Positions 1 to 64,000 of a stretch of DNA of 64,000 nucleotides are shown here, piece by piece. Under the pieces are notes generated by a model. It was not told where the DNA came from, ran no database searches, and saw only the letters and a list, made by a program, of their open reading frames with translations. The first letter of the stretch is position 1, and each line of letters begins with the position of its first letter. The position numbers and the translations under genes are program-made. Source of the stretch: an uncultured Oxalobacteraceae bacterium (GTDB taxonomy: Bacteria > Pseudomonadota > Gammaproteobacteria > Burkholderiales > Burkholderiaceae_D); assembly GCA_903862415.1 (NCBI GenBank), contig CAIOYD010000057.1, positions 1-64,000 on the forward strand, given 5' to 3'.

Positions 1-110
1 ACAAAGTAATAATTAAATTGTTAGAAAGCAAGCGGCAAATTCAATAACTCATTTACTCAAAAACGTTTATACTTTTTCATTTGGATATTATTGATAATTG
101 AGGGCTTGCA

Positions 111-326
111 ATGAGTACGAAGACCAGCGAATCTGGAGTGGCGACCAGCATGCCGAGCGTGAATCAGCTGAAAACAATGAAAGATCCGGAAGTCGTTCTG
201 GTCAGAATCAACGCGCAAATAACCGAGAAGCAGCATCAAAAAATTAAGATTCATGCAACAAAAAACAATAAAACTGTTCGTGAGTTAATCGGTGAATTTA
301 TTGATGGACTGCCAGATGTGGGCTAA
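111..326 (+). CDS. Small ribbon-helix-helix-like protein
   Basis: A 71-residue protein. Its C-terminal half (about residues 28-68) has the pattern of a ribbon-helix-helix DNA-binding fold: a short strand (VVLVRINAQI) followed by two predicted helices. The N-terminal 25 residues are polar and probably flexible, as in ParG/Arc-like proteins. The start is the ATG after the stretch GAGGGCTTGCA, a plausible ribosome site. No partner such as a ParA or a toxin is visible beside it; the next feature is a broken transposase. Fold assignment is by eye, so partition, antitoxin and transcription-regulator roles are all possible. Confidence 0.5.
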   Translation: MSTKTSESGVATSMPSVNQLKTMKDPEVVLVRINAQITEKQHQKIKIHATKNNKTVRELIGEFIDGLPDVG

Positions 327-517
327 ATTAGCCTTTTAAATGAACTCTTGATAAGTCGGTAGCATTTATGCCGGTTGTGCATATTCACATTTCAAACGAC
401 CCACCAACCGGCATCGGACACCAACCACCACCTTGAACAATCGTTTTTTCTAAATGGGACTAATTTCCATCAAAAAGATTGTTATTGATCGGCGAGTGTC
501 TGGCCAGTAACCGCGGA

Positions 518-1486
518 TTGTGTTGAAAAACTCGATCTTAAAAAATTCTTCTCCCTTCCAGGCGTGGAAGATTTTTTAAATTTTCCGGATAAAATTACTT
601 AATAGTAATTCTTACTCGTATTCGGGCTTTATGCCATCGCTATTTGCTCCTTTTTCGCATTTTTCATCGTCCATTTGGCCATTTTTCGTAAATTTTGCGT
701 GGTTGCCGCCAATAGGAATTCATCCTGTGCACCAGAAATCCCCCTCAGTCTCAGGCGATCTAGCTTCATTATTTTCTTAAGGTGCGCAAAAAGCATTTCT
801 ACCTTTTTACGTTCACATCGAGATATTGCATATTCTGCGGTAGTTCGTATTTGCCGTGCTACGTCGCGAGCCGCCTCATGAACACTGCGTACGATTTTTC
901 GTATCGGTGTGTGAGGACAGCATTTATTTTTGTTGGGGCATTCGGCGCAATCACGTTGACTCGATCGATAAATGATTGTGTCCGCTTTGGTAATATGACT
1001 GCGCTCATTTTTAAAAGGGCGCCAGTTCTTGCGAAGTGCTTTCCCTTCAGGACAACGATATTCATCTGCAGATTCATTCCATTTAAAATCGTTGCTGGAT
1101 AATGTGTCGTCGGTGCGATTGGTCTTATCTATAACGGGGATATGTGGCGCGATATTTTTTTTATCCACCAACCAGCCCAGTAATGCTGCGGCACCGTAAG
1201 CCGTGTCGCCCACTATCTTCTTAGGTTTGATATTAAAACGTTCTTCGACTCGATCAATCATCGTTTTGGTAGAGCCAACTTCTTGTGAAAGAGTAGATGG
1301 CGTGGCTTCGACGTCCATTATGATGCCTGCGCGCAGATCAATTAAATAGTTAGTCGAGTACGAATAAAACGCTTTGCCACCTGCCGCCGACGTAAAGCGG
1401 GAAGCTGGATCGGTTAATGAAAAACATATATAATTTACATTAAACCCATTTTGGCGACAAATAATTTTGTCATATTTCAGACACAT
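518..1486 (-). mobile_element. IS1182-family insertion sequence remnant
   Basis: The transposase fragment on the minus strand is followed by non-coding sequence that ends near TTGTGTTGAAAAACTCGAT (about 518-536), which resembles the terminal inverted repeats of IS1182-type elements. No matching left end or intact transposase N-terminus is visible upstream of about 1423-1486, so only the 3' portion of the element survives. The rest of 327-628 contains no gene that I can support. Confidence 0.55.
629..1486 (-). pseudogene. Truncated IS1182-family transposase
   Basis: From about residue 22 onward the reading frame matches the C-terminal half of IS1182-family DDE transposases: the SLTDPASRF and YSTNYLIDL blocks, an aspartate in IVGDTAYG, a cysteine-rich insertion (CAECPNKNKCC), and the KKVEMLFAHLKKIMKLDRLRLRG block with the last catalytic glutamate. 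The first DDE aspartate and the N-terminal domain, roughly half of a normal 450-500 residue protein, are absent. The first 21 residues of the open frame look like unrelated readthrough sequence, so true homology probably ends near base 1423. It is unlikely to be active. Confidence 0.8.
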
Positions 1487-1726
1487 TTGCCAAAATCAGA
1501 TAGTAGAGAAAATACTTTCTTGAGACTCTTGGTTCCGGCTGAGTGGGTTGGCGCACCAGTCCAATTTCATGCGCAGTAGTAAAAATTCGTTTGGCGGGTG
1601 ATATCCATTGCTGACCAATGTGTAAGTTCTACTACATAGACAACGAGCGCCGAAGTGGGCGGAAGTTCCTGATTTTAACCAGAACGATTAAGAAATCTAT
1701 CAAGCAGTGCCATAGGAGAGGTAGAC

Positions 1727-3457
1727 ATGAATTTTACTAAAAAAATAATTTGCTGTTGTATTTTTGCGCAATTTGGTTGCCATGCCTTGCAGGCCAGCGC
1801 CGTTGATTACACCGTGGGTGATTTGAATATTTCGTGGGATAGTCAGGTGATCGCCGGGAGCGGAATTCGTACTGACGCACCATCTTGTTCTTTGGTCGGC
1901 GGCCCGCCCGGAACCGCTGGTTGCAGTGGAGTCGGCAATGCCGCGCAATGGGGAAATGGATCTTTGGGTGATCTGAACTACAAAAAATGGCAACCTTACA
2001 GCGCGTATCTGAAGGGCACCACGGAGCTGCTTATTTCAGATCAGGACGGGTATAAGTTCATGCTTCGGGATACCTTTATTTATGACCAAGGAGCCGCAAA
2101 TTCGATAGTTCCCCTTGATCACAGCGCTAAATCTACTGTCGCTCCTAACAATCAGTTATTGGATTTATGGATTAGTAAGAGCTATTCAATTGATGGCCAG
2201 TCCGGGCATGTACGATTCGGTAATCAGGTATTGAACTGGGGTGAAAGTTATTTTGCTGTGGGTGGTCTGAACGCCACTAATTCACTCGATATTCAAAAAC
2301 TCAACACGCCAGGTGTTCAGGTAAAAGAGGCTGTCCTGCCATCGCCGATGCTCAGTATTGCTCAAGGGCTTGGCAACGGATTCAATCTTGAAACTTACTA
2401 CCAGTTGTACTGGAATCATGACAGATTTCCGGCCGTCGGTACCTATTGGTCGACATCGAATCAGCTGGGTGCGGGGGCAATTCCGGCCTATACCAATTCA
2501 AGTAATTACAATATCAGTTCTTACCCAGGTGATCCGACCGCTCTGGTCACCACCTACGCCCCGACTAAAAATGCGCGTAATAGCGGCGAGTACGGATTCA
2601 ATCTGCATTACAAGCCACAATCTTCCGCGCTGGATCTGGGCCTGTATATGGAAAATTACCATGACAAAATGCCTGTTTCCGGATATGACGCTGTCTCGGG
2701 TAAGAATTACCAACAATATCTGGAAGACCGTAAAGTCTACGGTTTAAGCGCCAATTTGCCGGTTGGAGATTTTGCAGTAGGTGCCGAGATATCTTACCGC
2801 CCACGGGATGCCGTCGCCCTGACGGGATGTTTTGCAGGGACCGGTAATGTTCTCAACGCCAATGCCAGTACCTATGCCGGATCATGTCAGCAATGGAAGG
2901 ATATGGACAAGATCCAGACTGACGTAGTTGGTCAGCTCAATATGCAACCCAGCGACTACCCGATATTGAAAAAATTGGGTGCTGACTTTGCCGTGTTCAC
3001 CATTGAAGGCACCATGGTTACTTATCCAGGTGTGACCACAAATGGGTTAGTCAATAGCACGCAAGGTGGAACAAGTGTCGTGCAGGGTTATGCCGCTGGA
3101 TACGGCGCATGGCTCTCAGGTACAAATGCCGCCAACCAGATCGTCGCCTCAAAAGGTTCGAGTAATTCGGAAGGCATGACTGTCGATTTTAACTGGACTT
3201 ACGATGGCACTTTGGTTCCCGGTTGGCAGGTTAATCCCGGTGTGACGTTCTTTGCCGCTGTGCACGGGGATACACCAAATCCGCTAGGTCAGTATTTGCA
3301 GGGAGCCAAATCTCTGAATTTCTATACCTATTTCAATCAAAACCCCAGTGTATGGCAGGCCGGGGTTAACTTCACCTACTTCTTTGGTGGCAATGCGGTC
3401 TCCCAGCCCTACAGCGATCGCAGCAATATCGGTGTATTCGTGACCAGAAATTTCTGA
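1727..3457 (+). CDS. DUF1302-family outer-membrane protein
   Basis: A 576-residue exported protein with a Sec signal peptide (cleavage likely after LQASA) and a body of alternating short strands typical of a beta-barrel. It ends in phenylalanine (VFVTRNF), as outer-membrane proteins usually do. The pattern DLNISWDSQVIAGSGIR, LNWGESYF and GEYGFNLHYKP is that of the DUF1302 family, which recurrently sits beside DUF1329 genes, as it does here. The ATG follows a strong GGAGAGG site. It is the first gene of a four-gene cassette with an RND permease, a YCF48-like protein and DUF1329. A role as outer-membrane channel for a hydrophobic substrate is inference. Confidence 0.85.
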   Translation: MNFTKKIICCCIFAQFGCHALQASAVDYTVGDLNISWDSQVIAGSGIRTDAPSCSLVGGPPGTAGCSGVGNAAQWGNGSLGDLNYKKWQPYSAYLKGTTELLISDQDGYKFMLRDTFIYDQGAANSIVPLDHSAKSTVAPNNQLLDLWISKSYSIDGQSGHVRFGNQVLNWGESYFAVGGLNATNSLDIQKLNTPGVQVKEAVLPSPMLSIAQGLGNGFNLETYYQLYWNHDRFPAVGTYWSTSNQLGAGAIPAYTNSSNYNISSYPGDPTALVTTYAPTKNARNSGEYGFNLHYKPQSSALDLGLYMENYHDKMPVSGYDAVSGKNYQQYLEDRKVYGLSANLPVGDFAVGAEISYRPRDAVALTGCFAGTGNVLNANASTYAGSCQQWKDMDKIQTDVVGQLNMQPSDYPILKKLGADFAVFTIEGTMVTYPGVTTNGLVNSTQGGTSVVQGYAAGYGAWLSGTNAANQIVASKGSSNSEGMTVDFNWTYDGTLVPGWQVNPGVTFFAAVHGDTPNPLGQYLQGAKSLNFYTYFNQNPSVWQAGVNFTYFFGGNAVSQPYSDRSNIGVFVTRNF

Positions 3458-3478
3458 TTCAACTTCTTAGAGAAGGTG

Positions 3479-3498
3479 CAGCCGACTACGGTTGGCTG
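3479..3498 (+). other. Short intercistronic hairpin
   Basis: CAGCC and GGCTG pair across a 10-base loop in the 78-base gap between the DUF1302 gene and the RND gene. There is no T tract after it, so a full terminator is unlikely. It could protect the upstream message or lower downstream expression. Weak evidence. Confidence 0.3.
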
Positions 3499-3535
3499 TG
3501 CTTCTTGCACCAGTTCAAATGGAGTAAAGTAAATC

Positions 3536-5920
3536 GTGTCAAATTTAAGCAAACTGTCAACGGGTGTTAGCTGGATTGAGAATATTCTCTTTAGTCACCG
3601 ATATAAAGTCATGGCAGTTTTTATTGCCGTTACTGCCGTCATGGCATATTTTGCGATGCAGCTGCGCATGGACGCTGGATTTGAAAAACAGATTCCAGTC
3701 GGTCATGAATATACAAAAACGTATTCACAGTATAAACAGGATCTGTTTGGCGCAAATCGCCTTACTGTCGTCGTTAAAGCGCGTAAAGGAACCATCTGGA
3801 CACCGGCTCGTCTGGATCGGTTGTATCAGGTCACCAAGGCAGTGCAATATCTGTCCAATGTTGATCGTCTGGGTGTTCAATCATTATGGACACCGAATTC
3901 ATATGTCAATGAAATTACTGAAGAAGGGTTTCGGGCAGATCCGATTATTTCAGGAACGGTGACGCCTAAAGCACTGACTCCCGAGTTAATTGCGACCATA
4001 CGTCAATCGACTATTCGCGGCGGCTATCTTGGAACGCTGGTGGCACGAGACGAATCGAGTGCGATGATTACTGCCGACCTGGATGAGCAGGATGCTAACG
4101 GACAAAAACTGGATTACGTTCAGTTTAACCATACTCTGGAAGAAAAAATCCGCAAACCATTTGAGGATGCGGATGTGCAAATCGAAATCGTTGGTTTTGC
4201 CAAGCAGATTGGCGACATTGCCGATGGTGCTTCCAGCGTCCTGCGTTTTTGTTGCGTTGCCCTGTTGCTGACTGCACTGGCCGTGTATTGGTATTGCCGT
4301 TCTTTGCCGTTCACGATACTCCCGATCGTGTGCTCTCTGACCTCTTTAATTTGGCAGTTCGGTGCATTACGCATTCTTGGTTTTAGTCTGGATCCGCTGG
4401 GCGTGCTGGTGCCATTCTTAATTTTTTCCATTGGTGTATCTCACGGCGTTCAGCAGATTAATTTCATCACCCGTGAATTATCTGCCGGGAAAACATATAT
4501 GGAAGCCGCCCGCGGAAGCTTTTCCGGCCTGCTAATACCTGGAACATTAGCGCTCAGTACCGCATTTGTATCGTTCATTACTTTGCTGCTGATCCCCATT
4601 CCCATGGTGCGCGAACTCTCGATTACGGCTTCCCTCGGTGTGGGTTTTAAAATAATAACGAATCTTATTATGTTGCCGTTGGCCGCATCGATGTTCAGTT
4701 TTGGCAGAAATTACAAAAAAACTGCCGATACCCAGAAAAAGGGTGGCGCCTCACGTTCAAAATGGTTGCGCACACTGTCACACGTTGCAGAGCCGCGCAA
4801 TGCAATGCTGACTCTGTTGATTGCGGGTGTTGTGTTTGTCTTTGCTGCATGGCAGAGCCGGGATCGCGTGATTGGTACCCTGCAGCCAGGCGTGCCTGAA
4901 TTGCGTGAAAGTTCGCGATTTAATCTGGATGCCGTTGAAATTGCCGGTAGCTACGATGTCGGTCTGGACTGGCTGTCTATTGTGTTTGAAACACCTGCTG
5001 ATGCCTGTACTGATGCCAGGGTTGGATTGTTTGAAGATGATTTCGCTACTTCCATGCGTGGAGTGGGGGGCGTGGTTTCAGTGGCATCGTACCCAGGGAT
5101 GCTGCGCAGTTACAACGAAGGGTATAACGAGGGCAATCCCAAAATGTTCGTGGTGCCGATTGATCCGGCGAACTACGGCGGGTTGAGTGCTGAAATCGGG
5201 CGCGTGCATGGCTATGTCAATAAAAAATGCACCATGACTGCCACCCATCTTTATCTGACCGATCATAAGGCAACCACCATTAATCGTGTCATTGATGCCG
5301 TCAAAGCATTCCGTGATGCCAATCCTGAAAAAGATATAAAAATCCGGCTGGCTGCTGGCAATGCAGGTGTGTTGGCGGCCATTAATGATGAAGTTGAAAA
5401 GTCAGAATTGCCGATGATGTTTTATGTCTATGCGTCGATTATCTGCTTTGTGTTTTTAGCTTACCGTGATTTTAGAGCCGTCATCAGCTGCTGCGCGCCG
5501 CTCACCATTGCCACCTTTATCGGATACTGGTTTATGAAAGAGCTGCACATCGGATTAACTGTGGCGACCTTACCGGTCATGGTGCTGGCCGTTGGTATCG
5601 GTGTGGATTATGCGTTTTATATTTACAACCGACTGCAATATTACATGTCGACTGGTATTGCGGTAGTCAAGGCAGTAGAGCAATCCATCGAAGACGTCGG
5701 AGTGGCCACGATATTTACGGCAATTACACTGTCACTGGGTGTGGCAACCTGGAGTTTTTCCAGCCTAAAGTTCCAGGCCGATATGGGGATACTGCTGGCG
5801 TTTATGTTCATCGTGAATCTGGTGATGGCCATGACTGTTCTGCCGGCATTGGTGGTGATATTGGAAAGAGCGTTTCCGAGAAAAAAACCGGTGACCGTAT
5901 CTTCTGTAATGAGTCATTAA
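3536..5920 (+). CDS. RND/MMPL-family transporter
   Basis: A 794-residue inner-membrane permease of the MMPL/RND superfamily. A transmembrane helix near residues 25-45 is followed by a periplasmic domain. A membrane block at about 230-400 contains the conserved SIGVSHGVQQINFI segment. A second helix, a second periplasmic domain and a final block at about 620-785, with VGIGVDYAFYIYNRL, complete the two-fold RND layout. The start is GTG, 11 bases after GGAG. It sits between the DUF1302 gene and the YCF48-like gene, and its stop is only 15 bases before the next start. Likely role: proton-driven movement of a lipophilic compound, with the neighbours as periplasmic and outer-membrane parts. Substrate unknown. 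Confidence 0.88.
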   Translation: MSNLSKLSTGVSWIENILFSHRYKVMAVFIAVTAVMAYFAMQLRMDAGFEKQIPVGHEYTKTYSQYKQDLFGANRLTVVVKARKGTIWTPARLDRLYQVTKAVQYLSNVDRLGVQSLWTPNSYVNEITEEGFRADPIISGTVTPKALTPELIATIRQSTIRGGYLGTLVARDESSAMITADLDEQDANGQKLDYVQFNHTLEEKIRKPFEDADVQIEIVGFAKQIGDIADGASSVLRFCCVALLLTALAVYWYCRSLPFTILPIVCSLTSLIWQFGALRILGFSLDPLGVLVPFLIFSIGVSHGVQQINFITRELSAGKTYMEAARGSFSGLLIPGTLALSTAFVSFITLLLIPIPMVRELSITASLGVGFKIITNLIMLPLAASMFSFGRNYKKTADTQKKGGASRSKWLRTLSHVAEPRNAMLTLLIAGVVFVFAAWQSRDRVIGTLQPGVPELRESSRFNLDAVEIAGSYDVGLDWLSIVFETPADACTDARVGLFEDDFATSMRGVGGVVSVASYPGMLRSYNEGYNEGNPKMFVVPIDPANYGGLSAEIGRVHGYVNKKCTMTATHLYLTDHKATTINRVIDAVKAFRDANPEKDIKIRLAAGNAGVLAAINDEVEKSELPMMFYVYASIICFVFLAYRDFRAVISCCAPLTIATFIGYWFMKELHIGLTVATLPVMVLAVGIGVDYAFYIYNRLQYYMSTGIAVVKAVEQSIEDVGVATIFTAITLSLGVATWSFSSLKFQADMGILLAFMFIVNLVMAMTVLPALVVILERAFPRKKPVTVSSVMSH

Positions 5921-5935
5921 TTGGAGTGGTTAGCG

Positions 5936-6895
5936 ATGTTTAAAATGTATTTATCGGCATTACTTTTGATTCTGTTGGCCAATACTGCATGTGCGCAAAA
6001 TGAGTCGAAAAATATTGTTCCGAAAGCGGCTAAAGTCTGGAACAAACCAGCAGGCATGATGCTAGTGGATATTACTCGAGCCGGGAACCGCCTGGTTGCC
6101 GTAGGCGAGCATGGCGTGGTCATACTTTCGGACGATGGCGGCAAGACGTTCCGGCAAGCCAAAACTATGCCGGTCGACAGTACCTTAACGGCAGTCACAT
6201 TTACCGACGCCAAAAACGGCTGGGCGGTAGGGCATTGGGGTGTGATCGTCATGACGGACAATGGCGGCGAAACATGGCAGTTGCAACATGTTGATTCGTC
6301 GGTGGATCAGCCGCTGTTTTCAGTGGCATTCAAAGACGCCAATGAAGGCTGGGCTGTGGGGCTGTGGTCAATGTTGCTGCATACCAAAGACGGTGGCAAG
6401 AACTGGGTGGTCGAGCATCTTCAGGCACCGGTCGGCAGCACAACGGCCGACAAAAATCTCAATAAGATTTTTATGGATCGTAATGGAATTATTTATATAG
6501 CAGGTGAGTCAGGCATTGTTTTGCGTTCCACCGACAACGGCGTGAACTGGGTTTATCTCAATACCGGTTACGTAGGTTCTTTCTGGACCGGACTGGTGGC
6601 CGATAACGGAGCTATTTACGTCGCCGGTTTACGCGGCAGCCTGTACCGCAGCGAGGACGGCGGATCAAGTTGGAAGTCGCTGGAATCAGGTTCCAAAGCG
6701 TCGATAACCGGCTTGACTGAAAACGACAAAAAGTTGGCGGGCGTAGCTCTTGATGGTTATTCCTTTAGTGGCAATATTGAGGCATCGGCGTTTGTCTCGA
6801 CTCAAAGCGCTACTCGCTCATCCTACACAGGGTTGGTTGCAAACAATAATGGACAATTTGTTATCGTGTCCAAGGAAGGTATTGTTTTGAAGTAG
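5936..6895 (+). CDS. YCF48-like BNR-repeat periplasmic protein
   Basis: I place the start at ATG 5936, nine bases after GGAG, rather than the TTG at 5921 in the ORF track; this gives MFKMYLSALLLILLANTACAQ, a clean signal peptide. The mature protein is a run of beta-propeller blades with the repeating signatures SDDGGKTF, TDNGGETW, TKDGGKNW, STDNGVNW and SEDGGSSW. These are typical of YCF48/HCF136-like photosystem assembly homologues found in non-photosynthetic bacteria. In this cassette it probably acts as a periplasmic adaptor or scaffold for the RND permease. That role is inferred from gene order only. Confidence 0.82.
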   Translation: MFKMYLSALLLILLANTACAQNESKNIVPKAAKVWNKPAGMMLVDITRAGNRLVAVGEHGVVILSDDGGKTFRQAKTMPVDSTLTAVTFTDAKNGWAVGHWGVIVMTDNGGETWQLQHVDSSVDQPLFSVAFKDANEGWAVGLWSMLLHTKDGGKNWVVEHLQAPVGSTTADKNLNKIFMDRNGIIYIAGESGIVLRSTDNGVNWVYLNTGYVGSFWTGLVADNGAIYVAGLRGSLYRSEDGGSSWKSLESGSKASITGLTENDKKLAGVALDGYSFSGNIEASAFVSTQSATRSSYTGLVANNNGQFVIVSKEGIVLK

Positions 6896-6945
6896 CAAGT
6901 ATTTATTCTGAAAATGAATTTGGAATTTAACAGGAGAGGTAAAAA

Positions 6946-8277
6946 ATGAGTTATACAAAAAGGCTAAAAGAGACAGCCGTTTTTCTTGTCGCATCCGCTG
7001 TTGTCGGATGTGCATTTGCAGCGGACGCACCGATTCCACCTAATGAAGGCGCAAGCACACCGCTGCCTGGATACAGTTACGGCAAAGTCCGGCAGGATTT
7101 TTATAAATATAAAAATGAAAAACCGCTGCTGACCATTACTGCTGACAATATGAAGGATCATCTCGATCATCTTTCGCCAGGTGCGATTGCCATGATCAAG
7201 GCCAGACCCGGATATACGATGAATGTGTATCCCACGCACCGCAATTGCGTGGTGCCGGATTGGGTTGCTGCCAACACCAAAGCCAATGCTACCGAAGGCA
7301 AGTTAGACCCGACAGGAAATTATCTGGTGAGTGCCAAGTTACCAGGCACTCCTTTCCCGGTACCGAAGAGCGGTGCCGAAGCCATGTGGAATTATCTGAC
7401 GCATTATCGCGGCGTGGGTTATATCTATCCGAAAGTAGTCACTGCCGCGTCACCAGCGCCGGGACAGACCACTTGGATTGAACCGGTTGAAGAGCCGTGG
7501 ACGCAATATTATCCCTGGGGTAAAAAGGGAGTGTCGACTCCCCAATCGGCCAATGACATTCTGTACTTTATTTACTATGGCTACACGCAGCCGACAGCAT
7601 TTGCCGGTCAAGGAGCCAATCAGGCCTACCATTTTTCAGAAAAAGTCGTCGAGACATCCTACTACTTCCCCGGTCAGCGCAGGGTAAGACGTTTGCCCGC
7701 CTACAACTACGATACGCCGCAAATCGGTTTTGAGAATAATTACACACAAGACGATATTTACATGTTTACCGGTGCGATCGACCGCTACGACTGGAAAATT
7801 GTCGGCCACAAAGATTATTACGTGCCTTACAACGAATTCGGCATGTACCGTTTTGACACGCCGTACCACAGCGTTATGAAAAACAACTTTATCAGTGCAG
7901 AAAACCGGCGCTATGAGTTGCATACCGTTTTACAGGTAGAGGGAACCGTTAAAGCCGGCGCGCGGAATATTTCTGAAAAACGCGTACTGTATCTCGATGA
8001 AGACAGCTGGAATGCCTTAAGTGGTGAAGATTACGATGGTCAAGGCAAGTTGTGGAAATCGCGTGAAGGTTTTATGTTGCCAGTGTGGGAATTGGGCAGT
8101 GCCTGCGATTCTCCTGCGATGGTGAACTACAACTTGTCCAATGGTCGTTATGTGCATGATGGTGGCATTACTGGTCAGGGAAAAGATATTAAATGGTTTG
8201 CCGAAGCGGGCGATAACGTGATTTTTACTGAAGATTACTATTCATCGTCATCGCTGCGCAGCAGAAGCGAACGTTAA
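6946..8277 (+). CDS. DUF1329-family periplasmic protein
   Basis: A 443-residue protein with a Sec signal peptide (VVGCAFAADA) and the DUF1329 pattern: an aromatic-rich middle (QRRVRRLPAYNYDTPQIGFENN), then RYDWKIVGHKDYYVPYN and a late RYELHTVLQVEGT block. DUF1329 proteins are recurrent partners of DUF1302 outer-membrane proteins. Its fold is LolA/LolB-like according to family knowledge, which suits carriage of a lipophilic ligand across the periplasm. It is the last gene of the cassette and has a strong AGGAGAGG ribosome site. Function is not known directly. Confidence 0.85.
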   Translation: MSYTKRLKETAVFLVASAVVGCAFAADAPIPPNEGASTPLPGYSYGKVRQDFYKYKNEKPLLTITADNMKDHLDHLSPGAIAMIKARPGYTMNVYPTHRNCVVPDWVAANTKANATEGKLDPTGNYLVSAKLPGTPFPVPKSGAEAMWNYLTHYRGVGYIYPKVVTAASPAPGQTTWIEPVEEPWTQYYPWGKKGVSTPQSANDILYFIYYGYTQPTAFAGQGANQAYHFSEKVVETSYYFPGQRRVRRLPAYNYDTPQIGFENNYTQDDIYMFTGAIDRYDWKIVGHKDYYVPYNEFGMYRFDTPYHSVMKNNFISAENRRYELHTVLQVEGTVKAGARNISEKRVLYLDEDSWNALSGEDYDGQGKLWKSREGFMLPVWELGSACDSPAMVNYNLSNGRYVHDGGITGQGKDIKWFAEAGDNVIFTEDYYSSSSLRSRSER

Positions 8278-8322
8278 TTATTGTGTGGTACGAACTGCGC
8301 AGAGTAAGTTTTTTATTTTGCG

Positions 8323-8360
8323 CACCGTCATTCCTGTGGATGTAGGTGGGAATGACGGTG
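8323..8360. terminator. 12-bp inverted repeat after the DUF1329 gene
   Basis: CACCGTCATTCC pairs perfectly with GGAATGACGGTG across a 14-base loop, 45 bases after the DUF1329 stop. A T-rich stretch lies before it rather than after it on the plus strand. It may act as a transcription end or be a small dispersed repeat. The rest of 8278-8565 is AT-rich and presumably holds the promoter of the AraC-type gene. Confidence 0.45.
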
Positions 8361-8565
8361 ATGGAATTCGTGGTTGATTATTTTTTAGTAGGCATTTCAA
8401 GGAGGACTTCAGACCTTAAATTTTCCAACTAGCTTTTGGTTTAAATGTTCGCATGTAAATCCAGCACAACTGTTTTGTGGGGGATATGGATTTCAGGCTA
8501 AAACATTGCATCCTGTTTTAATAAATTACTCTTTTTAAAAAATATACTAAACGAGTGAGCATTAT

Positions 8566-9591
8566 ATGGACTTGCCCCATCACAGCGCCGCTTCCAGTCG
8601 AGGCAGGCCGACTACCAAGGCTTTGCCTTCAGTAGATCAAACCAGACGCGTCGTCACATCTAGTGATGCGGACGACCATGCCAGAAATCTTAGTAGCTGG
8701 AACCAGAGATACGACCAGTTTTCCCCAGGAACATTCGTTGGCCAGATTGCTGAATTATGGTTGCCCGATACTCAGCTGTATCTGGAAACTACCAGTCAGG
8801 TTTTACATCAGTCATGCTCTTCCTGGGTCAATTCCCTGTGGTTTGGAATTCCGGTTCTGAAAGGTGAAAACGCCTACATTGGCAATCAGCAGATCCCCGA
8901 TGCCGCCCTGGCTATGAAGCGCGGTGGTGCTGATTTCAAGTTGGTCACACCGGCCAATTTTCAAATTTTAGGCATCTCGATAGACGAACATATCTTCACC
9001 CGCTATCTGCAGGAAATCGAGCACATTGATCGCTTTAATGTATTGGATAAAAGCGAAGTATTGCAGGTGGATATGGAGAGAAAACGGGAAGTGGTAAGCG
9101 AACTCAACCGCATTTTATTTGAAAACAATGTATTGCCGACGGAAGATGCGTTGCATCTGTCGGCCTCATTGCAGGATCAGATTCTGATGGCGATTGTACC
9201 GTTGTTGGTGTCGGCAACCGTGCCGGAAGACCGGTCATCCTGCAAGCAGTTGAACCGTATGCGCATTGTTGAAAAAATGCGCGAATATTATCTACAGCAT
9301 ATCGACGAAGAAATCAGCATTCCTGATTTTTGTCGTTATCTTAAAGTCAGCCGACGCACTCTTCAATATTGCACTGAAGATGTGGTGGGCATGTCGCCGG
9401 CTGCATTCATCCGTTGTTTGCGGCTCAACAGTGTCCGGCGCGAGTTGTTCTTTGGTGACCGCGACACACACATCACCGATGTGGCCATGTCTTGGGGTTT
9501 TTGGCATCTGAGTCAGTTCGCGGCTCATTACCGAAAACTGTTTGACATGCTGCCGTCCGAAACCTTGAATCACGCTAAAAAGTGTTATTGA
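8566..9591 (+). CDS. eutR: AraC-family regulator, EutR-like
   Basis: A 341-residue transcription factor. The N-terminal 230 residues form a ligand-sensing region without a recognisable cupin motif. The C-terminal 100 residues carry the two AraC helix-turn-helices: ISIPDFCRYLKVSRRTLQYC, then the ITDVAMSWGFWHLSQFAAHYRKLF block. The aromatic-rich second motif and overall length match EutR, the activator that responds to ethanolamine plus adenosylcobalamin in enterics. Here it is upstream of the operon and on the same strand, whereas eutR is the last gene in Salmonella and E. coli. It has its own promoter region. The symbol is assigned from domain pattern plus position. Confidence 0.82.
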   Translation: MDLPHHSAASSRGRPTTKALPSVDQTRRVVTSSDADDHARNLSSWNQRYDQFSPGTFVGQIAELWLPDTQLYLETTSQVLHQSCSSWVNSLWFGIPVLKGENAYIGNQQIPDAALAMKRGGADFKLVTPANFQILGISIDEHIFTRYLQEIEHIDRFNVLDKSEVLQVDMERKREVVSELNRILFENNVLPTEDALHLSASLQDQILMAIVPLLVSATVPEDRSSCKQLNRMRIVEKMREYYLQHIDEEISIPDFCRYLKVSRRTLQYCTEDVVGMSPAAFIRCLRLNSVRRELFFGDRDTHITDVAMSWGFWHLSQFAAHYRKLFDMLPSETLNHAKKCY

Positions 9592-9761
9592 AATAACGCG
9601 TATTTTGTTATGCGCGTTGTGTCAATTCAACCCATTCTTGAAGAAATTAATCAATTAATAGAGTGTTTGCCATTTTCAGATAGCGACGGCTATCTGATTC
9701 GACAATACTCATTCGACGAATTAACCATCTGCGCCGGAATTGAGTTTTAAAAAATAGGAAA

Positions 9762-9781
9762 CCCGGGAGCAGGTGCCCGGG
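9762..9781 (+). promoter_or_regulatory. Paired CCCGGG motif before eat
   Basis: Two CCCGGG hexamers, each self-complementary, are separated by AGCAGGTG and lie 25 bases before the eat start. They can form a GC-rich stem in the leader RNA or a pair of protein sites. The rest of the 215-base gap from eutR shows nothing I recognise; no cobalamin riboswitch pattern was found. Confidence 0.3.
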
Positions 9782-9806
9782 ATACAGAAAAGAGTGGAGA
9801 CAAACG

Positions 9807-11204
9807 ATGAGTAGTCAGCAGGCAGGAACAGCAAATCACGGTGAATTGAAACGTACGCTAACGACGCTTCAGCTTTGGGGTATCGCAGTCGGCCTGGTGA
9901 TCTCGGGTGAATATTTTGGCTGGAGTTACGGTTGGGCTGCAGCAGGTACGCTCGGGTTTGTGGTGACCTCAGTTTTTGTTGCGGCGATGTACTCCACATT
10001 TATTTTCAGTTTTACCGAGTTGACTACTTCCATTCCACATGCCGGTGGTCCGTTTGCGTATGCCAAACGCGCCTTTGGCCCGGTAGGTGGTTATATTGCC
10101 GGCGCATCGACTCTGGTTGAATTCGTCTTCGCACCGCCAGCCATTGCACTAGCCATCGGCGCTTATCTGCATATTCAATTTCCGGGACTTGATCCTAAAA
10201 ATGCGGCACTGGGTGCGTACATCGTTTTCATGGGTCTCAATATCGTCGGCGTGGCACTTGCCGCGACGTTTGAGTTGGTGGTGACGCTGCTTGCAATATT
10301 TGAATTACTAGTGTTTATGGGTGTTGTTTCGCCCGGGTTTTCATTAGCCAATTTTGTTAAAGGTGGCTGGGCTGGTCAAGATCATTTCAGTCTGTCGTCG
10401 ATACCGGGAATTTTTGCCGCGATCCCGTTTGCGATCTGGTTCTTTCTGGCCATTGAAGGTGTGGCGATGGCGGCTGAAGAAGCTAAAGAACCGAAGCGTT
10501 CGATTCCGATTGCCTATGTGACCGGCATTCTGACCTTGTTGCTGCTGGCCATAGGCGTCATGGTGTTTGCCGGTGCAGCCGGTGACTGGACCAAACTGGC
10601 CAACATCAATGATCCATTACCTCAGGCGATGAAATATATCGTCGGTGAAAATAGCAGCTGGTTACATATGCTGGTGTGGATAGGTCTGTTCGGCCTGATC
10701 GCATCGTTCCACGGCATTATTCTGGGTTATTCACGTCAGATTTTTTCCTTGGCCCGAGCAGGTTATCTGCCGCACTATTTCGCTAAAGTTCATCCGCGCT
10801 TCAACACGCCGCACCGGGCCATTTTGGCTGGCGGTGTGGTCGGGATCGCGGCTATTTACAGTGATGAATTAATCACACTTGGTGGTCAGACTCTGACAGC
10901 CAATATCGTCACCATGTCGGTATTTGGCGCCATCGTAATGTACATCATCAGCATGCTGTCGCTGTTCAAATTACGGCGCACGGAACCGGATATGGAGCGC
11001 GCCTATAAAACCCCTTTTTATCCATACTTCCCGGCGTTTGCCTTGTTCGGCGCACTGGTTTGTCTGGCTACGATGATTTATTTTAATGTGTTGATGGCAG
11101 CCATTTTCTGCGGATTTTTGTTGCTCGGTTATGGGTATTTTCATACCACCAGACACCAGCGCGCCATGGCCGCACCGGACGCCCTCACTGACGCTGCCAT
11201 TTAA
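9807..11204 (+). CDS. eat: Ethanolamine permease, APC superfamily
   Basis: A 465-residue inner-membrane transporter with about 12 hydrophobic segments and the Eat signature at the N-terminus: [20 protein letters not shown], then [19 protein letters not shown] and [23 protein letters not shown]. It is a member of the amino acid-polyamine-organocation family known to import ethanolamine. It replaces EutH, the carrier used by enteric eut operons. It lies 11 bases before eutS, so it is probably part of the same transcript. Confidence 0.92.
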
Positions 11205-11215
11205 AAGGTCTGAAC

Positions 11216-11572
11216 TTGAAACCGAACGATAACAGTGTGATTAAGGAACGCGTGATTCAGGAATTCGTTCCTGGCAAACAAGTCACGCTCGCTCATTTGA
11301 TTGCGCATCCAACCAGCGATCTCAGTACCAAGATTGGCGTGCCTTGCACAGATGCGGTCGGGATTATGACCCTGACGCCAGGTGAAACGTCGATTATCGC
11401 CGGTGACATTGCAACCAAAGCAGCCGAAGTGCAGATCGGATTTTTGGATCGTTTTAGTGGCGCGCTGGTTATTTACGGCTCGGTTGGTGCTGTTGAAGAG
11501 GCGTTGGCTCAGGTGCTGTATGTGTTGGGTCAACAGCTGGGCTATTCAATCTGTCAGAGTACAAAAACATAA
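11216..11572 (+). CDS. eutS: Microcompartment shell protein EutS
   Basis: A 118-residue single-BMC-domain shell protein, nearly collinear with enterobacterial Eut[41 protein letters not shown] and [20 protein letters not shown]. This permuted BMC type forms bent hexamers at shell edges. Translation appears to begin at TTG, seven bases after AAAAGG; the protein then carries about five more N-terminal residues than E. coli EutS. It is the first shell gene of the operon. Confidence 0.95.
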
Positions 11573-11574
11573 AT

Positions 11575-12030
11575 ATGGATCGGTCGAACGCGTTCGTATT
11601 GCTGGGTGGTGTGGGTGTGGGTAAAAGTAGTTTGTTCAGATTGCTGTTCAATAAAAGTGAAGCAGTCCGAAAAACCCAGGCGGTAGTTTTTGAATCTAAC
11701 CGTGGTCTGGATACCCCCGGCGAATTTTTCAGTCACCCGCGTTTATACCACGCATTGATCCAGACTCTGGTCGATGTTGGAACGATAGTGTACGTACACG
11801 ATGGCACCGATAGATTGTGCCGTTTGCCACCGGGACTGTTAAAGATTTATAGCGGCAAGCGATTGGTCGGCGTGATTACCAAAATCGACAAGCCTGAATG
11901 CGATCTGGAATTTATTGAAAAATTATTGCGTGAAAATGGGTTTGATGACCGGATCTTTAAGATCTCCAACATGCAGCAAGAATCGGTAGTGGAGTTGAGA
12001 AATTACCTGTTTTCCGGGCAGACCGACTAA
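11575..12030 (+). CDS. eutP: EutP, GTPase-like ethanolamine utilisation protein
   Basis: A 151-residue P-loop protein with Walker A GGVGVGKSSL (residues 11-20), the EutP-specific KTQAVVFESN and DTPGEFFSHPRLYHALIQTL (switch/G3 region), and VITKIDKPE (the G4 TKxD motif). Family members are reported as GTPases, with an acetate-kinase activity described for some EutP/PduV relatives. The start is two bases after the eutS stop, so the two are likely coupled. Position eutS-eutP matches the enteric operon. Confidence 0.93.
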   Translation: MDRSNAFVLLGGVGVGKSSLFRLLFNKSEAVRKTQAVVFESNRGLDTPGEFFSHPRLYHALIQTLVDVGTIVYVHDGTDRLCRLPPGLLKIYSGKRLVGVITKIDKPECDLEFIEKLLRENGFDDRIFKISNMQQESVVELRNYLFSGQTD

Positions 12031-12052
12031 AACATTTATGGATTAGGGAAGT

Positions 12053-12787
12053 ATGAAAATTTTAATTTCAGCAAACGTCGTCAGGCTGGAACATGCAGCG
12101 GGTCGTTTGACTATCGCGGCAACGCCGGCAACGGCCATTATTACGCCAGAAGCCCGGGTGGTAGCGACCAAGCTGGGCGTGAAGTTCGTCGATCAGCCCA
12201 TTGCTGTGCCTGTACTTATACCTGCACCGATCAGTCAATCGCAGCATAGCAGCGGCCTGTACGAAGCGGTGCGCGCTAAAGTATTGCAGCAACTTCCAAC
12301 GGGCTCGGTCAGTGAGGAAGTTGTCAGGCAGCTGATTGAAAAAGTGATCAAAGAAGATCGCACAGCAGCGCGCATGAAAACGCCGGTTGAGGAGCGCACA
12401 CCGAATTACACGTTTCAACAAATTGCCGGAAAAATCAAGCGCGTCAAAGGCGAGTCGGTAAATTTTGGAAAACTGAAAGCGAACTCAGCTCTGGAAAGTA
12501 TCGGCGTTGCGGATGTAGTGACTGCAGCCGATGGCAGCTCCATGGCTGCCGGTTATATGGAATGGAGTAATTCGTTTTTTCCCTGGACCTTAAATTACGA
12601 TGAAATCGACGTAGTGCTGGAAGGTGCATTGCATATCCGTTGCGATGGGCAAGAGGTGATTTGCCAGCCAGGCGACGCGGTGTTTATCCCCAAAGGTTCC
12701 AGCATTGAATTTGGCACACCTACTTCTACACGATTTTTTTACGTCACCTATCCGGCAAACTGGCAGGAACAAAAGGGAGCCGTCTGA
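12053..12787 (+). CDS. eutQ: EutQ, cupin-fold acetate kinase-type protein
   Basis: A 244-residue protein. The C-terminal cupin (about 125-240) contains MEWSNSFFPWTLNYDEIDVV and CQPGDAVFIPKGSSIEFGTP, typical of EutQ. The N-terminal region starts with a short strand-helix segment (ITPEARVVATKLGV) followed by a linker and the helix SEEVVRQLIEKVIKED, which may help targeting to the microcompartment. EutQ has been linked to acetate kinase activity and shell assembly in Salmonella. Its stop overlaps the eutD start by one base. eutT, which follows eutQ in enterics, is absent. Confidence 0.93.
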   Translation: MKILISANVVRLEHAAGRLTIAATPATAIITPEARVVATKLGVKFVDQPIAVPVLIPAPISQSQHSSGLYEAVRAKVLQQLPTGSVSEEVVRQLIEKVIKEDRTAARMKTPVEERTPNYTFQQIAGKIKRVKGESVNFGKLKANSALESIGVADVVTAADGSSMAAGYMEWSNSFFPWTLNYDEIDVVLEGALHIRCDGQEVICQPGDAVFIPKGSSIEFGTPTSTRFFYVTYPANWQEQKGAV

Positions 12788-13839
12788 TGGATATGATTGC
12801 CGATTGCGCTAAATGGTGCCAGCAAAATCCAGGCAGCGTGGTGTTTCCTGACGGTCTGGATGAACGAGCACTGCGTGCCGCCAATACGCTGGCCGAGAAT
12901 GGCTACATGATTCCGGTGTTGCTGGGTAACCCGATGGAAATCCATTCATTGGCTGTGTCCAAGGGCATAGCAATGGGTTCGGTACGCATCATTGATCCGG
13001 CTACCTCGAACCGGCTTGATGCCTACAGCGATGAGTTGTATGCGCGCTTAGCCAGTAAGGGCGTGTCGCTGGAAGACGCCAAAAACCATCTGCTGAACCC
13101 GCTGTGGTTTGGGGCCATGATGTTGAAAATGGGCGATATCGATTGCTGCGTCGCTGGCAATTTATCGTCCACGGCATCCGTACTCAAAGCAGCACTGCGT
13201 GTCATCGGCGCGGTCAAGGGCATGAAAACAGTCTCCAGTCTGTTCTTTATGATCGCTCCGGACGATGGTCGGGTATTGGGGTTTTCCGATTGCAGCGTGG
13301 TGCCTGAACCCACTGTTGAGCAATTGGCCGACATTGCCATCAGCTCAGCGGATAACTATTTCAATGTCACCGGGATTGAGCCTCGGGTGGCGATGTTGTC
13401 GTTTTCGACGATGGGTAGTGTGAATCATTCGGCGGTCACGCCAACCCAGCAGGCAGTAGCACTGATTAATCAACGCCGACCAGACATCAAAGTGGGCGGG
13501 GAATTGCAGTTTGATGCCGCATTTGTACCCTCGATCGCAGCGCAAAAAGCGCCCAACGGGATTCTGTCCGGTGACGCCAACGTATTTATATTTCCGTCAT
13601 TAAGCGCGGGCAATATCGGTTACAAAATTGCCGAACGGTTGGGTGGTTGTACTGCGCTAGGTCCGATGATTCAGGGGTTGGGCATGCCTATGCATGATTT
13701 ATCGCGCGGCTGCAGCGCGAAAGATATGGTTGAAGTATCTCTTTTGGCTATGAAGATGGCTTTTGGTGGTGGGCATGGTGTGATGCCTTTGAGCGACGTG
13801 AAGAATGCAAATTCTGCTATGTCATTGAAACAGCGTTGA
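12787..13839 (+). CDS. eutD: Phosphotransacetylase EutD
   Basis: A 350-residue phosphate acetyltransferase of the PTA/PTB fold that converts acetyl-CoA plus phosphate to acetyl phosphate and CoA, recycling CoA for EutE inside the compartment. Motifs include CCVAGNLSSTASVLKAALRVIG, RVAMLSFSTMGS and GGELQFDAAFVPSIA, and the C-terminal LGPMIQGLGMPMHDLSRGCSA. Length and N-terminal MDMIADCAKWCQ agree with EutD rather than the longer housekeeping Pta. Its start is in TGATG overlap with eutQ. Confidence 0.93.
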   Translation: MDMIADCAKWCQQNPGSVVFPDGLDERALRAANTLAENGYMIPVLLGNPMEIHSLAVSKGIAMGSVRIIDPATSNRLDAYSDELYARLASKGVSLEDAKNHLLNPLWFGAMMLKMGDIDCCVAGNLSSTASVLKAALRVIGAVKGMKTVSSLFFMIAPDDGRVLGFSDCSVVPEPTVEQLADIAISSADNYFNVTGIEPRVAMLSFSTMGSVNHSAVTPTQQAVALINQRRPDIKVGGELQFDAAFVPSIAAQKAPNGILSGDANVFIFPSLSAGNIGYKIAERLGGCTALGPMIQGLGMPMHDLSRGCSAKDMVEVSLLAMKMAFGGGHGVMPLSDVKNANSAMSLKQR

Positions 13840-13887
13840 AAAGGCACTGGCCTTGTAGACGGATATTAATTATCTAAGGAGTTTGTT

Positions 13888-14181
13888 ATGGAAGCATTAG
13901 GAATGATTGAAACCAGAGGTCTGGTGGCGTTGATTGAAGCGTCAGATGCCATGGTGAAGGCGGCGCGTGTCAAGTTGGTGGGTTATCAGCAAATTGGTGG
14001 TGGACTGGTCACTACCATGGTGCGTGGTGATGTGGCCGCCTGTAAGGCAGCAACCGACGCGGGTGCAGAGGCGGCAAAACGTTATGGCGAACTGATCGCT
14101 GTACACGTCATTCCACGCCCGCATGGTGATCTTGAAGCAGTATTTCCAATCAAGATGACCGAAGGCGGAATCGTCGATTAA
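13888..14181 (+). CDS. eutM: Microcompartment shell hexamer EutM
   Basis: A 97-residue BMC-H protein that is almost the textbook EutM sequence: [20 protein letters not shown], the pore loop QIGGG, then [20 protein letters not shown] and [15 protein letters not shown]. It forms the flat hexameric facets of the shell. It has a strong AAGGAG ribosome site. It is followed by an unusually long gap before eutN. Confidence 0.96.
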
Positions 14182-14362
14182 GTTAACACGATGCCGGTTT
14201 CGGCGCCATTGTTTTTCGGGTGGGGATTCGTCTGAATCGACGTAATTCCCCCAACTTTCGGGACGATGTTAATTCGGTTAGAAGTTATCTGATGTTCTGA
14301 TTGCCGCTCGCAGAACGCGGTGCTGTCGCATGCAGAACAGGATAATTACGTAAGGACACAAG
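14182..14362 (+). other. 181-bp structured gap between eutM and eutN
   Basis: There is no open frame here. The strand can fold: GTGGGGATT faces AATTCCCCCAAC around an inner GATTC/GAATC stem, and TTAACACGAT near the start resembles the complement of ACGATGTTAA further on. This is much longer than the other gaps within the operon. It may process or attenuate the message so that shell proteins and enzymes are made in different amounts. Inference only. Confidence 0.3.
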
Positions 14363-14647
14363 ATGAAGCTTGCAATCGTTGTGGGGCAGGTTGTTGCAAC
14401 AGTTAAGTGTCACAGTCTGGTGGGTGACCCTTTATTGTTGATACAGTTTTTGGATGGTAATGGTGTGCCATGTGACGCATTGAACGTTGCTACCGATCCG
14501 ATCGGTGCCGGAAATGGCGAGTGGGTATTGGTCGTGGAAGGAAGTTCAGCTCGCCTGGCCAGTAAAACTGCCGGTGCTACCGATCTCAGTATCGTCGGCA
14601 TAGTCGATGAAGTAACGGTCAAGGGCAGCTCGCTGTTTCATAAATAG
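14363..14647 (+). CDS. eutN: Microcompartment vertex pentamer EutN
   Basis: A 94-residue EutN/CcmL-family protein that forms the pentamers capping shell vertices. The typical MKLAIVVGQVVATVKCHSLVGDPLLLIQ start and AGNGEWVLVVEGSSAR segment are present. It is preceded by GTAAGGA at good spacing. It is the only pentamer gene in the window, which is sufficient for one shell type. Confidence 0.95.
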   Translation: MKLAIVVGQVVATVKCHSLVGDPLLLIQFLDGNGVPCDALNVATDPIGAGNGEWVLVVEGSSARLASKTAGATDLSIVGIVDEVTVKGSSLFHK

Positions 14648-14679
14648 CGGTGCCGATTGTCAGAATAAAAGGAATGATT

Positions 14680-16089
14680 GTGAATATTGACGCAAAAGAA
14701 ATTGAGCGGATTGTGCGTTCTGTGTTGAAAGAAAGCGCGCACAGTTCTGAAAAAACATCGGGTAAATTGTCGCATGGCCTGTTTGCCAGTTTAGACGATG
14801 CAGTCGCTGAGGCAGACAAGGCGCGACGTCAGGTGCGTAAAATTTCTGAGCGCATCAAGATTATCGACGCCATGCGTCAGGCTGGACATCAGCATGCCAA
14901 AGAACTGGCCGAACTTGCGGTGGAAGAAACCGGCATGGGGCGGGTTGACGATAAGACGGTAAAGAATAGTGCTCAGGCTTTGCACACGCCGGGTGTGGAA
15001 TGTTTGAGTGCGCGGGTCTTGTCGGGCGATAACGGCTTAACCCTGATCGAAAATGCACCCTGGGGCGTGATTGCTTCGGTGACCCCTTCGACCAATCCTG
15101 CGGCCACCGTCATTAATAATGCGATCAGCATGATTGCGGCTGGCAATTCGGTGGTATTTGCGCCGCACCCGGCTGCCAAGAAAGTATCGCAACGCACGAT
15201 CCTGTTGTTAAATCAGGCTATCGTGGCGGCTGGCGGCCCTGACAATTTGCTCACCACGGTGCAGGATCCGAATATCGAAACGGCGCAACGCCTGTTCAAA
15301 TATCCCGGTATCCACCTGCTGACCGTTACGGGCGGCGAAGCGGTTATCCATGAAGCGCGCAAACATTCCGATAAACGATTGATCGCTGCTGGTGCCGGTA
15401 ATCCTCCTGTGGTGGTGGACGAAACGGCAGACATCGCCAAGGCCGCGCGTGACATTGTATGGGGCGCCTCGTTTGACAACAATATTATTTGCGTCGATGA
15501 GAAAGAAATTGTTGTGGTCAGCAAAGTGTGTGATCAACTCAAAACCGAAATGACCAAACACAAGGCGATTGAACTGACCTCAAATCAGGCACGTCAGTTG
15601 CAAGATGTATTGCTGTCCAATATAGGTCCGGACGGCAAGGGCACGGTCAATAGAAAATGGGTCGGGCGCGATGCGTGCAAAATTGCCGCAGCGATTGGCT
15701 TGACGGTGCCGGAAGACACGCGTTTGTTGTTTGTGGAAACGGAACGCGATCACCCCTTTGCCGTGACTGAATTGATGATGCCAGTCATTTCCGTGGTGCG
15801 GGCTGCCAATGCTGATGAGGCTATCGATATAGCACTTATTCTTGAAGGCGGCTGCCGTCATACGGCCGCGATGCATTCGAAAAATCTTGACAATCTTGAC
15901 CGTATGGCCAGTGAAATTAACACCAGTATTTTTGTCAAAAACGGGCCATGTCTGGCCGGATTGGGATTTGGCGGCGAGGGATGGACCACGATGACAATTT
16001 CTACGCCGACTGGTGAAGGTGTCACTTCTGCTGCCACCTTTGTGCGCCAGCGCCGCTGTGTTTTGGCGGGTAATTTCCGCATCGTTTGA
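14680..16089 (+). CDS. eutE: CoA-acylating acetaldehyde dehydrogenase EutE
   Basis: Oxidises acetaldehyde to acetyl-CoA with NAD and CoA in the microcompartment lumen. I prefer the GTG at 14680, six bases after AAAGGA, over GTG 14650 in the ORF track, because it gives MNIDAKEIERIVRSVLKES. That is the amphipathic N-terminal encapsulation helix and aligns with the E. coli start. The aldehyde dehydrogenase fold follows: ENAPWGVIASVTPSTNPAAT, GAGNPPVVVDETADIA, the catalytic cysteine in FDNNIICVDEK, and the GLGFGGEGWTTMTI end. It follows eutN directly. Confidence 0.94.
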   Translation: MNIDAKEIERIVRSVLKESAHSSEKTSGKLSHGLFASLDDAVAEADKARRQVRKISERIKIIDAMRQAGHQHAKELAELAVEETGMGRVDDKTVKNSAQALHTPGVECLSARVLSGDNGLTLIENAPWGVIASVTPSTNPAATVINNAISMIAAGNSVVFAPHPAAKKVSQRTILLLNQAIVAAGGPDNLLTTVQDPNIETAQRLFKYPGIHLLTVTGGEAVIHEARKHSDKRLIAAGAGNPPVVVDETADIAKAARDIVWGASFDNNIICVDEKEIVVVSKVCDQLKTEMTKHKAIELTSNQARQLQDVLLSNIGPDGKGTVNRKWVGRDACKIAAAIGLTVPEDTRLLFVETERDHPFAVTELMMPVISVVRAANADEAIDIALILEGGCRHTAAMHSKNLDNLDRMASEINTSIFVKNGPCLAGLGFGGEGWTTMTISTPTGEGVTSAATFVRQRRCVLAGNFRIV

Positions 16090-16094
16090 CGTAC

Positions 16095-17504
16095 ATGTCA
16101 TCTAAAATAATTAACAGCGTTGGCATCGATGTCGGTACTACGACAACGCAAATTATTTTTTCGCAATTGGAATTGGTCAACATTGCGGCGATTTCGCAGG
16201 TGCCTAACTATGAATTCATCCGCAAAGACGTGATGTATTTCAGTCCGGTTATTTTCACGCCAGTGGATTTCGAGGGAAATATCCGTGTTCAAGAATTAAA
16301 ACAATTCATCGATATGCAATATGCGCAGGCCGGTTTTTCCATCTCCGACGTGGAGAGCGGGGCAATCATCATTACAGGGGAAACGCTCAAGGCAAAAAAT
16401 GCGCGCACCACCGTAATGGGCCTGTCCGAAGAACTCGGTGATTTTGTTGTTGCTACCGCCGGACCACATTTGGAATCGGTTATTTCCGGTCATGGTTCTG
16501 GCGCTGCGGATTATTCGAAGCAGCATTCAGACTGTGTTTTGAATATCGATATCGGTGGAGGCACGTCGAACTATGCTGTTTTTGAGGCCGGAAAACTGGT
16601 TGACACAGCCTGCCTGAATGTAGGTGGACATCTGGTGGAGCTGGGTGCTGACGGGCAAGTTAGTCATCTGCACAAGCCGGCGAAATTAATTTTTGAAGAC
16701 TGCTTTCCGGAGCCAGTAACACGTTTGAATGCTGTCCATATCGATGCCATCGCCCAACGTATGGCACAGTTGATTGTGGAAGTGATAGAAGGAAATATTA
16801 GCAGTCTGGCGCGTTCATTGTTGATGACGCCAGAGCTGAAAAAGAAGTATAGCTTCAACGCTATTTTCATTTCAGGCGGTGTAGGTGAATGTTATTACCG
16901 AACCGGTTTGAGCAATTTCGGCGATATCGGCCCGCAGCTAGCTGCCAGCCTGCACCAGAACGACCAACTCCAGCAGATGCCGGTGATGGAACCCAGACAT
17001 ACTTTGCGTGCCACTGTCATTGGTGCCGGGGTTCACACACTGTCATTATCGGGTAGCACCATCTGGTTGAATTTTGGAACACTGCCGATCCGGAATGTCC
17101 CTGTATTGCACCCGTTGGGTAATGAGCTGGATACACCGCAACAACTGATTGCAGCCTGGAAGGCAAGTGCTACCGCCCATGACATCGTGCCAGACATGGA
17201 TTGCTACGCGCTCAGCATTCCGGCCTTGTTTCCGGTGAGTTATAAATCCGTGCAATTTTGTTCAACGGCACTGCGTTTGTTTATGGAACAATTTCCAAAC
17301 AGCTTCTTCCCGCTGATCATTACTGCAAAACAGAATTTCGGCATGGCTCTCGGCATGGAATTACAACCATTTATGCAACATCGCGAATTAGTGGTCATTG
17401 ATGAAGTGGAAACGCGGGAATGGGACTACATCGATATCGGCAAGGGTCTGTTCGGCGATACGGTGGTGCCGCTGACGATCAAGTCACTGGCCTTTTCATC
17501 TTAG
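16095..17504 (+). CDS. eutA: EutA, ethanolamine ammonia-lyase reactivase
   Basis: An ASKHA-fold ATPase-like protein of about 469 residues that exchanges damaged cobalamin for intact adenosylcobalamin in EutBC. Signatures: SVGIDVGTTTTQIIFSQLEL (phosphate 1), IIITGETLKAKNAR, ATAGPHLESVISGHGSGA and NIDIGGGTSNYAVF (phosphate 2), and AIFISGGVGECYY. ATG 16095 is chosen over the TTG at 16086 because it matches the family N-terminus; it starts six bases after the eutE stop. The enteric genes eutJ, eutG and eutH that lie between eutE and eutA are missing. Confidence 0.94.
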   Translation: MSSKIINSVGIDVGTTTTQIIFSQLELVNIAAISQVPNYEFIRKDVMYFSPVIFTPVDFEGNIRVQELKQFIDMQYAQAGFSISDVESGAIIITGETLKAKNARTTVMGLSEELGDFVVATAGPHLESVISGHGSGAADYSKQHSDCVLNIDIGGGTSNYAVFEAGKLVDTACLNVGGHLVELGADGQVSHLHKPAKLIFEDCFPEPVTRLNAVHIDAIAQRMAQLIVEVIEGNISSLARSLLMTPELKKKYSFNAIFISGGVGECYYRTGLSNFGDIGPQLAASLHQNDQLQQMPVMEPRHTLRATVIGAGVHTLSLSGSTIWLNFGTLPIRNVPVLHPLGNELDTPQQLIAAWKASATAHDIVPDMDCYALSIPALFPVSYKSVQFCSTALRLFMEQFPNSFFPLIITAKQNFGMALGMELQPFMQHRELVVIDEVETREWDYIDIGKGLFGDTVVPLTIKSLAFSS

Positions 17505-18030
17505 GATCTGATGTTGGGCGCTGAGATGGTCAAATTTGGCTGGGTTGTTTTGTTTTTGACGTTGTTTTTGAAGTTGCTCTTGATGTACCCCACTGTGGCA
17601 CAGCCGTTTGTGCGAGGCAGAAAATGGATCGGAAATGAGTGTGTTTGAGGTGTAGCAAGGGTTTCGTGATGCATGCATCACGCCTGTGGAACGGTATTCG
17701 CTTACCAGCGAATATTCCTTCCCTATAGGGACACAGGGGCCACACCCGACCTGCAATCGCAGATAAATTTGAAAGGTGATTTTGAAGGCGAGAAGAAAAA
17801 AACTGGTTGAGTTTTTTTGATTTCAGTAGGCCGGTGGTAGACCGGCAACTACTCACTTTTTTGCTTCGCCAAAAAAAGTAAGCAAAAAAAGTTAAAGCAC
17901 TGCTTTAACGAACAGCCGCCGCTGAAACCCCGCTTGAGCAGAGCAAAAAATGGGAAGTAAGTCAACAGCAACAGTGTTTTACCAATCACCATTTTTATAC
18001 ACTGCGTAACATCAGTTAGGATTAAATTAC
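17505..18030. repeat. 526-bp gap between eutA and eutB with a dispersed-repeat look
   Basis: No gene is supported. The sequence carries a stem around ACTTTTTTGCTTCGCCAAAAAAAGT, a near-perfect palindrome GTTAAAGCACTGCTTTAAC (17891-17909), T- and A-rich runs, and small minus-strand frames of the kind often produced by proteobacterial intergenic repeats. It breaks an otherwise compact operon in two. Either eutB has its own promoter here or a mobile repeat has inserted. The last 100 bases precede the eutB ribosome site (GTTAGGA). Confidence 0.4.
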
Positions 18031-19392
18031 ATGAAGTTAACGACGCAATTGAAAAAAGAGTTTTATCGATTTGCCGATATCAAGGAAGTCATGGCGAAGG
18101 CGAGTAATCCGCGCTCGGGCGACATCATGTGCGGCATCGCCGCAGTGAACGCAAAAGAACGGGTGGCCGCTAAATACGTGCTGAGCAATTTACTGCTGTC
18201 CGATATCCGTAATAATCCTGTGATTTCCTATGAAGAAGATTGCGTCACCCGGGTTATCCAGGATGCGGTCAATTCCACCGCGTATGCGCGAATCCAGAAC
18301 TGGACTGTGGGTGAATTAAGAGAGTGGATATTAAACGATAGAACTGCTTTGAGTGAAATTGAATTTTTGCGCAAGGGAATGACATCGGAGATGATCGCCG
18401 CAGTAGCCAAGATCTGCTCGAACGCGGATCTGATTTACGGCGCAAAAAAAATCCCGGTCGTTAAAACCGCCAACTCGGTTCTGGGTGCGCCGGGTACGTT
18501 CAGCAGCCGCCTGCAACCGAACGATGCACGTGATGACCTATCGAGTATCAAGGCGCAGATTTTTGAAGGTCTGTCGTATGGCGCGGGTGATGCGTTGATC
18601 GGCATTAATCCGGTGACGGATAACGTAGAAAGCTGCAAGCGCATGCTGGGACAAATCTATGAAGTCATTGATGCTTACGCCATTCCTACTCAGGGCTGCG
18701 TGTTGGCGCACGTGACGACGCAAATGGAAGCGATCCGTCAGGGTGCGCCTGCCGGGCTGATTTTTCAAAGCCTGTGTGGCAGCGAAAAAGGACTCAGGGA
18801 ATACGGTATTTCCATTGAGTTAATTGATGAAGCCTATGAGGTGGCCAAACATTACAGCCGCATCGCCGGCCCGAACGTGATGTATTTCGAAACCGGTCAG
18901 GGATCTGCCTTGTCGGCCAATGCCAATCACGGTGCCGATCAGATGACGATGGAAGCACGCAATTATGGGTTGGCCGCTAGATGGGATCCTTTCATGGTCA
19001 ACACGGTGGTTGGATTTATCGGTCCTGAGTATTTGTTTAATGACCGGCAGATTACTCGTGCTGGACTCGAAGATCACTTCATGGGGAAGTTGTCCGGATT
19101 GTCGATGGGGTGTGACTGCTGTTACACCAATCATGCCGATGCCGATCAGGATTCCAATGAAAATCTAGCGATACTGCTGGCTAGTGCTGGCTGTAATTTT
19201 ATGATCAACATGGCCATGGGCGAAGACACCATGCTGAATTATCAGACGCTGTCGTTTCATGATCTGGCAACGATACGCAAGGTACTTAATTTGCGGCCTG
19301 CTGCCGAATTTGAACGCTGGCTGGAGCGCCATGGCGTCATGGAAAATGGATGTCTGACCAGTCAAGCTGGTGATGCATCCATGTTCTTCTGA
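18031..19392 (+). CDS. eutB: Ethanolamine ammonia-lyase large subunit EutB
   Basis: The 453-residue catalytic subunit of coenzyme B12-dependent ethanolamine ammonia-lyase, which converts ethanolamine to acetaldehyde and ammonia. The TIM-barrel sequence is highly typical: [71 protein letters not shown] and [16 protein letters not shown]. Full family length. It forms the active site with the EutC gene 12 bases downstream. Expected to be inside the microcompartment through EutC. Confidence 0.96.
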
Positions 19393-19403
19393 AAGGACTG
19401 GAT

Positions 19404-20327
19404 ATGAATCAAAACAATATCGATAAAATCGTTCAGTCTGTGCTGGCTAAAATTGGCCATGAACAAACTGCGGCTGTGGTGCGATCTGCAGCCGCTGAGC
19501 CTGCAACGACTGTGCCTGCGAGTGCTGTACAGCCAACTGCGTTACTGTCTTCAGCGTCGGTCAGGCTCGACGCTGAAGACAGTAACGCCATTCACATTGA
19601 TGACCAGATCGGTGTGATCAATCCTAAGCGGGTGGAAGTGCTGCGCGACTTCGTCGGGAGTACTGCCGCCAGAGTTGCGGTGGGCCGTGCCGGGTTGCGG
19701 CCTAAGACCCGGGAATTATTGAATTTTCTTATTGATCATTCGCGTTCTAAAGACACTGTTTTAAAAGATTTTCCAGATGGATGGGTAGAAAAATCCGCTC
19801 TGCTGGAATTACGCACCGAGATCGTCGAAAAAGACCAGTTTTTGACCAGACCCGACCTAGGACGCAAGTTGTCGGCAGAGAGTGTTGTGATCGCACAGAA
19901 CCAATGTAAAAAGAATCCGCAGGTTCAGGTGATTGTCTCTGACGGACTTTCTACCGACGCTGTGGTGGCCAATTTTGATGAAATTATTCCGGCACTGCTG
20001 AACGGCTTAAACAGTAACGGGCTGGATGTGGGCACACCGATTTTTGTCCGACATGGACGGGTCAAGGTTGAAGATCATATTGGCGAAATTCTGTCTGCGC
20101 AGGTCGTGATTCTGTTAATCGGCGAACGTCCCGGCCTGGGGCAATCTGAAAGCTTGAGCTGTTATATGGTGCATAGCCCGACGGTGAGTCAGACGGTCGA
20201 ATCCGATCGTATTTGCATATCGAATATCCATTCGGCAGGCACGCCGCCGGTGGAAGCCGCTGCGGTGATTGTGAATTTGGCGAAGAAATTTTTACGCGAC
20301 GGTAAAAATCTCAGCACACAGAAATAG
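19404..20327 (+). CDS. eutC: Ethanolamine ammonia-lyase small subunit EutC
   Basis: A 307-residue small subunit that completes the cobalamin site. The N-terminal helix [15 protein letters not shown] is a probable encapsulation peptide. It is joined through an Ala/Pro/Thr-rich linker (about residues 25-70) to the conserved core: [48 protein letters not shown] and [17 protein letters not shown]. The linker is a little longer than in E. coli EutC. Its DNA contains a perfect 19-base inverted repeat, described separately, which is unusual inside a coding region. Confidence 0.95.
19541..19586. repeat. Perfect 19-bp inverted repeat inside eutC
   Basis: GTTACTGTCTTCAGCGTCG (19541-19559) and its exact reverse complement (19568-19586) flank an 8-base loop. 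The stem lies in the linker codons (about residues 46-61) of EutC. No T tract follows. It would form a very stable mRNA hairpin in the translated region. Confidence 0.95.
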
Positions 20328-20343
20328 AAAGAAGAATCTGGTT

Positions 20344-20994
20344 ATGGTAGAAATTGTCAGGTCAACAGTGCGAGCAGTACGCATCATCCCTGCCGTACAT
20401 GCCGCTTTGCGATTGCAGCTGAATTTGCCTCGTCATATTCACAGTCTCGGTCTGTTCACAGCCGACTCGGACGATGTGGCTTACATCGCTGCCGATGAGG
20501 CAACCAAACACGCCTCGGTGGAGGTGTTTCTGGGGAACTCGTTGTATGGCGGTGCCGCGCAAAGTGCTTCAATGACATCGGGCGAAGTGATCGTTGTTCT
20601 GGGAGGTCCGTCTCCCTCGGAAGTGCAGGCCGGACTTGACCGGGCTATTCACACCATCGAACACGGACCTGCTTTTCATAAGGCTAATGCGGCCGGCACA
20701 TCGACGTTTTTATCCTGTGTCATCGCTAGTGCCGGCAGCTATTTGTCGGCGCAAGCCGGCATCAACGTGGGCGAATCGTTTGCCTATCTGATTGCGCCGC
20801 CGCTGGAAGCAATTTACGGTCTGGATATGGCGCTCAAATCCGCCAACGTTGAATTGGCCCGATTTATTCATCCACCGTCGCATACGAATTTTTCCGGCGC
20901 GTTTCTGACCGGCGATGAGGCTTCCTGCGGCGCTGCCTGCGATGCTTTTTCCAGAGCAGTGATTGAAGTGGCCAATCGGCCGATACAGTTATGA
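20344..20994 (+). CDS. eutL: Microcompartment trimer shell protein EutL
   Basis: A 216-residue protein with two tandem permuted BMC domains (BMC-T), closely matching EutL: LPRHIHSLGLFTADSDDVAYIAADEATKH, GGPSPSEVQAGLDRAIHTIE and APPLEAIYGLDMALKSANVEL. EutL trimers have a large gated central pore and have been seen to bind ethanolamine and cobalamin. The stop overlaps the eutK start (ATGA), so the two shell genes are coupled. Confidence 0.95.
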   Translation: MVEIVRSTVRAVRIIPAVHAALRLQLNLPRHIHSLGLFTADSDDVAYIAADEATKHASVEVFLGNSLYGGAAQSASMTSGEVIVVLGGPSPSEVQAGLDRAIHTIEHGPAFHKANAAGTSTFLSCVIASAGSYLSAQAGINVGESFAYLIAPPLEAIYGLDMALKSANVELARFIHPPSHTNFSGAFLTGDEASCGAACDAFSRAVIEVANRPIQL

Positions 20995-21542
20995 ATACCC
21001 ACATCACGTCGATAGGCCTCGTTGAGGTCAAGGGGTTTATCAGCGCGGTCGAAGTGGCCGATGCCATGATTAAAAGCAGTGAGGTCAGAATTTATACCTA
21101 CCTCAAGTTGAACCCCGGTCTCATTACCATCGTTGTTGAGGGCGACCTTGGTGCTTGTGAGTCGGCTGTTGATGCGGGTGCCAGAGTAGCCACTAATCGA
21201 GGCACATTGGTCAGTGTTTTAGTTAAGGGCAAACCTGATGCTGCGATTGAATCTCTGTTGCGCAAGATGCTGCCGGTGAGCGCTGTCGCGCACGTAAAAT
21301 CAGTCAGGTCTACTGTGCCCGTCGTGCCAGTTGCGCCTGTGTTGGTTACGGAAAACGATTTAACAATGCAATCATGTTTGAACTTTTTGGCCGCTGAGCC
21401 GAATGGTAAATCGGTGGCTGAGATTAAAAAGCAATTCAAAGCTAGCACTAGCGACGTTTATGCGATCTTAAAAATGTTGGAGCATGACTGTAAGGTAGAA
21501 CGCGACAAGCGCCGCTACCGACTCTTGATTCAATCACACTAA
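20991..21542 (+). CDS. eutK: EutK: BMC shell domain with C-terminal helix-turn-helix
   Basis: 183 residues. Residues 1-90 are a BMC domain (ITSIGLVEVKGFISAVEVAD, then VEGDLGACESAVDAGARVA). A linker follows, and residues about 122-180 form a winged-helix-like module (SCLNFLAAEPNGKSVAEIKK, DVYAILKMLEHDCKVERDKRRYRL). This is the same architecture as enteric EutK, whose C-terminal domain is thought to bind nucleic acid. It is usually monomeric or a minor shell part. The start is coupled to eutL. Confidence 0.92.
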   Translation: MNTHITSIGLVEVKGFISAVEVADAMIKSSEVRIYTYLKLNPGLITIVVEGDLGACESAVDAGARVATNRGTLVSVLVKGKPDAAIESLLRKMLPVSAVAHVKSVRSTVPVVPVAPVLVTENDLTMQSCLNFLAAEPNGKSVAEIKKQFKASTSDVYAILKMLEHDCKVERDKRRYRLLIQSH

Positions 21543-21572
21543 CTTACTCTCATTACGAACACGGATCACGTT

Positions 21573-22892
21573 ATGCAAGCGCATGAAATCGCGGAAAAAA
21601 TCAGGAATGCCGGAGTGGTTGGATCAGGTGGAGCCGGCTTTCCCACTTACGTCAAATTTTCCAGCAAGGCCGACATTTTTCTGGTCAACGGTGCCGAATG
21701 CGAACCGATGTTGAAAGTTGACCAGCAGTTGATGGCTAAATATCCGGAGCTGCTCATACGCGGCATTGAATTGGGTATGACGGCGACCGGTGCAACCGAA
21801 GGTGTGATTTGTCTCAAGGAAAAATACAAGGAAGCTATTGCGGCGTTAACGCCGCTGTTGAACGATCACATTCGGATTCATATTTTGAAGGATGTCTATC
21901 CGGCCGGTGACGAAGTGATCACGATCTGGATGGCAACTGGCAGACGGGTGCCGCCCGGTGCAATACCGATCAGCATTGGCGTGGTCGTCAATAACCCGTT
22001 GACCCTGATCAACGTGGCCCGTGCGGTGGATGAGGGGATGCCCGTTATCACGCGCACCCTGACGATCAGTGGGGCGGTACATAAACCGTTGACAGTAACG
22101 GTGCCTATAGGAACGTCGATGGCACAGGTGTTGGCCATGGCGGGCGGGCCGACGATCGCCAATCCGGCCTATCTGAATGGCGGTCCGATGATGGGCAAGC
22201 TGTTTGACGATATCAATGCTCCCGTCACCAAAACAACCGGAGGATTGCTGGTTTTTCCGGCAGATCACATCTTGATCAAACGCCGCACGATCAGCCTGGA
22301 ACATGTCATCAAGGTCGCTAAAGCGACCTGTGATCAATGTAGTTTATGCACCGACCTGTGTCCGCGCCATTTCATCGGTCATGAGTTGCCGCCACATCTG
22401 ATCGTGCGTTCCGTTATCTATGACGATACCAACAAGCCGTCCACGCTATTGTCCGCATTGACCTGTTCGGAATGCGCCATTTGCGAGGCCTACGCCTGTC
22501 CCGTTGATATTTCACCAATGCGACTGAACGTGGCCATCAAGGAAAAGCTGCGTGCCGAGAGCGCGCGTTATGAGGGTGAGCTTTATCCGGCAGATCCTAT
22601 GGCAGAGCATCGGTTAATTCCGTCCACGCAGCTGGTTGGCCGAATAGCAGTCCGTCCCTATGTTTTGGATGCGCCATTGATTGAAGATGGCTGGGAGCCG
22701 GACAGCGTTACCCTGCCTTTATCTCAACATATCGGTACGCCTGCCAAACCAATAGTGAGCGTAGGTGATCGGGTGCGTTCAGGCCAGTTGATCGCGACCG
22801 TCTCACCGGATGATCTGGGTGTTCCATTACACGCAAGTATCAATGGTCACGTGACAGCAGTGACTGCCCATGCCATTTCAATTTCAACATAA
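21573..22892 (+). CDS. pduS: PduS-like flavo-iron-sulfur protein, first copy
   Basis: 439 residues with the PduS/RnfC-type layout: an N-terminal glycine-rich nucleotide/FMN segment (AGVVGSGGAGFPTYVKF), an acidic VNGAECEPMLKVD block, an SLBB region, two 4Fe-4S motifs (CDQCSLCTDLCP near residue 253 and CSECAICEAYACP near 298), and a C-terminal barrel-sandwich hybrid segment. In the propanediol system PduS is a NADH-dependent cobalamin reductase that binds the shell protein PduT. Here it follows eutK and precedes a pduT-like gene, and a second close copy lies downstream. Presence in an eut operon is uncommon. Confidence 0.88.
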   Translation: MQAHEIAEKIRNAGVVGSGGAGFPTYVKFSSKADIFLVNGAECEPMLKVDQQLMAKYPELLIRGIELGMTATGATEGVICLKEKYKEAIAALTPLLNDHIRIHILKDVYPAGDEVITIWMATGRRVPPGAIPISIGVVVNNPLTLINVARAVDEGMPVITRTLTISGAVHKPLTVTVPIGTSMAQVLAMAGGPTIANPAYLNGGPMMGKLFDDINAPVTKTTGGLLVFPADHILIKRRTISLEHVIKVAKATCDQCSLCTDLCPRHFIGHELPPHLIVRSVIYDDTNKPSTLLSALTCSECAICEAYACPVDISPMRLNVAIKEKLRAESARYEGELYPADPMAEHRLIPSTQLVGRIAVRPYVLDAPLIEDGWEPDSVTLPLSQHIGTPAKPIVSVGDRVRSGQLIATVSPDDLGVPLHASINGHVTAVTAHAISIST

Positions 22893-22907
22893 TCAAGGAT
22901 TAATTTT

Positions 22908-23453
22908 ATGCATTCCATCGGTTTGATCGAAACCAGCAGCATCGCCAAGGGCATTGAAGTTGGCGACATTATGGCCAAAACCGCCGACATCACGATTCTT
23001 GTGACTAAAACGATTTGCCCCGGTAAATATATCGTCATGGTAGGCGGTGATGTGGCTGCCGTAGAGGCGGCGGTGAATCAGGGTGAAATTGTCGGCGGAT
23101 CGACTGTCGTTGATAAGTTTCTGATTCCAAATATTCACGCCTCCATTTTGCCGGCAATCAGTGGTGCGACTTCGGCTGACTATTCGGGGGCTTTGGGTGT
23201 ATTGGAAACATACACGGTTGCCACCATGGTTGATTCAGCTGACGCGGCATTAAAGGCCGCTAACGTGACCTGCCTGCGACTGCATTTGGCCTTTGGAATC
23301 GGCGGCAAGTGTTACGGATTATTTACCGGCGACGTGGCGTCAGTCGAGGCAGCCATTAAAGTCGGTGCGGATTTGGCTGGTAGCAAGGGAATGTTGGTGC
23401 AGTACGTGGTGATTCCAAGACCGCATGCTGAAATGATTAAACACTTGCTGTGA
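22908..23453 (+). CDS. pduT: PduT-like iron-sulfur BMC trimer shell protein
   Basis: 181 residues with two BMC domains in tandem (IGLIETSSIAKGIEVGDIMA and LGVLETYTVATMVDSAD), matching PduT. The pore-facing cysteine that ligates one 4Fe-4S cluster at the trimer axis in PduT is kept in KTICPGKY (Cys37). The C-terminus IPRPHAEM also matches. It sits 15 bases after the first pduS-like gene and 62 bases before the second, giving a PduS-PduT-PduS unit that could carry electrons through the shell. Confidence 0.92.
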   Translation: MHSIGLIETSSIAKGIEVGDIMAKTADITILVTKTICPGKYIVMVGGDVAAVEAAVNQGEIVGGSTVVDKFLIPNIHASILPAISGATSADYSGALGVLETYTVATMVDSADAALKAANVTCLRLHLAFGIGGKCYGLFTGDVASVEAAIKVGADLAGSKGMLVQYVVIPRPHAEMIKHLL

Positions 23454-23473
23454 TAGGGCTGATCGCTAAAGTG

Positions 23474-23517
23474 GAACATAAGCAGAACATAAATAGAACA
23501 TAAGCGGAACATATAAT
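23474..23517 (+). repeat. Four 11-bp tandem repeats before the second pduS-like gene
   Basis: GAACATAAGCA, GAACATAAATA, GAACATAAGCG and GAACATATAAT follow each other without gaps from 23474; the start codon ATG at 23516 overlaps the last unit. No ordinary Shine-Dalgarno sequence is visible. The 11-base spacing puts each unit on the same DNA face. Confidence 0.9.
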
Positions 23518-24841
23518 GTTGAATATCATCGCCGATAAAATCAGACAGGCAGGCGTAGTCGGATCGGGCGGAGCCGGATTTCCTACCTATGTGAAATTTG
23601 CCAGTAAAGCGGAGATTTTTTTGGTGAATGGCGCGGAGTGCGAGCCAATGTTAAAGGTGGATCAGCAACTCATGGCCAACTATCCGGAGCAGCTGATTCG
23701 CGGCATAGAACTGGGAATGGAAGCGACAGGCGCCACCAAAGGTATTATCTGCCTGAAGGCCAAGTACAAGGCTGCTATTGCGGCTTTGCAGCCCTTGTTG
23801 AATGCACGTATCCGCATCCATATTTTGAAGGACGTGTATCCTGCCGGGGATGAAGTAATCACGATCTGGATGGCTACCGGGCGGCGTGTGCCTCCGGGCG
23901 ATATTCCGATCAGCATAGGCGTAGTGGTCAATAATCCACTGACTTTAATAAACGTGGCACGTGCCGTGGATGATGCTATGCCGGTTATTACGCGCACTCT
24001 GACGGTCAGTGGAGCAGTGCATAAACCGATCACGGTTACTGTGCCGATCGGAACATCGATGGCTGCCGTGCTGGTGATGGCCGGTGGCGCTACTATTGCT
24101 GATCCGGCCTATCTGAACGGCGGACCGATGATGGGCAAACTGATTACCGATACGCTGTCCAAAACTCCGGTCACCAAAACCACGGGCGGTTTGCTGGTTT
24201 TGCCGGGAGATCATATTTTAATCAGACGGCGCACGACCAGTATCGAACAAATCATGCGCGTGGCCGAAACCAACTGCGTGCAATGTAATCTGTGTACAGA
24301 CCTGTGCCCCAGACATATTATCGGCCACGAATTACCTCCGCACCTGCTGGTTCGTTCCAGTAATTTTAACAATATCGGTCTACCGGCAGTGCGTCTTTCA
24401 GCATTAACCTGTTCTGAATGCGCCGTCTGCGAGGCCTATGCCTGTCCGGTGGATATTTCGCCTATGCAGTTAAATGTTGCCTATAAGGCCGAACTACGAA
24501 AGCAGGGCCTGCGCTACGAAGGCACGCTGCGGCCTCTGGATGCTCTGGCCGACAGTCGCCTGATTCCATCGATGCGTATCATCGAACGCAATGCCATTGG
24601 CCACTACATTCTTGACGCACCGCTGATTGAAACCGACTGGCAACCGGATAGTGTCAATTTGCCGTTGCGTCAACATATCGGGGTTGCTGCATCTCCTATT
24701 GTCAGTATTGGGGAAGCAGTAGTCGCCAGACAGCTGATTGCCACTATCCCTTCGGGTGCGCTGGGTGTTCCCTTGCACGCCAGCATATCGGGTGTGGTGA
24801 CGGAGGTCTCTGAAGAACACATCACGATAGAAAGACGCTGA
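23516..24841 (+). CDS. pduS: PduS-like flavo-iron-sulfur protein, second copy
   Basis: 441 residues and very similar along its whole length to the copy at 21573 (both share SGGAGFPTYVKF, ILKDVYPAGDEVITIWMATG and AYLNGGPMMGKL). Both 4Fe-4S motifs are kept (CVQCNLCTDLCP and CSECAVCEAYACP), so the copy is not a decayed duplicate. Differences are concentrated at the C-terminal third and around the metal-cluster linker. It is the last gene of the eut locus; the next 570 bases are non-coding. The duplicate may form a heteromer with the first copy or serve the opposite face of the shell; that is inference. Confidence 0.88.
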   Translation: MLNIIADKIRQAGVVGSGGAGFPTYVKFASKAEIFLVNGAECEPMLKVDQQLMANYPEQLIRGIELGMEATGATKGIICLKAKYKAAIAALQPLLNARIRIHILKDVYPAGDEVITIWMATGRRVPPGDIPISIGVVVNNPLTLINVARAVDDAMPVITRTLTVSGAVHKPITVTVPIGTSMAAVLVMAGGATIADPAYLNGGPMMGKLITDTLSKTPVTKTTGGLLVLPGDHILIRRRTTSIEQIMRVAETNCVQCNLCTDLCPRHIIGHELPPHLLVRSSNFNNIGLPAVRLSALTCSECAVCEAYACPVDISPMQLNVAYKAELRKQGLRYEGTLRPLDALADSRLIPSMRIIERNAIGHYILDAPLIETDWQPDSVNLPLRQHIGVAASPIVSIGEAVVARQLIATIPSGALGVPLHASISGVVTEVSEEHITIERR

Positions 24842-25409
24842 TTAAGCAGTGTTTGCCCTCAGCCAGGAGTTGGGTGATGATGCGCTTCATATTGTCGGAA
24901 GTGATGTGGTTCAAATTCACCTATCCATCAAAATTTCAATGTAAGACAGCCTGAAACGTACACAAAACCGCTTTTGCTAAGTTTGAAAGTCGACAGAAAC
25001 GATTCGTAGCGGGTCGTGGAATTCTGTCATGGGTGCGCGCGGGAGTGATAGTTTCTGAGGATAGTAACTAATTAGGAAATTAAATTGCAAAAAATTGCCT
25101 CGGGTAAATAATTTATTTCAACATACTCTGCCCAGCCTATATTCAATTCTGAACTATTCGTTTAACCTTGATCGGGAACTTCTAAATTTCAGCACGATGT
25201 TTTGGGATGGTTAGTGGGTCAGGTCAAGCGACATGCCCAGAACAAGGAATGTAGTAGTACAACTGTCAATGCATAACGATGGATCGGCGCTAGTGCTTAG
25301 TATCTAGTCAGACTTAATTCCGAAATCGGCGTAATTCGGTTGGCCGAATCAGGGATTGGCGCCTTCCTCGACTATTGCATCTGAACCTTTAGATTTTAAG
25401 GAGTCAACC
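24842..25409. other. 568-bp non-coding stretch after the eut locus
   Basis: Stops occur in all frames and no gene is supported. I see no strong terminator hairpin with a T tract after the last pduS-like gene. The sequence just before 25410 carries AAGGAG, the ribosome site of the next gene. The composition is more AT-rich than in the operon and may mark the boundary of accessory DNA. Confidence 0.4.
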
Positions 25410-26210
25410 ATGAGTCATCCACTCAAACTTTTAAACACAAATCCGGCTTGGCCGTCGTTCACTGGTCAGGCAACTTTCATTGGATCTTCACCTAGTCAAC
25501 TTGTACATGTTTATGTGGACTCCACACTTGGGGTAGATGGAACACAGAATGCAAAGAATCTTATCGCTGATTCGGATCGAGTTCTTGGTATCAATCAAAA
25601 GATATTTGCTGTTCCGTCTCAATCGGTGAACGTTTTAATTTATGCCATAGGCGGAAAAACGGATGGGACAGGTGGTGCGGATCACGCTGCCTGTGATTTC
25701 CTGACTGGTGGCAACATCGAGGTATGCGCATCTTTTGGTAATCCGGCTCGTGTGAGTGCATTATTTGAGGCGGAATATAGCGAATGCTGCATGAATGGAA
25801 ATCTGTGCGGAGTGAGTACCGGTGAAGCGCTTTCACGGTGGTGCGCCACCGTGGTGAGTGGCAATGCACTGGCCGATTTCGCAACCGCGCCTTATTGGTT
25901 TAAGAATGGCATGCCGGACTTTGTGACAAAAACGGATAATACCGATCAGAACGGTCTTAGCACCGGATGCGCAATGGCATTCATATCCTGGCTGCGGTCA
26001 CTAGGCTTCGATCTCGATAAGATCGCGCCCGCCATGGTTGCGTTGGGTGCAAAAGGCGCGCTGGTTTATACCATGGCCATTATATCTACCACGGCCAAGA
26101 TGTCAATCATGGCCATGATATATATCTTGGCCATGTTATTTATCGCTCCATTAATCTATCTTGACGGCTGCGGAGAGTCGATGCAGATTTCATTGAACCC
26201 CACACATTAG
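25410..26210 (+). CDS. Uncharacterised protein with GGADHAACDF / SECCMNG motifs
   Basis: I set the start at ATG 25410 (after AAGGAG), giving 266 residues beginning MSHPLKLL. The body has a distinctive conserved-looking core: YAIGGKTDGTGGADHAACDF, EVCASFGNPARVSALFEAEYSECC, GVSTGEALSRWCATVV and a late STGCAMAFISWLRSLGFDLDKI. The HxxC / glutamate-rich pattern suggests a metal site or a protease-like fold, but I cannot name the family. The last 40 residues turn into methionine/isoleucine-rich hydrophobic sequence encoded by a palindromic DNA segment and probably do not belong to the original protein. No signal peptide. Confidence 0.6.
   Translation: MSHPLKLLNTNPAWPSFTGQATFIGSSPSQLVHVYVDSTLGVDGTQNAKNLIADSDRVLGINQKIFAVPSQSVNVLIYAIGGKTDGTGGADHAACDFLTGGNIEVCASFGNPARVSALFEAEYSECCMNGNLCGVSTGEALSRWCATVVSGNALADFATAPYWFKNGMPDFVTKTDNTDQNGLSTGCAMAFISWLRSLGFDLDKIAPAMVALGAKGALVYTMAIISTTAKMSIMAMIYILAMLFIAPLIYLDGCGESMQISLNPTH
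26072..26135. repeat. Imperfect palindrome in the 3' end of the 25410 gene
   Basis: Two 28-base arms rich in CATGGCCA / TGGCCATG (26072-26099 and 26108-26135) are imperfect inverted copies around an 8-base spacer. They encode the odd hydrophobic tail TMAIISTTAKMSIMAMIYILAM. Confidence 0.75.
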
Positions 26211-26756
26211 CTCGGTCAAAATTGTCAATCCAACCCATCCAACGCTTTAATAAATTAATAATAATGTTGATCTTCATTAAATAGTCTTGAAGACAGAAAA
26301 TTCCCCAGTCTTTCATGTAGTCAAAATTTAACAGATGCGTCAGTCGGCGTATGTGCCGCACAAAAAATGGCGAATTAGAGACAATCAGATAAAAAATATT
26401 TACAGATTTCTTTAGATTCCTTCCGATTCTTTTTGAGTGCTCTTCAATTCTTTTCAATTTCCCTTAAATCATTTCAATTCAATCTGATTCTTTATGAATC
26501 ACTGAGAACCTTTTTGAATTTTTCGACATTTTTATCTATTTAAAGACCGTGTTAGCATGAAATGACTGGATAAGAAAGAAGTTACAAGTTGGCTGTTGTC
26601 ATACACATAGCTGCGCAATGTGCCTGACAGCAGACGGGGAATTGCTCGGCGGCTGCGCCTTCTCTCAATATCCCCTCAACTTGCGAGGGTGCTGCCGCCC
26701 TCGACCAGGCAAAGCAAAGTTGCGTCAAAGCATTCAATTAATTAACTGGAGCACGT
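26211..26756. other. 546-bp AT-rich leader of the mobilisation genes, possible oriT region
   Basis: No gene is supported. The first 330 bases are AT-rich with repeated TTTCAATT / GATTCTTT-like words on the plus strand. The last 150 bases are more GC-rich, with short inverted words (TGCGAGGGTGCTGCCGCCCTCGACC). Transfer origins commonly lie directly upstream of mobC and relaxase genes, so this is the likeliest location; I could not identify the nic site. Confidence 0.35.
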
Positions 26757-27068
26757 ATGGTTTTTAAAACAAAAGGGACGTCACCTTTAACAGCCAGGGT
26801 GAACTTGCGGCTCCTCCCAGACGAGCATGAACAACTAAAAAGCGATGCCCATTCCGCCGGGATCTGCCTTAGTGAAATAGTGCGAAGCCGTTATTTTGGT
26901 AAAAAGATAACGGCCAAAGTTGATCAGGAAATGATCAGAGAATTGCGCAGGGTTGGTGGTTTGTTGAAAGCGGTGCATGTCGAAAGCGCCGGTGCATATT
27001 CAAAACAAACTGCAGATGCTCTGGTGCAGCTTGGTCAAGTAATCGACCAACTGGCAAAAGGAAAATGA
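26757..27068 (+). CDS. MobC-like relaxosome accessory protein
   Basis: 103 residues. The N-terminus (LTARVNLRLLPDEHEQLKSD, then AGICLSEIVRSRYFG) fits a ribbon-helix-helix DNA-binding unit. The second half (IRELRRVGGLLKAVHVESAG, ADALVQLGQVIDQLAKG) has the RxxGxL pattern of MobC/plasmid mobilisation proteins. It ends two bases before the relaxase start, the usual pairing. Likely role: binding oriT and helping the relaxase open DNA. Confidence 0.75.
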   Translation: MVFKTKGTSPLTARVNLRLLPDEHEQLKSDAHSAGICLSEIVRSRYFGKKITAKVDQEMIRELRRVGGLLKAVHVESAGAYSKQTADALVQLGQVIDQLAKGK

Positions 27069-27069
27069 C

Positions 27070-29331
27070 GTGGGCATTTGCAAAAGGATTCCGACTACAA
27101 CAGGCGGCGATAAAACTGCCCGTACTGTGAACTTGGTTAATTACATAACAACGCCAGAATTAAGCAATGGTGATGAAAAATGTATTTATTCGGGAGCCGT
27201 GAATTTTATTAGTAATAGTAAAGCGGGACAGATCGCGGAAATGATTTCGCTCGCCCAGGAATCCGTCCACAGCAAAGACCCGGTAGATCATTGGATGATT
27301 TCACTTCATGACGATGAAAAATTTTCAGAAGAACAAGCCAAGGAAGCCGTTGCTATTTTCATGCGACATGCGGGATTAGAAGCGCACCAATGTATTTGGG
27401 GTGTGCATGACGATACCAACAACCGTCATATCCACCTTGCGATCAATCGTGTGCATCCATATACCCAAAAAGTTGCAAAGATCAACAACGGGTTTAACAA
27501 AGAGGCAGGGCAGCAGATCATCGCTTTGATCGAGCATGCTCAAGGTTGGCAATCCGAGAAGGGCGCTAGATATACCGTCACCGATGGACAGCCGGTTATG
27601 AATCAAAAAGCACGGCAAATCAAAAAAGAGCGAATTGAAGGCACCTCAACCGAACCCATTCAACCAACATCAGGGGAACGAGATGTAGAAGTTCAAACGG
27701 GTGACAAATCCGCGTTGCGAATCGCCCAGGAGTTAGCTATTCCGATTGTTCTCAGGGCAAATTCATGGGAAGAATTGCACAAAGGACTTAACGAGGTTGG
27801 ACTCGAATACCAAAAAAATGGCAGTGGCGCGGTTATCTTGGTTGGTGATATTGCCATTGGTTCGAGCAAGGTTTTTTACAATCGGCGCAATGGCAACTTT
27901 TCTAACCTGCAAAAAAAATTAGGTCCATTCCGGCCAAGCACGCAAATTAAAGTACTTGTGCCGGATTTCAGTCATTTGACACAAACACAAATCGATAAAG
28001 GAGTTGATCATGTCCTCAGACAAAGCTTCGACAAAGGAATCCCACCCGACCACATCATTCGTGCTGAACAACATCGCAGAAGGGCTGCGGCCAACCGAGA
28101 CAGTCGCGTGCATGAACTGTCCAATGGCAGTTTGGATGCAAGTCGATCAGCCATTGGAGGCGTATTGCCGGACACTTTACCGGGTGGTCTGGGAAACCAG
28201 CAAGCCGGGAAAAATCAGGATGTGCGACGCACCGGAACAGGCAAGGCTGGTAGTGGAAGTGGAAAATTCTTAAACCAGCCGCTGAAAGCAAATCAAAAGG
28301 GCTGGACTGTTTACAAAACTTTTCGCGATGAACATAGTAAGGCTAAAGAGTCCGAAAAAATCGAAATGCGGAAGCGGCACGATGCAGAAAAAAATGAACT
28401 CAAAAGCAAACATAAAAATCAGCGAGCTGAATTATTGAAGGGAAACTGGACAGGGAAGGGCGACCAGCGGAATCACCGCCAGAGTGCTATCGCCGTAGAA
28501 CAAGCAGTCGAAAAGTTGGTTTTACAGGAGCAGCACCGAGCAGAACGTGAAGCACTGAGAGCGAAATATAGACCTATATCATCATATAAAAATTGGCTAA
28601 ACCTGCCTCTCATCATGGCTGAAATAGATCAGCCCAAAGTACAAATTCCGGCCCTGGCCGCAATGATGAGATCACTTTCACGAAAAGAAGAAGGGCGTCA
28701 CATTACCTATTCGGATGCCAATGGAAATAAGCTGTTTCGTGACGAGGGGAGAATCATTAAGATTTTGGATTTGCGTTCTGACGATGGCATCGCTGTCGCA
28801 TTAGTAATTGCACAGCAAAAATTTGGGATGGTGCTCACTTTGAGTGGGAGTGATGCATTTCAGCGTGATTGTGTCCGGGTTGCCGTGAGCAATAAGCTGA
28901 CCTGTCGTTTTGCTGATCCTGCTCTCGAAGCATTGCGTCTTAAATTACAGGCCGAAGAGCGCCAGGTATGGCTCAAACAACCTGTGCAACCGGCACAAGC
29001 ACCAGGAATGCCTGAAGCAGTTTCAGCGCAAATTCCTGCTGGTGAGGAGCGCATTGAAGTTAAACCACAGTCAAACGCCGTCGATGAATTGATCGCTCGA
29101 TTTAAACCTGTGCGTGAGGCTACAAAAGAGGAAGCAAAGCATGCTTTGGTCGTCGCCTTTTCTGAGGGAATGGTTATTTTTTCGGTGACTACCAACGATG
29201 CTCAACGTAACAGAATAAAAATCAATGTCACTTATCCTCTGCTACCAGGACAGTCCGTGCACGTCGGCAGGACATTAATAGAGTCTGACCGCGATCTCTC
29301 GCAAAATAAAGGTCGGGGGATTGCCGACTAA
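27070..29331 (+). CDS. Relaxase with C-terminal LPD7-like domain
   Basis: 753 residues. The N-terminal 200 residues are a relaxase/mobilisation nuclease domain of the TraI/MobA type: candidate tyrosine in NLVNYITTPE, and the metal-binding histidine motif DDTNNRHIHLAINRVHP. A long charged coiled region (about 390-520) follows. Residues about 535-630 (GRHITYSDANGNKLFRDEGRIIKIL and on) match the LPD7 domain found on mobile-element relaxases. GTG start, with AAGGA seven bases before it. Together with MobC it would nick and lead DNA for transfer using another element's conjugation channel, since no type IV secretion genes are present. Confidence 0.85.
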   Translation: MGICKRIPTTTGGDKTARTVNLVNYITTPELSNGDEKCIYSGAVNFISNSKAGQIAEMISLAQESVHSKDPVDHWMISLHDDEKFSEEQAKEAVAIFMRHAGLEAHQCIWGVHDDTNNRHIHLAINRVHPYTQKVAKINNGFNKEAGQQIIALIEHAQGWQSEKGARYTVTDGQPVMNQKARQIKKERIEGTSTEPIQPTSGERDVEVQTGDKSALRIAQELAIPIVLRANSWEELHKGLNEVGLEYQKNGSGAVILVGDIAIGSSKVFYNRRNGNFSNLQKKLGPFRPSTQIKVLVPDFSHLTQTQIDKGVDHVLRQSFDKGIPPDHIIRAEQHRRRAAANRDSRVHELSNGSLDASRSAIGGVLPDTLPGGLGNQQAGKNQDVRRTGTGKAGSGSGKFLNQPLKANQKGWTVYKTFRDEHSKAKESEKIEMRKRHDAEKNELKSKHKNQRAELLKGNWTGKGDQRNHRQSAIAVEQAVEKLVLQEQHRAEREALRAKYRPISSYKNWLNLPLIMAEIDQPKVQIPALAAMMRSLSRKEEGRHITYSDANGNKLFRDEGRIIKILDLRSDDGIAVALVIAQQKFGMVLTLSGSDAFQRDCVRVAVSNKLTCRFADPALEALRLKLQAEERQVWLKQPVQPAQAPGMPEAVSAQIPAGEERIEVKPQSNAVDELIARFKPVREATKEEAKHALVVAFSEGMVIFSVTTNDAQRNRIKINVTYPLLPGQSVHVGRTLIESDRDLSQNKGRGIAD

Positions 29332-29375
29332 ATATATATGACTACATCCACTTATTTAATTAGGATACTTTGATT

Positions 29376-29648
29376 ATGGAAAATTTACAAAACCGCGAAA
29401 TTTATGGCCCACACCTTGCCATTGATATCGAAAAATTAGGCAGCATTGGAACTGACATAGCGAATCGCTGGCTGCTGGGCTGGCCGAATGCAGTAAAAAA
29501 CCTGCTGGATATCGGCACGTATCTTGATATATTGACCGCTCAGGTTGACCATGAAAAAACCGTCTTATCCAATGAGTCCGGTTTGCGTCACCTGTCGCCG
29601 AGAGAAATTTTATCTGTGTATGAAATCAGGGAAGCACCGCCATGCTAA
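29376..29648 (+). CDS. Small hypothetical protein of the mobilisation region
   Basis: 90 residues from ATG 29376 (the track's TTG at 29370 is less likely). Sequence such as IDIEKLGSIGTDIANRWLLGWPNAVKNLLDIGTYLDILTAQ suggests a helical soluble protein; I do not recognise the family. It overlaps the next start by seven bases and probably belongs to the same transcript as the exonuclease and phosphoesterase. Confidence 0.6.
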   Translation: MENLQNREIYGPHLAIDIEKLGSIGTDIANRWLLGWPNAVKNLLDIGTYLDILTAQVDHEKTVLSNESGLRHLSPREILSVYEIREAPPC

Positions 29649-30127
29649 TTTTCATCGACACCGAATTTTCGGATTTCATTAGCACCGAGTTGATTTCAAT
29701 TGGATTAGTGAGTCAGGACGACAAAAAATTCTATGCGGAACTGCCGATAGAAAGACGCGATTGCAGCGACTTTGTAAAGGAAGAGGTATTGCCATTGCTC
29801 GGTAAAATCAAGGGCGCACAATGCACGTTGGACGAATTGAATGTGCGGTTGAGGACGTGGCTGGAACAATTCAACAATGGTGACGAACCTGTTGTTATCT
29901 GTTACGACTATGGGGGGGACTGGACGCTGTTTTTCCACGCGCTGAACAACGACGTACCAGCTTGGATCAAGGGAGTGAACATTTACAGCTATATCAACGA
30001 CTTAAAAGAAGAGCTATTTTGGATGGAAAGTAAATTAGCGCGCCATCACGCGCTACATGATGCGATGGCAAATCGATTTGCGTTTGTTATTCAACGCGCA
30101 GAGCGGGATAATTGGGGAAATAAGTAA
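29642..30127 (+). CDS. DEDDh 3'-5' exonuclease-like protein
   Basis: 161 residues with the complete DEDDh layout of a small DnaQ/RNase-T-type exonuclease: first acidic motif FIDTEFSDF (residues 4-12), second CYDYGGDWTLF, and third HHALHDAMANR with the histidine and aspartate. It resembles the Rv2179c-like 3'-5' exoribonuclease group. It overlaps both neighbours by one or a few bases and therefore is in a coupled string. A nucleic-acid processing or defence role on a mobile element is possible; substrate unknown. Confidence 0.75.
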   Translation: MLIFIDTEFSDFISTELISIGLVSQDDKKFYAELPIERRDCSDFVKEEVLPLLGKIKGAQCTLDELNVRLRTWLEQFNNGDEPVVICYDYGGDWTLFFHALNNDVPAWIKGVNIYSYINDLKEELFWMESKLARHHALHDAMANRFAFVIQRAERDNWGNK

Positions 30128-30744
30128 TGAAAATTCGACTTTTATCCGATCTGCACTTGGAGCATAAATCACTGCCTATTTCCCAGGGCGGCGAAGACGT
30201 GGTTGTTTTGGCTGGAGATATTGCCACCGGCATCAATGGCATTGAGTGGGCCAAACGCACTTTTACTGTCCCGGTCATTTATGTGGCAGGCAATCACGAA
30301 TTCTATGGACATGATTTTGATCAGTTAATCCCAGCATTGCGTAAAGCCGCCGTTGGCAGTCATGTTCATTTTTTAGAGAACGATCAAATCATTCTCGATG
30401 GCGTGCGCTTCATTGGTTCGACATTGTGGACAGACTTTAATCTTTATCGCAACGACCAGCTCGCCATGCTGCATGCTGGAAATCAGATGGAGGATTTCAC
30501 CGTCATTCTGGAAGCACAATCAGAATCAAAGCCGCAGCGGCTTAAACCGGCAAGAACCCAGAATCGCTTTCATCAATCTGTGAACTACCTGACTCAAACT
30601 TTGGACAAGCCATTTGACGGTAAAACTATCGTGGTAACGCACCATTTGCCAACCGAACAGTCCGTTCCACTCCAATTTCGTGGCAATGCCTTGAGTGCGG
30701 CATTTGCCTCAAATTTGGAAAACTTCATTCTCGATCACCTATGA
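30127..30744 (+). pseudogene. C-terminally truncated metallophosphoesterase
   Basis: 205 residues of a calcineurin-like phosphoesterase: motif 1 SDLHLEH, motif 2 VVLAGDIATG, motif 3 YVAGNHEFYG, and a late TIVVTHHLPTE. The family's last metal motif (GHxH), normally 15-25 residues after SNLENFI, is missing because the frame stops just after NFILDHL at 30744. The stop lies exactly at the join with the histidine kinase gene, beside a 9-base direct repeat. Without the last histidines it is probably inactive. It overlaps the exonuclease gene by one base. Confidence 0.78.
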
Positions 30745-32233
30745 GATTCTCGATACGCCTGCTTCAGCCGAATTCGACGATTTTACCCGTCTGGCTTCGG
30801 AAATTTGCGGCACGCCGATTGCGTTAATCTCTTTATTGGATGAAGATCGTCAGTGGTTTAAAAGCAAAGTCGGTTTGGATGCGGCGCAAACGCCGCGCGA
30901 TATTTCTTTTTGCGGTCACGCTATACACGGTACCGACTTGTTCGAAATTCCCAACGCGCTTGAAGATGAGCGCTTCAAAGATAATCCCTTAGTCACCGGC
31001 GCGCCAGATATACGCTTTTATGCGGGCGAACCGTTAATCACCTCAGATGGATTTGGTATTGGTACCCTGTGTGTGATCGACCGCATCCCGCATCAGCTTA
31101 ATGCCAGTCAGCGTGATGCACTCAAAGTCCTTGGTCGCCTGTTGGTGTTGCAGCTGGAAATGCGTGTTTCTTTACGCAGAGAACAAGAGTTAAATGTGGA
31201 ATTAGCTGCGCAGGCCAACTTCCGCAAATCGCTGCTCAATTCTGCCGGCATGGCAATGATAGCTGCGGATCGCAGCGGCCTCATTACCAGTTTTAATTTT
31301 GGTGCCGAACGACTCTCGGGTTATTCTCCCGGGGAAGTGCTTGGGAAAATGAAGTTCGGCGATTTTGTTCAAGGTGAGCCCGTTGATTGTGGGAATGAAC
31401 CTTCGGAAACCCATGAGGGAATATTTCTGCGCAAAGACCAAGCCACTGTTCCGGTGGAGTTGACGATGTCAGTCATTGCTGATGCGGACAATATCAACAG
31501 CGGATTGTTGGCGATTGTTGCCGACATTTCTGAGAGAAAGCTGCTTGAAAATACCAAGGCTGAATTTATCTCCGTGGTGAGTCACGAGTTACGTACGCCA
31601 CTGACTTCGATCCGGGCTTCGCTGGGCTTGCTGGAGGCTGGCGTACTTGGTTTGATTCCTGCCAAGGCGCTCGAAGTCATCACCATCGCGAACAGAAACA
31701 GTCAGCGTTTGATTACGCTGGTCAACGATATTCTGGATATGGATAAGTTAATGTCCGGGAAAATGACGATTCATACGGACAAACTTAATCTCGTCAGTTT
31801 GATTGAACAGTCGATCGAAGCCAATAAAGGTTATGCCGAAACCTATCAGGTACAGTATGCATTTTTGGATCGTGCAGACAGACCGGAAGTCATAGGGGAT
31901 GAAGATCGATTGATGCAGGTGATGGCCAATCTGCTGTCGAATGCCGCCAAATTTTCCACCACGGGAACGCAAATCGATATCCGGCTGGTGAGCACCGGAA
32001 CGGCATTGCGGGTGGAAGTCCAGGATCATGGCGAGGGAATTCCGTTGGAATTTCAACCTAAAATTTTCGGTAAATTTGCTCAGGCAAGTAACAGCAGTAC
32101 CCGGAATCGCGGTGGAACTGGTCTTGGATTACACATTTGCCAAAAGCTGATGGAGAAAATGAACGGCCAGATCGGCTTCGATACCGTCATCGGTAAAGGT
32201 TCCACCTTTTGGTTTTCTATGCCGTTGGCCTGA
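30695..32233 (+). CDS. GAF-PAS sensor histidine kinase with a borrowed 5' end
   Basis: 512 residues. The GAF domain (about 18-150: YEILDTPASAEFDDFTRLAS, FCGHAIHG, YAGEPLITSDGFGIGTLCVID) is followed by a PAS domain (about 165-280), a HisKA box SVVSHELRTPLTSIRASLG and an HATPase (LLSNAAKFS, DHGEGIP, GGTGLGLHICQKLMEKMNG). No transmembrane segment. Relatives have several more native residues before ILDTP. Here the first 16 residues are encoded by out-of-frame metallophosphoesterase sequence from a GTG at 30695. No response regulator gene is adjacent. Catalytic motifs are intact, so activity is possible if translation starts there. Confidence 0.85.
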   Translation: MRHLPQIWKTSFSITYEILDTPASAEFDDFTRLASEICGTPIALISLLDEDRQWFKSKVGLDAAQTPRDISFCGHAIHGTDLFEIPNALEDERFKDNPLVTGAPDIRFYAGEPLITSDGFGIGTLCVIDRIPHQLNASQRDALKVLGRLLVLQLEMRVSLRREQELNVELAAQANFRKSLLNSAGMAMIAADRSGLITSFNFGAERLSGYSPGEVLGKMKFGDFVQGEPVDCGNEPSETHEGIFLRKDQATVPVELTMSVIADADNINSGLLAIVADISERKLLENTKAEFISVVSHELRTPLTSIRASLGLLEAGVLGLIPAKALEVITIANRNSQRLITLVNDILDMDKLMSGKMTIHTDKLNLVSLIEQSIEANKGYAETYQVQYAFLDRADRPEVIGDEDRLMQVMANLLSNAAKFSTTGTQIDIRLVSTGTALRVEVQDHGEGIPLEFQPKIFGKFAQASNSSTRNRGGTGLGLHICQKLMEKMNGQIGFDTVIGKGSTFWFSMPLA

Positions 32234-32517
32234 GCCGGGACTTTGGGTTGTCCTATGCTGTGTTGATGCAGCTAGCTTCCCATGGAATGCCTGTCAGAAT
32301 CAAAATTTGAACATGCAAAAATGAACTACTTCACTTTTTTTACTCCGGTAATCAAGCATGTCAGTCCCTGTGTGAAAGTGCGTGATGAGGTTGCGCCTTG
32401 AGAGAAGTATGCTGAAGAATTTAAAAAAACAGCAGGCACCTGCGATTTCATGAAAATGGATGCAAGCTCTCCTTGTTCTGCTTGCATGCATGTTCCCAAA
32501 AATAGTTTGCTGGAAAC

Positions 32518-32967
32518 TTAAGTCGCCTTGATTGCAGCGTTAATCCAGGTTTCGGCATCTGCTATTTTTTCAAACGACTGCCAGGTCAGATTGGCTTTTA
32601 AAAAAATAGCTTCCAAAATCGGCAGCATAATCGCCCGGCCTTCAATGTGATCGGGTACGACATAAGCAATCACATAATCAGCTTTAGTTTCTGTGAGATC
32701 CTGCTGTAAACTTTTTGTATAGATTGCCAACGCTTGCGGCGACATCATCATGCTGTTGCGGTAGGTAACAATGGCAGCAATGGTATCGCGACCATTCAGT
32801 TCGGACAGGCAGGCGTGACGCACTTTGCCTAGCGCGATGATACCTTCGGTATTGAGAGGGCCGGTAACAGTGGAAATGAAAATGTTGTTTTCTATGCGCG
32901 CTTCATAGTTGCCTTGTGCGCTAATTTTCCCATCATTGTAGTCACTGCTTGAATATATCGTAGCCAT
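32518..32967 (-). CDS. Small STAS/SpoIIAA-like protein
   Basis: 149 residues. After about 20 polar residues come a strand-helix alternation (ARIENNIFISTVTGPLNTEG, IAAIVTYRNSMMMSP, DYVIAYVVPDHIEGR) and a C-terminal helix with SFEKIADAETWINAAIK, a layout seen in STAS/SpoIIAA-like proteins. Assignment is by pattern only. A partial paralogue of the C-terminus occurs at 45954-46080. It converges with the histidine kinase gene; the 284 bases between them show no supported gene. Confidence 0.55.
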   Translation of the reverse strand: MATIYSSSDYNDGKISAQGNYEARIENNIFISTVTGPLNTEGIIALGKVRHACLSELNGRDTIAAIVTYRNSMMMSPQALAIYTKSLQQDLTETKADYVIAYVVPDHIEGRAIMLPILEAIFLKANLTWQSFEKIADAETWINAAIKAT

Positions 32968-33174
32968 GAATTACTCATTAAATAATGCTTAAAAGAAATA
33001 TTTTTTTGATTATATACGGCGTCCTGTTTATATTCAACTACATTTCTCGGTAGAAGATTCTGCTGATTTAGACGCACGTCAACTCCTGACGCACGGTTCG
33101 TTTTCTTTTCTGGTGTTTCATAAGGTGTGTTATTTTACGCCACCGGTGGAATACTATTTTTGGGGAAAGCGCAC

Positions 33175-34779
33175 ATGTCGGCTCATTACGATGTTGATTT
33201 TATTGTCATTGGTTCTGGCTTTGGTGGCAGTGTCAGTGCATTGCGGCTGGCAGAAAAAGGCTATCGGGTCGCGGTGGTTGAGCAGGGGCGGCGCTGGACG
33301 CCGGACAATCTGCCCAAAAGTACCTGGAATTTAGCCAGCTGGCTGTGGCGTCCTTCCTTGGGACTGCATGGGTTTTTCAGTATGCAGTTCTTTAAACACG
33401 TGGTGGTAGTGCATGGCAATGCCGTCGGTGGTGGCTCCATTACTTACGCCAATACTCTGCTGGTGCCGCCGCCGCACATCTGGCAACAGGGTAGCTGGGC
33501 CGGTCTGGAAGACTGGAACAATATCATGCCAGGGCATTACGCTACTGCCTCACGTATGCTGGGAGTAACTACCAACCGGCGACTTGGCGCAGCTGATTAT
33601 CGGCTCAGAGACATGGCCAAAATTATTGGAGTAGAGCAAAGCTTCTATCCCACCGAAGTCGGGGTGTTCTTTGGCAATGATGCCGATACGCCTGGCACGA
33701 GTTATCCCGATCCCTACTTCGGCGGTCAAGGACCGGAGCGTGCCTCTTGCACTGGCTGCGGCGGCTGCATGGTGGGTTGTCGATACAACGCTAAAAATAC
33801 GCTGGACAAAAATTATCTCTATCTGGCCGAACAACTGGGTGTGGAGTTGATCGCAGAAACTAAAGTGGTAGATGTGCGTCCGTTAAATCAGCAATCGGAT
33901 GGTTCGGCGGGTTATGAAGTGGTGATGACGTCGCGTAAGGGTGCTGGTCAGCGTCGCATGACTTGCCGCGGTGTGGTGTTTGCTGCTTCTTCGCTGGGCA
34001 CGCAGGAATTGTTATTCCGGCTCAAAGAAAAACAATCGCTGCCGCATATTTCGGATGCGCTCGGCACCTTTGTGCGTACCAATGCGGAATCGCTGATCGG
34101 TATCCGTTTTCCCGGCGCGACTGAAGATCTGTCTACAGGTGTGGCCATCGGCTCGGGTATTTATATCGACGAATATACCCATATCGAAGCGACCCGCTAT
34201 CCGGCCGGATCGGACACCATGGGCTTGCTGACCACGGTGATGACGCTCGGACGACCTGGATGGAGCCGGCCGTTTACCTGGCTGGCCACGCTGGGTAAAA
34301 TGCTGTTGACTCAACCACTGACAACGTTACGGGTCATGAACCCGCGCCACTGGGCACGCGAAACCATGATTTTTCTGTGTATGCAGACCTTGGATGGACA
34401 TCTCACCATGCGTTTCAAACGCCGCTGGTTCTGGCCCTTTTCCAAGCAGCTGGTCACTTCGGGTGAACGCATTCCTACTTTTATCCCTGCCGGAAATAGC
34501 TTTGCACTTAAGGCTGCCAAGGCAACGGGAGGTGTGGCACTGAATGCCTTAACCGAAATATTTCTGAATATTCCCATGACAGCACATTGCATGGGTGGCG
34601 CACCGATGGGACGCAGCCGCAGCGAGGGTGTGTGTGACAGTCAGAGCCGGGTGTTTGGTTACCGTAACATGTATATTTGTGATGGTTCTGTTCTGGGTGC
34701 CAATCTGGGCGTCAATCCCAGTCTGACGATTACTGCCCTGGCCGAACACGCGATGAGTCATATACCACACAAGGAATAA
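33175..34779 (+). CDS. GMC-family FAD oxidoreductase, cholesterol-oxidase-like
   Basis: ATG 33175 is preferred over 33127: GGGGAAA lies before it and it brings the FAD motif to the N-terminus (DFIVIGSGFGGSVSALRLAE). 534 residues. Further motifs: GNAVGGGSITYANTLLVPP, a cysteine cluster CTGCGGCMVGC, and a C-terminal block CMGGAPMG with DGSVLGANLGVNPSLTITALAE. This subgroup includes cholesterol oxidases and other alcohol or steroid oxidoreductases. First gene of a five-gene operon with ADC-family and acyl-CoA dehydrogenase genes; the stop overlaps the next start region. Substrate unknown, probably a polycyclic or long-chain alcohol. Confidence 0.86.
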   Translation: MSAHYDVDFIVIGSGFGGSVSALRLAEKGYRVAVVEQGRRWTPDNLPKSTWNLASWLWRPSLGLHGFFSMQFFKHVVVVHGNAVGGGSITYANTLLVPPPHIWQQGSWAGLEDWNNIMPGHYATASRMLGVTTNRRLGAADYRLRDMAKIIGVEQSFYPTEVGVFFGNDADTPGTSYPDPYFGGQGPERASCTGCGGCMVGCRYNAKNTLDKNYLYLAEQLGVELIAETKVVDVRPLNQQSDGSAGYEVVMTSRKGAGQRRMTCRGVVFAASSLGTQELLFRLKEKQSLPHISDALGTFVRTNAESLIGIRFPGATEDLSTGVAIGSGIYIDEYTHIEATRYPAGSDTMGLLTTVMTLGRPGWSRPFTWLATLGKMLLTQPLTTLRVMNPRHWARETMIFLCMQTLDGHLTMRFKRRWFWPFSKQLVTSGERIPTFIPAGNSFALKAAKATGGVALNALTEIFLNIPMTAHCMGGAPMGRSRSEGVCDSQSRVFGYRNMYICDGSVLGANLGVNPSLTITALAEHAMSHIPHKE

Positions 34780-34784
34780 TGCAT

Positions 34785-35456
34785 ATGCACACTTCTGAAT
34801 CAGAATTTCCTGCTGTTCCCGCTCCTTGGACGTTGCAGGGACGTGGCTTGATCGTGCTCGCACGCATGCCGGCGGCGTTACTGGATCAGCACAACTTCTT
34901 ACCTGATACGCTCAAAGGTTCGCGCCGTGGTCAGCTCGGTGCGATGATGTTTGTTGATTATGCGAGTTCGCCTGTTGGGCCGTATCAGGAATTGCTGTTT
35001 GTTCCCGGCACGGTGTTGTTTGGACAGCGCCGCTGCCGCACCATCAGCCGGATTTTTGTCTCCACCATGGAAAGTGTGGTCAACGGACGTCGCAACTGGG
35101 GTATTCCGAAAGATCTGTGCCAGTTTAAGGTGCAGGAAAATCCTGACAGTGGCGTGATTTCTGTGGACATCAGTCTGGATAATCAACGTATCGGTGAATT
35201 TGCTTACAGCAGCGGTAAACTCAGTCTGCCAGTCACCTCAGCGTTGTGCCCCAAATCACTGCTCACGCTGGGACAGCGCTGGGAACAACAGGATTATTTT
35301 TACACTCCTGCTGCCAGAGGGAGTGTCAGTCGGGCGCAGATTCAGCATATGCACTTCAACCAGGAATTTTTCCCCGACATCACCCGGGGATCGATGCAGC
35401 TGGCCCTGGCGGTACCCAAGTTTGAAATGGTTTTTTCTGAATGTGAAAATAAATAA
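34785..35456 (+). CDS. Acetoacetate decarboxylase-family protein, first
   Basis: ATG 34785 fits the AAGGAAT site better than ATG 34779. About 223 residues. Typical ADC-fold landmarks: YQELLFVPGTVLF, an ISRIFVSTMESVVNGRRNWGIPKDL block that holds the lysine corresponding to the family's PK motif, and QFKVQENPDSGVISVDISL. The second lysine of the classical PKK pair is aspartate here, so decarboxylation of acetoacetate itself is doubtful; aldolase- or dehydratase-like chemistry is known in this superfamily. Coupled to the GMC gene. Confidence 0.75.
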   Translation: MHTSESEFPAVPAPWTLQGRGLIVLARMPAALLDQHNFLPDTLKGSRRGQLGAMMFVDYASSPVGPYQELLFVPGTVLFGQRRCRTISRIFVSTMESVVNGRRNWGIPKDLCQFKVQENPDSGVISVDISLDNQRIGEFAYSSGKLSLPVTSALCPKSLLTLGQRWEQQDYFYTPAARGSVSRAQIQHMHFNQEFFPDITRGSMQLALAVPKFEMVFSECENK

Positions 35457-35561
35457 CATTGCGAATTTAAGCTGCGGATAATTCACACAAATTTAATTGA
35501 TGTTGCTTTCTGAATTGTTATATTCTCTGTGCAATTAGTTCATACTGAAAGGCATGTTACG

Positions 35562-36689
35562 ATGGACATGGACGTTGATGATGCCGTGCAGTTGCTGGCC
35601 GAAGTCGGACGCTTTGCACGCGAGCGTATCGCCGTGCTGGCCGCGCGTCCCGAGTTGCCGATAGCACCGCCACAGATGAGCAGTCTCACGCAGGAAGCCA
35701 CTGAGCTTGGCATACTGCCGCTGACAACCTCCGATGAAGGCTTCGGCATCTGGGAACACCATACCGATACGATGTCCTTCAATACCGGTGCCTTACGTCA
35801 CATAGCGTATGCCAGTCCCGGAGTTGCTTTTGCCTGGCACCGGCTGGCGTTAGCGCGGTTTGTGGCGCAGCAACTTGGCCTGACACTCGACAGTGCTGCA
35901 TTGCAGGGGACGGCGCTGGTACCCACTGGTCATTATGGGCTGGCGCGCACGAGTCTGGCACGCTGGCTCAGGGGTGACGAATTGCACAGCGACGATAGTG
36001 CGCTGTTATCCGATTGGCTGGACCGGACCTCCAACAGCACTTCAGTGTGCGCACCGCAAGAATGGTCAGGCATGCTGTGGCCGCTTTGGTCTGATGGCTG
36101 CATCGCCTGGCAGTACACCGATCGTGCAACGTTGAATGTCAGAGCACTGGGTGGCATGCATGGCTTTGATGAGTTGACTGGTTTTGCCGTCAGTCAGTCT
36201 GTGCCGCCAGAACGCCTCATTCAACTCGACCCACAGGCGTCGCGACTGTTGTATATGCGGATGTTGAAAATGGATATGTTGGGCTTGCTGGCCATCGGTG
36301 GCGGCGCGCTTGACCGTGGTCAGGAACTGGCACGCAATTTCGCCGCGCTGCGACGACAGGGCGGCAAGATCATTGCCGGACATGCTGCGGTTCAGCACAT
36401 GCTCAGTGACATTGAAATCACCCGTCACCAACTTGATATGGCACTGGCGGCTTTTGACCGGCCGCTGGATGCGCTTGATATCGGCGCTCTGGCTGCCGCG
36501 CGGGTGAGCATGAGCAATGCCCTGTGCCTGGCCGCCAATCAGGTGATGCAGGTACATGGCGGCACCGGTTATATGCGCGATGTCGGTCCGGAAAAACTGT
36601 TACGTGATCAAAATATGCTCAAACTGATGTCAGGTGGCACCAGAGACCTGCATGCATTTCTGGCTGGCTGGACTGGAGTATGCCCATGA
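35562..36689 (+). CDS. Acyl-CoA dehydrogenase-family protein lacking the usual catalytic glutamate
   Basis: Start at ATG 35562 (after AAAGG, nine bases), 375 residues. The N-terminal helical domain (DAVQLLAEVGRFARERIAVL), a diverged beta-barrel and a C-terminal helical domain (CLAANQVMQVHGGTGYMRDVGPEKLLRDQ) fit the acyl-CoA dehydrogenase fold. At the position of the catalytic base, normally YEGT, it reads MSGGTRD. The middle domain is short of the usual FAD/substrate signature. It overlaps the next acyl-CoA dehydrogenase by ATGA. Likely the non-catalytic half of a heteromeric enzyme. Confidence 0.8.
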   Translation: MDMDVDDAVQLLAEVGRFARERIAVLAARPELPIAPPQMSSLTQEATELGILPLTTSDEGFGIWEHHTDTMSFNTGALRHIAYASPGVAFAWHRLALARFVAQQLGLTLDSAALQGTALVPTGHYGLARTSLARWLRGDELHSDDSALLSDWLDRTSNSTSVCAPQEWSGMLWPLWSDGCIAWQYTDRATLNVRALGGMHGFDELTGFAVSQSVPPERLIQLDPQASRLLYMRMLKMDMLGLLAIGGGALDRGQELARNFAALRRQGGKIIAGHAAVQHMLSDIEITRHQLDMALAAFDRPLDALDIGALAAARVSMSNALCLAANQVMQVHGGTGYMRDVGPEKLLRDQNMLKLMSGGTRDLHAFLAGWTGVCP

Positions 36690-38059
36690 ATAAGCACGAC
36701 CATCTTGACGGCCATTTACCGGCAGATCATCCACTGTCGCCTCACTGGCAGTTCGCCAATCTGCCTTTGATCAGTCGCTCTCTGACCGATTATCCGGTCA
36801 ACGATTTGTGGGAAATGGATTTTGCCAGACTTCCTGCGGCGATCGGGAAACAGCGCCGTCGGGCGCGTCAGTTTGCCGAGCAGTTTATGATGCCGGTGGC
36901 GGCCGAGGTTGATCTGGCTCCGCATCCACCGGTGGGACTTTGCCATCCTGCTGCCGAACGCATTCTGCGCGAAGCAGGCAGGCAGGGTTGGCTTAGCTAC
37001 TTTATGCCGAAACCTTTGGGCAGCATGCCCTGGGGTGCGGCGCCGTATGCGCCGATTTATCAGTGTTGCGTGGTGGTGGAAGAATTCAGTCGTGCCTGCG
37101 GTGGTTTGATGCTGTTGGTCTCAGCCCATCATCTGGGCGCCATGCCACTGGTTTTGTCTGGCAACATCAGCACGATCTTCCGGCATCTGCTGCCGGTGTA
37201 TCGCAGTTGTGAGCGCGGCGATCCGCATCTGATTGCGTTTGCGATTACCGAGCCGGGTGCAGGATCAGATGTGGAAGAAGGTCACGGTGCCGAAACCAGT
37301 CGGCCCGGCGTGGTGGCCACTCCCACAGAGGGTGGCTATTTGCTCAATGGTCGCAAGTGTTATATCAGTGGTGGTGATCTGGCCAAAACCGCGACGGTGT
37401 TTGCGGCGCTTAAAGGTGAAGGCATGGAATCCTGGACTTGCTTCTATGTTGACTGCAGCGCGCCGGGTTACAGGGTGACACGCACGGAACTCAAAATGGG
37501 AATGCGTGCTTCGGGTGCGGCGGAAATTGAATTCACCAATGTGTTTGTACCGGAGAGCCGGGTCATCGGCGGATTGCGGAATGGCTGGGCGCTCAATCGC
37601 GCCACACTTAACGCCTCGCGTATTCCGGTGGGTGCCATGGCGGTTGGTTTTGCCAGAGCCGCGACCGAAACGGCGGTGGAGTTTGCCCGCCACTATAAGC
37701 TTGGAGGCAAGGCCTTGATTCATTATCAGGATGTGCAGTTACATCTGGCCACGATGGTGGCTGAAACCCGTGCCATGCGCAGTCTGGTCTGGCAGGAAGC
37801 CCGGGCTGGCTGGCAGCCGCGCCAACTCAATACGGCGCTGTGCAAATTTCACGCCACCGACCGAGCTCAACATGTTTGTGAAATGGCCATGGACTTGCTG
37901 GCCGATCACGGTGGACGGCATGAAAACAAGATCGAGAAAATTTTTCGCGATGTCCGCCTGAGCCGGATTTTTGAAGGCACCAACCAAATCAATCGTCTGT
38001 CCATGATCGAAGATTGGCAAACCCATTTGCTCGATCTGAATCACCCTATAGGAGTATGA
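36686..38059 (+). CDS. Acyl-CoA dehydrogenase, catalytically complete
   Basis: Start at ATG 36686, seven bases after GGAG, in ATGA overlap with the previous gene; 457 residues. Clear signatures: FAITEPGAGSDVEEGHG, GYLLNGRKCYISGGDLAKTA, ELKMGMRASGAAEIEFTNVFVPESRVIGG, ALIHYQDVQLHLATMVAETRA and RDVRLSRIFEGTNQINRLSM, where the catalytic glutamate (about residue 430) is kept. An N-terminal extension of about 60 residues precedes the usual domain. It likely pairs with the upstream protein. Oxidises an acyl-CoA using FAD; chain type unknown. Confidence 0.88.
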   Translation: MNKHDHLDGHLPADHPLSPHWQFANLPLISRSLTDYPVNDLWEMDFARLPAAIGKQRRRARQFAEQFMMPVAAEVDLAPHPPVGLCHPAAERILREAGRQGWLSYFMPKPLGSMPWGAAPYAPIYQCCVVVEEFSRACGGLMLLVSAHHLGAMPLVLSGNISTIFRHLLPVYRSCERGDPHLIAFAITEPGAGSDVEEGHGAETSRPGVVATPTEGGYLLNGRKCYISGGDLAKTATVFAALKGEGMESWTCFYVDCSAPGYRVTRTELKMGMRASGAAEIEFTNVFVPESRVIGGLRNGWALNRATLNASRIPVGAMAVGFARAATETAVEFARHYKLGGKALIHYQDVQLHLATMVAETRAMRSLVWQEARAGWQPRQLNTALCKFHATDRAQHVCEMAMDLLADHGGRHENKIEKIFRDVRLSRIFEGTNQINRLSMIEDWQTHLLDLNHPIGV

Positions 38060-38061
38060 GC

Positions 38062-38868
38062 ATGAACAAAAGCGCGTGTGAACATGAATTTTTTTTCCAG
38101 TATCCGTTAACCGCGGTCACGACGTCCGAAGGGCAAGTCGAGTTACCGATTTTGTACTACGACAATTCTGCTCTGATGGCCTTGTTCCGGGTGGATTACG
38201 ATAAGGCCCAGGCCATGGTGGCCAGCCAGGGCTTGCAGGCGGTGCGGGTGTTTGGCGGTAAAGCGCTGGTAGCATTGGCCTGTTATCAGTATCGCGAAAC
38301 CTCGATTGCCGACTACAACGAAACCGGTGTGGCGATTGCGGCTGTGCCCAACGGCACACAGGTACCGGCCTTTCCTTTGGTGTCGATGTTAAACAGTCTG
38401 GATAAAGCTGCGGTTGGTTTTCATGTGGTCGATCTGCCGGTCACCACTCCCGCCGCCTGTGCGGCCGGATTTGAATTATGGGGTTTGCCCAAGTTCGTGA
38501 CGCCGATCAGTTTTTCGCTGCAGGGTAAGCAATTTGATGGTGCGGTCACCGACCCGGGTACCGGCAAGGATTTGCTGCGTCTGTCTGGCAAGGCCGGCAT
38601 AGGTGTGCCAGGCCCGCTATTGGATTTGGTGCTGTATTCCAGAAATCACGGTAAGCTGTTGCGCACTCTGGTCAATACCCGCGGTGGGGCACAGTTCTGT
38701 CTGCCGGGGTCGATACGCCTGCAGGTGGCCGACAGTGTTCATCCCATGGCGCAGCGTCTGCATGCTCTGGGCCTGAGTAATGCCAGCCCGGATTTACTGT
38801 TCCATACTCATGCCTTGCAATTGCGGCTGAATGCGGGAGCGGTGCTGCCGTTTAGCCCCGCGCCTTAA
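38062..38868 (+). CDS. Acetoacetate decarboxylase-family protein, second
   Basis: ATG 38062, seven bases after GGAG, is chosen over upstream starts by analogy with the previous junction; 268 residues. ADC-fold landmarks: LPILYYDNSALMALFRVDYD, VALACYQYRETSIADYNETGVAI and VTTPAACAAGFELWGLPKFVTPI. As in the first ADC-like gene the PK lysine is present but the following lysine is not. It overlaps the convergent TPR gene's 3' end by 17 bases. Two different ADC-family proteins in one operon suggest successive or heteromeric steps. Confidence 0.75.
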   Translation: MNKSACEHEFFFQYPLTAVTTSEGQVELPILYYDNSALMALFRVDYDKAQAMVASQGLQAVRVFGGKALVALACYQYRETSIADYNETGVAIAAVPNGTQVPAFPLVSMLNSLDKAAVGFHVVDLPVTTPAACAAGFELWGLPKFVTPISFSLQGKQFDGAVTDPGTGKDLLRLSGKAGIGVPGPLLDLVLYSRNHGKLLRTLVNTRGGAQFCLPGSIRLQVADSVHPMAQRLHALGLSNASPDLLFHTHALQLRLNAGAVLPFSPAP

Positions 38869-40792
38869 CCGCAAGCAGGCGTGCCTGTGTGAGTTGTTTC
38901 CACTTGGGGGCATATTTGACGGCTTCGTCGTATTTTTCCAGCGCGTCGGCAACAAGGTGCTGTTGCATCAACACATCGCCCCAGGCTTTGAGCGGATCGG
39001 CCCAGTGCGGGCCGGTTAAATTGGCCTGTCTGAATTGTTCTGCTGCTTTTTTCAGGTCGCCATGTCTGACTAATGCCATGCCGTAGGAATAATAACCCGA
39101 GGGTATGCTGGGCGCGAGTTGTTGTGCCTTGGTATACCAGCTCTGTGCACCGGCCCAGTCACCGCGCAGATCAAGAACATCGGCTTTGAAGCGGTAACAA
39201 TCGACGAAGCTGCCGGTGCCGTTGGCTTTCAGTGGGCCGTTCAGGGCGGCATCGGCTTTGGCAGATTGGGCGGTTTTTTCATACGCCGGCGCGGCATAAC
39301 AGAGATAGGGCGCGTTGCTGGTGGAGACGGTCGGGTTGTTATAGGCCACGGCAAAGGCATCCCATTCTTTGGCAGCCTGTTTGATGTCACCGACTTCTTC
39401 GGCCAGCAAGGCTTTGGTGAGTGTGGCGATGGCAACGTCGGGCGCGCTTTGTTCATCGATGCTGGTGGTCTTGACGCGCAGTGTGGCGGAGTCAATATCA
39501 TGCAGCAGCGACTCGGTTTGGGCTACCTGCAGGTTGGCCGAGCCGGAAAAACTGGCGAAAATTCCTACTCCGTCGTGTGACTCCATATCGGCTATGCTTT
39601 CAGCCCGCACGGCCGTCAGATCCCATAATTGCTGGTCGTAGTTTTGATACATGGTTTCCGGTGCGCGCCCCGGGCGACCACCTGCCATCTGAGTGAGATG
39701 TTCGCCTTCCCGTATCGAGGCTTCTTCGGAGCCCATATTCCAGAGTGCATAAATAATGTTGTTGTAGCCGCCCCAGTAATCGGGTTTGAGGCGCAGCGTT
39801 TCCTGATACAGCGGCAGCGCTTCCTGCATGGCACCGCGATCACCTTTGCCGATGATGGCGTTGGCCCAGTAATTGAGTACATACGGTTTTTCGGGCGCAT
39901 CGACGGTCGGGTAGGCGGTCTGGGCAAAGCGGATGGCTTCGTCATTGCGACCGGCATTGGTGAGGTAATTGACCCACAATCCAGGTTGCGACTGACCGTA
40001 AATATATTCGCCGGCATCGTTCAATAGTTTGTCCAGATTGTGGTCTGCGTCGGTGAAAGTTTTAGCCAGTATGCCGGTGCCGCGCACGGTGAGCGCCAGC
40101 GCGCCTGTTTCAGTTTGTACTACATCACCATTAATGTGCTGATCGTGGCCAAAACGCGCTTTGAGGGTGCGTTCGATCTGGCCGACAGAGATGCCGGTTT
40201 CCGGTACTTCGATACCAATGTCGTTAGTCCAGGCATTGGAGAGCGAGCGTCGTTCGGCACTGGTACGGGTGGCGGCCTGTATGCGCGCGAGTACATCAAA
40301 CAGGCCGGTGGCAATGATTTTTCCACTTGGTACATGCATGACCAGGTTGGGAGAAAGTTCAAATGCATCGATGATGACACTGCGCGAAAGCACGGCATCA
40401 TGCACCATGAAGGCGCCGGTAATGCCGATCGCCGTGGCGACGGCGGCGAGAAAAATCTGGAAACTCACGCGCAGTCTCAAACCTAGCCGGCGTACCGTTT
40501 CTTCGCTGAGCTGATTGCGCAGGTGGGCCAGGCGCAGATCATGTTCGTCTTTAAGTAGTTTGGTTTGTACATGAACGTGGCGCGACTGGATTTCGACATG
40601 CTGGGTCTGGATCTGTAAAAATTTTGAAGCCTCGTGCGCCACCTCGGGGCTGTACAGTGCTTGTTGGTGGACGATGGTGGCGGCGAAGGGATCGGCGCCA
40701 GCGAGAGTTTCGGAGGCGGAAGACTCCATGTTTTCGAGCTCAGGCCGTTCTTCTTCATCCCCCAGAATTCCGCCAACGATTCCTTCAGCCAT
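38852..40792 (-). CDS. Membrane-anchored TPR protein
   Basis: 646 residues. Residues 1-50 are acidic and flexible. A charged coiled-coil-like stretch about 55-105 (HVEIQSRHVHVQTKLLKDEHDLRL) is followed by one transmembrane helix (FQIFLAAVATAIGITGAFMV, about 112-131), and the rest is outside. It contains helical repeats with TPR character, for example NYLTNAGRNDEAIRFAQ, ALPLYQETLRLKPDYWGGYN and the C-terminal SYGMALVRHGDLKKAAEQF and DALEKYDEAVKYAPKW. No enzyme motif. 19 bases after the papain-like gene, so co-transcribed. Function unknown. Confidence 0.7.
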   Translation of the reverse strand: MAEGIVGGILGDEEERPELENMESSASETLAGADPFAATIVHQQALYSPEVAHEASKFLQIQTQHVEIQSRHVHVQTKLLKDEHDLRLAHLRNQLSEETVRRLGLRLRVSFQIFLAAVATAIGITGAFMVHDAVLSRSVIIDAFELSPNLVMHVPSGKIIATGLFDVLARIQAATRTSAERRSLSNAWTNDIGIEVPETGISVGQIERTLKARFGHDQHINGDVVQTETGALALTVRGTGILAKTFTDADHNLDKLLNDAGEYIYGQSQPGLWVNYLTNAGRNDEAIRFAQTAYPTVDAPEKPYVLNYWANAIIGKGDRGAMQEALPLYQETLRLKPDYWGGYNNIIYALWNMGSEEASIREGEHLTQMAGGRPGRAPETMYQNYDQQLWDLTAVRAESIADMESHDGVGIFASFSGSANLQVAQTESLLHDIDSATLRVKTTSIDEQSAPDVAIATLTKALLAEEVGDIKQAAKEWDAFAVAYNNPTVSTSNAPYLCYAAPAYEKTAQSAKADAALNGPLKANGTGSFVDCYRFKADVLDLRGDWAGAQSWYTKAQQLAPSIPSGYYSYGMALVRHGDLKKAAEQFRQANLTGPHWADPLKAWGDVLMQQHLVADALEKYDEAVKYAPKWKQLTQARLLAVKARG

Positions 40793-40811
40793 GTCTGTTC
40801 CCCGCTAGTGT

Positions 40812-41558
40812 TTAGATGTTTTTCAGATCTGCAGTCAGTTGTTCCAGATCCAGATGATGGTAAGTCCCAGCCTCTTTGAGTTGATGGGGAAGCACCGCCC
40901 ATGCTTCATCGCCATGAGCATGCCACCAGTCATAGGTCATTTCCTGAATGCGGCCCCAGGTGACGACGTAGAAGCTGTTTTTGTCATAGCCGACAATCGG
41001 AATTGCATGCCCACCGACGACAGTGTTGGCCTGCTGTCCTTTTTTCACTGTCCAGGGCTTTTTTAGTTTGAATTGATGCTCCGCACCTTTGGTCATCTGC
41101 ACGCCGATATAGACGATGCCATACAGATGGGCTGCATGTCTGATATGGTCCAGATTGTGTATGTCTATGGGGGCGTAGCCGAGAATTTTGTTGCCGCACA
41201 AGCCGCTGTCGTGCCAGGTTTTGAGCACCAGTGATTCGACCAGTCCGGTATCGGGGCCGCCGGTGAGTTTGAAGTATTCTTCCAGCAAAGCGGCTTTATG
41301 GGGAACCGGATCAGAACTGCCGGTGGCGGCATTCCAGGCGCGGATGGCGTGAGCAGCCGCGGCCATAGTGCAGTCGCCATAGATGTCGTTACCGTCGAGG
41401 AACCAGTCGTTGATTTTGCTGTAATTATCGAAAAATTCGGGTGGGCCTGTCTTTGTGGCAGATGGTTTCAGGTAGTGGTGGTGTTCTTTTAGTCCGGCTG
41501 GAATGTGGGACTGCTTTTTGCCATAGTGGCGGACTTCAGACTGCCTGCTATCTTCCAT
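40812..41558 (-). CDS. Papain-like cysteine peptidase-fold protein
   Basis: 248 residues without signal peptide. The papain-type triad order is visible: Cys63 in DIYGDCTMAAAAHAI, His184 in VVGGHAIPIVGYDKNSFYVV, then a TWG in place of the usual NSWG (Thr200). The sequence FDNYSKINDWFLDGND upstream of the cysteine is characteristic of a group of bacterial C1-like proteins of unknown function. It is upstream of, and probably co-transcribed with, the TPR membrane protein. Either a peptidase or a catalytically altered amide-binding fold. Confidence 0.65.
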   Translation of the reverse strand: MEDSRQSEVRHYGKKQSHIPAGLKEHHHYLKPSATKTGPPEFFDNYSKINDWFLDGNDIYGDCTMAAAAHAIRAWNAATGSSDPVPHKAALLEEYFKLTGGPDTGLVESLVLKTWHDSGLCGNKILGYAPIDIHNLDHIRHAAHLYGIVYIGVQMTKGAEHQFKLKKPWTVKKGQQANTVVGGHAIPIVGYDKNSFYVVTWGRIQEMTYDWWHAHGDEAWAVLPHQLKEAGTYHHLDLEQLTADLKNI

Positions 41559-41703
41559 GTGCCTGATCCAATTCTGGTTGAATTTCGATTGGTTAACAAT
41601 GTGGAGCGGATGCTGGTAAGTGTAAGACGGGGGGTGTTGATGGATTTAACAACGTAATCATAGGCCAAGTCAATCAAAACTTGGCAAATGATTAGTTTTC
41701 AAG

Positions 41704-42207
41704 TCACAGCGACAGCCACAATTTATCCCAGTCATCGGGCTGAAATTTACCTTCGCGCTTAAATTTCAACTGGGTTTTATGGTCCAGTACGAAGTGGGTG
41801 GGTTGTGTTGGTATGGGGCCAAAATTATCTTTATGTCCGGGGGCATAACGCCAGACGGTAGGAAAACGCTGGTCTTTGGGATACGCGTGGGTAGTCAGAT
41901 CGTTGTATTCGTCCAGATCCTTTTTGTTTTTATCCAAGTTCACGCCCAGCATCATGAATTTGTTTTTGCTGTTGCGTACATAAAATTCGCGCATCAGTTT
42001 TAAATCTTCACTGCATAAATCACAGTCATAGGTAAAAAAACTCACCAGCACGGTCATGCCGGCATAATCGCTCAGACTGAGTTTTTTGCCATATACATCG
42101 GTGCCTTCGAGGGTGTAGGTGAGTGCGGTGGTTTGTGCTGATGCCAAGCCGGAGGACAGCATGAAGCCGGAAATCAGCGCAGATTGGAGAAAGTCTCTTC
42201 GCAACAT
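41704..42207 (-). CDS. Exported redoxin (AhpC/TlpA-like)
   Basis: Start chosen at the second methionine (42207), seven bases after AAAGG; 167 residues. A Tat-like leader RRDFLQSALISGFMLSSGLASA precedes a thioredoxin-fold domain with the redox pair CDLC after VLVSFFTYD, and MMLGVNLDKN and PTHFVLD blocks typical of AhpC/TSA-type redoxins. It probably acts in the periplasm on thiols or peroxides. Neighbours do not define a pathway. Confidence 0.75.
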   Translation of the reverse strand: MLRRDFLQSALISGFMLSSGLASAQTTALTYTLEGTDVYGKKLSLSDYAGMTVLVSFFTYDCDLCSEDLKLMREFYVRNSKNKFMMLGVNLDKNKKDLDEYNDLTTHAYPKDQRFPTVWRYAPGHKDNFGPIPTQPTHFVLDHKTQLKFKREGKFQPDDWDKLWLSL

Positions 42208-42310
42208 AGGTTTACCTTTCATAAAACATCGAACAGCGGCTTCGGCGTATTCACCGAAGTGCGGATGATCAAGTGTAGGATACGAAAGGCACGCATGCTT
42301 AATTAAAATC

Positions 42311-42577
42311 TCAGACCGCCAATGCCTTAGTCAGCAGTTCAGCCACCAGGGCGTTGAGTTCAATCCCGCGTTCCTTGGCATTGGTTTCGATTTGTACAAC
42401 TAATGCGCCATTGAGTTTGACGGCAAATGGTACCAGTCCCTGTGCCTGATCAAGTTTGCGCTGTTCGCGGCGGTTGACTGCAGTAGCTTCGGTATTGCCA
42501 AACCCACCCACACCAGGTGCGGTCATTTTGCCCATTAATTTCTTGGCGGAACTTTTCGCCATGGCGGTTTTTTTCAT
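42311..42577 (-). CDS. Small Arc/ribbon-helix-helix-like protein
   Basis: 88 residues: a basic N-terminus (MKKTAMAKSSAKKLMGKM), a linker, then PFAVKLNGALVVQIETNAKERGIELNALVAELLTKAL, which fits one strand plus two helices of a ribbon-helix-helix or Arc-like domain. It lies upstream of the redoxin gene in the same direction but separated by about 100 bases. Probably a DNA-binding protein; target unknown. Confidence 0.5.
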   Translation of the reverse strand: MKKTAMAKSSAKKLMGKMTAPGVGGFGNTEATAVNRREQRKLDQAQGLVPFAVKLNGALVVQIETNAKERGIELNALVAELLTKALAV

Positions 42578-43017
42578 GATATCTGCTTATAGTGATTCAA
42601 AGACGCCATTCTACGCAGTATCAAAATTTCACATGGGTATATTTTGAGTGCCATCCGTTGTTGATGGACTATTCACTTTCCATGATACGAGAAACAGATT
42701 TCACATCGTGATATTTGGGCGGTAGGAAATATGAAAAATTCATTTCATTTAATGATACTGTATTCCGCATCGCGATAATAACAACATAATCATTTGAATT
42801 TAAACGATTAAATTTAAGTTATATGTCTTATATAAGACTAGTCTGTCGCTAAAAAACCGTATATTATTCTTTCATGCACTACAGGAAAGCGCCGTTAAAT
42901 TATTCAGTACTTTTCTAGCTCCGATTTCATCACCCTGTCTTGTGTAGTTGAGTAAATGAAGCTGTCGTACTCACTACATTTTTCACCAATTTGCGTTATT
43001 TTTTTAAAGGAAACATC
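42578..43017 (+). other. 440-bp regulatory region upstream of isocitrate lyase
   Basis: An AT-rich gap between a divergent small gene and the isocitrate lyase gene. It contains a perfect 14-base palindrome (separate entry) and A/T-rich stretches that could hold promoters. The lyase ribosome site AAAGGAAA is at its end. No gene is supported. Confidence 0.5.
42825..42838. promoter_or_regulatory. Perfect palindrome GTCTTATATAAGAC, putative operator
   Basis: A 14-base perfect dyad about 180 bases before the isocitrate lyase start. Size and symmetry fit a dimeric repressor such as a GntR-family protein. No regulator gene of that type lies nearby, and A/T-rich palindromes arise by chance, so this is a candidate only. 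Confidence 0.4.
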
Positions 43018-44598
43018 ATGTCAAACTATCAAAATGATATCAAGGCGATTACTGGCCTGAAAGCCAAAGAAGGTAGTGCCTGGAATGCGATCAATCCTGA
43101 ATCCGCTGCCCGTATGCGCGCTCAGAATAAATTCAAAACTGGTCTCGATATTGCCCGTTACACAGCCAAAATCATGCGCGATGACATGGCTGCCTATGAC
43201 GCCGATTCGTCCAAGTACACCCAGTCGCTGGGTTGCTGGCACGGTTTTATCGGTCAGCAAAAAATGATTTCCATTAAAAAACATTTCAACAGCACAGAGC
43301 GTCGTTATCTGTATCTGTCGGGCTGGATGGTCGCTGCACTGCGTTCCGAGTTTGGTCCATTGCCGGATCAATCGATGCATGAAAAGACGGCCGTGACTGC
43401 ATTGATCAAAGAACTGTACACCTTCCTGCGTCAGGCGGATGCACGTGAATTGGGCGGTTTGTTCCGTCAGCTCGATGGCGCCGAAGGTGCTGCCAAGCAG
43501 GCCATTCAGAGCAAAATCGATAATCATATTACCCACGTTGTTCCTATCATTGCTGACATCGATGCCGGTTTCGGTAATGCAGAAGCGACTTATTTGCTGG
43601 CCAAGCAGTTTATTGAAGCCGGTGCCTGCTGTATCCAGATTGAAAATCAAGTGTCGGATGAAAAACAGTGCGGTCATCAAGACGGCAAGGTCACGGTTCC
43701 GCATGAAGATTTCCTCGCCAAAATCCGCGCAATTCGTTACGCGTTTCTGGAACTCGGTGTGGATGACGGCGTTATCGTTGCCCGTACCGATTCGCTCGGT
43801 GCCGGTCTGACCAAGCAAATCGCGGTAACCGCCACTCCTGGTGATCTGGGCGACCAATACAATTCGTTCCTCGATGTGGAAGAAGTGTCGACCGAATCGA
43901 TGAGCAATGGTGATGTGGTCATTAAACGTGACGGCAAGTTATTGCGTCCTAAGCGTTTGCCTAGCAATCTGTTCCAATTCCGTGCCGGTACCGGTGAACA
44001 GCGTTGCGTGCTGGATTGCATCACTTCGCTGCAAAATGGTGCCGATCTGTTGTGGATTGAAACTGAAAAACCGCATATCGCCCAAATCGGCGGCATGGTC
44101 AGTGAAATTCGTAAAGTGATTCCAAATGCCAAGCTGGTGTATAACAACAGCCCATCGTTCAACTGGACCCTGAACTTCCGTCAGCAAATTTTTGATCTGA
44201 TGAAAAATGAAGGCAAAGATGTGTCAGCGTATGACCGTGCTGCTTTGATGAGTGTGGAATATGATGGTTCCGAGCTGGCGATTGTTGCTGACGAAAAAAT
44301 CCGTACTTTCCAGGCCGATTCTGCTCGTGAAGCCGGTATTTTCCATCACCTCATTACCTTGCCGACTTACCATACTGCGGCTCTGTCAACCGACAATCTG
44401 GCCAAAGAGTATTTTGGTGACCAGGGTATGTTGGGTTATGTGGCTGGTGTGCAGCGCAAAGAAATCCGTCAGGGTATCGCCTGCGTTAAACATCAAAACA
44501 TGGCAGGTTCCGACATGGGCGATGATCACAAAGATTATTTCAGTGGCGAAGCAGCTCTGAAAGCATCGGGTAAAGATAACACCATGAATCAGTTCTGA
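43018..44598 (+). CDS. aceA: Isocitrate lyase
   Basis: Cleaves isocitrate to glyoxylate and succinate, the first glyoxylate-shunt step, needed for growth on acetate, acetyl-CoA sources and fatty acids. 526-527 residues from ATG 43018 (the track's upstream start is not needed), which is the longer class seen in Pseudomonas and Acinetobacter rather than the 430-residue E. coli class. Motifs: SLGCWHGFIGQQ, PIIADIDAGFGNAEATYLLAKQ, the catalytic cysteine in EKQCGHQDGK, and VYNNSPSFNWT. Monocistronic with a good terminator. It fits well with acetyl-CoA made by the eut pathway. Confidence 0.95.
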   Translation: MSNYQNDIKAITGLKAKEGSAWNAINPESAARMRAQNKFKTGLDIARYTAKIMRDDMAAYDADSSKYTQSLGCWHGFIGQQKMISIKKHFNSTERRYLYLSGWMVAALRSEFGPLPDQSMHEKTAVTALIKELYTFLRQADARELGGLFRQLDGAEGAAKQAIQSKIDNHITHVVPIIADIDAGFGNAEATYLLAKQFIEAGACCIQIENQVSDEKQCGHQDGKVTVPHEDFLAKIRAIRYAFLELGVDDGVIVARTDSLGAGLTKQIAVTATPGDLGDQYNSFLDVEEVSTESMSNGDVVIKRDGKLLRPKRLPSNLFQFRAGTGEQRCVLDCITSLQNGADLLWIETEKPHIAQIGGMVSEIRKVIPNAKLVYNNSPSFNWTLNFRQQIFDLMKNEGKDVSAYDRAALMSVEYDGSELAIVADEKIRTFQADSAREAGIFHHLITLPTYHTAALSTDNLAKEYFGDQGMLGYVAGVQRKEIRQGIACVKHQNMAGSDMGDDHKDYFSGEAALKASGKDNTMNQF

Positions 44599-44618
44599 TT
44601 ATTTTTGCAGGCTAAGTA

Positions 44619-44651
44619 CAAAACACCTGATGGTTTTCATCAGGTGTTTTG
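44619..44651. terminator. Bidirectional terminator between aceA and the diguanylate cyclase gene
   Basis: CAAAACACCTGATG and CATCAGGTGTTTTG form a perfect 14-base stem around GTTTT. A- and T-rich ends on both sides let it act for the plus-strand aceA and the minus-strand gene converging on it. Confidence 0.85.
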
Positions 44652-45910
44652 CATTAATTCATGCCGTTCCAGTGCCACCCGGTTGCGGCCATTGTTTTTG
44701 GCGGTATATAAGGCATGATCGGCGCGGGTGATCAGTTCATCCATACTGTCCGGGCTGTGGTAAATTGCCACTCCGGTGGAAATAGTGATCTGTATCGACT
44801 GCTGTTGCAGTTGAATCGGGTTGGCTTCAATAAATTTTCGGATTCTTTCTGCCGCGATCAGTGCTCCCGGTTTTTCCATCATGGGCAGAATCAGCAAAAA
44901 TTCTTCTCCGCCAAAACGGCCAAAGACATCGGTATCCCTTAACTGCTGCCTGATCAGGTCAACGACCTTGATCAGCACCAGATCTCCGACAGTATGGCCA
45001 TGGGTATCGTTAATTTTTTTAAAGTGATCAATGTCGATCATCAGAGCGGCGGCGCTGCGGGGAAAACGTTTGCAACGTGCCAGTTCGAGGTTGAGATGTT
45101 TGATCAGCCCGCGGCGGTTATAAATGCCGGTGATTTCATCGGTGTCAGCCCGGATGGCGAGTTCGTCTCGCACCTGTCGTTCTGCGGTGAGGGCCTGCTG
45201 CAGTTTTTCAGTGAGTGTGGCAACCTGAACCTGATCAAGGGCGGCTGCATAAATCTGCTGGTTGGTACGATAGGAAACCAGGGCGATCAGGGTGCTGTAG
45301 ATGATAAAACTCGGCAGCAGTGCATGCCATTGATGCAGATAGTCATGCGTCATCAAATAGGACAGCATGGGTATGACCAGGCAAGACAGGTAGGCGATAA
45401 ACACCCGTTTGAAGATGGCCATGGAAGAAATGGTGAAGCCGAGTGCTCCGAGTAACATCATCAGGCGAATACTCAGATTTTGATCGATGGTGCCGGTATC
45501 GAACAAATACAGGGCACTGACCCAGATCAAGCCAACCAGTCCGCTCAATACTGCCTGAATATTGATGTAGTGATCGACAGCGATGCCTTGCCGCAGTGCG
45601 ATCAGTCCATGGCGCGCGAAAACGATGCGAAAAATGAAACGCTTAAAATGGCCAGAGCCCAGTGCAACAGCGGTTGCCAGTTGGTGTTGCTCCATTGGGC
45701 GTAAATCACAATCCCGCCAGCGATGACACTGCTTGGTGCTGACAGAAAAATGACTTTAAATAGCTGCCGGGCCAATAGTCCGGTGATGTTGTCTGCAGTT
45801 GTATTGATTGCGCTACCCGTCTTGTGTTTTGAGTATGTTTTACGACATCGATGGTTCCATGCGGGGGTCGTAGACAAAATCAGTCTAGTTGCGGCTAAGC
45901 TAATGTTCAA
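44640..45910 (-). pseudogene. Frameshifted membrane diguanylate cyclase (GGDEF)
   Basis: The 351-residue frame (44640-45695) holds membrane helices, a short coiled coil (ALTAERQVRDELAIRADTD) and a complete GGDEF domain: DEITGIYNRRGLIKHLN, MIDIDHFKKINDTHGHTVGD, and FGRFGGEEFLLILP with the active GGEEF. Its first 30 residues are not membrane-like. The overlapping 102-residue frame (45602-45910) instead encodes the missing N-terminal helices and runs into it (FASFSRAMD then GLIALRQGIA). One frameshift near 45600-45650 therefore splits the gene. The catalytic part would make cyclic di-GMP if expressed. Sequencing error is an alternative. Confidence 0.78.
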
Positions 45911-45953
45911 TCAAAGAGTTGTTTAATCCTAGCTGCGATACTTAAATTTAATT

Positions 45954-46080
45954 TTATTCGCTGGTTTGCAGCGACAGGGAAAGTATCCAGTCTTTGGCGT
46001 CTCCGAAGTGTTCGAAAGCCTGCCAGGAAATGTTGTTTTGGGTAAAGATATCGCCGAAAATTTTCAGCATTCGGTGTTGA
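45954..46080 (-). pseudogene. C-terminal fragment of a paralogue of the 32518-32967 gene
   Basis: Too short for the ORF track. Read on the minus strand it gives MLKIFGDIFTQNNISWQAF, then EHFGDAKDWILSLSLQTSE and a stop. This lines up with MLPILEAIFLKANLTWQSF and EKIADAETWINAAIKAT at the end of the 149-residue protein. Upstream of base 46080 the similarity ends, so only the last 40 codons survive. It sits between two frameshifted genes. Confidence 0.65.
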
Positions 46081-46110
46081 TTTTAGGTTAATAGTCTGTG
46101 TGTGCTGAAA

Positions 46111-46862
46111 TTATTGTAATTCCATCAGGTAACGTTTGTAGATGGCATCGTAGGTGCCATTGAGGCGGATTTTTTTTGCGGCAGTGTTAAAGTCTTCACA
46201 CATTTGCTGGTTGTTGAAGGCCATATACGTTACCGTGATCGGCAGGATATGATGAAATTCGAAATCATCCGACGTGAAGCCGGAGCCACGCCACTGTTTC
46301 AGATTATACAAAAAAATATAGCGGTCACCGATGCTGACATCGGCCGCGCCCGTGGCCAGCAGTTTCACCTGATCGCTCGAGTTACCGGCTTCGCGGTAGC
46401 GCACCGTGTTGGTATGGATGAGTTGGGTGAATTCGGTCGTAGGTAATAACTTGGCATTTTGAAATGCAATAATCGATTTGCCTTTTAAATCGGCAATGCT
46501 GTTGATACTCAGGTGGCGCCGTTTAAGGGTGGCAGCATAAAGAATGGTTGCGAGAGGCAGCCCTTGATCTGGGTTTTGGAAAAAATATTGGCAGCGGCAT
46601 CAATTTCACCATTATTCAATTCATACGCCAGCCGGTAATTTGGTAACGGGGTGCTGACGAAATTCAACTTATATTGTGGTAATAATGCAAAGGTTTCCTG
46701 TATCAATTCAACAAAAAGTCCTGGCGTGCCATTGCCTTCGAAATAGGGCCCGAAATTAGCTATGCCGACGTTAATTTCCTGTGCCTGTGGCTCAGACGAG
46801 ATCAGCACTATCCCGGCAAGCAGTAATGATGGCATTAATTTGATGGCAGGCAGGGAGTACAT
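46111..46862 (-). pseudogene. Frameshifted periplasmic solute-binding protein
   Basis: Two frames together make a family 3-type solute-binding protein. The first (46509-46862) has a signal peptide and the N-lobe (INVGIANFGPYFEGNGTPGL, ELIQETFALLPQYK, YELNNGEIDAAANIF). The second continues in another frame with LPLATILYAATLKRR, SINSIADLKGKSIIAFQNAK and the C-lobe to YDAIYKRYLMELQ. The switch falls at a run of six A/T bases (46580-46585), a common slippage site. No ABC permease is nearby, so it may have fed a signalling protein such as the adjacent diguanylate cyclase. Confidence 0.75.
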
Positions 46863-46973
46863 GGCTGAGGGCTTGGATTTGGTCGCTAGTTAGTGTGGAT
46901 AAATTCATCGTAGTTTGAAATTTCCGAAAGTAAAGTAATCTCATGGTTGTTTTTGACCGAGGGATGCGCGACC

Positions 46974-49073
46974 TTAACGCAAATGCTGCCACAAAAACGC
47001 ATAAGTGCGGGCGATGCGGGTGGCGAGCTGTTCAGTGACGACCGGGCCGTGGTGTCCGCCTTCGACGTTTTCAAAATACTCGACCGGATAGTGCATGGCT
47101 TCCATTTTGGCGGCCATTTTGCGTGCATGTCCCGGGTGCACCCGGTCATCGCGGGTGGTGGAGTAAAACATTACTGGTGGCAAATGCATGCCGGGACGGA
47201 TTTTCTGATACGGCGAATAGCTGCTCAGGTAGCTCCATTGTTCGGGAACATCCGGGTCGCCGTATTCCGCGATCCAGCTGGCACCGGCGAGCAGTTTGCT
47301 GTAACGCTGCATGTCGATGAGCGGATTGCCGCACACCACGGCTCCATATAATTCCGGATGGCGCAGCATGGTGGCTGAAACCAGCAGGCCGCCATTGCTG
47401 CGACCTTCAATGCCGATGTGGGCGGGTGAGGATAATTTGCTGTTGCTCAGATCAGCGGCCACGGCTTCAAAATCTTCGAACGCTTTGACGTGGTTCTGCT
47501 TGAGTGCTGACGTATGCCAGGCCGGACCAAATTCGCCCCCGCCACGGATGTTGGCCAGTACAAAGACCCCACCGCGTTCAAGCCACAGTTTTCCATAGGC
47601 GCCGTGCATATCTTCATACGAGCCGGAATAGGAAGGGGTGAGCGAGTTTTCAAAGCCACCGTAAGAAAACATCCACACCGGATTGCTGCCATCGAATTTG
47701 ACGTCTTTGGCTGCCACCACAAAATACGGAATCCGGGTGCCGTCGCGCGAAGTGGTCCAGTGCTGCTGTACTGAGAAGCGGCTGCCATCAAAACTGGGTT
47801 CCTGCTGCTTGAGCAAACTGATGTTGTTGCCGCTGACCAGATACAGCGCCGGTGGGGTCAAAAATGTCTGGAACTGAACTATCGCTTCGCCACTTGCTTC
47901 GCTGACGGATTCGACATGCAGTGCGCCATTATCCGGAAAAGGGATAGTTGCCTGTTCCCAGCCATGGTCAGTGCGGGTGTAGCGTTGCAGCTGGCCGCGG
48001 ACATCGTCAAGCGTGCTGATGAGCAGGCTGTCGGCCGTGGTGTTGACGCCATCGATGATGGAATGGGCGCTGGGTGCGGCGACCAGTTCCAGCGCACCGG
48101 TGCTGCTGCCCAGGTCGGCAGGCCAGGCCAGTAACACGGCTCCAGCCGGATAGGTCTGACCATTGACGTTCCAGTCATTTTTGAGCCACAGGACCAGTTG
48201 ACCGTGATAGCTGCCGCTGATGATGGCGGTGGCAGGTATGGTCAGCGGGTGTAATGCGCCGTCGATAATCTGGCTGGTTTTAGTTTCCCAGAAAGTGAGT
48301 TTTTCGCTCAGCAAATCGATCTGCGGACCAGTGGCTGCCGATATGGTTTCCACTCCCGAAGACATCGAGGCGCTTTCACCCTGATACAGTAATTTGGCAT
48401 CGGCAATGGGAGTGCCGCGCTGCCAGATTTTTACCTGACGCGGATAACCGGAGCTGGTCAGAGAATCGGTGCCGAAATCGGTAGCCACATACAGACTGTC
48501 GGCATTGCGCCAGCTGAGTTGCGATTTGGCGCTGGGCAGGGCGAAGCCGTCAGTGACAAATTGTTTGGTATCGACATCGAATTCGCGCACGGCCGCGGCA
48601 TCACCACCACCGGGAGCGAGTGAAATCAGACAGCGGGTATTGCCGGGCGTGAGAAAATTGGCACCGCTGAACGCCCAGGGCTGGCCTTCTGTTTTTGAAA
48701 GGGCGTCGATATCGAGCAGGATTTCCCAGTGGGTGTCAGCTTTCTGAAATTCGGACAGGGTGGTGCGCCGGTACAGCCCGCGCGGATGTTCCTGATCCTG
48801 CCAGAGGTTGTACAGATAGTCACCGTGTTGTTCGACTTGCGGGATGCGCGATGCCGAGGTCAGAATGTGCAGCGCATCGCTGTACAGGGATGCATAACCT
48901 GGCTGAGCCGCGAGTCGTTTGGCAGTGCTGTCGTTTTGCTGTTTCACCCAGGAGAGTGAGCGGGCACTGTCGATATTTTCCAGCCATAGAAAGCGATCCT
49001 GAGTGACTGCTGCGAAGCTGGAAGAGCATGTCAGGGCGAGGATGAGGCAGCGTTGCAGAAAGTGTTTGTGCAT
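46974..49073 (-). CDS. Prolyl oligopeptidase-family serine peptidase (S9)
   Basis: 699 residues with a Sec signal peptide (LILALTCSSSFA), so exported. The N-terminal propeller (from DRFLWLENIDSARSLSWVKQ, a typical S9A start) is followed by a C-terminal alpha/beta-hydrolase domain: IRGGGEFGPAWH, catalytic serine in IGIEGRSNGGLL, aspartate in TTRDDRVHPGH and histidine in VEGGHHGPV. Hydrolyses short peptides, often after proline. It is followed on the same strand by broken genes and preceded by an SDR gene, with no tight coupling. Confidence 0.9.
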   Translation of the reverse strand: MHKHFLQRCLILALTCSSSFAAVTQDRFLWLENIDSARSLSWVKQQNDSTAKRLAAQPGYASLYSDALHILTSASRIPQVEQHGDYLYNLWQDQEHPRGLYRRTTLSEFQKADTHWEILLDIDALSKTEGQPWAFSGANFLTPGNTRCLISLAPGGGDAAAVREFDVDTKQFVTDGFALPSAKSQLSWRNADSLYVATDFGTDSLTSSGYPRQVKIWQRGTPIADAKLLYQGESASMSSGVETISAATGPQIDLLSEKLTFWETKTSQIIDGALHPLTIPATAIISGSYHGQLVLWLKNDWNVNGQTYPAGAVLLAWPADLGSSTGALELVAAPSAHSIIDGVNTTADSLLISTLDDVRGQLQRYTRTDHGWEQATIPFPDNGALHVESVSEASGEAIVQFQTFLTPPALYLVSGNNISLLKQQEPSFDGSRFSVQQHWTTSRDGTRIPYFVVAAKDVKFDGSNPVWMFSYGGFENSLTPSYSGSYEDMHGAYGKLWLERGGVFVLANIRGGGEFGPAWHTSALKQNHVKAFEDFEAVAADLSNSKLSSPAHIGIEGRSNGGLLVSATMLRHPELYGAVVCGNPLIDMQRYSKLLAGASWIAEYGDPDVPEQWSYLSSYSPYQKIRPGMHLPPVMFYSTTRDDRVHPGHARKMAAKMEAMHYPVEYFENVEGGHHGPVVTEQLATRIARTYAFLWQHLR

Positions 49074-49117
49074 GTTGGTCGTTTATTTTAAATTACAATT
49101 TACGGTGATAAATGATT

Positions 49118-49924
49118 TTATGGCAAAGCATAAGTCATCTTCATCAGTTTTTCAAACACGCCAGCCGGCAGGATTTTTTTCAGTATCATGCCAAACCGCT
49201 GATCCAGTCGCCCCACTGTGTGGCGTACACCGATGTGGCGGGCATTGACGAGTCGGGCCGCGAGACGGGCTACCTGCATCGGGTCGGCACCATTGATTTC
49301 ATCGCGTTCGTAAATGCCGACGGTTTTGTTCAGTTGAGCAGCCTGAGGTCCGGTTTTGGCTGCCCGGGTGAAAACTCTGGCGGCGGTAAAGCCGGTTTTA
49401 AAGTCGCCCGGATTGATGGTGGTGGCATCGATGCCGCTGCCAGCCAATTCCAGACGCAGTGATTCATTGAGGGCTTCGAGAGCAAATTTGCTGGCGCTGT
49501 AAAACGGCTGGTACGGAAGCGCGGCCATGCCAGCCAGTGAACTGATGGTGATAATGCGTCCACTCTGACGGGCGCGCATATGCGGCAGTACGCTGTGGAT
49601 CATGCGCACCGGACCAAAGAAATTGGTTTCCATCTGCCAGTGGGCTTCTTCCAGAGTGGTATCTTCAACCGCACCACACAAGCCAGATCCGGCATTGTTG
49701 ATTAACACATCCAGATGGCCGGCACGCTCGATCACGGCCGACACGCAGGCTGCTACCGAGGCGTCGCTGGTGACATCGAGTGGCAGCATGCAGAGCTGCG
49801 TCGGTGATGCGCCCGGATTGCGGCTGGTGCCAAATACAGTATGGCCTTGCGCGGCCAGATGCAGGGCGATTGCCTGGCCCAGGCCGGAAGAAGCACCGGT
49901 GATCAGTATGGTTTTGGGTGTCAT
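49118..49924 (-). CDS. SDR-family oxidoreductase
   Basis: Start at ATG 49924, which overlaps the cytochrome stop as ATGA; 268 residues. Classical short-chain dehydrogenase: cofactor motif TILITGASSGLGQAIA, NNAG in DVLINNAGSGLCG, and catalytic Ser/Tyr/Lys in ISSLAGMAALPYQPFYSASK. The threonine/serine-arginine after the second strand (FGTSRNP) suggests NADP preference. As the last gene of the amine dehydrogenase operon it could reduce the aldehyde made by amine oxidation, but that is inference. Confidence 0.88.
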   Translation of the reverse strand: MTPKTILITGASSGLGQAIALHLAAQGHTVFGTSRNPGASPTQLCMLPLDVTSDASVAACVSAVIERAGHLDVLINNAGSGLCGAVEDTTLEEAHWQMETNFFGPVRMIHSVLPHMRARQSGRIITISSLAGMAALPYQPFYSASKFALEALNESLRLELAGSGIDATTINPGDFKTGFTAARVFTRAAKTGPQAAQLNKTVGIYERDEINGADPMQVARLAARLVNARHIGVRHTVGRLDQRFGMILKKILPAGVFEKLMKMTYALP

Positions 49925-50970
49925 TTTTGTTCCGGTAAGGTGACGATGTACTGGATCACCTGTGTTAATTCTTCGGGTGAGCCGATGTGGGTGGCAATGG
50001 AGCGCATCCATAAACCAGGCAGGTCGCTGCTGCTGTTGCCGCGCCAGCCAGATTGATAATGGCTGAGCTGTTGAGCGATATACCAGTCAGGCAGCAGATT
50101 GAGGTTCGGGCTTTGCAGCTGCTCATATCCCTGTGCGTTGGGGCCGTGGCATTGCATGCAGGTGCCATTGTATAAATGTTTTCCGCTGGCCGCGAGCGGT
50201 TTGTTTTCCTTGGCTAGTTTCAGAGTGCTGTAATGGCGTGCATAAAACGGTATATCTTCTTCGTTCAGAGTAAGGGCAAGGGCGCGCATGCTGATGCCGG
50301 CTTTATCTTCCGGCTGATAGCCGCGCAGACCGTTTTTAAAATTAGTCAGCTGACGCGTCAGATAACTTGCACTTTGTCCGGCAAGGCGGGGTGCACTCAG
50401 AGCCTGATTGCCTTCGCCTTTAGCGCCATGACAGCTGGCGCAGATATCGGTGGACGGATTGATTTTTTCTATTTTCCGTACCAGATCAGCACGTAGTCCG
50501 GCTACATTCACCAGCGGATGTAGCCGCAGTCGCGCCACTTCAGTCGTGCTGTAGGGTTTGAAGTCGGCGGGCAGTTGGGCACGGCTGAATTGCTGCAGCA
50601 TCCAGTTGAGTAACGTCGCGAGACGCTGATCGGATAACTCCGATTGCGCTGAGCCGGGAACCTGGACTAAAAATTCCCGTCCGCCGGGAACTTTTAAAAA
50701 ATTGCCCAGATAACCGTTGAGCTTGGGTACACCCCGCTGCGGATATCCACGACCATCATCGAGGTGACAGCCCTGACAGTTGAGCATGTAGTCGGCCACC
50801 ACCTTTTCGGTCGCTTTGGCCGGTTGGCAGTAAACACCCAAAATGAAAACCAATGCTGCCAGACAGGCAGGGTGTATTAGCCGCAGGCGTAATACATCCT
50901 TGAAGGTGGATCCATCATATGGTGTATTACGCCTCTGGCTAATACACCCTACTTGATTTGGTGTATTCAT
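49921..50970 (-). CDS. Triheme c-type cytochrome
   Basis: 349 residues with three CxxCH haem sites: CQGCH (about residue 65), CASCH (about 176) and CMQCH (about 272). The last two lie in cytochrome c4-like domains (GAKGEGNQALSAPRLAGQSA, GPNAQGYEQLQSPNLN). The ATG overlaps the mauA stop (ATGA), so it is coupled to the amine dehydrogenase and is the likely electron acceptor or relay. The N-terminal 36 residues are encoded by REP palindrome sequence, including the start of the signal peptide (VLRLRLIHPACLAALVFILG), ending QPAKA. No in-frame start exists downstream of the REP before the signal peptide core. Confidence 0.85.
   Translation of the reverse strand: MNTPNQVGCISQRRNTPYDGSTFKDVLRLRLIHPACLAALVFILGVYCQPAKATEKVVADYMLNCQGCHLDDGRGYPQRGVPKLNGYLGNFLKVPGGREFLVQVPGSAQSELSDQRLATLLNWMLQQFSRAQLPADFKPYSTTEVARLRLHPLVNVAGLRADLVRKIEKINPSTDICASCHGAKGEGNQALSAPRLAGQSASYLTRQLTNFKNGLRGYQPEDKAGISMRALALTLNEEDIPFYARHYSTLKLAKENKPLAASGKHLYNGTCMQCHGPNAQGYEQLQSPNLNLLPDWYIAQQLSHYQSGWRGNSSSDLPGLWMRSIATHIGSPEELTQVIQYIVTLPEQK
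50871..50952. repeat. Inverted pair of REP palindromes at the 5' end of the cytochrome gene
   Basis: GGTGTATTAGCCGCAGGCGTAATACATCC (50871-50899) and GGTGTATTACGCCTCTGGCTAATACACC (50921-50948, followed by CTAC) form two REP units 21 bases apart. The same consensus recurs at 60113, 63244 and 63362. Both units are translated within the cytochrome frame (as VLRLRLIHP and VGCISQRRNTP). Confidence 0.88.
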
Positions 50971-51503
50971 TTCATTTCATCCGCACGCACACCAAGAACC
51001 ACCGACAACGAACAATGGTAGGGCACGCCAGCCTGGCTGCCGGTACACCAGTTCAGGTGGTTAGAAGTTTGAGGTCGGTAGATCGGGGTATTGTTTTGAT
51101 CGCGCTGGCAGGCGCAACTGCCGCAGGTACTTTTACCGCAACAGTCGTTATACGAAATGATGTAATTTTTTTTGTCGGTCGGATTTAAACAGGTGCCTAT
51201 CCAGGTGATATCCGATGGGGTCGTGCCTGGCGGGCAGGAGGTCATGGTGCCGCCACAACAGCCACATAAAAAACCGTCGATAGCGCAGTTACGCCAGTAA
51301 TCACAGCTGTTTTGCTCACCAGTTTCGTCTTTGGATGGTTCGCTGGCTCCACCACGATATACTGGCAGCAGGGTGATGGCACCGATGCCGATGAGGGATT
51401 TGCCAAAGGTACTTAAAAAGGCACGCCGTGTATGCGTGCGCGCTGACTGTCGCAGTAATTTTTCGGTCAGCGTATCGAACGAAGTGAACCAGAATTTGTT
51501 CAT
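50967..51503 (-). CDS. mauA: Amine dehydrogenase small subunit with TTQ cofactor residues
   Basis: 178 residues. A Tat leader (HTRRAFLSTFGKSLIGIGA) precedes the cysteine-rich beta subunit: CDYWRNCAIDGFLCGCCGG, CPPGTTPSDITWIGTC, YNDCCGKSTC and LNWCTG. The two tryptophans that are cross-linked into tryptophan tryptophylquinone are present (Trp101 and Trp152), as is the catalytic aspartate (Asp120). It oxidises a primary amine to aldehyde and ammonia in the periplasm. The operon lacks amicyanin and mauF/G/J, which is closer to the aromatic amine dehydrogenase (aau) arrangement than to mau, so aauA is an equally good name. Confidence 0.9.
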   Translation of the reverse strand: MNKFWFTSFDTLTEKLLRQSARTHTRRAFLSTFGKSLIGIGAITLLPVYRGGASEPSKDETGEQNSCDYWRNCAIDGFLCGCCGGTMTSCPPGTTPSDITWIGTCLNPTDKKNYIISYNDCCGKSTCGSCACQRDQNNTPIYRPQTSNHLNWCTGSQAGVPYHCSLSVVLGVRADEMK

Positions 51504-52060
51504 GCAGCCTCCAGTTTGCTGACTTCAAATAAACTTTCCAGATGCTCGCGATTATTGATCAGGCCATGCGCCGTGACAGCACCGGCCGCTGAGATCAGCA
51601 CGCCGTAAGGCAGTTTGCCGATCTGGTAAGCCATGCCGACTTCCATCGACAGCAGATAGGGAAAATTTTCCAGCTGGTGTTGTCGGATGAATTCCTGATG
51701 AGCAGAATCGATGCCGTCACTGGCCAGAACCACCTGCAGCCAGTGGCGTTCCTGTTTCTGTACCGAGTGAAGCACGGGCAGCAAGACTTTGCATACCGGG
51801 CATGAGGGCGAGAGAAAAAATAACAGCGTGGATTTTTTTTGCTGCCCACCCAGACTGATAGCACCTCCCGTAAGACTGGGCAAGGTAAAGGTGGGCGCAC
51901 TGCTGCCAGTCTGGATGACTTTGGCAAAGGACAAGGCTCCAACCGGTTTGATGCGTTCATGCAAAATGCCGATTTGCCGCGCCAGTGCCAGTACCGTCAG
52001 TGCCAGTGCCAGCACGGCGATCCAGCTGATGAAATTGGAAATCAGTAAAGCGTCAGTCAT
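51500..52060 (-). CDS. mauD: MauD-like thiol-disulfide protein
   Basis: Start at ATG 52060 (MTDALLISNF), 186 residues. A membrane anchor (about 8-28) is followed by a periplasmic thioredoxin-fold domain with the CPVC pair in LLFFLSPSCPVCKVLLPVL and the typical YPYxLS-like cis-proline region (LPYGVLI). MauD is needed to form the six disulfides of the small subunit, which fits its coupling to mauA (ATGA). It overlaps mauE by eight bases. Confidence 0.9.
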   Translation of the reverse strand: MTDALLISNFISWIAVLALALTVLALARQIGILHERIKPVGALSFAKVIQTGSSAPTFTLPSLTGGAISLGGQQKKSTLLFFLSPSCPVCKVLLPVLHSVQKQERHWLQVVLASDGIDSAHQEFIRQHQLENFPYLLSMEVGMAYQIGKLPYGVLISAAGAVTAHGLINNREHLESLFEVSKLEAA

Positions 52061-52592
52061 GGAATAATTCCCGGGTTGAATGGTGGGTGCCGATGAGGGT
52101 GTTGGCCAGTACATAAAAGGTGATGCCCAGCAAGGTGATGACTAGCATGGCGGCCAGATCAAAAGTGCCGAGCTGGCGTGGCGTAGTAGCGAGTGCCAGA
52201 TTGCCTGCCATCAGAGTCAGCAGCAGATTGCGCCACACCAGTGCCGCACTGACCGCGCTGCGGCTGTTGCCCAGACTGCAGCCGCAATCGGCAATCTGTT
52301 TCCCCTGCCACAGGGTGTAGGACATAAGAGCCGCATACAGCATCAGCAGTGTGGCACAAGCGATGGCGGCTACAGCGCGACTCGGTGGGCACAGCAGGGC
52401 GATGGCCAGTGTGGTTTCGGCCATGGGAATCAGGCGCGCTAACCAGCGCTCGCCCGTGTTGATACCGTAGCTGCGCAGGACCTGAATAAACGCCTGTGGA
52501 GCACGCAGTTTGTGCCATGCGGCGGATAACAGCAGCAGGCTTAATCCCAGAAGGCTGGGTAGGGCGATGTAGGGATCGTGAAGATAAGTCAT
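52053..52592 (-). CDS. mauE: MauE-like membrane protein
   Basis: 179 residues with about four hydrophobic helices and the MauE/DoxX-like pattern: LLLSAAWHKLRAPQAFIQVLRSYG, MAETTLAIALL and a cysteine pair in GKQIADCGCSLG. It is required with MauD for small-subunit export or folding in characterised systems. It overlaps mauD and is seven bases from mauB, so the four genes form one transcription unit. Confidence 0.88.
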   Translation of the reverse strand: MTYLHDPYIALPSLLGLSLLLLSAAWHKLRAPQAFIQVLRSYGINTGERWLARLIPMAETTLAIALLCPPSRAVAAIACATLLMLYAALMSYTLWQGKQIADCGCSLGNSRSAVSAALVWRNLLLTLMAGNLALATTPRQLGTFDLAAMLVITLLGITFYVLANTLIGTHHSTRELFHD

Positions 52593-52598
52593 GCCGCC

Positions 52599-53801
52599 TT
52601 ACCAGGGTAGGACCATGTTGAGATAGCCAGTCGGCAAACCGTCAATCCGGTGCAGCAATTTGCCGCTGTTGCTATCGTAAATGGTGATGCAGTTTTGCAG
52701 CACTTTCATGATGCCATCCTGGCCCTGAGTTAAAAACACCCACAGCATGGCCAGATAGGGCATGGGTACAAAAAAATCCACGCTGTACAGCAAGGGTACG
52801 GCTCCCTGGCTTACACCAATACCGAGGCTGAGTTCTTTAAGTTCGATACGCTGTACCCGTGTATGCGTTTTGATGTCGTACACCCAGGCTTCGGTACCTG
52901 GTTCTTCACGTGTTTCTGGCGCACCCTGATGCATGAGCACATACAGATGGCCGCTGCGCTGATGCAGGGCAGTGTGCTGGACTCCGCTGATGCGCCAGTT
53001 TTTGTCGCGCTCTTTGTCACTCACCAGCGACCATTTGGCCGTGACTTTGGCGCTGTCAGCGTTCATGTCAATCGCATAGGCATTGTTTTCACTGGAAACG
53101 AAATACCAGGTAGAGCCGGAACGGGAGGCCGAGGTGGTAAGGAAGTCACGTACCGGATCGAATAACGGCTTGATGCGTTCACGCAAGAGCGGTTTGCCGT
53201 TGTTGTTGAGTCGCAGATGCAGGAAGCCGCCATCGCCACAGATCGAATAAAAATCGCGATTGCCGGCCGGATAAATTGAGGCACAACCGGGAGTTTCAAT
53301 TTCGGTGACAAACTGATTGCTCTCCAGATCGACCACGCTGATCGATTGCGCCGGGGTGTAATTCAAGATCAGTAAAAAACGTTCATCGTCCGAGATGACT
53401 CCCAGACCGGTATTGCCAAGGGCATTGATGCGCTTGGGCGGAATCAGAATTTCCCGTTTGGCGCTCAGGGTGGCGGGATCGTAGACCGTGACGACGTCGG
53501 TGCGCTGGCCACGCAGTCCACGGGTGAAATAAGTTTCGACCGAAAACAGTTCATTGCGCTTTTCCGCTGGTACCAGACTGTTGGGCCAGAAACCGGTGTT
53601 GAGTTGTCCGAGTTGTTTGCCATCGGAGTTGAATAAAAACGCACGCCCATCGATTTGTGACGGTGCGCGGTTGCCCCACACCCAAAACCATTGTTTGCCG
53701 CTATGGTTGGGCAGAACTTCGGCGCGGGCTTTTTCTGGCTGAATTTCAGCGTGACTGAGACAGCACAGAGTAAGCAGTCCGGCAAAGAGCAGTTTCAGCA
53801 T
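52599..53801 (-). CDS. mauB: Amine dehydrogenase large subunit
   Basis: Start at ATG 53801 rather than the TTG at 53822, giving MLKLLFAGLLTLCCLSHA as signal peptide; 400 residues. The body is a seven-bladed propeller with the amine dehydrogenase heavy-chain pattern: WVWGNRAPSQIDGRAFLFN, GFWPNSLVPAEKRNELFSVETYFTRG, TDVVTVYDPATL, and TPGCASIYPAGNRDFYSICGDGG. It cradles the TTQ-bearing small subunit in the periplasm. First gene of the operon; transcription probably begins in the 200-base divergent gap shared with the TonB receptor gene. Confidence 0.9.
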   Translation of the reverse strand: MLKLLFAGLLTLCCLSHAEIQPEKARAEVLPNHSGKQWFWVWGNRAPSQIDGRAFLFNSDGKQLGQLNTGFWPNSLVPAEKRNELFSVETYFTRGLRGQRTDVVTVYDPATLSAKREILIPPKRINALGNTGLGVISDDERFLLILNYTPAQSISVVDLESNQFVTEIETPGCASIYPAGNRDFYSICGDGGFLHLRLNNNGKPLLRERIKPLFDPVRDFLTTSASRSGSTWYFVSSENNAYAIDMNADSAKVTAKWSLVSDKERDKNWRISGVQHTALHQRSGHLYVLMHQGAPETREEPGTEAWVYDIKTHTRVQRIELKELSLGIGVSQGAVPLLYSVDFFVPMPYLAMLWVFLTQGQDGIMKVLQNCITIYDSNSGKLLHRIDGLPTGYLNMVLPW

Positions 53802-54002
53802 GGATTTCCCGGTTAAATTCAAGGGTGTGGTGAAATAAACTTATTCTATGCACAAGAATAATGTCTATTGAGTAAATAATCTGTGGTAATTGAGCATCAA
53901 GTATTATTTCTCATTTGCAATAAAATGACCAGAGCAACATACTCTCAAAACCACAAAACAGCGTGGCAACCTAAAATAAAAACTGAACCACAAGGTAGAG
54001 AC

Positions 54003-56417
54003 ATGATTAAAAACCAACAAACCATTTTAGTTCGCAGTCTGGCCGCAGCTTTCGCTGTCGGCACGGTCGTGATCGCCACGCCAGCTTTTGCCGAGGAGGA
54101 TGTCATTCCGGTGGTGAATGTGACGGCCCAGTCGCGCAAACAGGTGATTCAGGATGTCCCGATCACGCTGCAAGTTGTGTCGGCCAAGGATATTGAAGCC
54201 ATCGGTGCGCGCGATTTGTCGGACATGAATGGCTATATTCCCGGTTTTACAGCAGATGACAGTGAACCGACTGAACCGGTCTTTTCGATCCGCGGTGTGC
54301 AGGGCGGTGGCGATTTCGGTATTGGTACTGATTCACCGGTAGGTATTTATGAAGATGGCGTCTACACCGGTAAAACCGGTGGTGCGCTGATGAATTTTAT
54401 CGACGTGCAGCGCATTGAAGTGATCAAGGGGCCGCAGGGTACCTTATTCGGCCGTAACAGTGCCGCCGGTGCGATCTCGATCGTCACCAATGAGCCTTCG
54501 CAAGATCTGGATATGCTTGCGCATTTGAAGCTGGGTAAATTTGGTACCGACAAACTCGACGCCATGATCAACGTACCGGTTTCCGATACGTCGGCCGTGC
54601 GTCTGGTGATGGCACGCAATGCCAGTGCTGGCTGGGTGCCGAATGAAACTACCGGCAAGACGTCAGGTGGCACCAATGACTGGGCTACGCGTCTGATGTA
54701 TCTGCAAAAAATCGATGCCGCCAAAATCAATGTTTCCTGGGAACACGAAGTCCTTAATCAGGATGCGCGCCCGGCCTTTGGTGTCGTTACCGATCCGACG
54801 CAGCCCCTGAGCGGTTTTACCGGAACGTATACACCGGCGTATATCGCCAACTTTGTCAATCCGCTCAAGACACCGTTAATCGACAACACTCAGGGTCTGG
54901 AAACCCGTACCTTTGATGGCATTACTGTGCGCGCTGATGTGCCTTTGGGTGGCGTGAACTTCAATTCCACCACCGGTTACCGCGTTTTCCGCACCTGGGA
55001 TGCGACCGATAATGCCGGCAATAACCGGCCTGATGTGGCTATCAACACATTGGATGCAAAAAAATCGCACAGCCTGCAACAGGAATTTAAACTGTCCGGC
55101 AAAAACGATACCCTGGACTGGATTTCGGGTGTGAGTTTTTATCACAATTCTGAATCGCAGATTTCGGGTGCCAACACCACGACCGCTACCATTGATACTC
55201 TGATTGTGGTAGGCGGAGGACAGCCTGTATTCAGTAATGATTGCAATCTTTTGGGTAGCCAATTGGGTGTTCCCGGTGTGAATGCGGCGTCTGTTTTCCC
55301 TTGGGCTGAATTTACTTATAGTTCAACGGTGACGCAATCGGAATCCGTATATGGTGACACCATCTGGCATTTGAATCCGAGCAGCAATTTAACAGTCGGT
55401 TTGCGTTGGTCGGACGATAAAAAAACCATGACATGGTATACGCCTGGTCGGATATCTCCTGAAATCGATACTTTGATCGCTACCTATGTGCCTGGTTTAA
55501 GTTCCCTGGTTCCTCAGAATATCCTGTTCTCCAACACCGCGACCTACTCAGGCACACCGGTGAGCAGAACCAAATCCTGGACTGATTTCAGTCCAAGGGT
55601 AGTGCTCGATCACAAGGTGGATCAGGATACGATGGTGTTTGCTTCGCTGTCACAGGGTTACCAGGCGGGTGGCTTCAATGTGTTTACACCGCCGAATCCA
55701 GCGTCGACGGTACAATCTCTGAAAGATCCAAGCTTCTCACCAGAAAAAATGACCAATCTGGAATTGGGCAGCAAGTTGCTCATGCCAGCTGTCAAGGCTA
55801 CTCTGGATGCTTCGCTGTTTGCCTATCGGTTCAGTAATCTGCAGGACATTACCCTCTCCGGCGCGCCGGGAACGATTCCTACTTATAACGTGACCACGAG
55901 TGACCATAAAGCTTTTGGTCTGGATGTTGATGGACGTATCAAAGCAGCCAGCAATGTGACGCTGTTTGGTGCTTTTGAATACATCAATGCGACTTACACC
56001 AAATATGATCAGGTCGGTTCTACTGGTGCTTCAGTCAGTCTGGCCGGTCAGCCGGTCGGCACGCCGTTCTTTACCGGTATGGCGGGTATGAATGTGACCT
56101 GGAATGCGCTCGACGGTCATGCCTCGTGGAATATTCAGGGAACACATACTACGGCGGTGCGTCGTTGCAGTGATTCTTCCATGCTGTCCTGCATTTCTGC
56201 TCCCAACATTCAGACTGGTGTTCCTACCACCAAGTTTGATACCCGTCTGGGCTGGCAGAGTGAAGACCGTCGTTATGGCGCTGCACTGTTGATTAACAAT
56301 CTGTTTGACAAGCGTTATGTGCAGTACATGGGCGGTCAGCTGACTTCCATCGGTATGCCGTATGCCACTATCACACCACCACGTTTCATCGGTGTGGAAT
56401 TTACTGCCAGTATGTAA
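54003..56417 (+). CDS. TonB-dependent receptor
   Basis: ATG 54003 follows AAGGTAGAGAC and gives a good signal peptide (LAAAFAVGTVVIATPAFA); 804 residues. A likely TonB box VVNVTAQ leads into the plug (DVPITLQVVSAKDIEAIGAR, FSIRGVQGGGDFGIGTDSPV, IEVIKGPQGTLFGRNSAAG), then a 22-strand-type barrel. The C-terminal block has the usual LLINNLFDKRYVQ, and the chain ends ...FTASM. Imports a scarce compound or metal complex across the outer membrane. It is divergent from the amine dehydrogenase operon; a shared regulatory region suggests, but does not show, a common substrate class. Not BtuB-like in the plug, so a cobalamin role is not supported. Confidence 0.92.
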   Translation: MIKNQQTILVRSLAAAFAVGTVVIATPAFAEEDVIPVVNVTAQSRKQVIQDVPITLQVVSAKDIEAIGARDLSDMNGYIPGFTADDSEPTEPVFSIRGVQGGGDFGIGTDSPVGIYEDGVYTGKTGGALMNFIDVQRIEVIKGPQGTLFGRNSAAGAISIVTNEPSQDLDMLAHLKLGKFGTDKLDAMINVPVSDTSAVRLVMARNASAGWVPNETTGKTSGGTNDWATRLMYLQKIDAAKINVSWEHEVLNQDARPAFGVVTDPTQPLSGFTGTYTPAYIANFVNPLKTPLIDNTQGLETRTFDGITVRADVPLGGVNFNSTTGYRVFRTWDATDNAGNNRPDVAINTLDAKKSHSLQQEFKLSGKNDTLDWISGVSFYHNSESQISGANTTTATIDTLIVVGGGQPVFSNDCNLLGSQLGVPGVNAASVFPWAEFTYSSTVTQSESVYGDTIWHLNPSSNLTVGLRWSDDKKTMTWYTPGRISPEIDTLIATYVPGLSSLVPQNILFSNTATYSGTPVSRTKSWTDFSPRVVLDHKVDQDTMVFASLSQGYQAGGFNVFTPPNPASTVQSLKDPSFSPEKMTNLELGSKLLMPAVKATLDASLFAYRFSNLQDITLSGAPGTIPTYNVTTSDHKAFGLDVDGRIKAASNVTLFGAFEYINATYTKYDQVGSTGASVSLAGQPVGTPFFTGMAGMNVTWNALDGHASWNIQGTHTTAVRRCSDSSMLSCISAPNIQTGVPTTKFDTRLGWQSEDRRYGAALLINNLFDKRYVQYMGGQLTSIGMPYATITPPRFIGVEFTASM

Positions 56418-56442
56418 TTAATCTGGCGTAGAAGTTGCAAAC

Positions 56443-56473
56443 AAGGCCAACCTTAACGGGTTGGCCTTTTTTT
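56443..56473 (+). terminator. Rho-independent terminator after the TonB receptor
   Basis: AAGGCCAACC and GGTTGGCCTT form a 10-base stem with loop TTAACG and a following T run of seven. It begins 25 bases after the receptor stop. Confidence 0.92.
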
Positions 56474-56570
56474 ATACGCAGTATTCACAATTGACTGAAA
56501 TAAATGTAGTATTAGACAATTAAAAATCATCGAAAGTTGCTTGTTTCATTAAACTGGCGGGAGATTAAAT

Positions 56571-57053
56571 ATGAGAAAAACTCTTTTCTTCGCGGTAATA
56601 GTATGTTTCTTTAACATGGCATTTGCTGAGGATCCCTGCAATTGTCAGGGGTATGCCGGCCCGGGTGGCCCATGTTATGCGGGACCGGGTGGTCCTGCGT
56701 ACGCAGGGCCTGGCGGACCTGCCTACACCGGTCTTGGTGGCGCATGTTATTCCGGGCCCGGAGGTCCCCTTTACTCAGGTCCGGGCGGGGCTCAATATGC
56801 CGGACCTGGCGGAAAGGCCAACGAAGCTCCGGGCGGGCCCCAATATGCGGGCCCGGGTGGAAAAGCCTACGAAGGCCCTGGCGGGCCTCTGTATGCCGGT
56901 CCGGGTGGGCCGTGTTATGCGGGTCCAGGTGGCCCCGCCAACGCGGATCCGGGCGGGGCGTGTTATTCGGGGCCGGGTGGAACTGGGAAGAATTGCCCGG
57001 AAATATGCAGAAAACAACCTCGTAATGAAAATTCAGACGGGATTGACCGCTAA
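56571..57053 (+). CDS. Secreted glycine/proline octapeptide-repeat protein
   Basis: 160 residues. The signal peptide (TLFFAVIVCFFNMAFA) and a short Cys-containing head (EDPCNCQG) are followed by about 14 octapeptides of consensus YAGPGGPx, with x being Cys, Ala, Leu or Gln. A charged tail ends with CPEICRKQP. The central units vary (KANEAPGGP, AYEGPGGP), so it is not a recent perfect duplication. Composition recalls collagen- or silk-like extracellular proteins, but the glycine spacing is not the strict Gly-X-Y triplet. Cysteines at unit ends could cross-link. The stop codon TAA lies in a half REP sequence (GCTAATACACCCTACC). Function unknown. Confidence 0.75.
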   Translation: MRKTLFFAVIVCFFNMAFAEDPCNCQGYAGPGGPCYAGPGGPAYAGPGGPAYTGLGGACYSGPGGPLYSGPGGAQYAGPGGKANEAPGGPQYAGPGGKAYEGPGGPLYAGPGGPCYAGPGGPANADPGGACYSGPGGTGKNCPEICRKQPRNENSDGIDR

Positions 57054-57083
57054 TACACCCTACCTGCTGCATGCAACGATTTG

Positions 57084-58229
57084 TTAATGCAGCCACAAAT
57101 TGGTCAGCACTGCACCTTGGAGGATGGCAGCTTTGCCGCTCTCCTGTGCAGACTGGTGGATGGTTGCTCCATCGGAGCCCAGATCCCACAGCTGGCCGCG
57201 TAAAAATACATTCAGACTGGCCTCGATGGCGGCGGATTGTGCACGCACCGGCATGGCGTATTTCATCCACGCGTCACCTTCGCTGATGAGGCCAATATCA
57301 TGGGTGTCGATATCCGCAGGGGCTTTGCCGCCGTTGTAACCACCCCAGCGGGTTGACCACATGCCGTTACCGGCGCTGAAGGACGGAACCGCGAGCAGCG
57401 TGGCACCAGTTTTTTGCAGCACAGCGTAATTTTGCGGAAACCAGGCGTCGGCACAAATCAGTACGCCTAGTTTGCCGGCAGCGGTCGTAAATACCGGCAG
57501 ATCGCCCGACTTGCCCGGTGCAATAAACTGTAACTCTTCTTCAATCGGAAATACCTTGATCACCAGCGGTGCCAGGATGTGGCCATCAGGACCAAACACG
57601 GCCGAGATATTGTTCAGCGCACCACCGGGATGCACCGTCAGGTGGCCGTTAATGAGTTCTGGTTGCGGCAATACGATCGAGCCTGCCACGATGGTGATGC
57701 CGTAGTGTTGTGCCAGTCCGCCAAACACCTGTTCATAGGCTTGCGCTGCGGCCTGACTCTTGAGGGTAAACAGCGCCCATTTGGCTTTGTCTGCCACCGC
57801 CGGTGCCGTGGCCAGCCGGTAGATAAATTCCGGCCAGTGGGTCAGGGCCACCGTTTGCATGGCGGCATCAGCCTGCGGCGCGCTATACACCGATTTTTTT
57901 TCATTCGCGGCAATCAGCCAGGTACCGATATATTCGGGAAACACCACCACGGTTTTGGCGGACAGCCAGCCATGCTCGCGGGCACTTTGCAGGTAGCCTG
58001 ACAACTTGGCGTTCAGCGTGGCAGCATTGGCATAATCTTGCGCCGTCATCCATGGTTGAATGCCGAGCAAATTGCCTTTACCGCTGTCGCTACCGAGGTT
58101 TTCCGTTGCTGCTGTCTGCGTGTTGATGGGCTGCAAATCCTGGCCGACGCGATCATAACCGCTCCACAGGGCGCTGCTGCTGCCGATGAACAGTAAAATG
58201 AAGATGGAGAGGAAGAGAATTTTTTTCAT
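57084..58229 (-). CDS. Exported nitrilase-superfamily (carbon-nitrogen) hydrolase
   Basis: Start at ATG 58229 (MKKILFLSIFILLFIG), giving 381 residues with an N-terminal membrane anchor or signal peptide. The nitrilase catalytic set is visible: Glu in VVFPEYIGTWL, Lys in APLVIKVFPIEEE, and Cys in GVLICADAWFPQNY. A GNGMWSTRWGGYNGG loop follows. Export is unusual for this mostly cytoplasmic family. It faces the sterol-desaturase gene divergently. Substrate, amide or nitrile, cannot be told. Confidence 0.85.
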   Translation of the reverse strand: MKKILFLSIFILLFIGSSSALWSGYDRVGQDLQPINTQTAATENLGSDSGKGNLLGIQPWMTAQDYANAATLNAKLSGYLQSAREHGWLSAKTVVVFPEYIGTWLIAANEKKSVYSAPQADAAMQTVALTHWPEFIYRLATAPAVADKAKWALFTLKSQAAAQAYEQVFGGLAQHYGITIVAGSIVLPQPELINGHLTVHPGGALNNISAVFGPDGHILAPLVIKVFPIEEELQFIAPGKSGDLPVFTTAAGKLGVLICADAWFPQNYAVLQKTGATLLAVPSFSAGNGMWSTRWGGYNGGKAPADIDTHDIGLISEGDAWMKYAMPVRAQSAAIEASLNVFLRGQLWDLGSDGATIHQSAQESGKAAILQGAVLTNLWLH

Positions 58230-58361
58230 GATAGTCAAAATCCGTGTGTGGATGAAATACATCCAACCTGACGCAGATGTATTGACGAATGGAGGCGTAG
58301 ACGTTATAAAGTTTCTTAGAAGAATTATTATAATCTACTACTTAACCTGAGTGACGATGCA

Positions 58362-59564
58362 ATGGATCCAATTTTATATGCCATGCCGGTTTTTTTACTC
58401 ACCATTGTTGTGGAGGCGTGGCTGGGTCACCGCCGTGGCCGACCGGTATATGATATTCCGGACGCGATTACCAGTCTGCAGCATGGTGTACTGAGCCAGT
58501 TGAGTGGCTTGCTGTTTAAATTTACCCTGCTGGGAATTTATATTGCCGTCTATGAGCACGATCGGCTGACGTCGTTAGACGCCACCAACCCATGGGTGTG
58601 GCTGGGCGCTTTGCTGGCTCTGGATTTTTGTTACTACTGGTCGCATCGTCTGTATCACGAAGTGGCGGTATTGTGGGCTTCACACGTGGTGCATCATTCG
58701 TCAGAGTTTTACAACCTGTCGACCGCACTGCGTCAGCCTTCGACCGAATGGCTGTTTGGCTGGCTGTTTTTTTTACCGCTGGCAGTCGTGGGTGTGCCGC
58801 CGGAAGTGTTTATTGGTGTCGGATTGATCGATTTGCTGTATCAATACTGGGTGCATACTGAACTGATCGGCAGTCTGGGCTGGTTTGACCGGATTTTTGT
58901 CAGTCCGTCCAACCATCGCGTGCATCACGGCCAAAATGATTACTGCATCGATAAAAATTATGGCGGTATCCTGATCATCTGGGATCGACTGTTTAACACC
59001 TTTGAACCTGAACGCGCCAGTGAAGCGGTGGTGTTTGGTATCCGCACGCCCTTGCACAGTTACAGCCCGCTTAAAGGCGTGACCCATTATTACACTGATC
59101 TGTGGCATGCCAGTATGGCGGCCCAAGGCTGGCGCGCCCGCTTGGGTGTGTGGATAGCACCACCCGGCGGCTGGGATCAGCCGCTGCCGTATTTTGATGC
59201 CACTACTTATCAGCGTTACAGCACGCCGGGCAACTGGTATGTGGTGCTGCACTATTTGCTCACCGTGCCATTGCTGATGCACTTCATCGCGATGGAAGCG
59301 CAGTTGTCGGCGAGTGCAATGATTGCGTATGCCGTGTTTATTGTGATACAGATGCAGGTGTTGGGTGCGGTGCTGAATGGTGTGCGCTTTGCCCGGCAGA
59401 TGGAGCAGTGCCGGACGCTGATTGTTGGGCTGGCCTTTTTTATTCTTCCCGATTGGTTTGGCTGGGTCGCAGCGCCGTTTTGGCGCTGGCTGTTGCTGGC
59501 GTTGATGTTGGGCAGTACGGCCTGGTTAATGCTGCAGCGTGATGCAGTGAAAGTGCGCGCATGA
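58362..59564 (+). CDS. Sterol desaturase/fatty acid hydroxylase-family enzyme
   Basis: 400 residues with several membrane helices and the three di-iron histidine boxes: HRLYHE (after DFCYYWS), HVVHH, and NHRVHHG. The C-terminal 150 residues add four or five more helices, an extended form also seen in bacterial alkylglycerol monooxygenase-like proteins. It would hydroxylate or desaturate a membrane lipid in an oxygen-dependent reaction. It overlaps the next membrane gene by ATGA. Confidence 0.88.
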   Translation: MDPILYAMPVFLLTIVVEAWLGHRRGRPVYDIPDAITSLQHGVLSQLSGLLFKFTLLGIYIAVYEHDRLTSLDATNPWVWLGALLALDFCYYWSHRLYHEVAVLWASHVVHHSSEFYNLSTALRQPSTEWLFGWLFFLPLAVVGVPPEVFIGVGLIDLLYQYWVHTELIGSLGWFDRIFVSPSNHRVHHGQNDYCIDKNYGGILIIWDRLFNTFEPERASEAVVFGIRTPLHSYSPLKGVTHYYTDLWHASMAAQGWRARLGVWIAPPGGWDQPLPYFDATTYQRYSTPGNWYVVLHYLLTVPLLMHFIAMEAQLSASAMIAYAVFIVIQMQVLGAVLNGVRFARQMEQCRTLIVGLAFFILPDWFGWVAAPFWRWLLLALMLGSTAWLMLQRDAVKVRA

Positions 59565-60145
59565 ACGGCGAAGTGATGGCGGAATTGTTGCTGGCGCTGA
59601 CAACTGGTGTACTGGGTTGGAGAGCATACGCCCGTCGTCCCGGCGTGGCTCTGAGTATGGATTTGATTGCTCTGGCGGCGCTGTTGGGTGCATTGGAGTA
59701 TGCCGGTGTGGTGGCTGTGACTGGCCCGCATCATTTTGCCAGTCTGCTGGCAGCCACAGCGGGTATGCCATTGCTGGCGGTAGCACTGCGCTGGCCGACA
59801 GGTGAGGTGGCCAGCCGTGCGCAGGCCGCGAGCCGTTTTATGTTGTTTGCCGTAGCAATGGGAGTGTTGCTTGTGGTAACTTGCCAGTTCACGCTCTGGG
59901 CTCAGCTGGCACCTGCTGTGGCAGCAGTGGTGCTGTTAGTAAGTGCCCTGCAGTCGGGTGGCAAGCAGGCGATTTCTGGCGCGCTGTTGCTCATGGGGTG
60001 TTTCAGCTTGAGCGTACTTAATTTAACCCTGACGCCACTCTCAGGCGAGCAGCAATTTCATGTGATGTTCACGCTGTCATTGAGCTTGCTGGTGTGGCCG
60101 CGAGAACAGGTAGGATGTATTAGCTCAAAGCGTAATACACCATAA
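59561..60145 (+). CDS. Hypothetical membrane protein coupled to the sterol desaturase
   Basis: 194 residues with five or six hydrophobic helices (ELLLALTTGVLGWRAYARRP, LIALAALLGALEYAG, MGVLLVVTCQFTLWA, AVAAVVLLVSAL). Family not recognised. The start overlaps the desaturase stop, so they are probably made together and may work together. The last 11 residues (VGCISSKRNTP) are encoded by a REP palindrome, which also provides the stop. Confidence 0.65.
   Translation: MNGEVMAELLLALTTGVLGWRAYARRPGVALSMDLIALAALLGALEYAGVVAVTGPHHFASLLAATAGMPLLAVALRWPTGEVASRAQAASRFMLFAVAMGVLLVVTCQFTLWAQLAPAVAAVVLLVSALQSGGKQAISGALLLMGCFSLSVLNLTLTPLSGEQQFHVMFTLSLSLLVWPREQVGCISSKRNTP
60113..60141. repeat. REP palindrome at the end of the 59561 gene
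   Basis: GGATGTATTAGCTCAAAGCGTAATACACC, same consensus as the REP pair at 50.9 kb and the cluster at 63.2 kb. It is translated in the last codons of the membrane protein. Confidence 0.85.
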
Positions 60146-60308
60146 CCGTGATTCACCTATGTCCTCGATTATCCCCTTATTGGTGCATTTCCTGTTCCAG
60201 CGCAAATCGCCGTAGAAATTCCCTGCATCCACGCTAAATTGTTCTACCCTTTATGGGTGGCTAAAGCATCGATTTTAGTTGTGATAATTTCACCATCAGG
60301 GATTCAGC

Positions 60309-63200
60309 ATGGGTAAACTAACAGTAAGCGCACGTCTGGGCATAGGTTTTGGGTTGGTGTTGGTGATGATGACCTGCATTATTCTGATTGCGCTGTCGCG
60401 CTTTGCCTTGATCAGCGAAATCAACAACAAAATCATTGAAAAAGACTGGGTCAAGGCAGAAGCGGCCAGCACCATCAATACCTTAACGCGCGCCAATGCG
60501 CGCAACACCATGGAATTGCTGATAGCCAAAGATAAGGCCCAGGAAGATAAAATCATCGAGCGTATCGGTGTCACCAAGAAAAAAATCAGTGAATCGTTTG
60601 AGATACTCAATAAACTGATTTATCTGAAAGAAGGCAAAGACTTGCTGGCCAAAATTGTGGCTGCGCGCACAAATTACGTAGCTTCATTTACCCGGATTAT
60701 TAAACTTGTCGGCCAGGGGCAAAAAGCCCAGGCGCAGGAATTGATGAACAGCGAAACCCTGCCCGCGCTTGATGCCCTGCAGGATCCAATTAACGAACTG
60801 GCGGCGTTGCAAAAACGTATTGTGCTGGCCAGCAGTGCCGAAGCCAAACAAAGTATCGACAGCGCCAGAACGTTGATGATAGAACTCGGTGCGGCGGCTT
60901 TTATCTGTGGGATTTTGTCTGCATTTCTGATTACCCGCGGTATACTTAAACAGCTTGGTGGTGATCCGAATTATGTCACCGCGCAGGTGAAAAAAATCTC
61001 CGCCGGCGATCTCAATGTCAGTCTTAACTCCAACGATCACACCAGCATGATGGCCGAAGTCGGTCTGATGGTGGCCAATCTGAAAAAAGTCATTGATGGT
61101 CAGCATCGCATGCTGGCCGATGCCAATCGTGGCAATTTCAATTCACGCATTGAACTGGACGGCTTGAAAGGTTTTCAGCTTGATCTGGCACAGGGTGTCA
61201 ATCAACTCGTCACCACCACCGGTGAAGGCATTGCCGATGTAGTGCGTGTCATGGGTGCGCTGTCGGAAGGGGACTTGAGTAAAACCATTACCAAGCCCTA
61301 TCAGGGGGCGTTTGGTGAACTCAAAACGTATACCAATAACACCATCAGCAAACTGTCACAGGTCATTGATGGTCAGCAGCAGGTAGTTGCGGCAGCTAAT
61401 CAAGGTAATTTTTCGGTGCGTATTGACTTGACCGGGTTGAAAGGATTTCAGCAGGATATGGGCCATGGCCTCAATCAACTGCTGGTGACAACTGGGGAAG
61501 GAATCGCCGATGTGGTCCGGGTGATGGGTGCCCTGTCGGACGGCGACCTGAGCAAAACCATGACCCGGGATTATCAGGGCTCATTTGGTGAGCTTAAAAC
61601 CTACACCAACAATACTGTGTTCAAATTATCTCAGGTGATCGCAGGTCAGCAGCGCGTGGTGGCGGCGGCCAACCAGGGTGATTTTACAGTGCGGATAGAT
61701 TTGGAGGGTCTTAACGGCTATCAAAAAGAAATGGGAGCGGGTCTGAATCAGCTCGTCACCACTACCGGTGACGGTATCGATGATGTGGTGCGGGTGATGG
61801 GGGCGCTGTCCGAAGGGGATCTGAGTAAAACCATAGACAAGACGTATCAGGGTGCGTTTGGTGAACTCAAACAATATACCAACCATACCGTGGCAACCCT
61901 GTCGCAGGTGATTGCCGGCCAGCACCGGGTGGTGGAAGCCGCCAATCAGGGGAACTTTCAATCGCGTATCGATCTCACTGGGTTAAAGGGTTTTCAGCAT
62001 GACATGGGCAGCGGTTTAAATCAGCTCGTCACCACCACTGGAGACAGTGTGAGTGATGTGGTGCGCGTCATGGGAGCGCTGTCGCAGGGTGATTTGAGTC
62101 AGCAGATTGAAAAAAATTATGCCGGTGCATTTGCCGACCTCAAGCAATATACCAATAACACTATTGCCAAACTGACTCAGGTTATTCAAGGCCAGCAGCG
62201 TGTAGTCGAAGGTGCCAATCACGGTGATTTCAGCGTGCGTATTGATTTGAGTGGTCTGCATGGTTTTCAGCAAGAGATGGGCAGTGGACTCAATCAACTT
62301 GTCTCCACTACCGGCGAAGGTATTGGTGAAGTGGTACGGGTACTGAGCGCCTTGTCGGAAGGGGATTTGACCAAAACGATTACCCGTTCTTATCAGGGTT
62401 CATTTGGCGAATTAAAAAATTACACCAACAATACCGTGACGAAACTCGCCCAGGTGATCACCGATGTCAACAGTGCCTGTGAGGCACTCACCAATGCGTC
62501 CCAGCAAATCAGTCAGACCGCGCAAAGCCTGTCGCATTCAGCTTCTGAGCAGGCATCAAGCATTGAGCGCACTTCCGCTTCGGTGGAGGAAATGTCGGCT
62601 TCGGTAGTCAAAAACAGTGAAAATGCCCACGTCACTGACAACATGGCGACCCAATCCAGTATTGATGCAGTTCAGGGCGGTGAGGCGGTGAGCAAAACTG
62701 CGGAAACCATGAAGCAGATTTCACGCCGCATCAGCATCGTCGACGATATCGCCGATCAAACCAACTTACTGGCACTGAATGCCGCCATTGAAGCCGCCCG
62801 AGCCGGTTTGCAGGGCAAGGGTTTTGCGGTGGTGGCAGCCGAAGTACGCAAGCTGGCTGAACGCAGTCAGGTAGCCTCGAAAGAGATCAGCGAACTCGCC
62901 GCCAGCAGTGTCATTGTTTCAGAGCAGGCCAATCAACTCTTGCTGGAAATGATTCCTTCGATCCGCAAAACCTCCGGGCTGGTACAGGAAATCGCCAGCG
63001 CTTCCGGTGAGCAGGCCACAGGCTTAAGTGAAATCAGCACCGCCATGAACCAGCTCAGTCAGGCCACCCAGCAAAACGCCGCCGCCTCCGAACAACTGGC
63101 CGCAACTTCCGAAGAAATGTCCGGGCAAACCGAACAGCTGCAAAGCATGATGGGGTTTTTTAAATTGACGGCTGGGTCGGGGGTGGCGCGGTTGGGGTAA
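60309..63200 (+). CDS. Methyl-accepting chemotaxis protein with tandem HAMP-like repeats
   Basis: 963 residues. A transmembrane helix (about 10-32), a four-helix-bundle periplasmic domain (to about 195), a second helix ([19 protein letters not shown]), then a long cytoplasmic run of HAMP-like units. From residue about 298 to 718 a 91-residue module repeats four times plus a partial fifth, each with [30 protein letters not shown] and [15 protein letters not shown]. The signalling domain follows with the hairpin [20 protein letters not shown], but the next residues read LQGKGF where receptors usually have EQGRGF or EHGKGF. No C-terminal CheR pentapeptide. Probable sensor of an unknown ligand. 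Confidence 0.9.
61200..62460 (+). repeat. 273-bp tandem repeats inside the chemoreceptor gene
   Basis: Unit starts (codon for N in [10 protein letters not shown]) fall at 61200, 61473, 61746, 62019 and 62292, exactly 273 bases apart. Four full units and a partial fifth, with a half unit before the first. The copies have diverged at synonymous and some coding positions. Confidence 0.92.
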
Positions 63201-63219
63201 GGGATGCTAATTGGTAGAT

Positions 63220-63392
63220 GGGTAGGGTGTGTAGGGTGTGTAGGGTGTATTAGCGCAGCGTAATACACCAAATGGTCAAAATATTTTATGTCTAATTTAT
63301 TTTGTGAAGTGGTATATCGACGATTGTGGTGTTTTAATAATTGTGGTGTTTTAATAATTGTGGTGTATTACGCTGCGCTAATACACCCTACC
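63220..63392. repeat. REP cluster (BIME-like) next to the RAYT gene
   Basis: Three GTAGGGTGT units lead into the REP GGTGTATTAGCGCAGCGTAATACACC (63244-63269). In the opposite orientation GGTGTATTACGCTGCGCTAATACACC (63362-63387) is preceded by about two and a half copies of the 17-mer ATTGTGGTGTTTTAATA. The 340-base interval holds no gene. Confidence 0.88.
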
Positions 63393-63541
63393 ACCCTTCA
63401 CACCTTACGTATCAATACATTGTTTGATCCAACATGTCGCAATTATTCAAATTTTGCGACACGTTCTGTTGATATGTCGTCGCGAGCGACATAAGTAAGT
63501 TATCAATTGAACTATTTCCGTTCATTTGACTCCGTATCGAC

Positions 63542-64000
63542 ATGTCAAATTATCGCCGCTTGTGGATTCCCGGAGGAACGTATTTCTTTACGGTAAATTT
63601 GTTGCGCCGTAAGGAAAATGATTTATTGATACGTCAAATTGATTTATTGCGAGCGGTTATAAAATCAGTGCGACATCACCATCCATTTTTAATTCATGCC
63701 TGGGTGATACTTCCGGAGCACATGCATTGTGTGTTGTCGTTTCCAGAAGGGGATGCAGATTTCGAAAAGCGTTGGCGGTTAATCAAAGGACAGTTCTCTA
63801 AACAACTACCTGCATTCGAATGGCGTACTGAAGTTCAGAAACGTCGTAATGAACGTGGCATTTGGCAACGGCGGTATTGGGAGCATGCTATCAGGAATGA
63901 AGAAGATTTTTGTGCTCACATGGATTATGTTCATATCAATCCACTCAAACATGGTTTGGTAACACGCGTATCTGACTGGCCTTATTCCACCTTTCACCAT
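63542..64000 (+). CDS. REP-associated tyrosine transposase (RAYT), cut by the window end
   Basis: Absent from the ORF track because no stop is reached. From ATG 63542 the frame reads MSNYRRLWIPGGTYFFTVNL, then HHHPFLIHAWVILPEHMHCV, which holds the HUH metal motif (HMH), RWRLIKGQFSK, IWQRRYWEHAIRN and DYVHINPLKHGLV with the nucleophilic tyrosine. These are the hallmarks of TnpA-REP proteins of the IS200/IS605-related Y1 family, which process REP palindromes. The adjoining REP cluster and other REPs in the last 13 kb are its likely substrates. 153 codons are visible; the family is usually 150-230 residues. Confidence 0.9.
   Translation, partial: MSNYRRLWIPGGTYFFTVNLLRRKENDLLIRQIDLLRAVIKSVRHHHPFLIHAWVILPEHMHCVLSFPEGDADFEKRWRLIKGQFSKQLPAFEWRTEVQKRRNERGIWQRRYWEHAIRNEEDFCAHMDYVHINPLKHGLVTRVSDWPYSTFHH

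Follow-up and report, generated by a model that had tools for sequence, protein, structure and literature searches.

Why would an ethanolamine utilization operon end with two pduS genes, one on each side of a single pduT? The question arises in a stretch of 64,000 nucleotides from an uncultured Oxalobacteraceae bacterium, here called the window. A complete eut microcompartment operon occupies positions 9807-24841 of its + strand, and the 3' end of this operon reads eutK-pduS1-pduT-pduS2. The doubled PduS-PduT-PduS arrangement had been proposed in the initial annotation, and the three open reading frames are indeed present, all on the + strand, at the coordinates below. An AraC-type regulator (8566) and a permease (9807) come first, followed on the same strand by eutS-P-Q-D-M-N-E-A-B-C-L-K and then by the three pdu genes.

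8566..9591, + strand: AraC-family regulator, EutR-like by position (HTH_18).
9807..11204, + strand: ethanolamine permease of the APC type (TIGR00908, over cut-off).
11216..12787, + strand: eutS, eutP and eutQ (domain matches).
12787..13839, + strand: eutD, Pta-type phosphotransacetylase (profile match).
13888..14647, + strand: eutM and eutN, shell proteins (profile matches).
14650..16089, + strand: eutE, acetaldehyde dehydrogenase, the putative NADH source in the lumen (profile match).
16086..17504, + strand: eutA, lyase reactivating factor (NCBIfam EutA models, E 1e-176, under the strict cut-off).
18031..20327, + strand: eutB and eutC, ethanolamine ammonia-lyase (NCBIfam, over cut-off).
20344..20994, + strand: eutL, shell protein (NCBIfam EutL).
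20991..21542, + strand: eutK, shell protein adjoining pduS1 on its upstream side (BMC domain).
21573..22892, + strand: pduS1, predicted NADH/FMN/2x[4Fe-4S] flavoprotein, nearer to the ancestral state (Pfam domains, RnfC relatives, a paralogue stem that is short in the tree of the C-half).
22287..22889, + strand: C-half of pduS1, codons 239-439, with the dicluster domain and RnfC_N; it contains every fixed paralogue difference.
22908..23453, + strand: pduT, shell trimer of the tandem-BMC type, with Cys37 in its pore (two BMC domains, PDB neighbours, conservation of Cys37).
23516..24841, + strand: pduS2, second PduS with a derived Fe-S half (Pfam, predicted structure, RnfC as best PDB folds, long stem in the C-half tree).
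24233..24838, + strand: C-half of pduS2, approximately codons 240-441 (identity along the gene, C-half tree, fixed differences).

The locus is EUT1-like. Profile searches found EutBC together with EutA, a Pta-type EutD and a shell of EutM, EutS, EutN, EutL and EutK, as expected for the EUT1 type. It is not a canonical EUT1 locus, having neither EutG nor EutT. Over the whole source genome (78 contigs, rated 100% complete), this is the only microcompartment locus. No B12 riboswitch was matched in the window at the Rfam gathering level. A 527-bp gap separates eutA from eutB (17505-18030) and holds no long + strand ORF; it is missing from the one other doubled operon that we found (in genome G559, below). 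This gap is possibly an inserted repeat or an internal promoter.

As for the surroundings, a DDE transposase gene lies upstream (629-1486, - strand). About 2 kb downstream of pduS2, a NikA-like mobilisation protein and a MobA/VirD2-type relaxase are encoded at 26757-29331 (+ strand). With these three genes the neighbourhood is mobile-looking. Directly upstream of the eut regulator, the region 1727-8277 encodes a DUF1302 porin, an MMPL-type exporter (assigned by eye), and YCF48-like and DUF1329 proteins; no counterpart of this cluster was seen beside the G559 operon. An ORF of 284 aminoacids downstream of pduS2 (25356-26210) had no Pfam match.

Both PduS proteins are intact. Each contains Complex1_51K, SLBB, Fer4_17 and RnfC_N, in that order and over the Pfam cut-offs, as well as all invariant residues of the family, and the two are 74% identical. 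The initial annotation held that both copies keep two 4Fe-4S motifs, and the cysteine spacing agrees. The first motif, C-x2-C-x2-C-x3-C, is formed by C253/256/259/263 in PduS1 and C254/257/260/264 in PduS2, and the second, C-x2-C-x2-C-x4-C, by C298/301/304/309 and C299/302/305/310. The second cluster site is not degenerate, since its spacing equals that given for Citrobacter PduS. In fold and sequence PduS matches RnfC, a protein that passes NADH electrons through FeS clusters. The AF2 model of PduS2 (pLDDT 92.4) has RnfC as its best PDB folds.

PduT has two BMC domains and, again as first annotated, retains the pore residue Cys37, here within CPGKY. This agrees with the pore motif C-(P/S/A)-G-(K/R/S)-(Y/F) (PMC6325248), and Cys37 is conserved in 40/40 PduT sequences compared. 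The match to NCBIfam eut_PduT scores below its cut-off (135.9 vs 250.3). The nearest PDB chains include PduT (3n79, 3vcd) and the "shell protein" 3pac. Another residue, Cys122 (window 23271-23273), is common to the window and G559, with Leu or Pro in the other 38 PduT compared.

The absence of eutG was also part of the original proposal. The gene order places no eutG between eutE and eutA, and the absence now extends to the iron-type alcohol dehydrogenases of the entire source genome: no PF00465 match (the EutG family) was found in a search that covers the iron type, as opposed to zinc-type or other alcohol dehydrogenases, and that detected the family in 13/14 control genomes. A hidden iron-type eutG elsewhere in the genome is thereby rejected. 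The G559 operon has no iron-type alcohol dehydrogenase either, yet five matches are found elsewhere in that genome. G1182 (Pseudothauera rhizosphaerae, locus L054) has a eutG-less eut operon with a single pduS and one weak match to the iron-type family, below cut-off. It is a candidate cultured organism for studying the proposed electron export.

We then looked at the distribution of the arrangement. Across 80 loci from public genomes encoding a PduS relative, some in stretches that end at contig ends, each fetched stretch has a single pduS, usually beside pduT. Two metagenome-assembled genomes have pduS-pduT on each of two contigs, Rhodoferax STC_110 (L039, L048) and Desulfosporosinus UBA5188 (L059, L070), which could reflect two operons or mixed strains. 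Many proteobacterial eut operons have the order eutK-pduS-pduT. Some of these have eutG (for example L035, L042, L053, L057), and single-pduS operons without eutG also occur (L038, L045, L046, L052, L054). Loss of eutG and doubling of pduS are therefore separate events, and the doubling is not supported as an account of the loss. Among eut loci sampled through EutL, five have eutG and no pduST in the fetched stretch, one has both and none lacks both. A class-wide EutL sample matched only the genome of the window itself and is too thin to show whether one of eutG and pduST substitutes for the other.

Searching overlapping sets of genomes (399 from the order, 394 from the family and 355 from relatives) for eut operons with two pduS genes around pduT gave one further doubled locus, in G559, which belongs to another genus of the same family. 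From the permease through pduS2, its operon has the same genes in the same order as that of the window, with 42 to 93% protein identity. Because it recurs in a second genus, the order is more than chance. No strong match to the operon was found in the other four genomes of the window's genus or in the other 14 of the G559 genus, and a plasmid collection held no close relative (best about 60%). Since the operon is sporadic and has relaxase and transposase genes nearby, it has likely moved horizontally as a whole.

Trees of the two copies give conflicting histories for the two halves of the gene. The C-half tree (dicluster plus RnfC_N) groups the sequences by paralogue, with support of 100/99 for the PduS2 pair and 97/81 for the PduS1 pair, and its stem is short for PduS1 and long for PduS2. 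The N-half tree (NADH/FMN plus SLBB) groups them by genome. Grouping by genome is rejected in the C-half (AU p 0.002) and the orthologue pairs are rejected in the N-half (p 0.009 and 0.0006), p-values that are somewhat optimistic, the breakpoint having been picked after viewing identity along the gene.

In G559 the cause is visible. From 43 bp upstream of the ATG to nt 377 the copies do not differ at all; there are 9 mismatches up to nt 714, and divergence sets in at about nt 732. In the predicted PduS2 structure this point falls in the loop 241-242, just before the helix that leads to cluster 1. Gene conversion homogenised the N-half in G559, and its tract ends where the two modules meet, shortly ahead of the dicluster domain. 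In the window, the two halves of the pair are 85% and 61% identical, and the N-minus-C difference of 0.245 exceeds 0.186, the highest value among 561 single-copy pairs. This is suggestive, short of proof, of an old conversion event in the genome of the window as well, the alternatives having AU p of 0.23 and 0.34. All of these data agree with a single duplication before the split and a later homogenisation of the NADH half.

Other histories were rejected. A recent strain-level duplication or an assembly error disagrees with the same arrangement, with orthologous C-halves, in another genus. Two independent duplications are rejected by the C-half tree at the AU p of 0.002. Decay of the second copy is inconsistent with the intact state of both copies and with the purifying selection that acts on each of them in both genomes; dN/dS between the genomes is well under 1 for each, as a rough ratio with dS near saturation.

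The differences between the copies are concentrated around one cluster. Fifteen residues are fixed differently between PduS1 and PduS2 in both genomes; all 15 fall in the C-half and ten of them, at residues 244-292, surround cluster 1. At positions 250, 254, 281, 283, 292 and 343, PduS2 differs from residues that the 34 single-copy PduS in the tree set conserve or commonly have. Residue 254 lies between cysteines one and two of cluster 1; all 34 of these single copies have E there, PduS1 has D and PduS2 has V. Elsewhere it is M, I or C in Firmicute PduS and I in RnfC, so V is not out of line with functional relatives. Removing an acidic side chain next to the cluster should raise the cluster's potential.

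The best explanation, to which we give a probability of roughly 40%, is that two NADH-oxidising PduS proteins in the lumen share one PduT exit, PduS1 being near-ancestral and PduS2 an electron-transfer specialist. The sequences show the gene order, the intact sites, the absence of an iron-type alcohol dehydrogenase, the orthology of the copies, their mosaic history and where they differ; the lumen location, the direction and role of electron flow and the division of labour are predictions. The lumen of this ethanolamine microcompartment would have no known alcohol dehydrogenase. EutE would produce NADH there, and NAD+ would have to be regained through pores or through PduS. With PduS1 and PduS2 seated on the lumenal side of the PduT trimer, electrons would pass from NADH to FMN and then through the two [4Fe-4S] clusters of PduS. 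The PduT pore cluster, of higher potential, would take them outward, and EutE would regain its NAD+. PduS oxidises NADH and binds PduT, with potentials of -150 mV for PduS and +99 mV for PduT (PMC2982820); outward flow would be downhill because the former lies below the latter. In terms of history, a single duplication of the gene would predate the separation of the two known host lineages, or of the operons that these carry. Since then, the NADH/FMN halves would have been kept alike, visibly by gene conversion in G559, while the Fe-S/RnfC halves diverged. PduS1 would have stayed close to the ancestral corrin-reductase-type protein, and PduS2, with its changed cluster-1 surroundings, would be the copy specialised in electron transfer.

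Several points count against this explanation. The demonstrated activity of PduS is corrin reduction and the lyase depends on adenosylcobalamin, so that pduS could be accounted for by its cobalamin role and nothing else. Loss of eutG does not require two copies, given the five eutG-less operons with one pduS. Only two doubled loci are known, and the pores of the shell could be another way out for NADH, a route that has been considered for Pdu (PMC3471927).

The main rival to electron export, which we regard as possible rather than likely, is that both PduS proteins are lumenal cobalamin reductases that act on damaged cobalamin and serve an adenosyltransferase. The second copy would then provide dose or act on another corrinoid oxidation state, with PduT as an anchor only. 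Corrin reductase activity and cobalamin binding were shown for Citrobacter PduS (PMC2982820), and ethanolamine ammonia-lyase is B12-dependent. The source genome also has one adenosyltransferase gene, its sole Cob_adeno_trans match, on contig C24. However, this gene is outside the operon, and the operon itself has no adenosyltransferase or EutT gene. In addition, B12-free GRM compartments also have PduS with PduT (PMC6325248), and dose alone would not maintain paralogue-specific Fe-S halves across two genera.

In a stronger form of the export explanation, PduS2 takes the place of EutG as a dedicated electron-exporting NADH dehydrogenase inside the lumen, and its cluster 1 is adjusted away from reducing corrins. 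The compartment would respire across its shell via PduT and PduS1 would keep the cobalamin job. We consider this form doubtful.

An improbable arrangement is a PduS1-PduS2 heteromer on the PduT trimer, with like NADH halves packed together and unlike Fe-S halves turned toward different partners. It is consistent with the way in which the halves differ, with pduT being flanked by pduS genes in both genomes and with the unusual PduT residues, such as Cys122, that both share.

We find it quite improbable that the duplication has little functional weight, as an old tandem copy riding in a horizontally moving operon. Its sporadic occurrence (0/4 other genomes in the window's genus, 1/15 in that of G559), the nearby transposase and relaxase genes and the eutG-less operons with a single pduS agree with such a history. 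The selection that keeps both copies intact in both genomes argues against it, as does the G559 conversion ending where the Fe-S half starts.

Lastly, the initial annotation had placed the second PduS on the other side as one option. A second PduS on the cytosolic face, where electrons from PduT would reduce NAD+ or another carrier, matches the gene order around pduT, but it is highly improbable: transfer from PduT (+99 mV) to NAD+ (about -320 mV) is strongly uphill, which speaks against an NAD+ reductase, and nothing in the two sequences, such as an N-terminal extension on either, points to different locations. An acceptor of high potential in place of NAD+ would be compatible with these values.

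What is new here is the doubling of pduS, not electron export. Of the initial annotation, the doubling, the intact motifs and the absence of eutG stand. The export idea was already published for other compartments, and the lack of eutG leaves the doubling unexplained, given the several operons with one pduS that lack eutG too. Export via PduS and PduT was suggested for PDU in 2010 (PMC2982820), GRM loci followed in 2019 (PMC6325248), and in 2021 it was proposed as the exit from a Bilophila compartment without alcohol dehydrogenase (PMC8667426); a related idea for Listeria eut involves a PduT-like shell protein only (PMC8547011). As for the doubling, which the initial annotation did not know to be described, the literature searched, with most subscription papers outside it, held no report of pduS-pduT-pduS or of such a mosaic history. 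Several pduS in one locus were reported once, four in a PDU-like locus of C. kluyveri (PMC4207490). Whether electrons pass through the iron-sulfur shell protein of any microcompartment has been an open question since at least 2010 (PMC2982820). The window offers one shared NADH module, two different Fe-S modules and no iron-type alcohol dehydrogenase to confuse an assay. Comparing PduS1 and PduS2 against PduT and cobalamin could separate the export role from the cobalamin reductase role.

Compared with known systems, the PDU PduS of Citrobacter and Salmonella has the same four domains, both cysteine motifs with equal spacing and a PduT partner. The window differs in its eut operon, its two copies, the altered cluster-1 loop of PduS2 and an operon without an adenosyltransferase gene. 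EUT1-type operons of Rhodoferax, Thauera, Wohlfahrtiimonas and Morganella mostly have eutK-pduS-pduT in the same place, some without eutG, but every locus seen has one pduS. The isethionate compartment of Bilophila (PMC8667426) likewise has a locus without alcohol dehydrogenase and a proposed PduS/PduT export, but it uses a glycyl radical lyase, is B12-free and has one PduS. The C. kluyveri locus (PMC4207490), compared by description only, shares the presence of more than one pduS per microcompartment locus; it is a reduced PDU, and its copies are not reported as flanking one pduT. Finally, RnfC and PduS are alike in their NADH/FMN and two [4Fe-4S] make-up, in sequence and in fold. RnfC_N is N-terminal in RnfC and C-terminal in the window PduS, and the other rnf genes (rnfABCDGE) are not in the operon. 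The window PduS would work like RnfC but is not an RnfC member.
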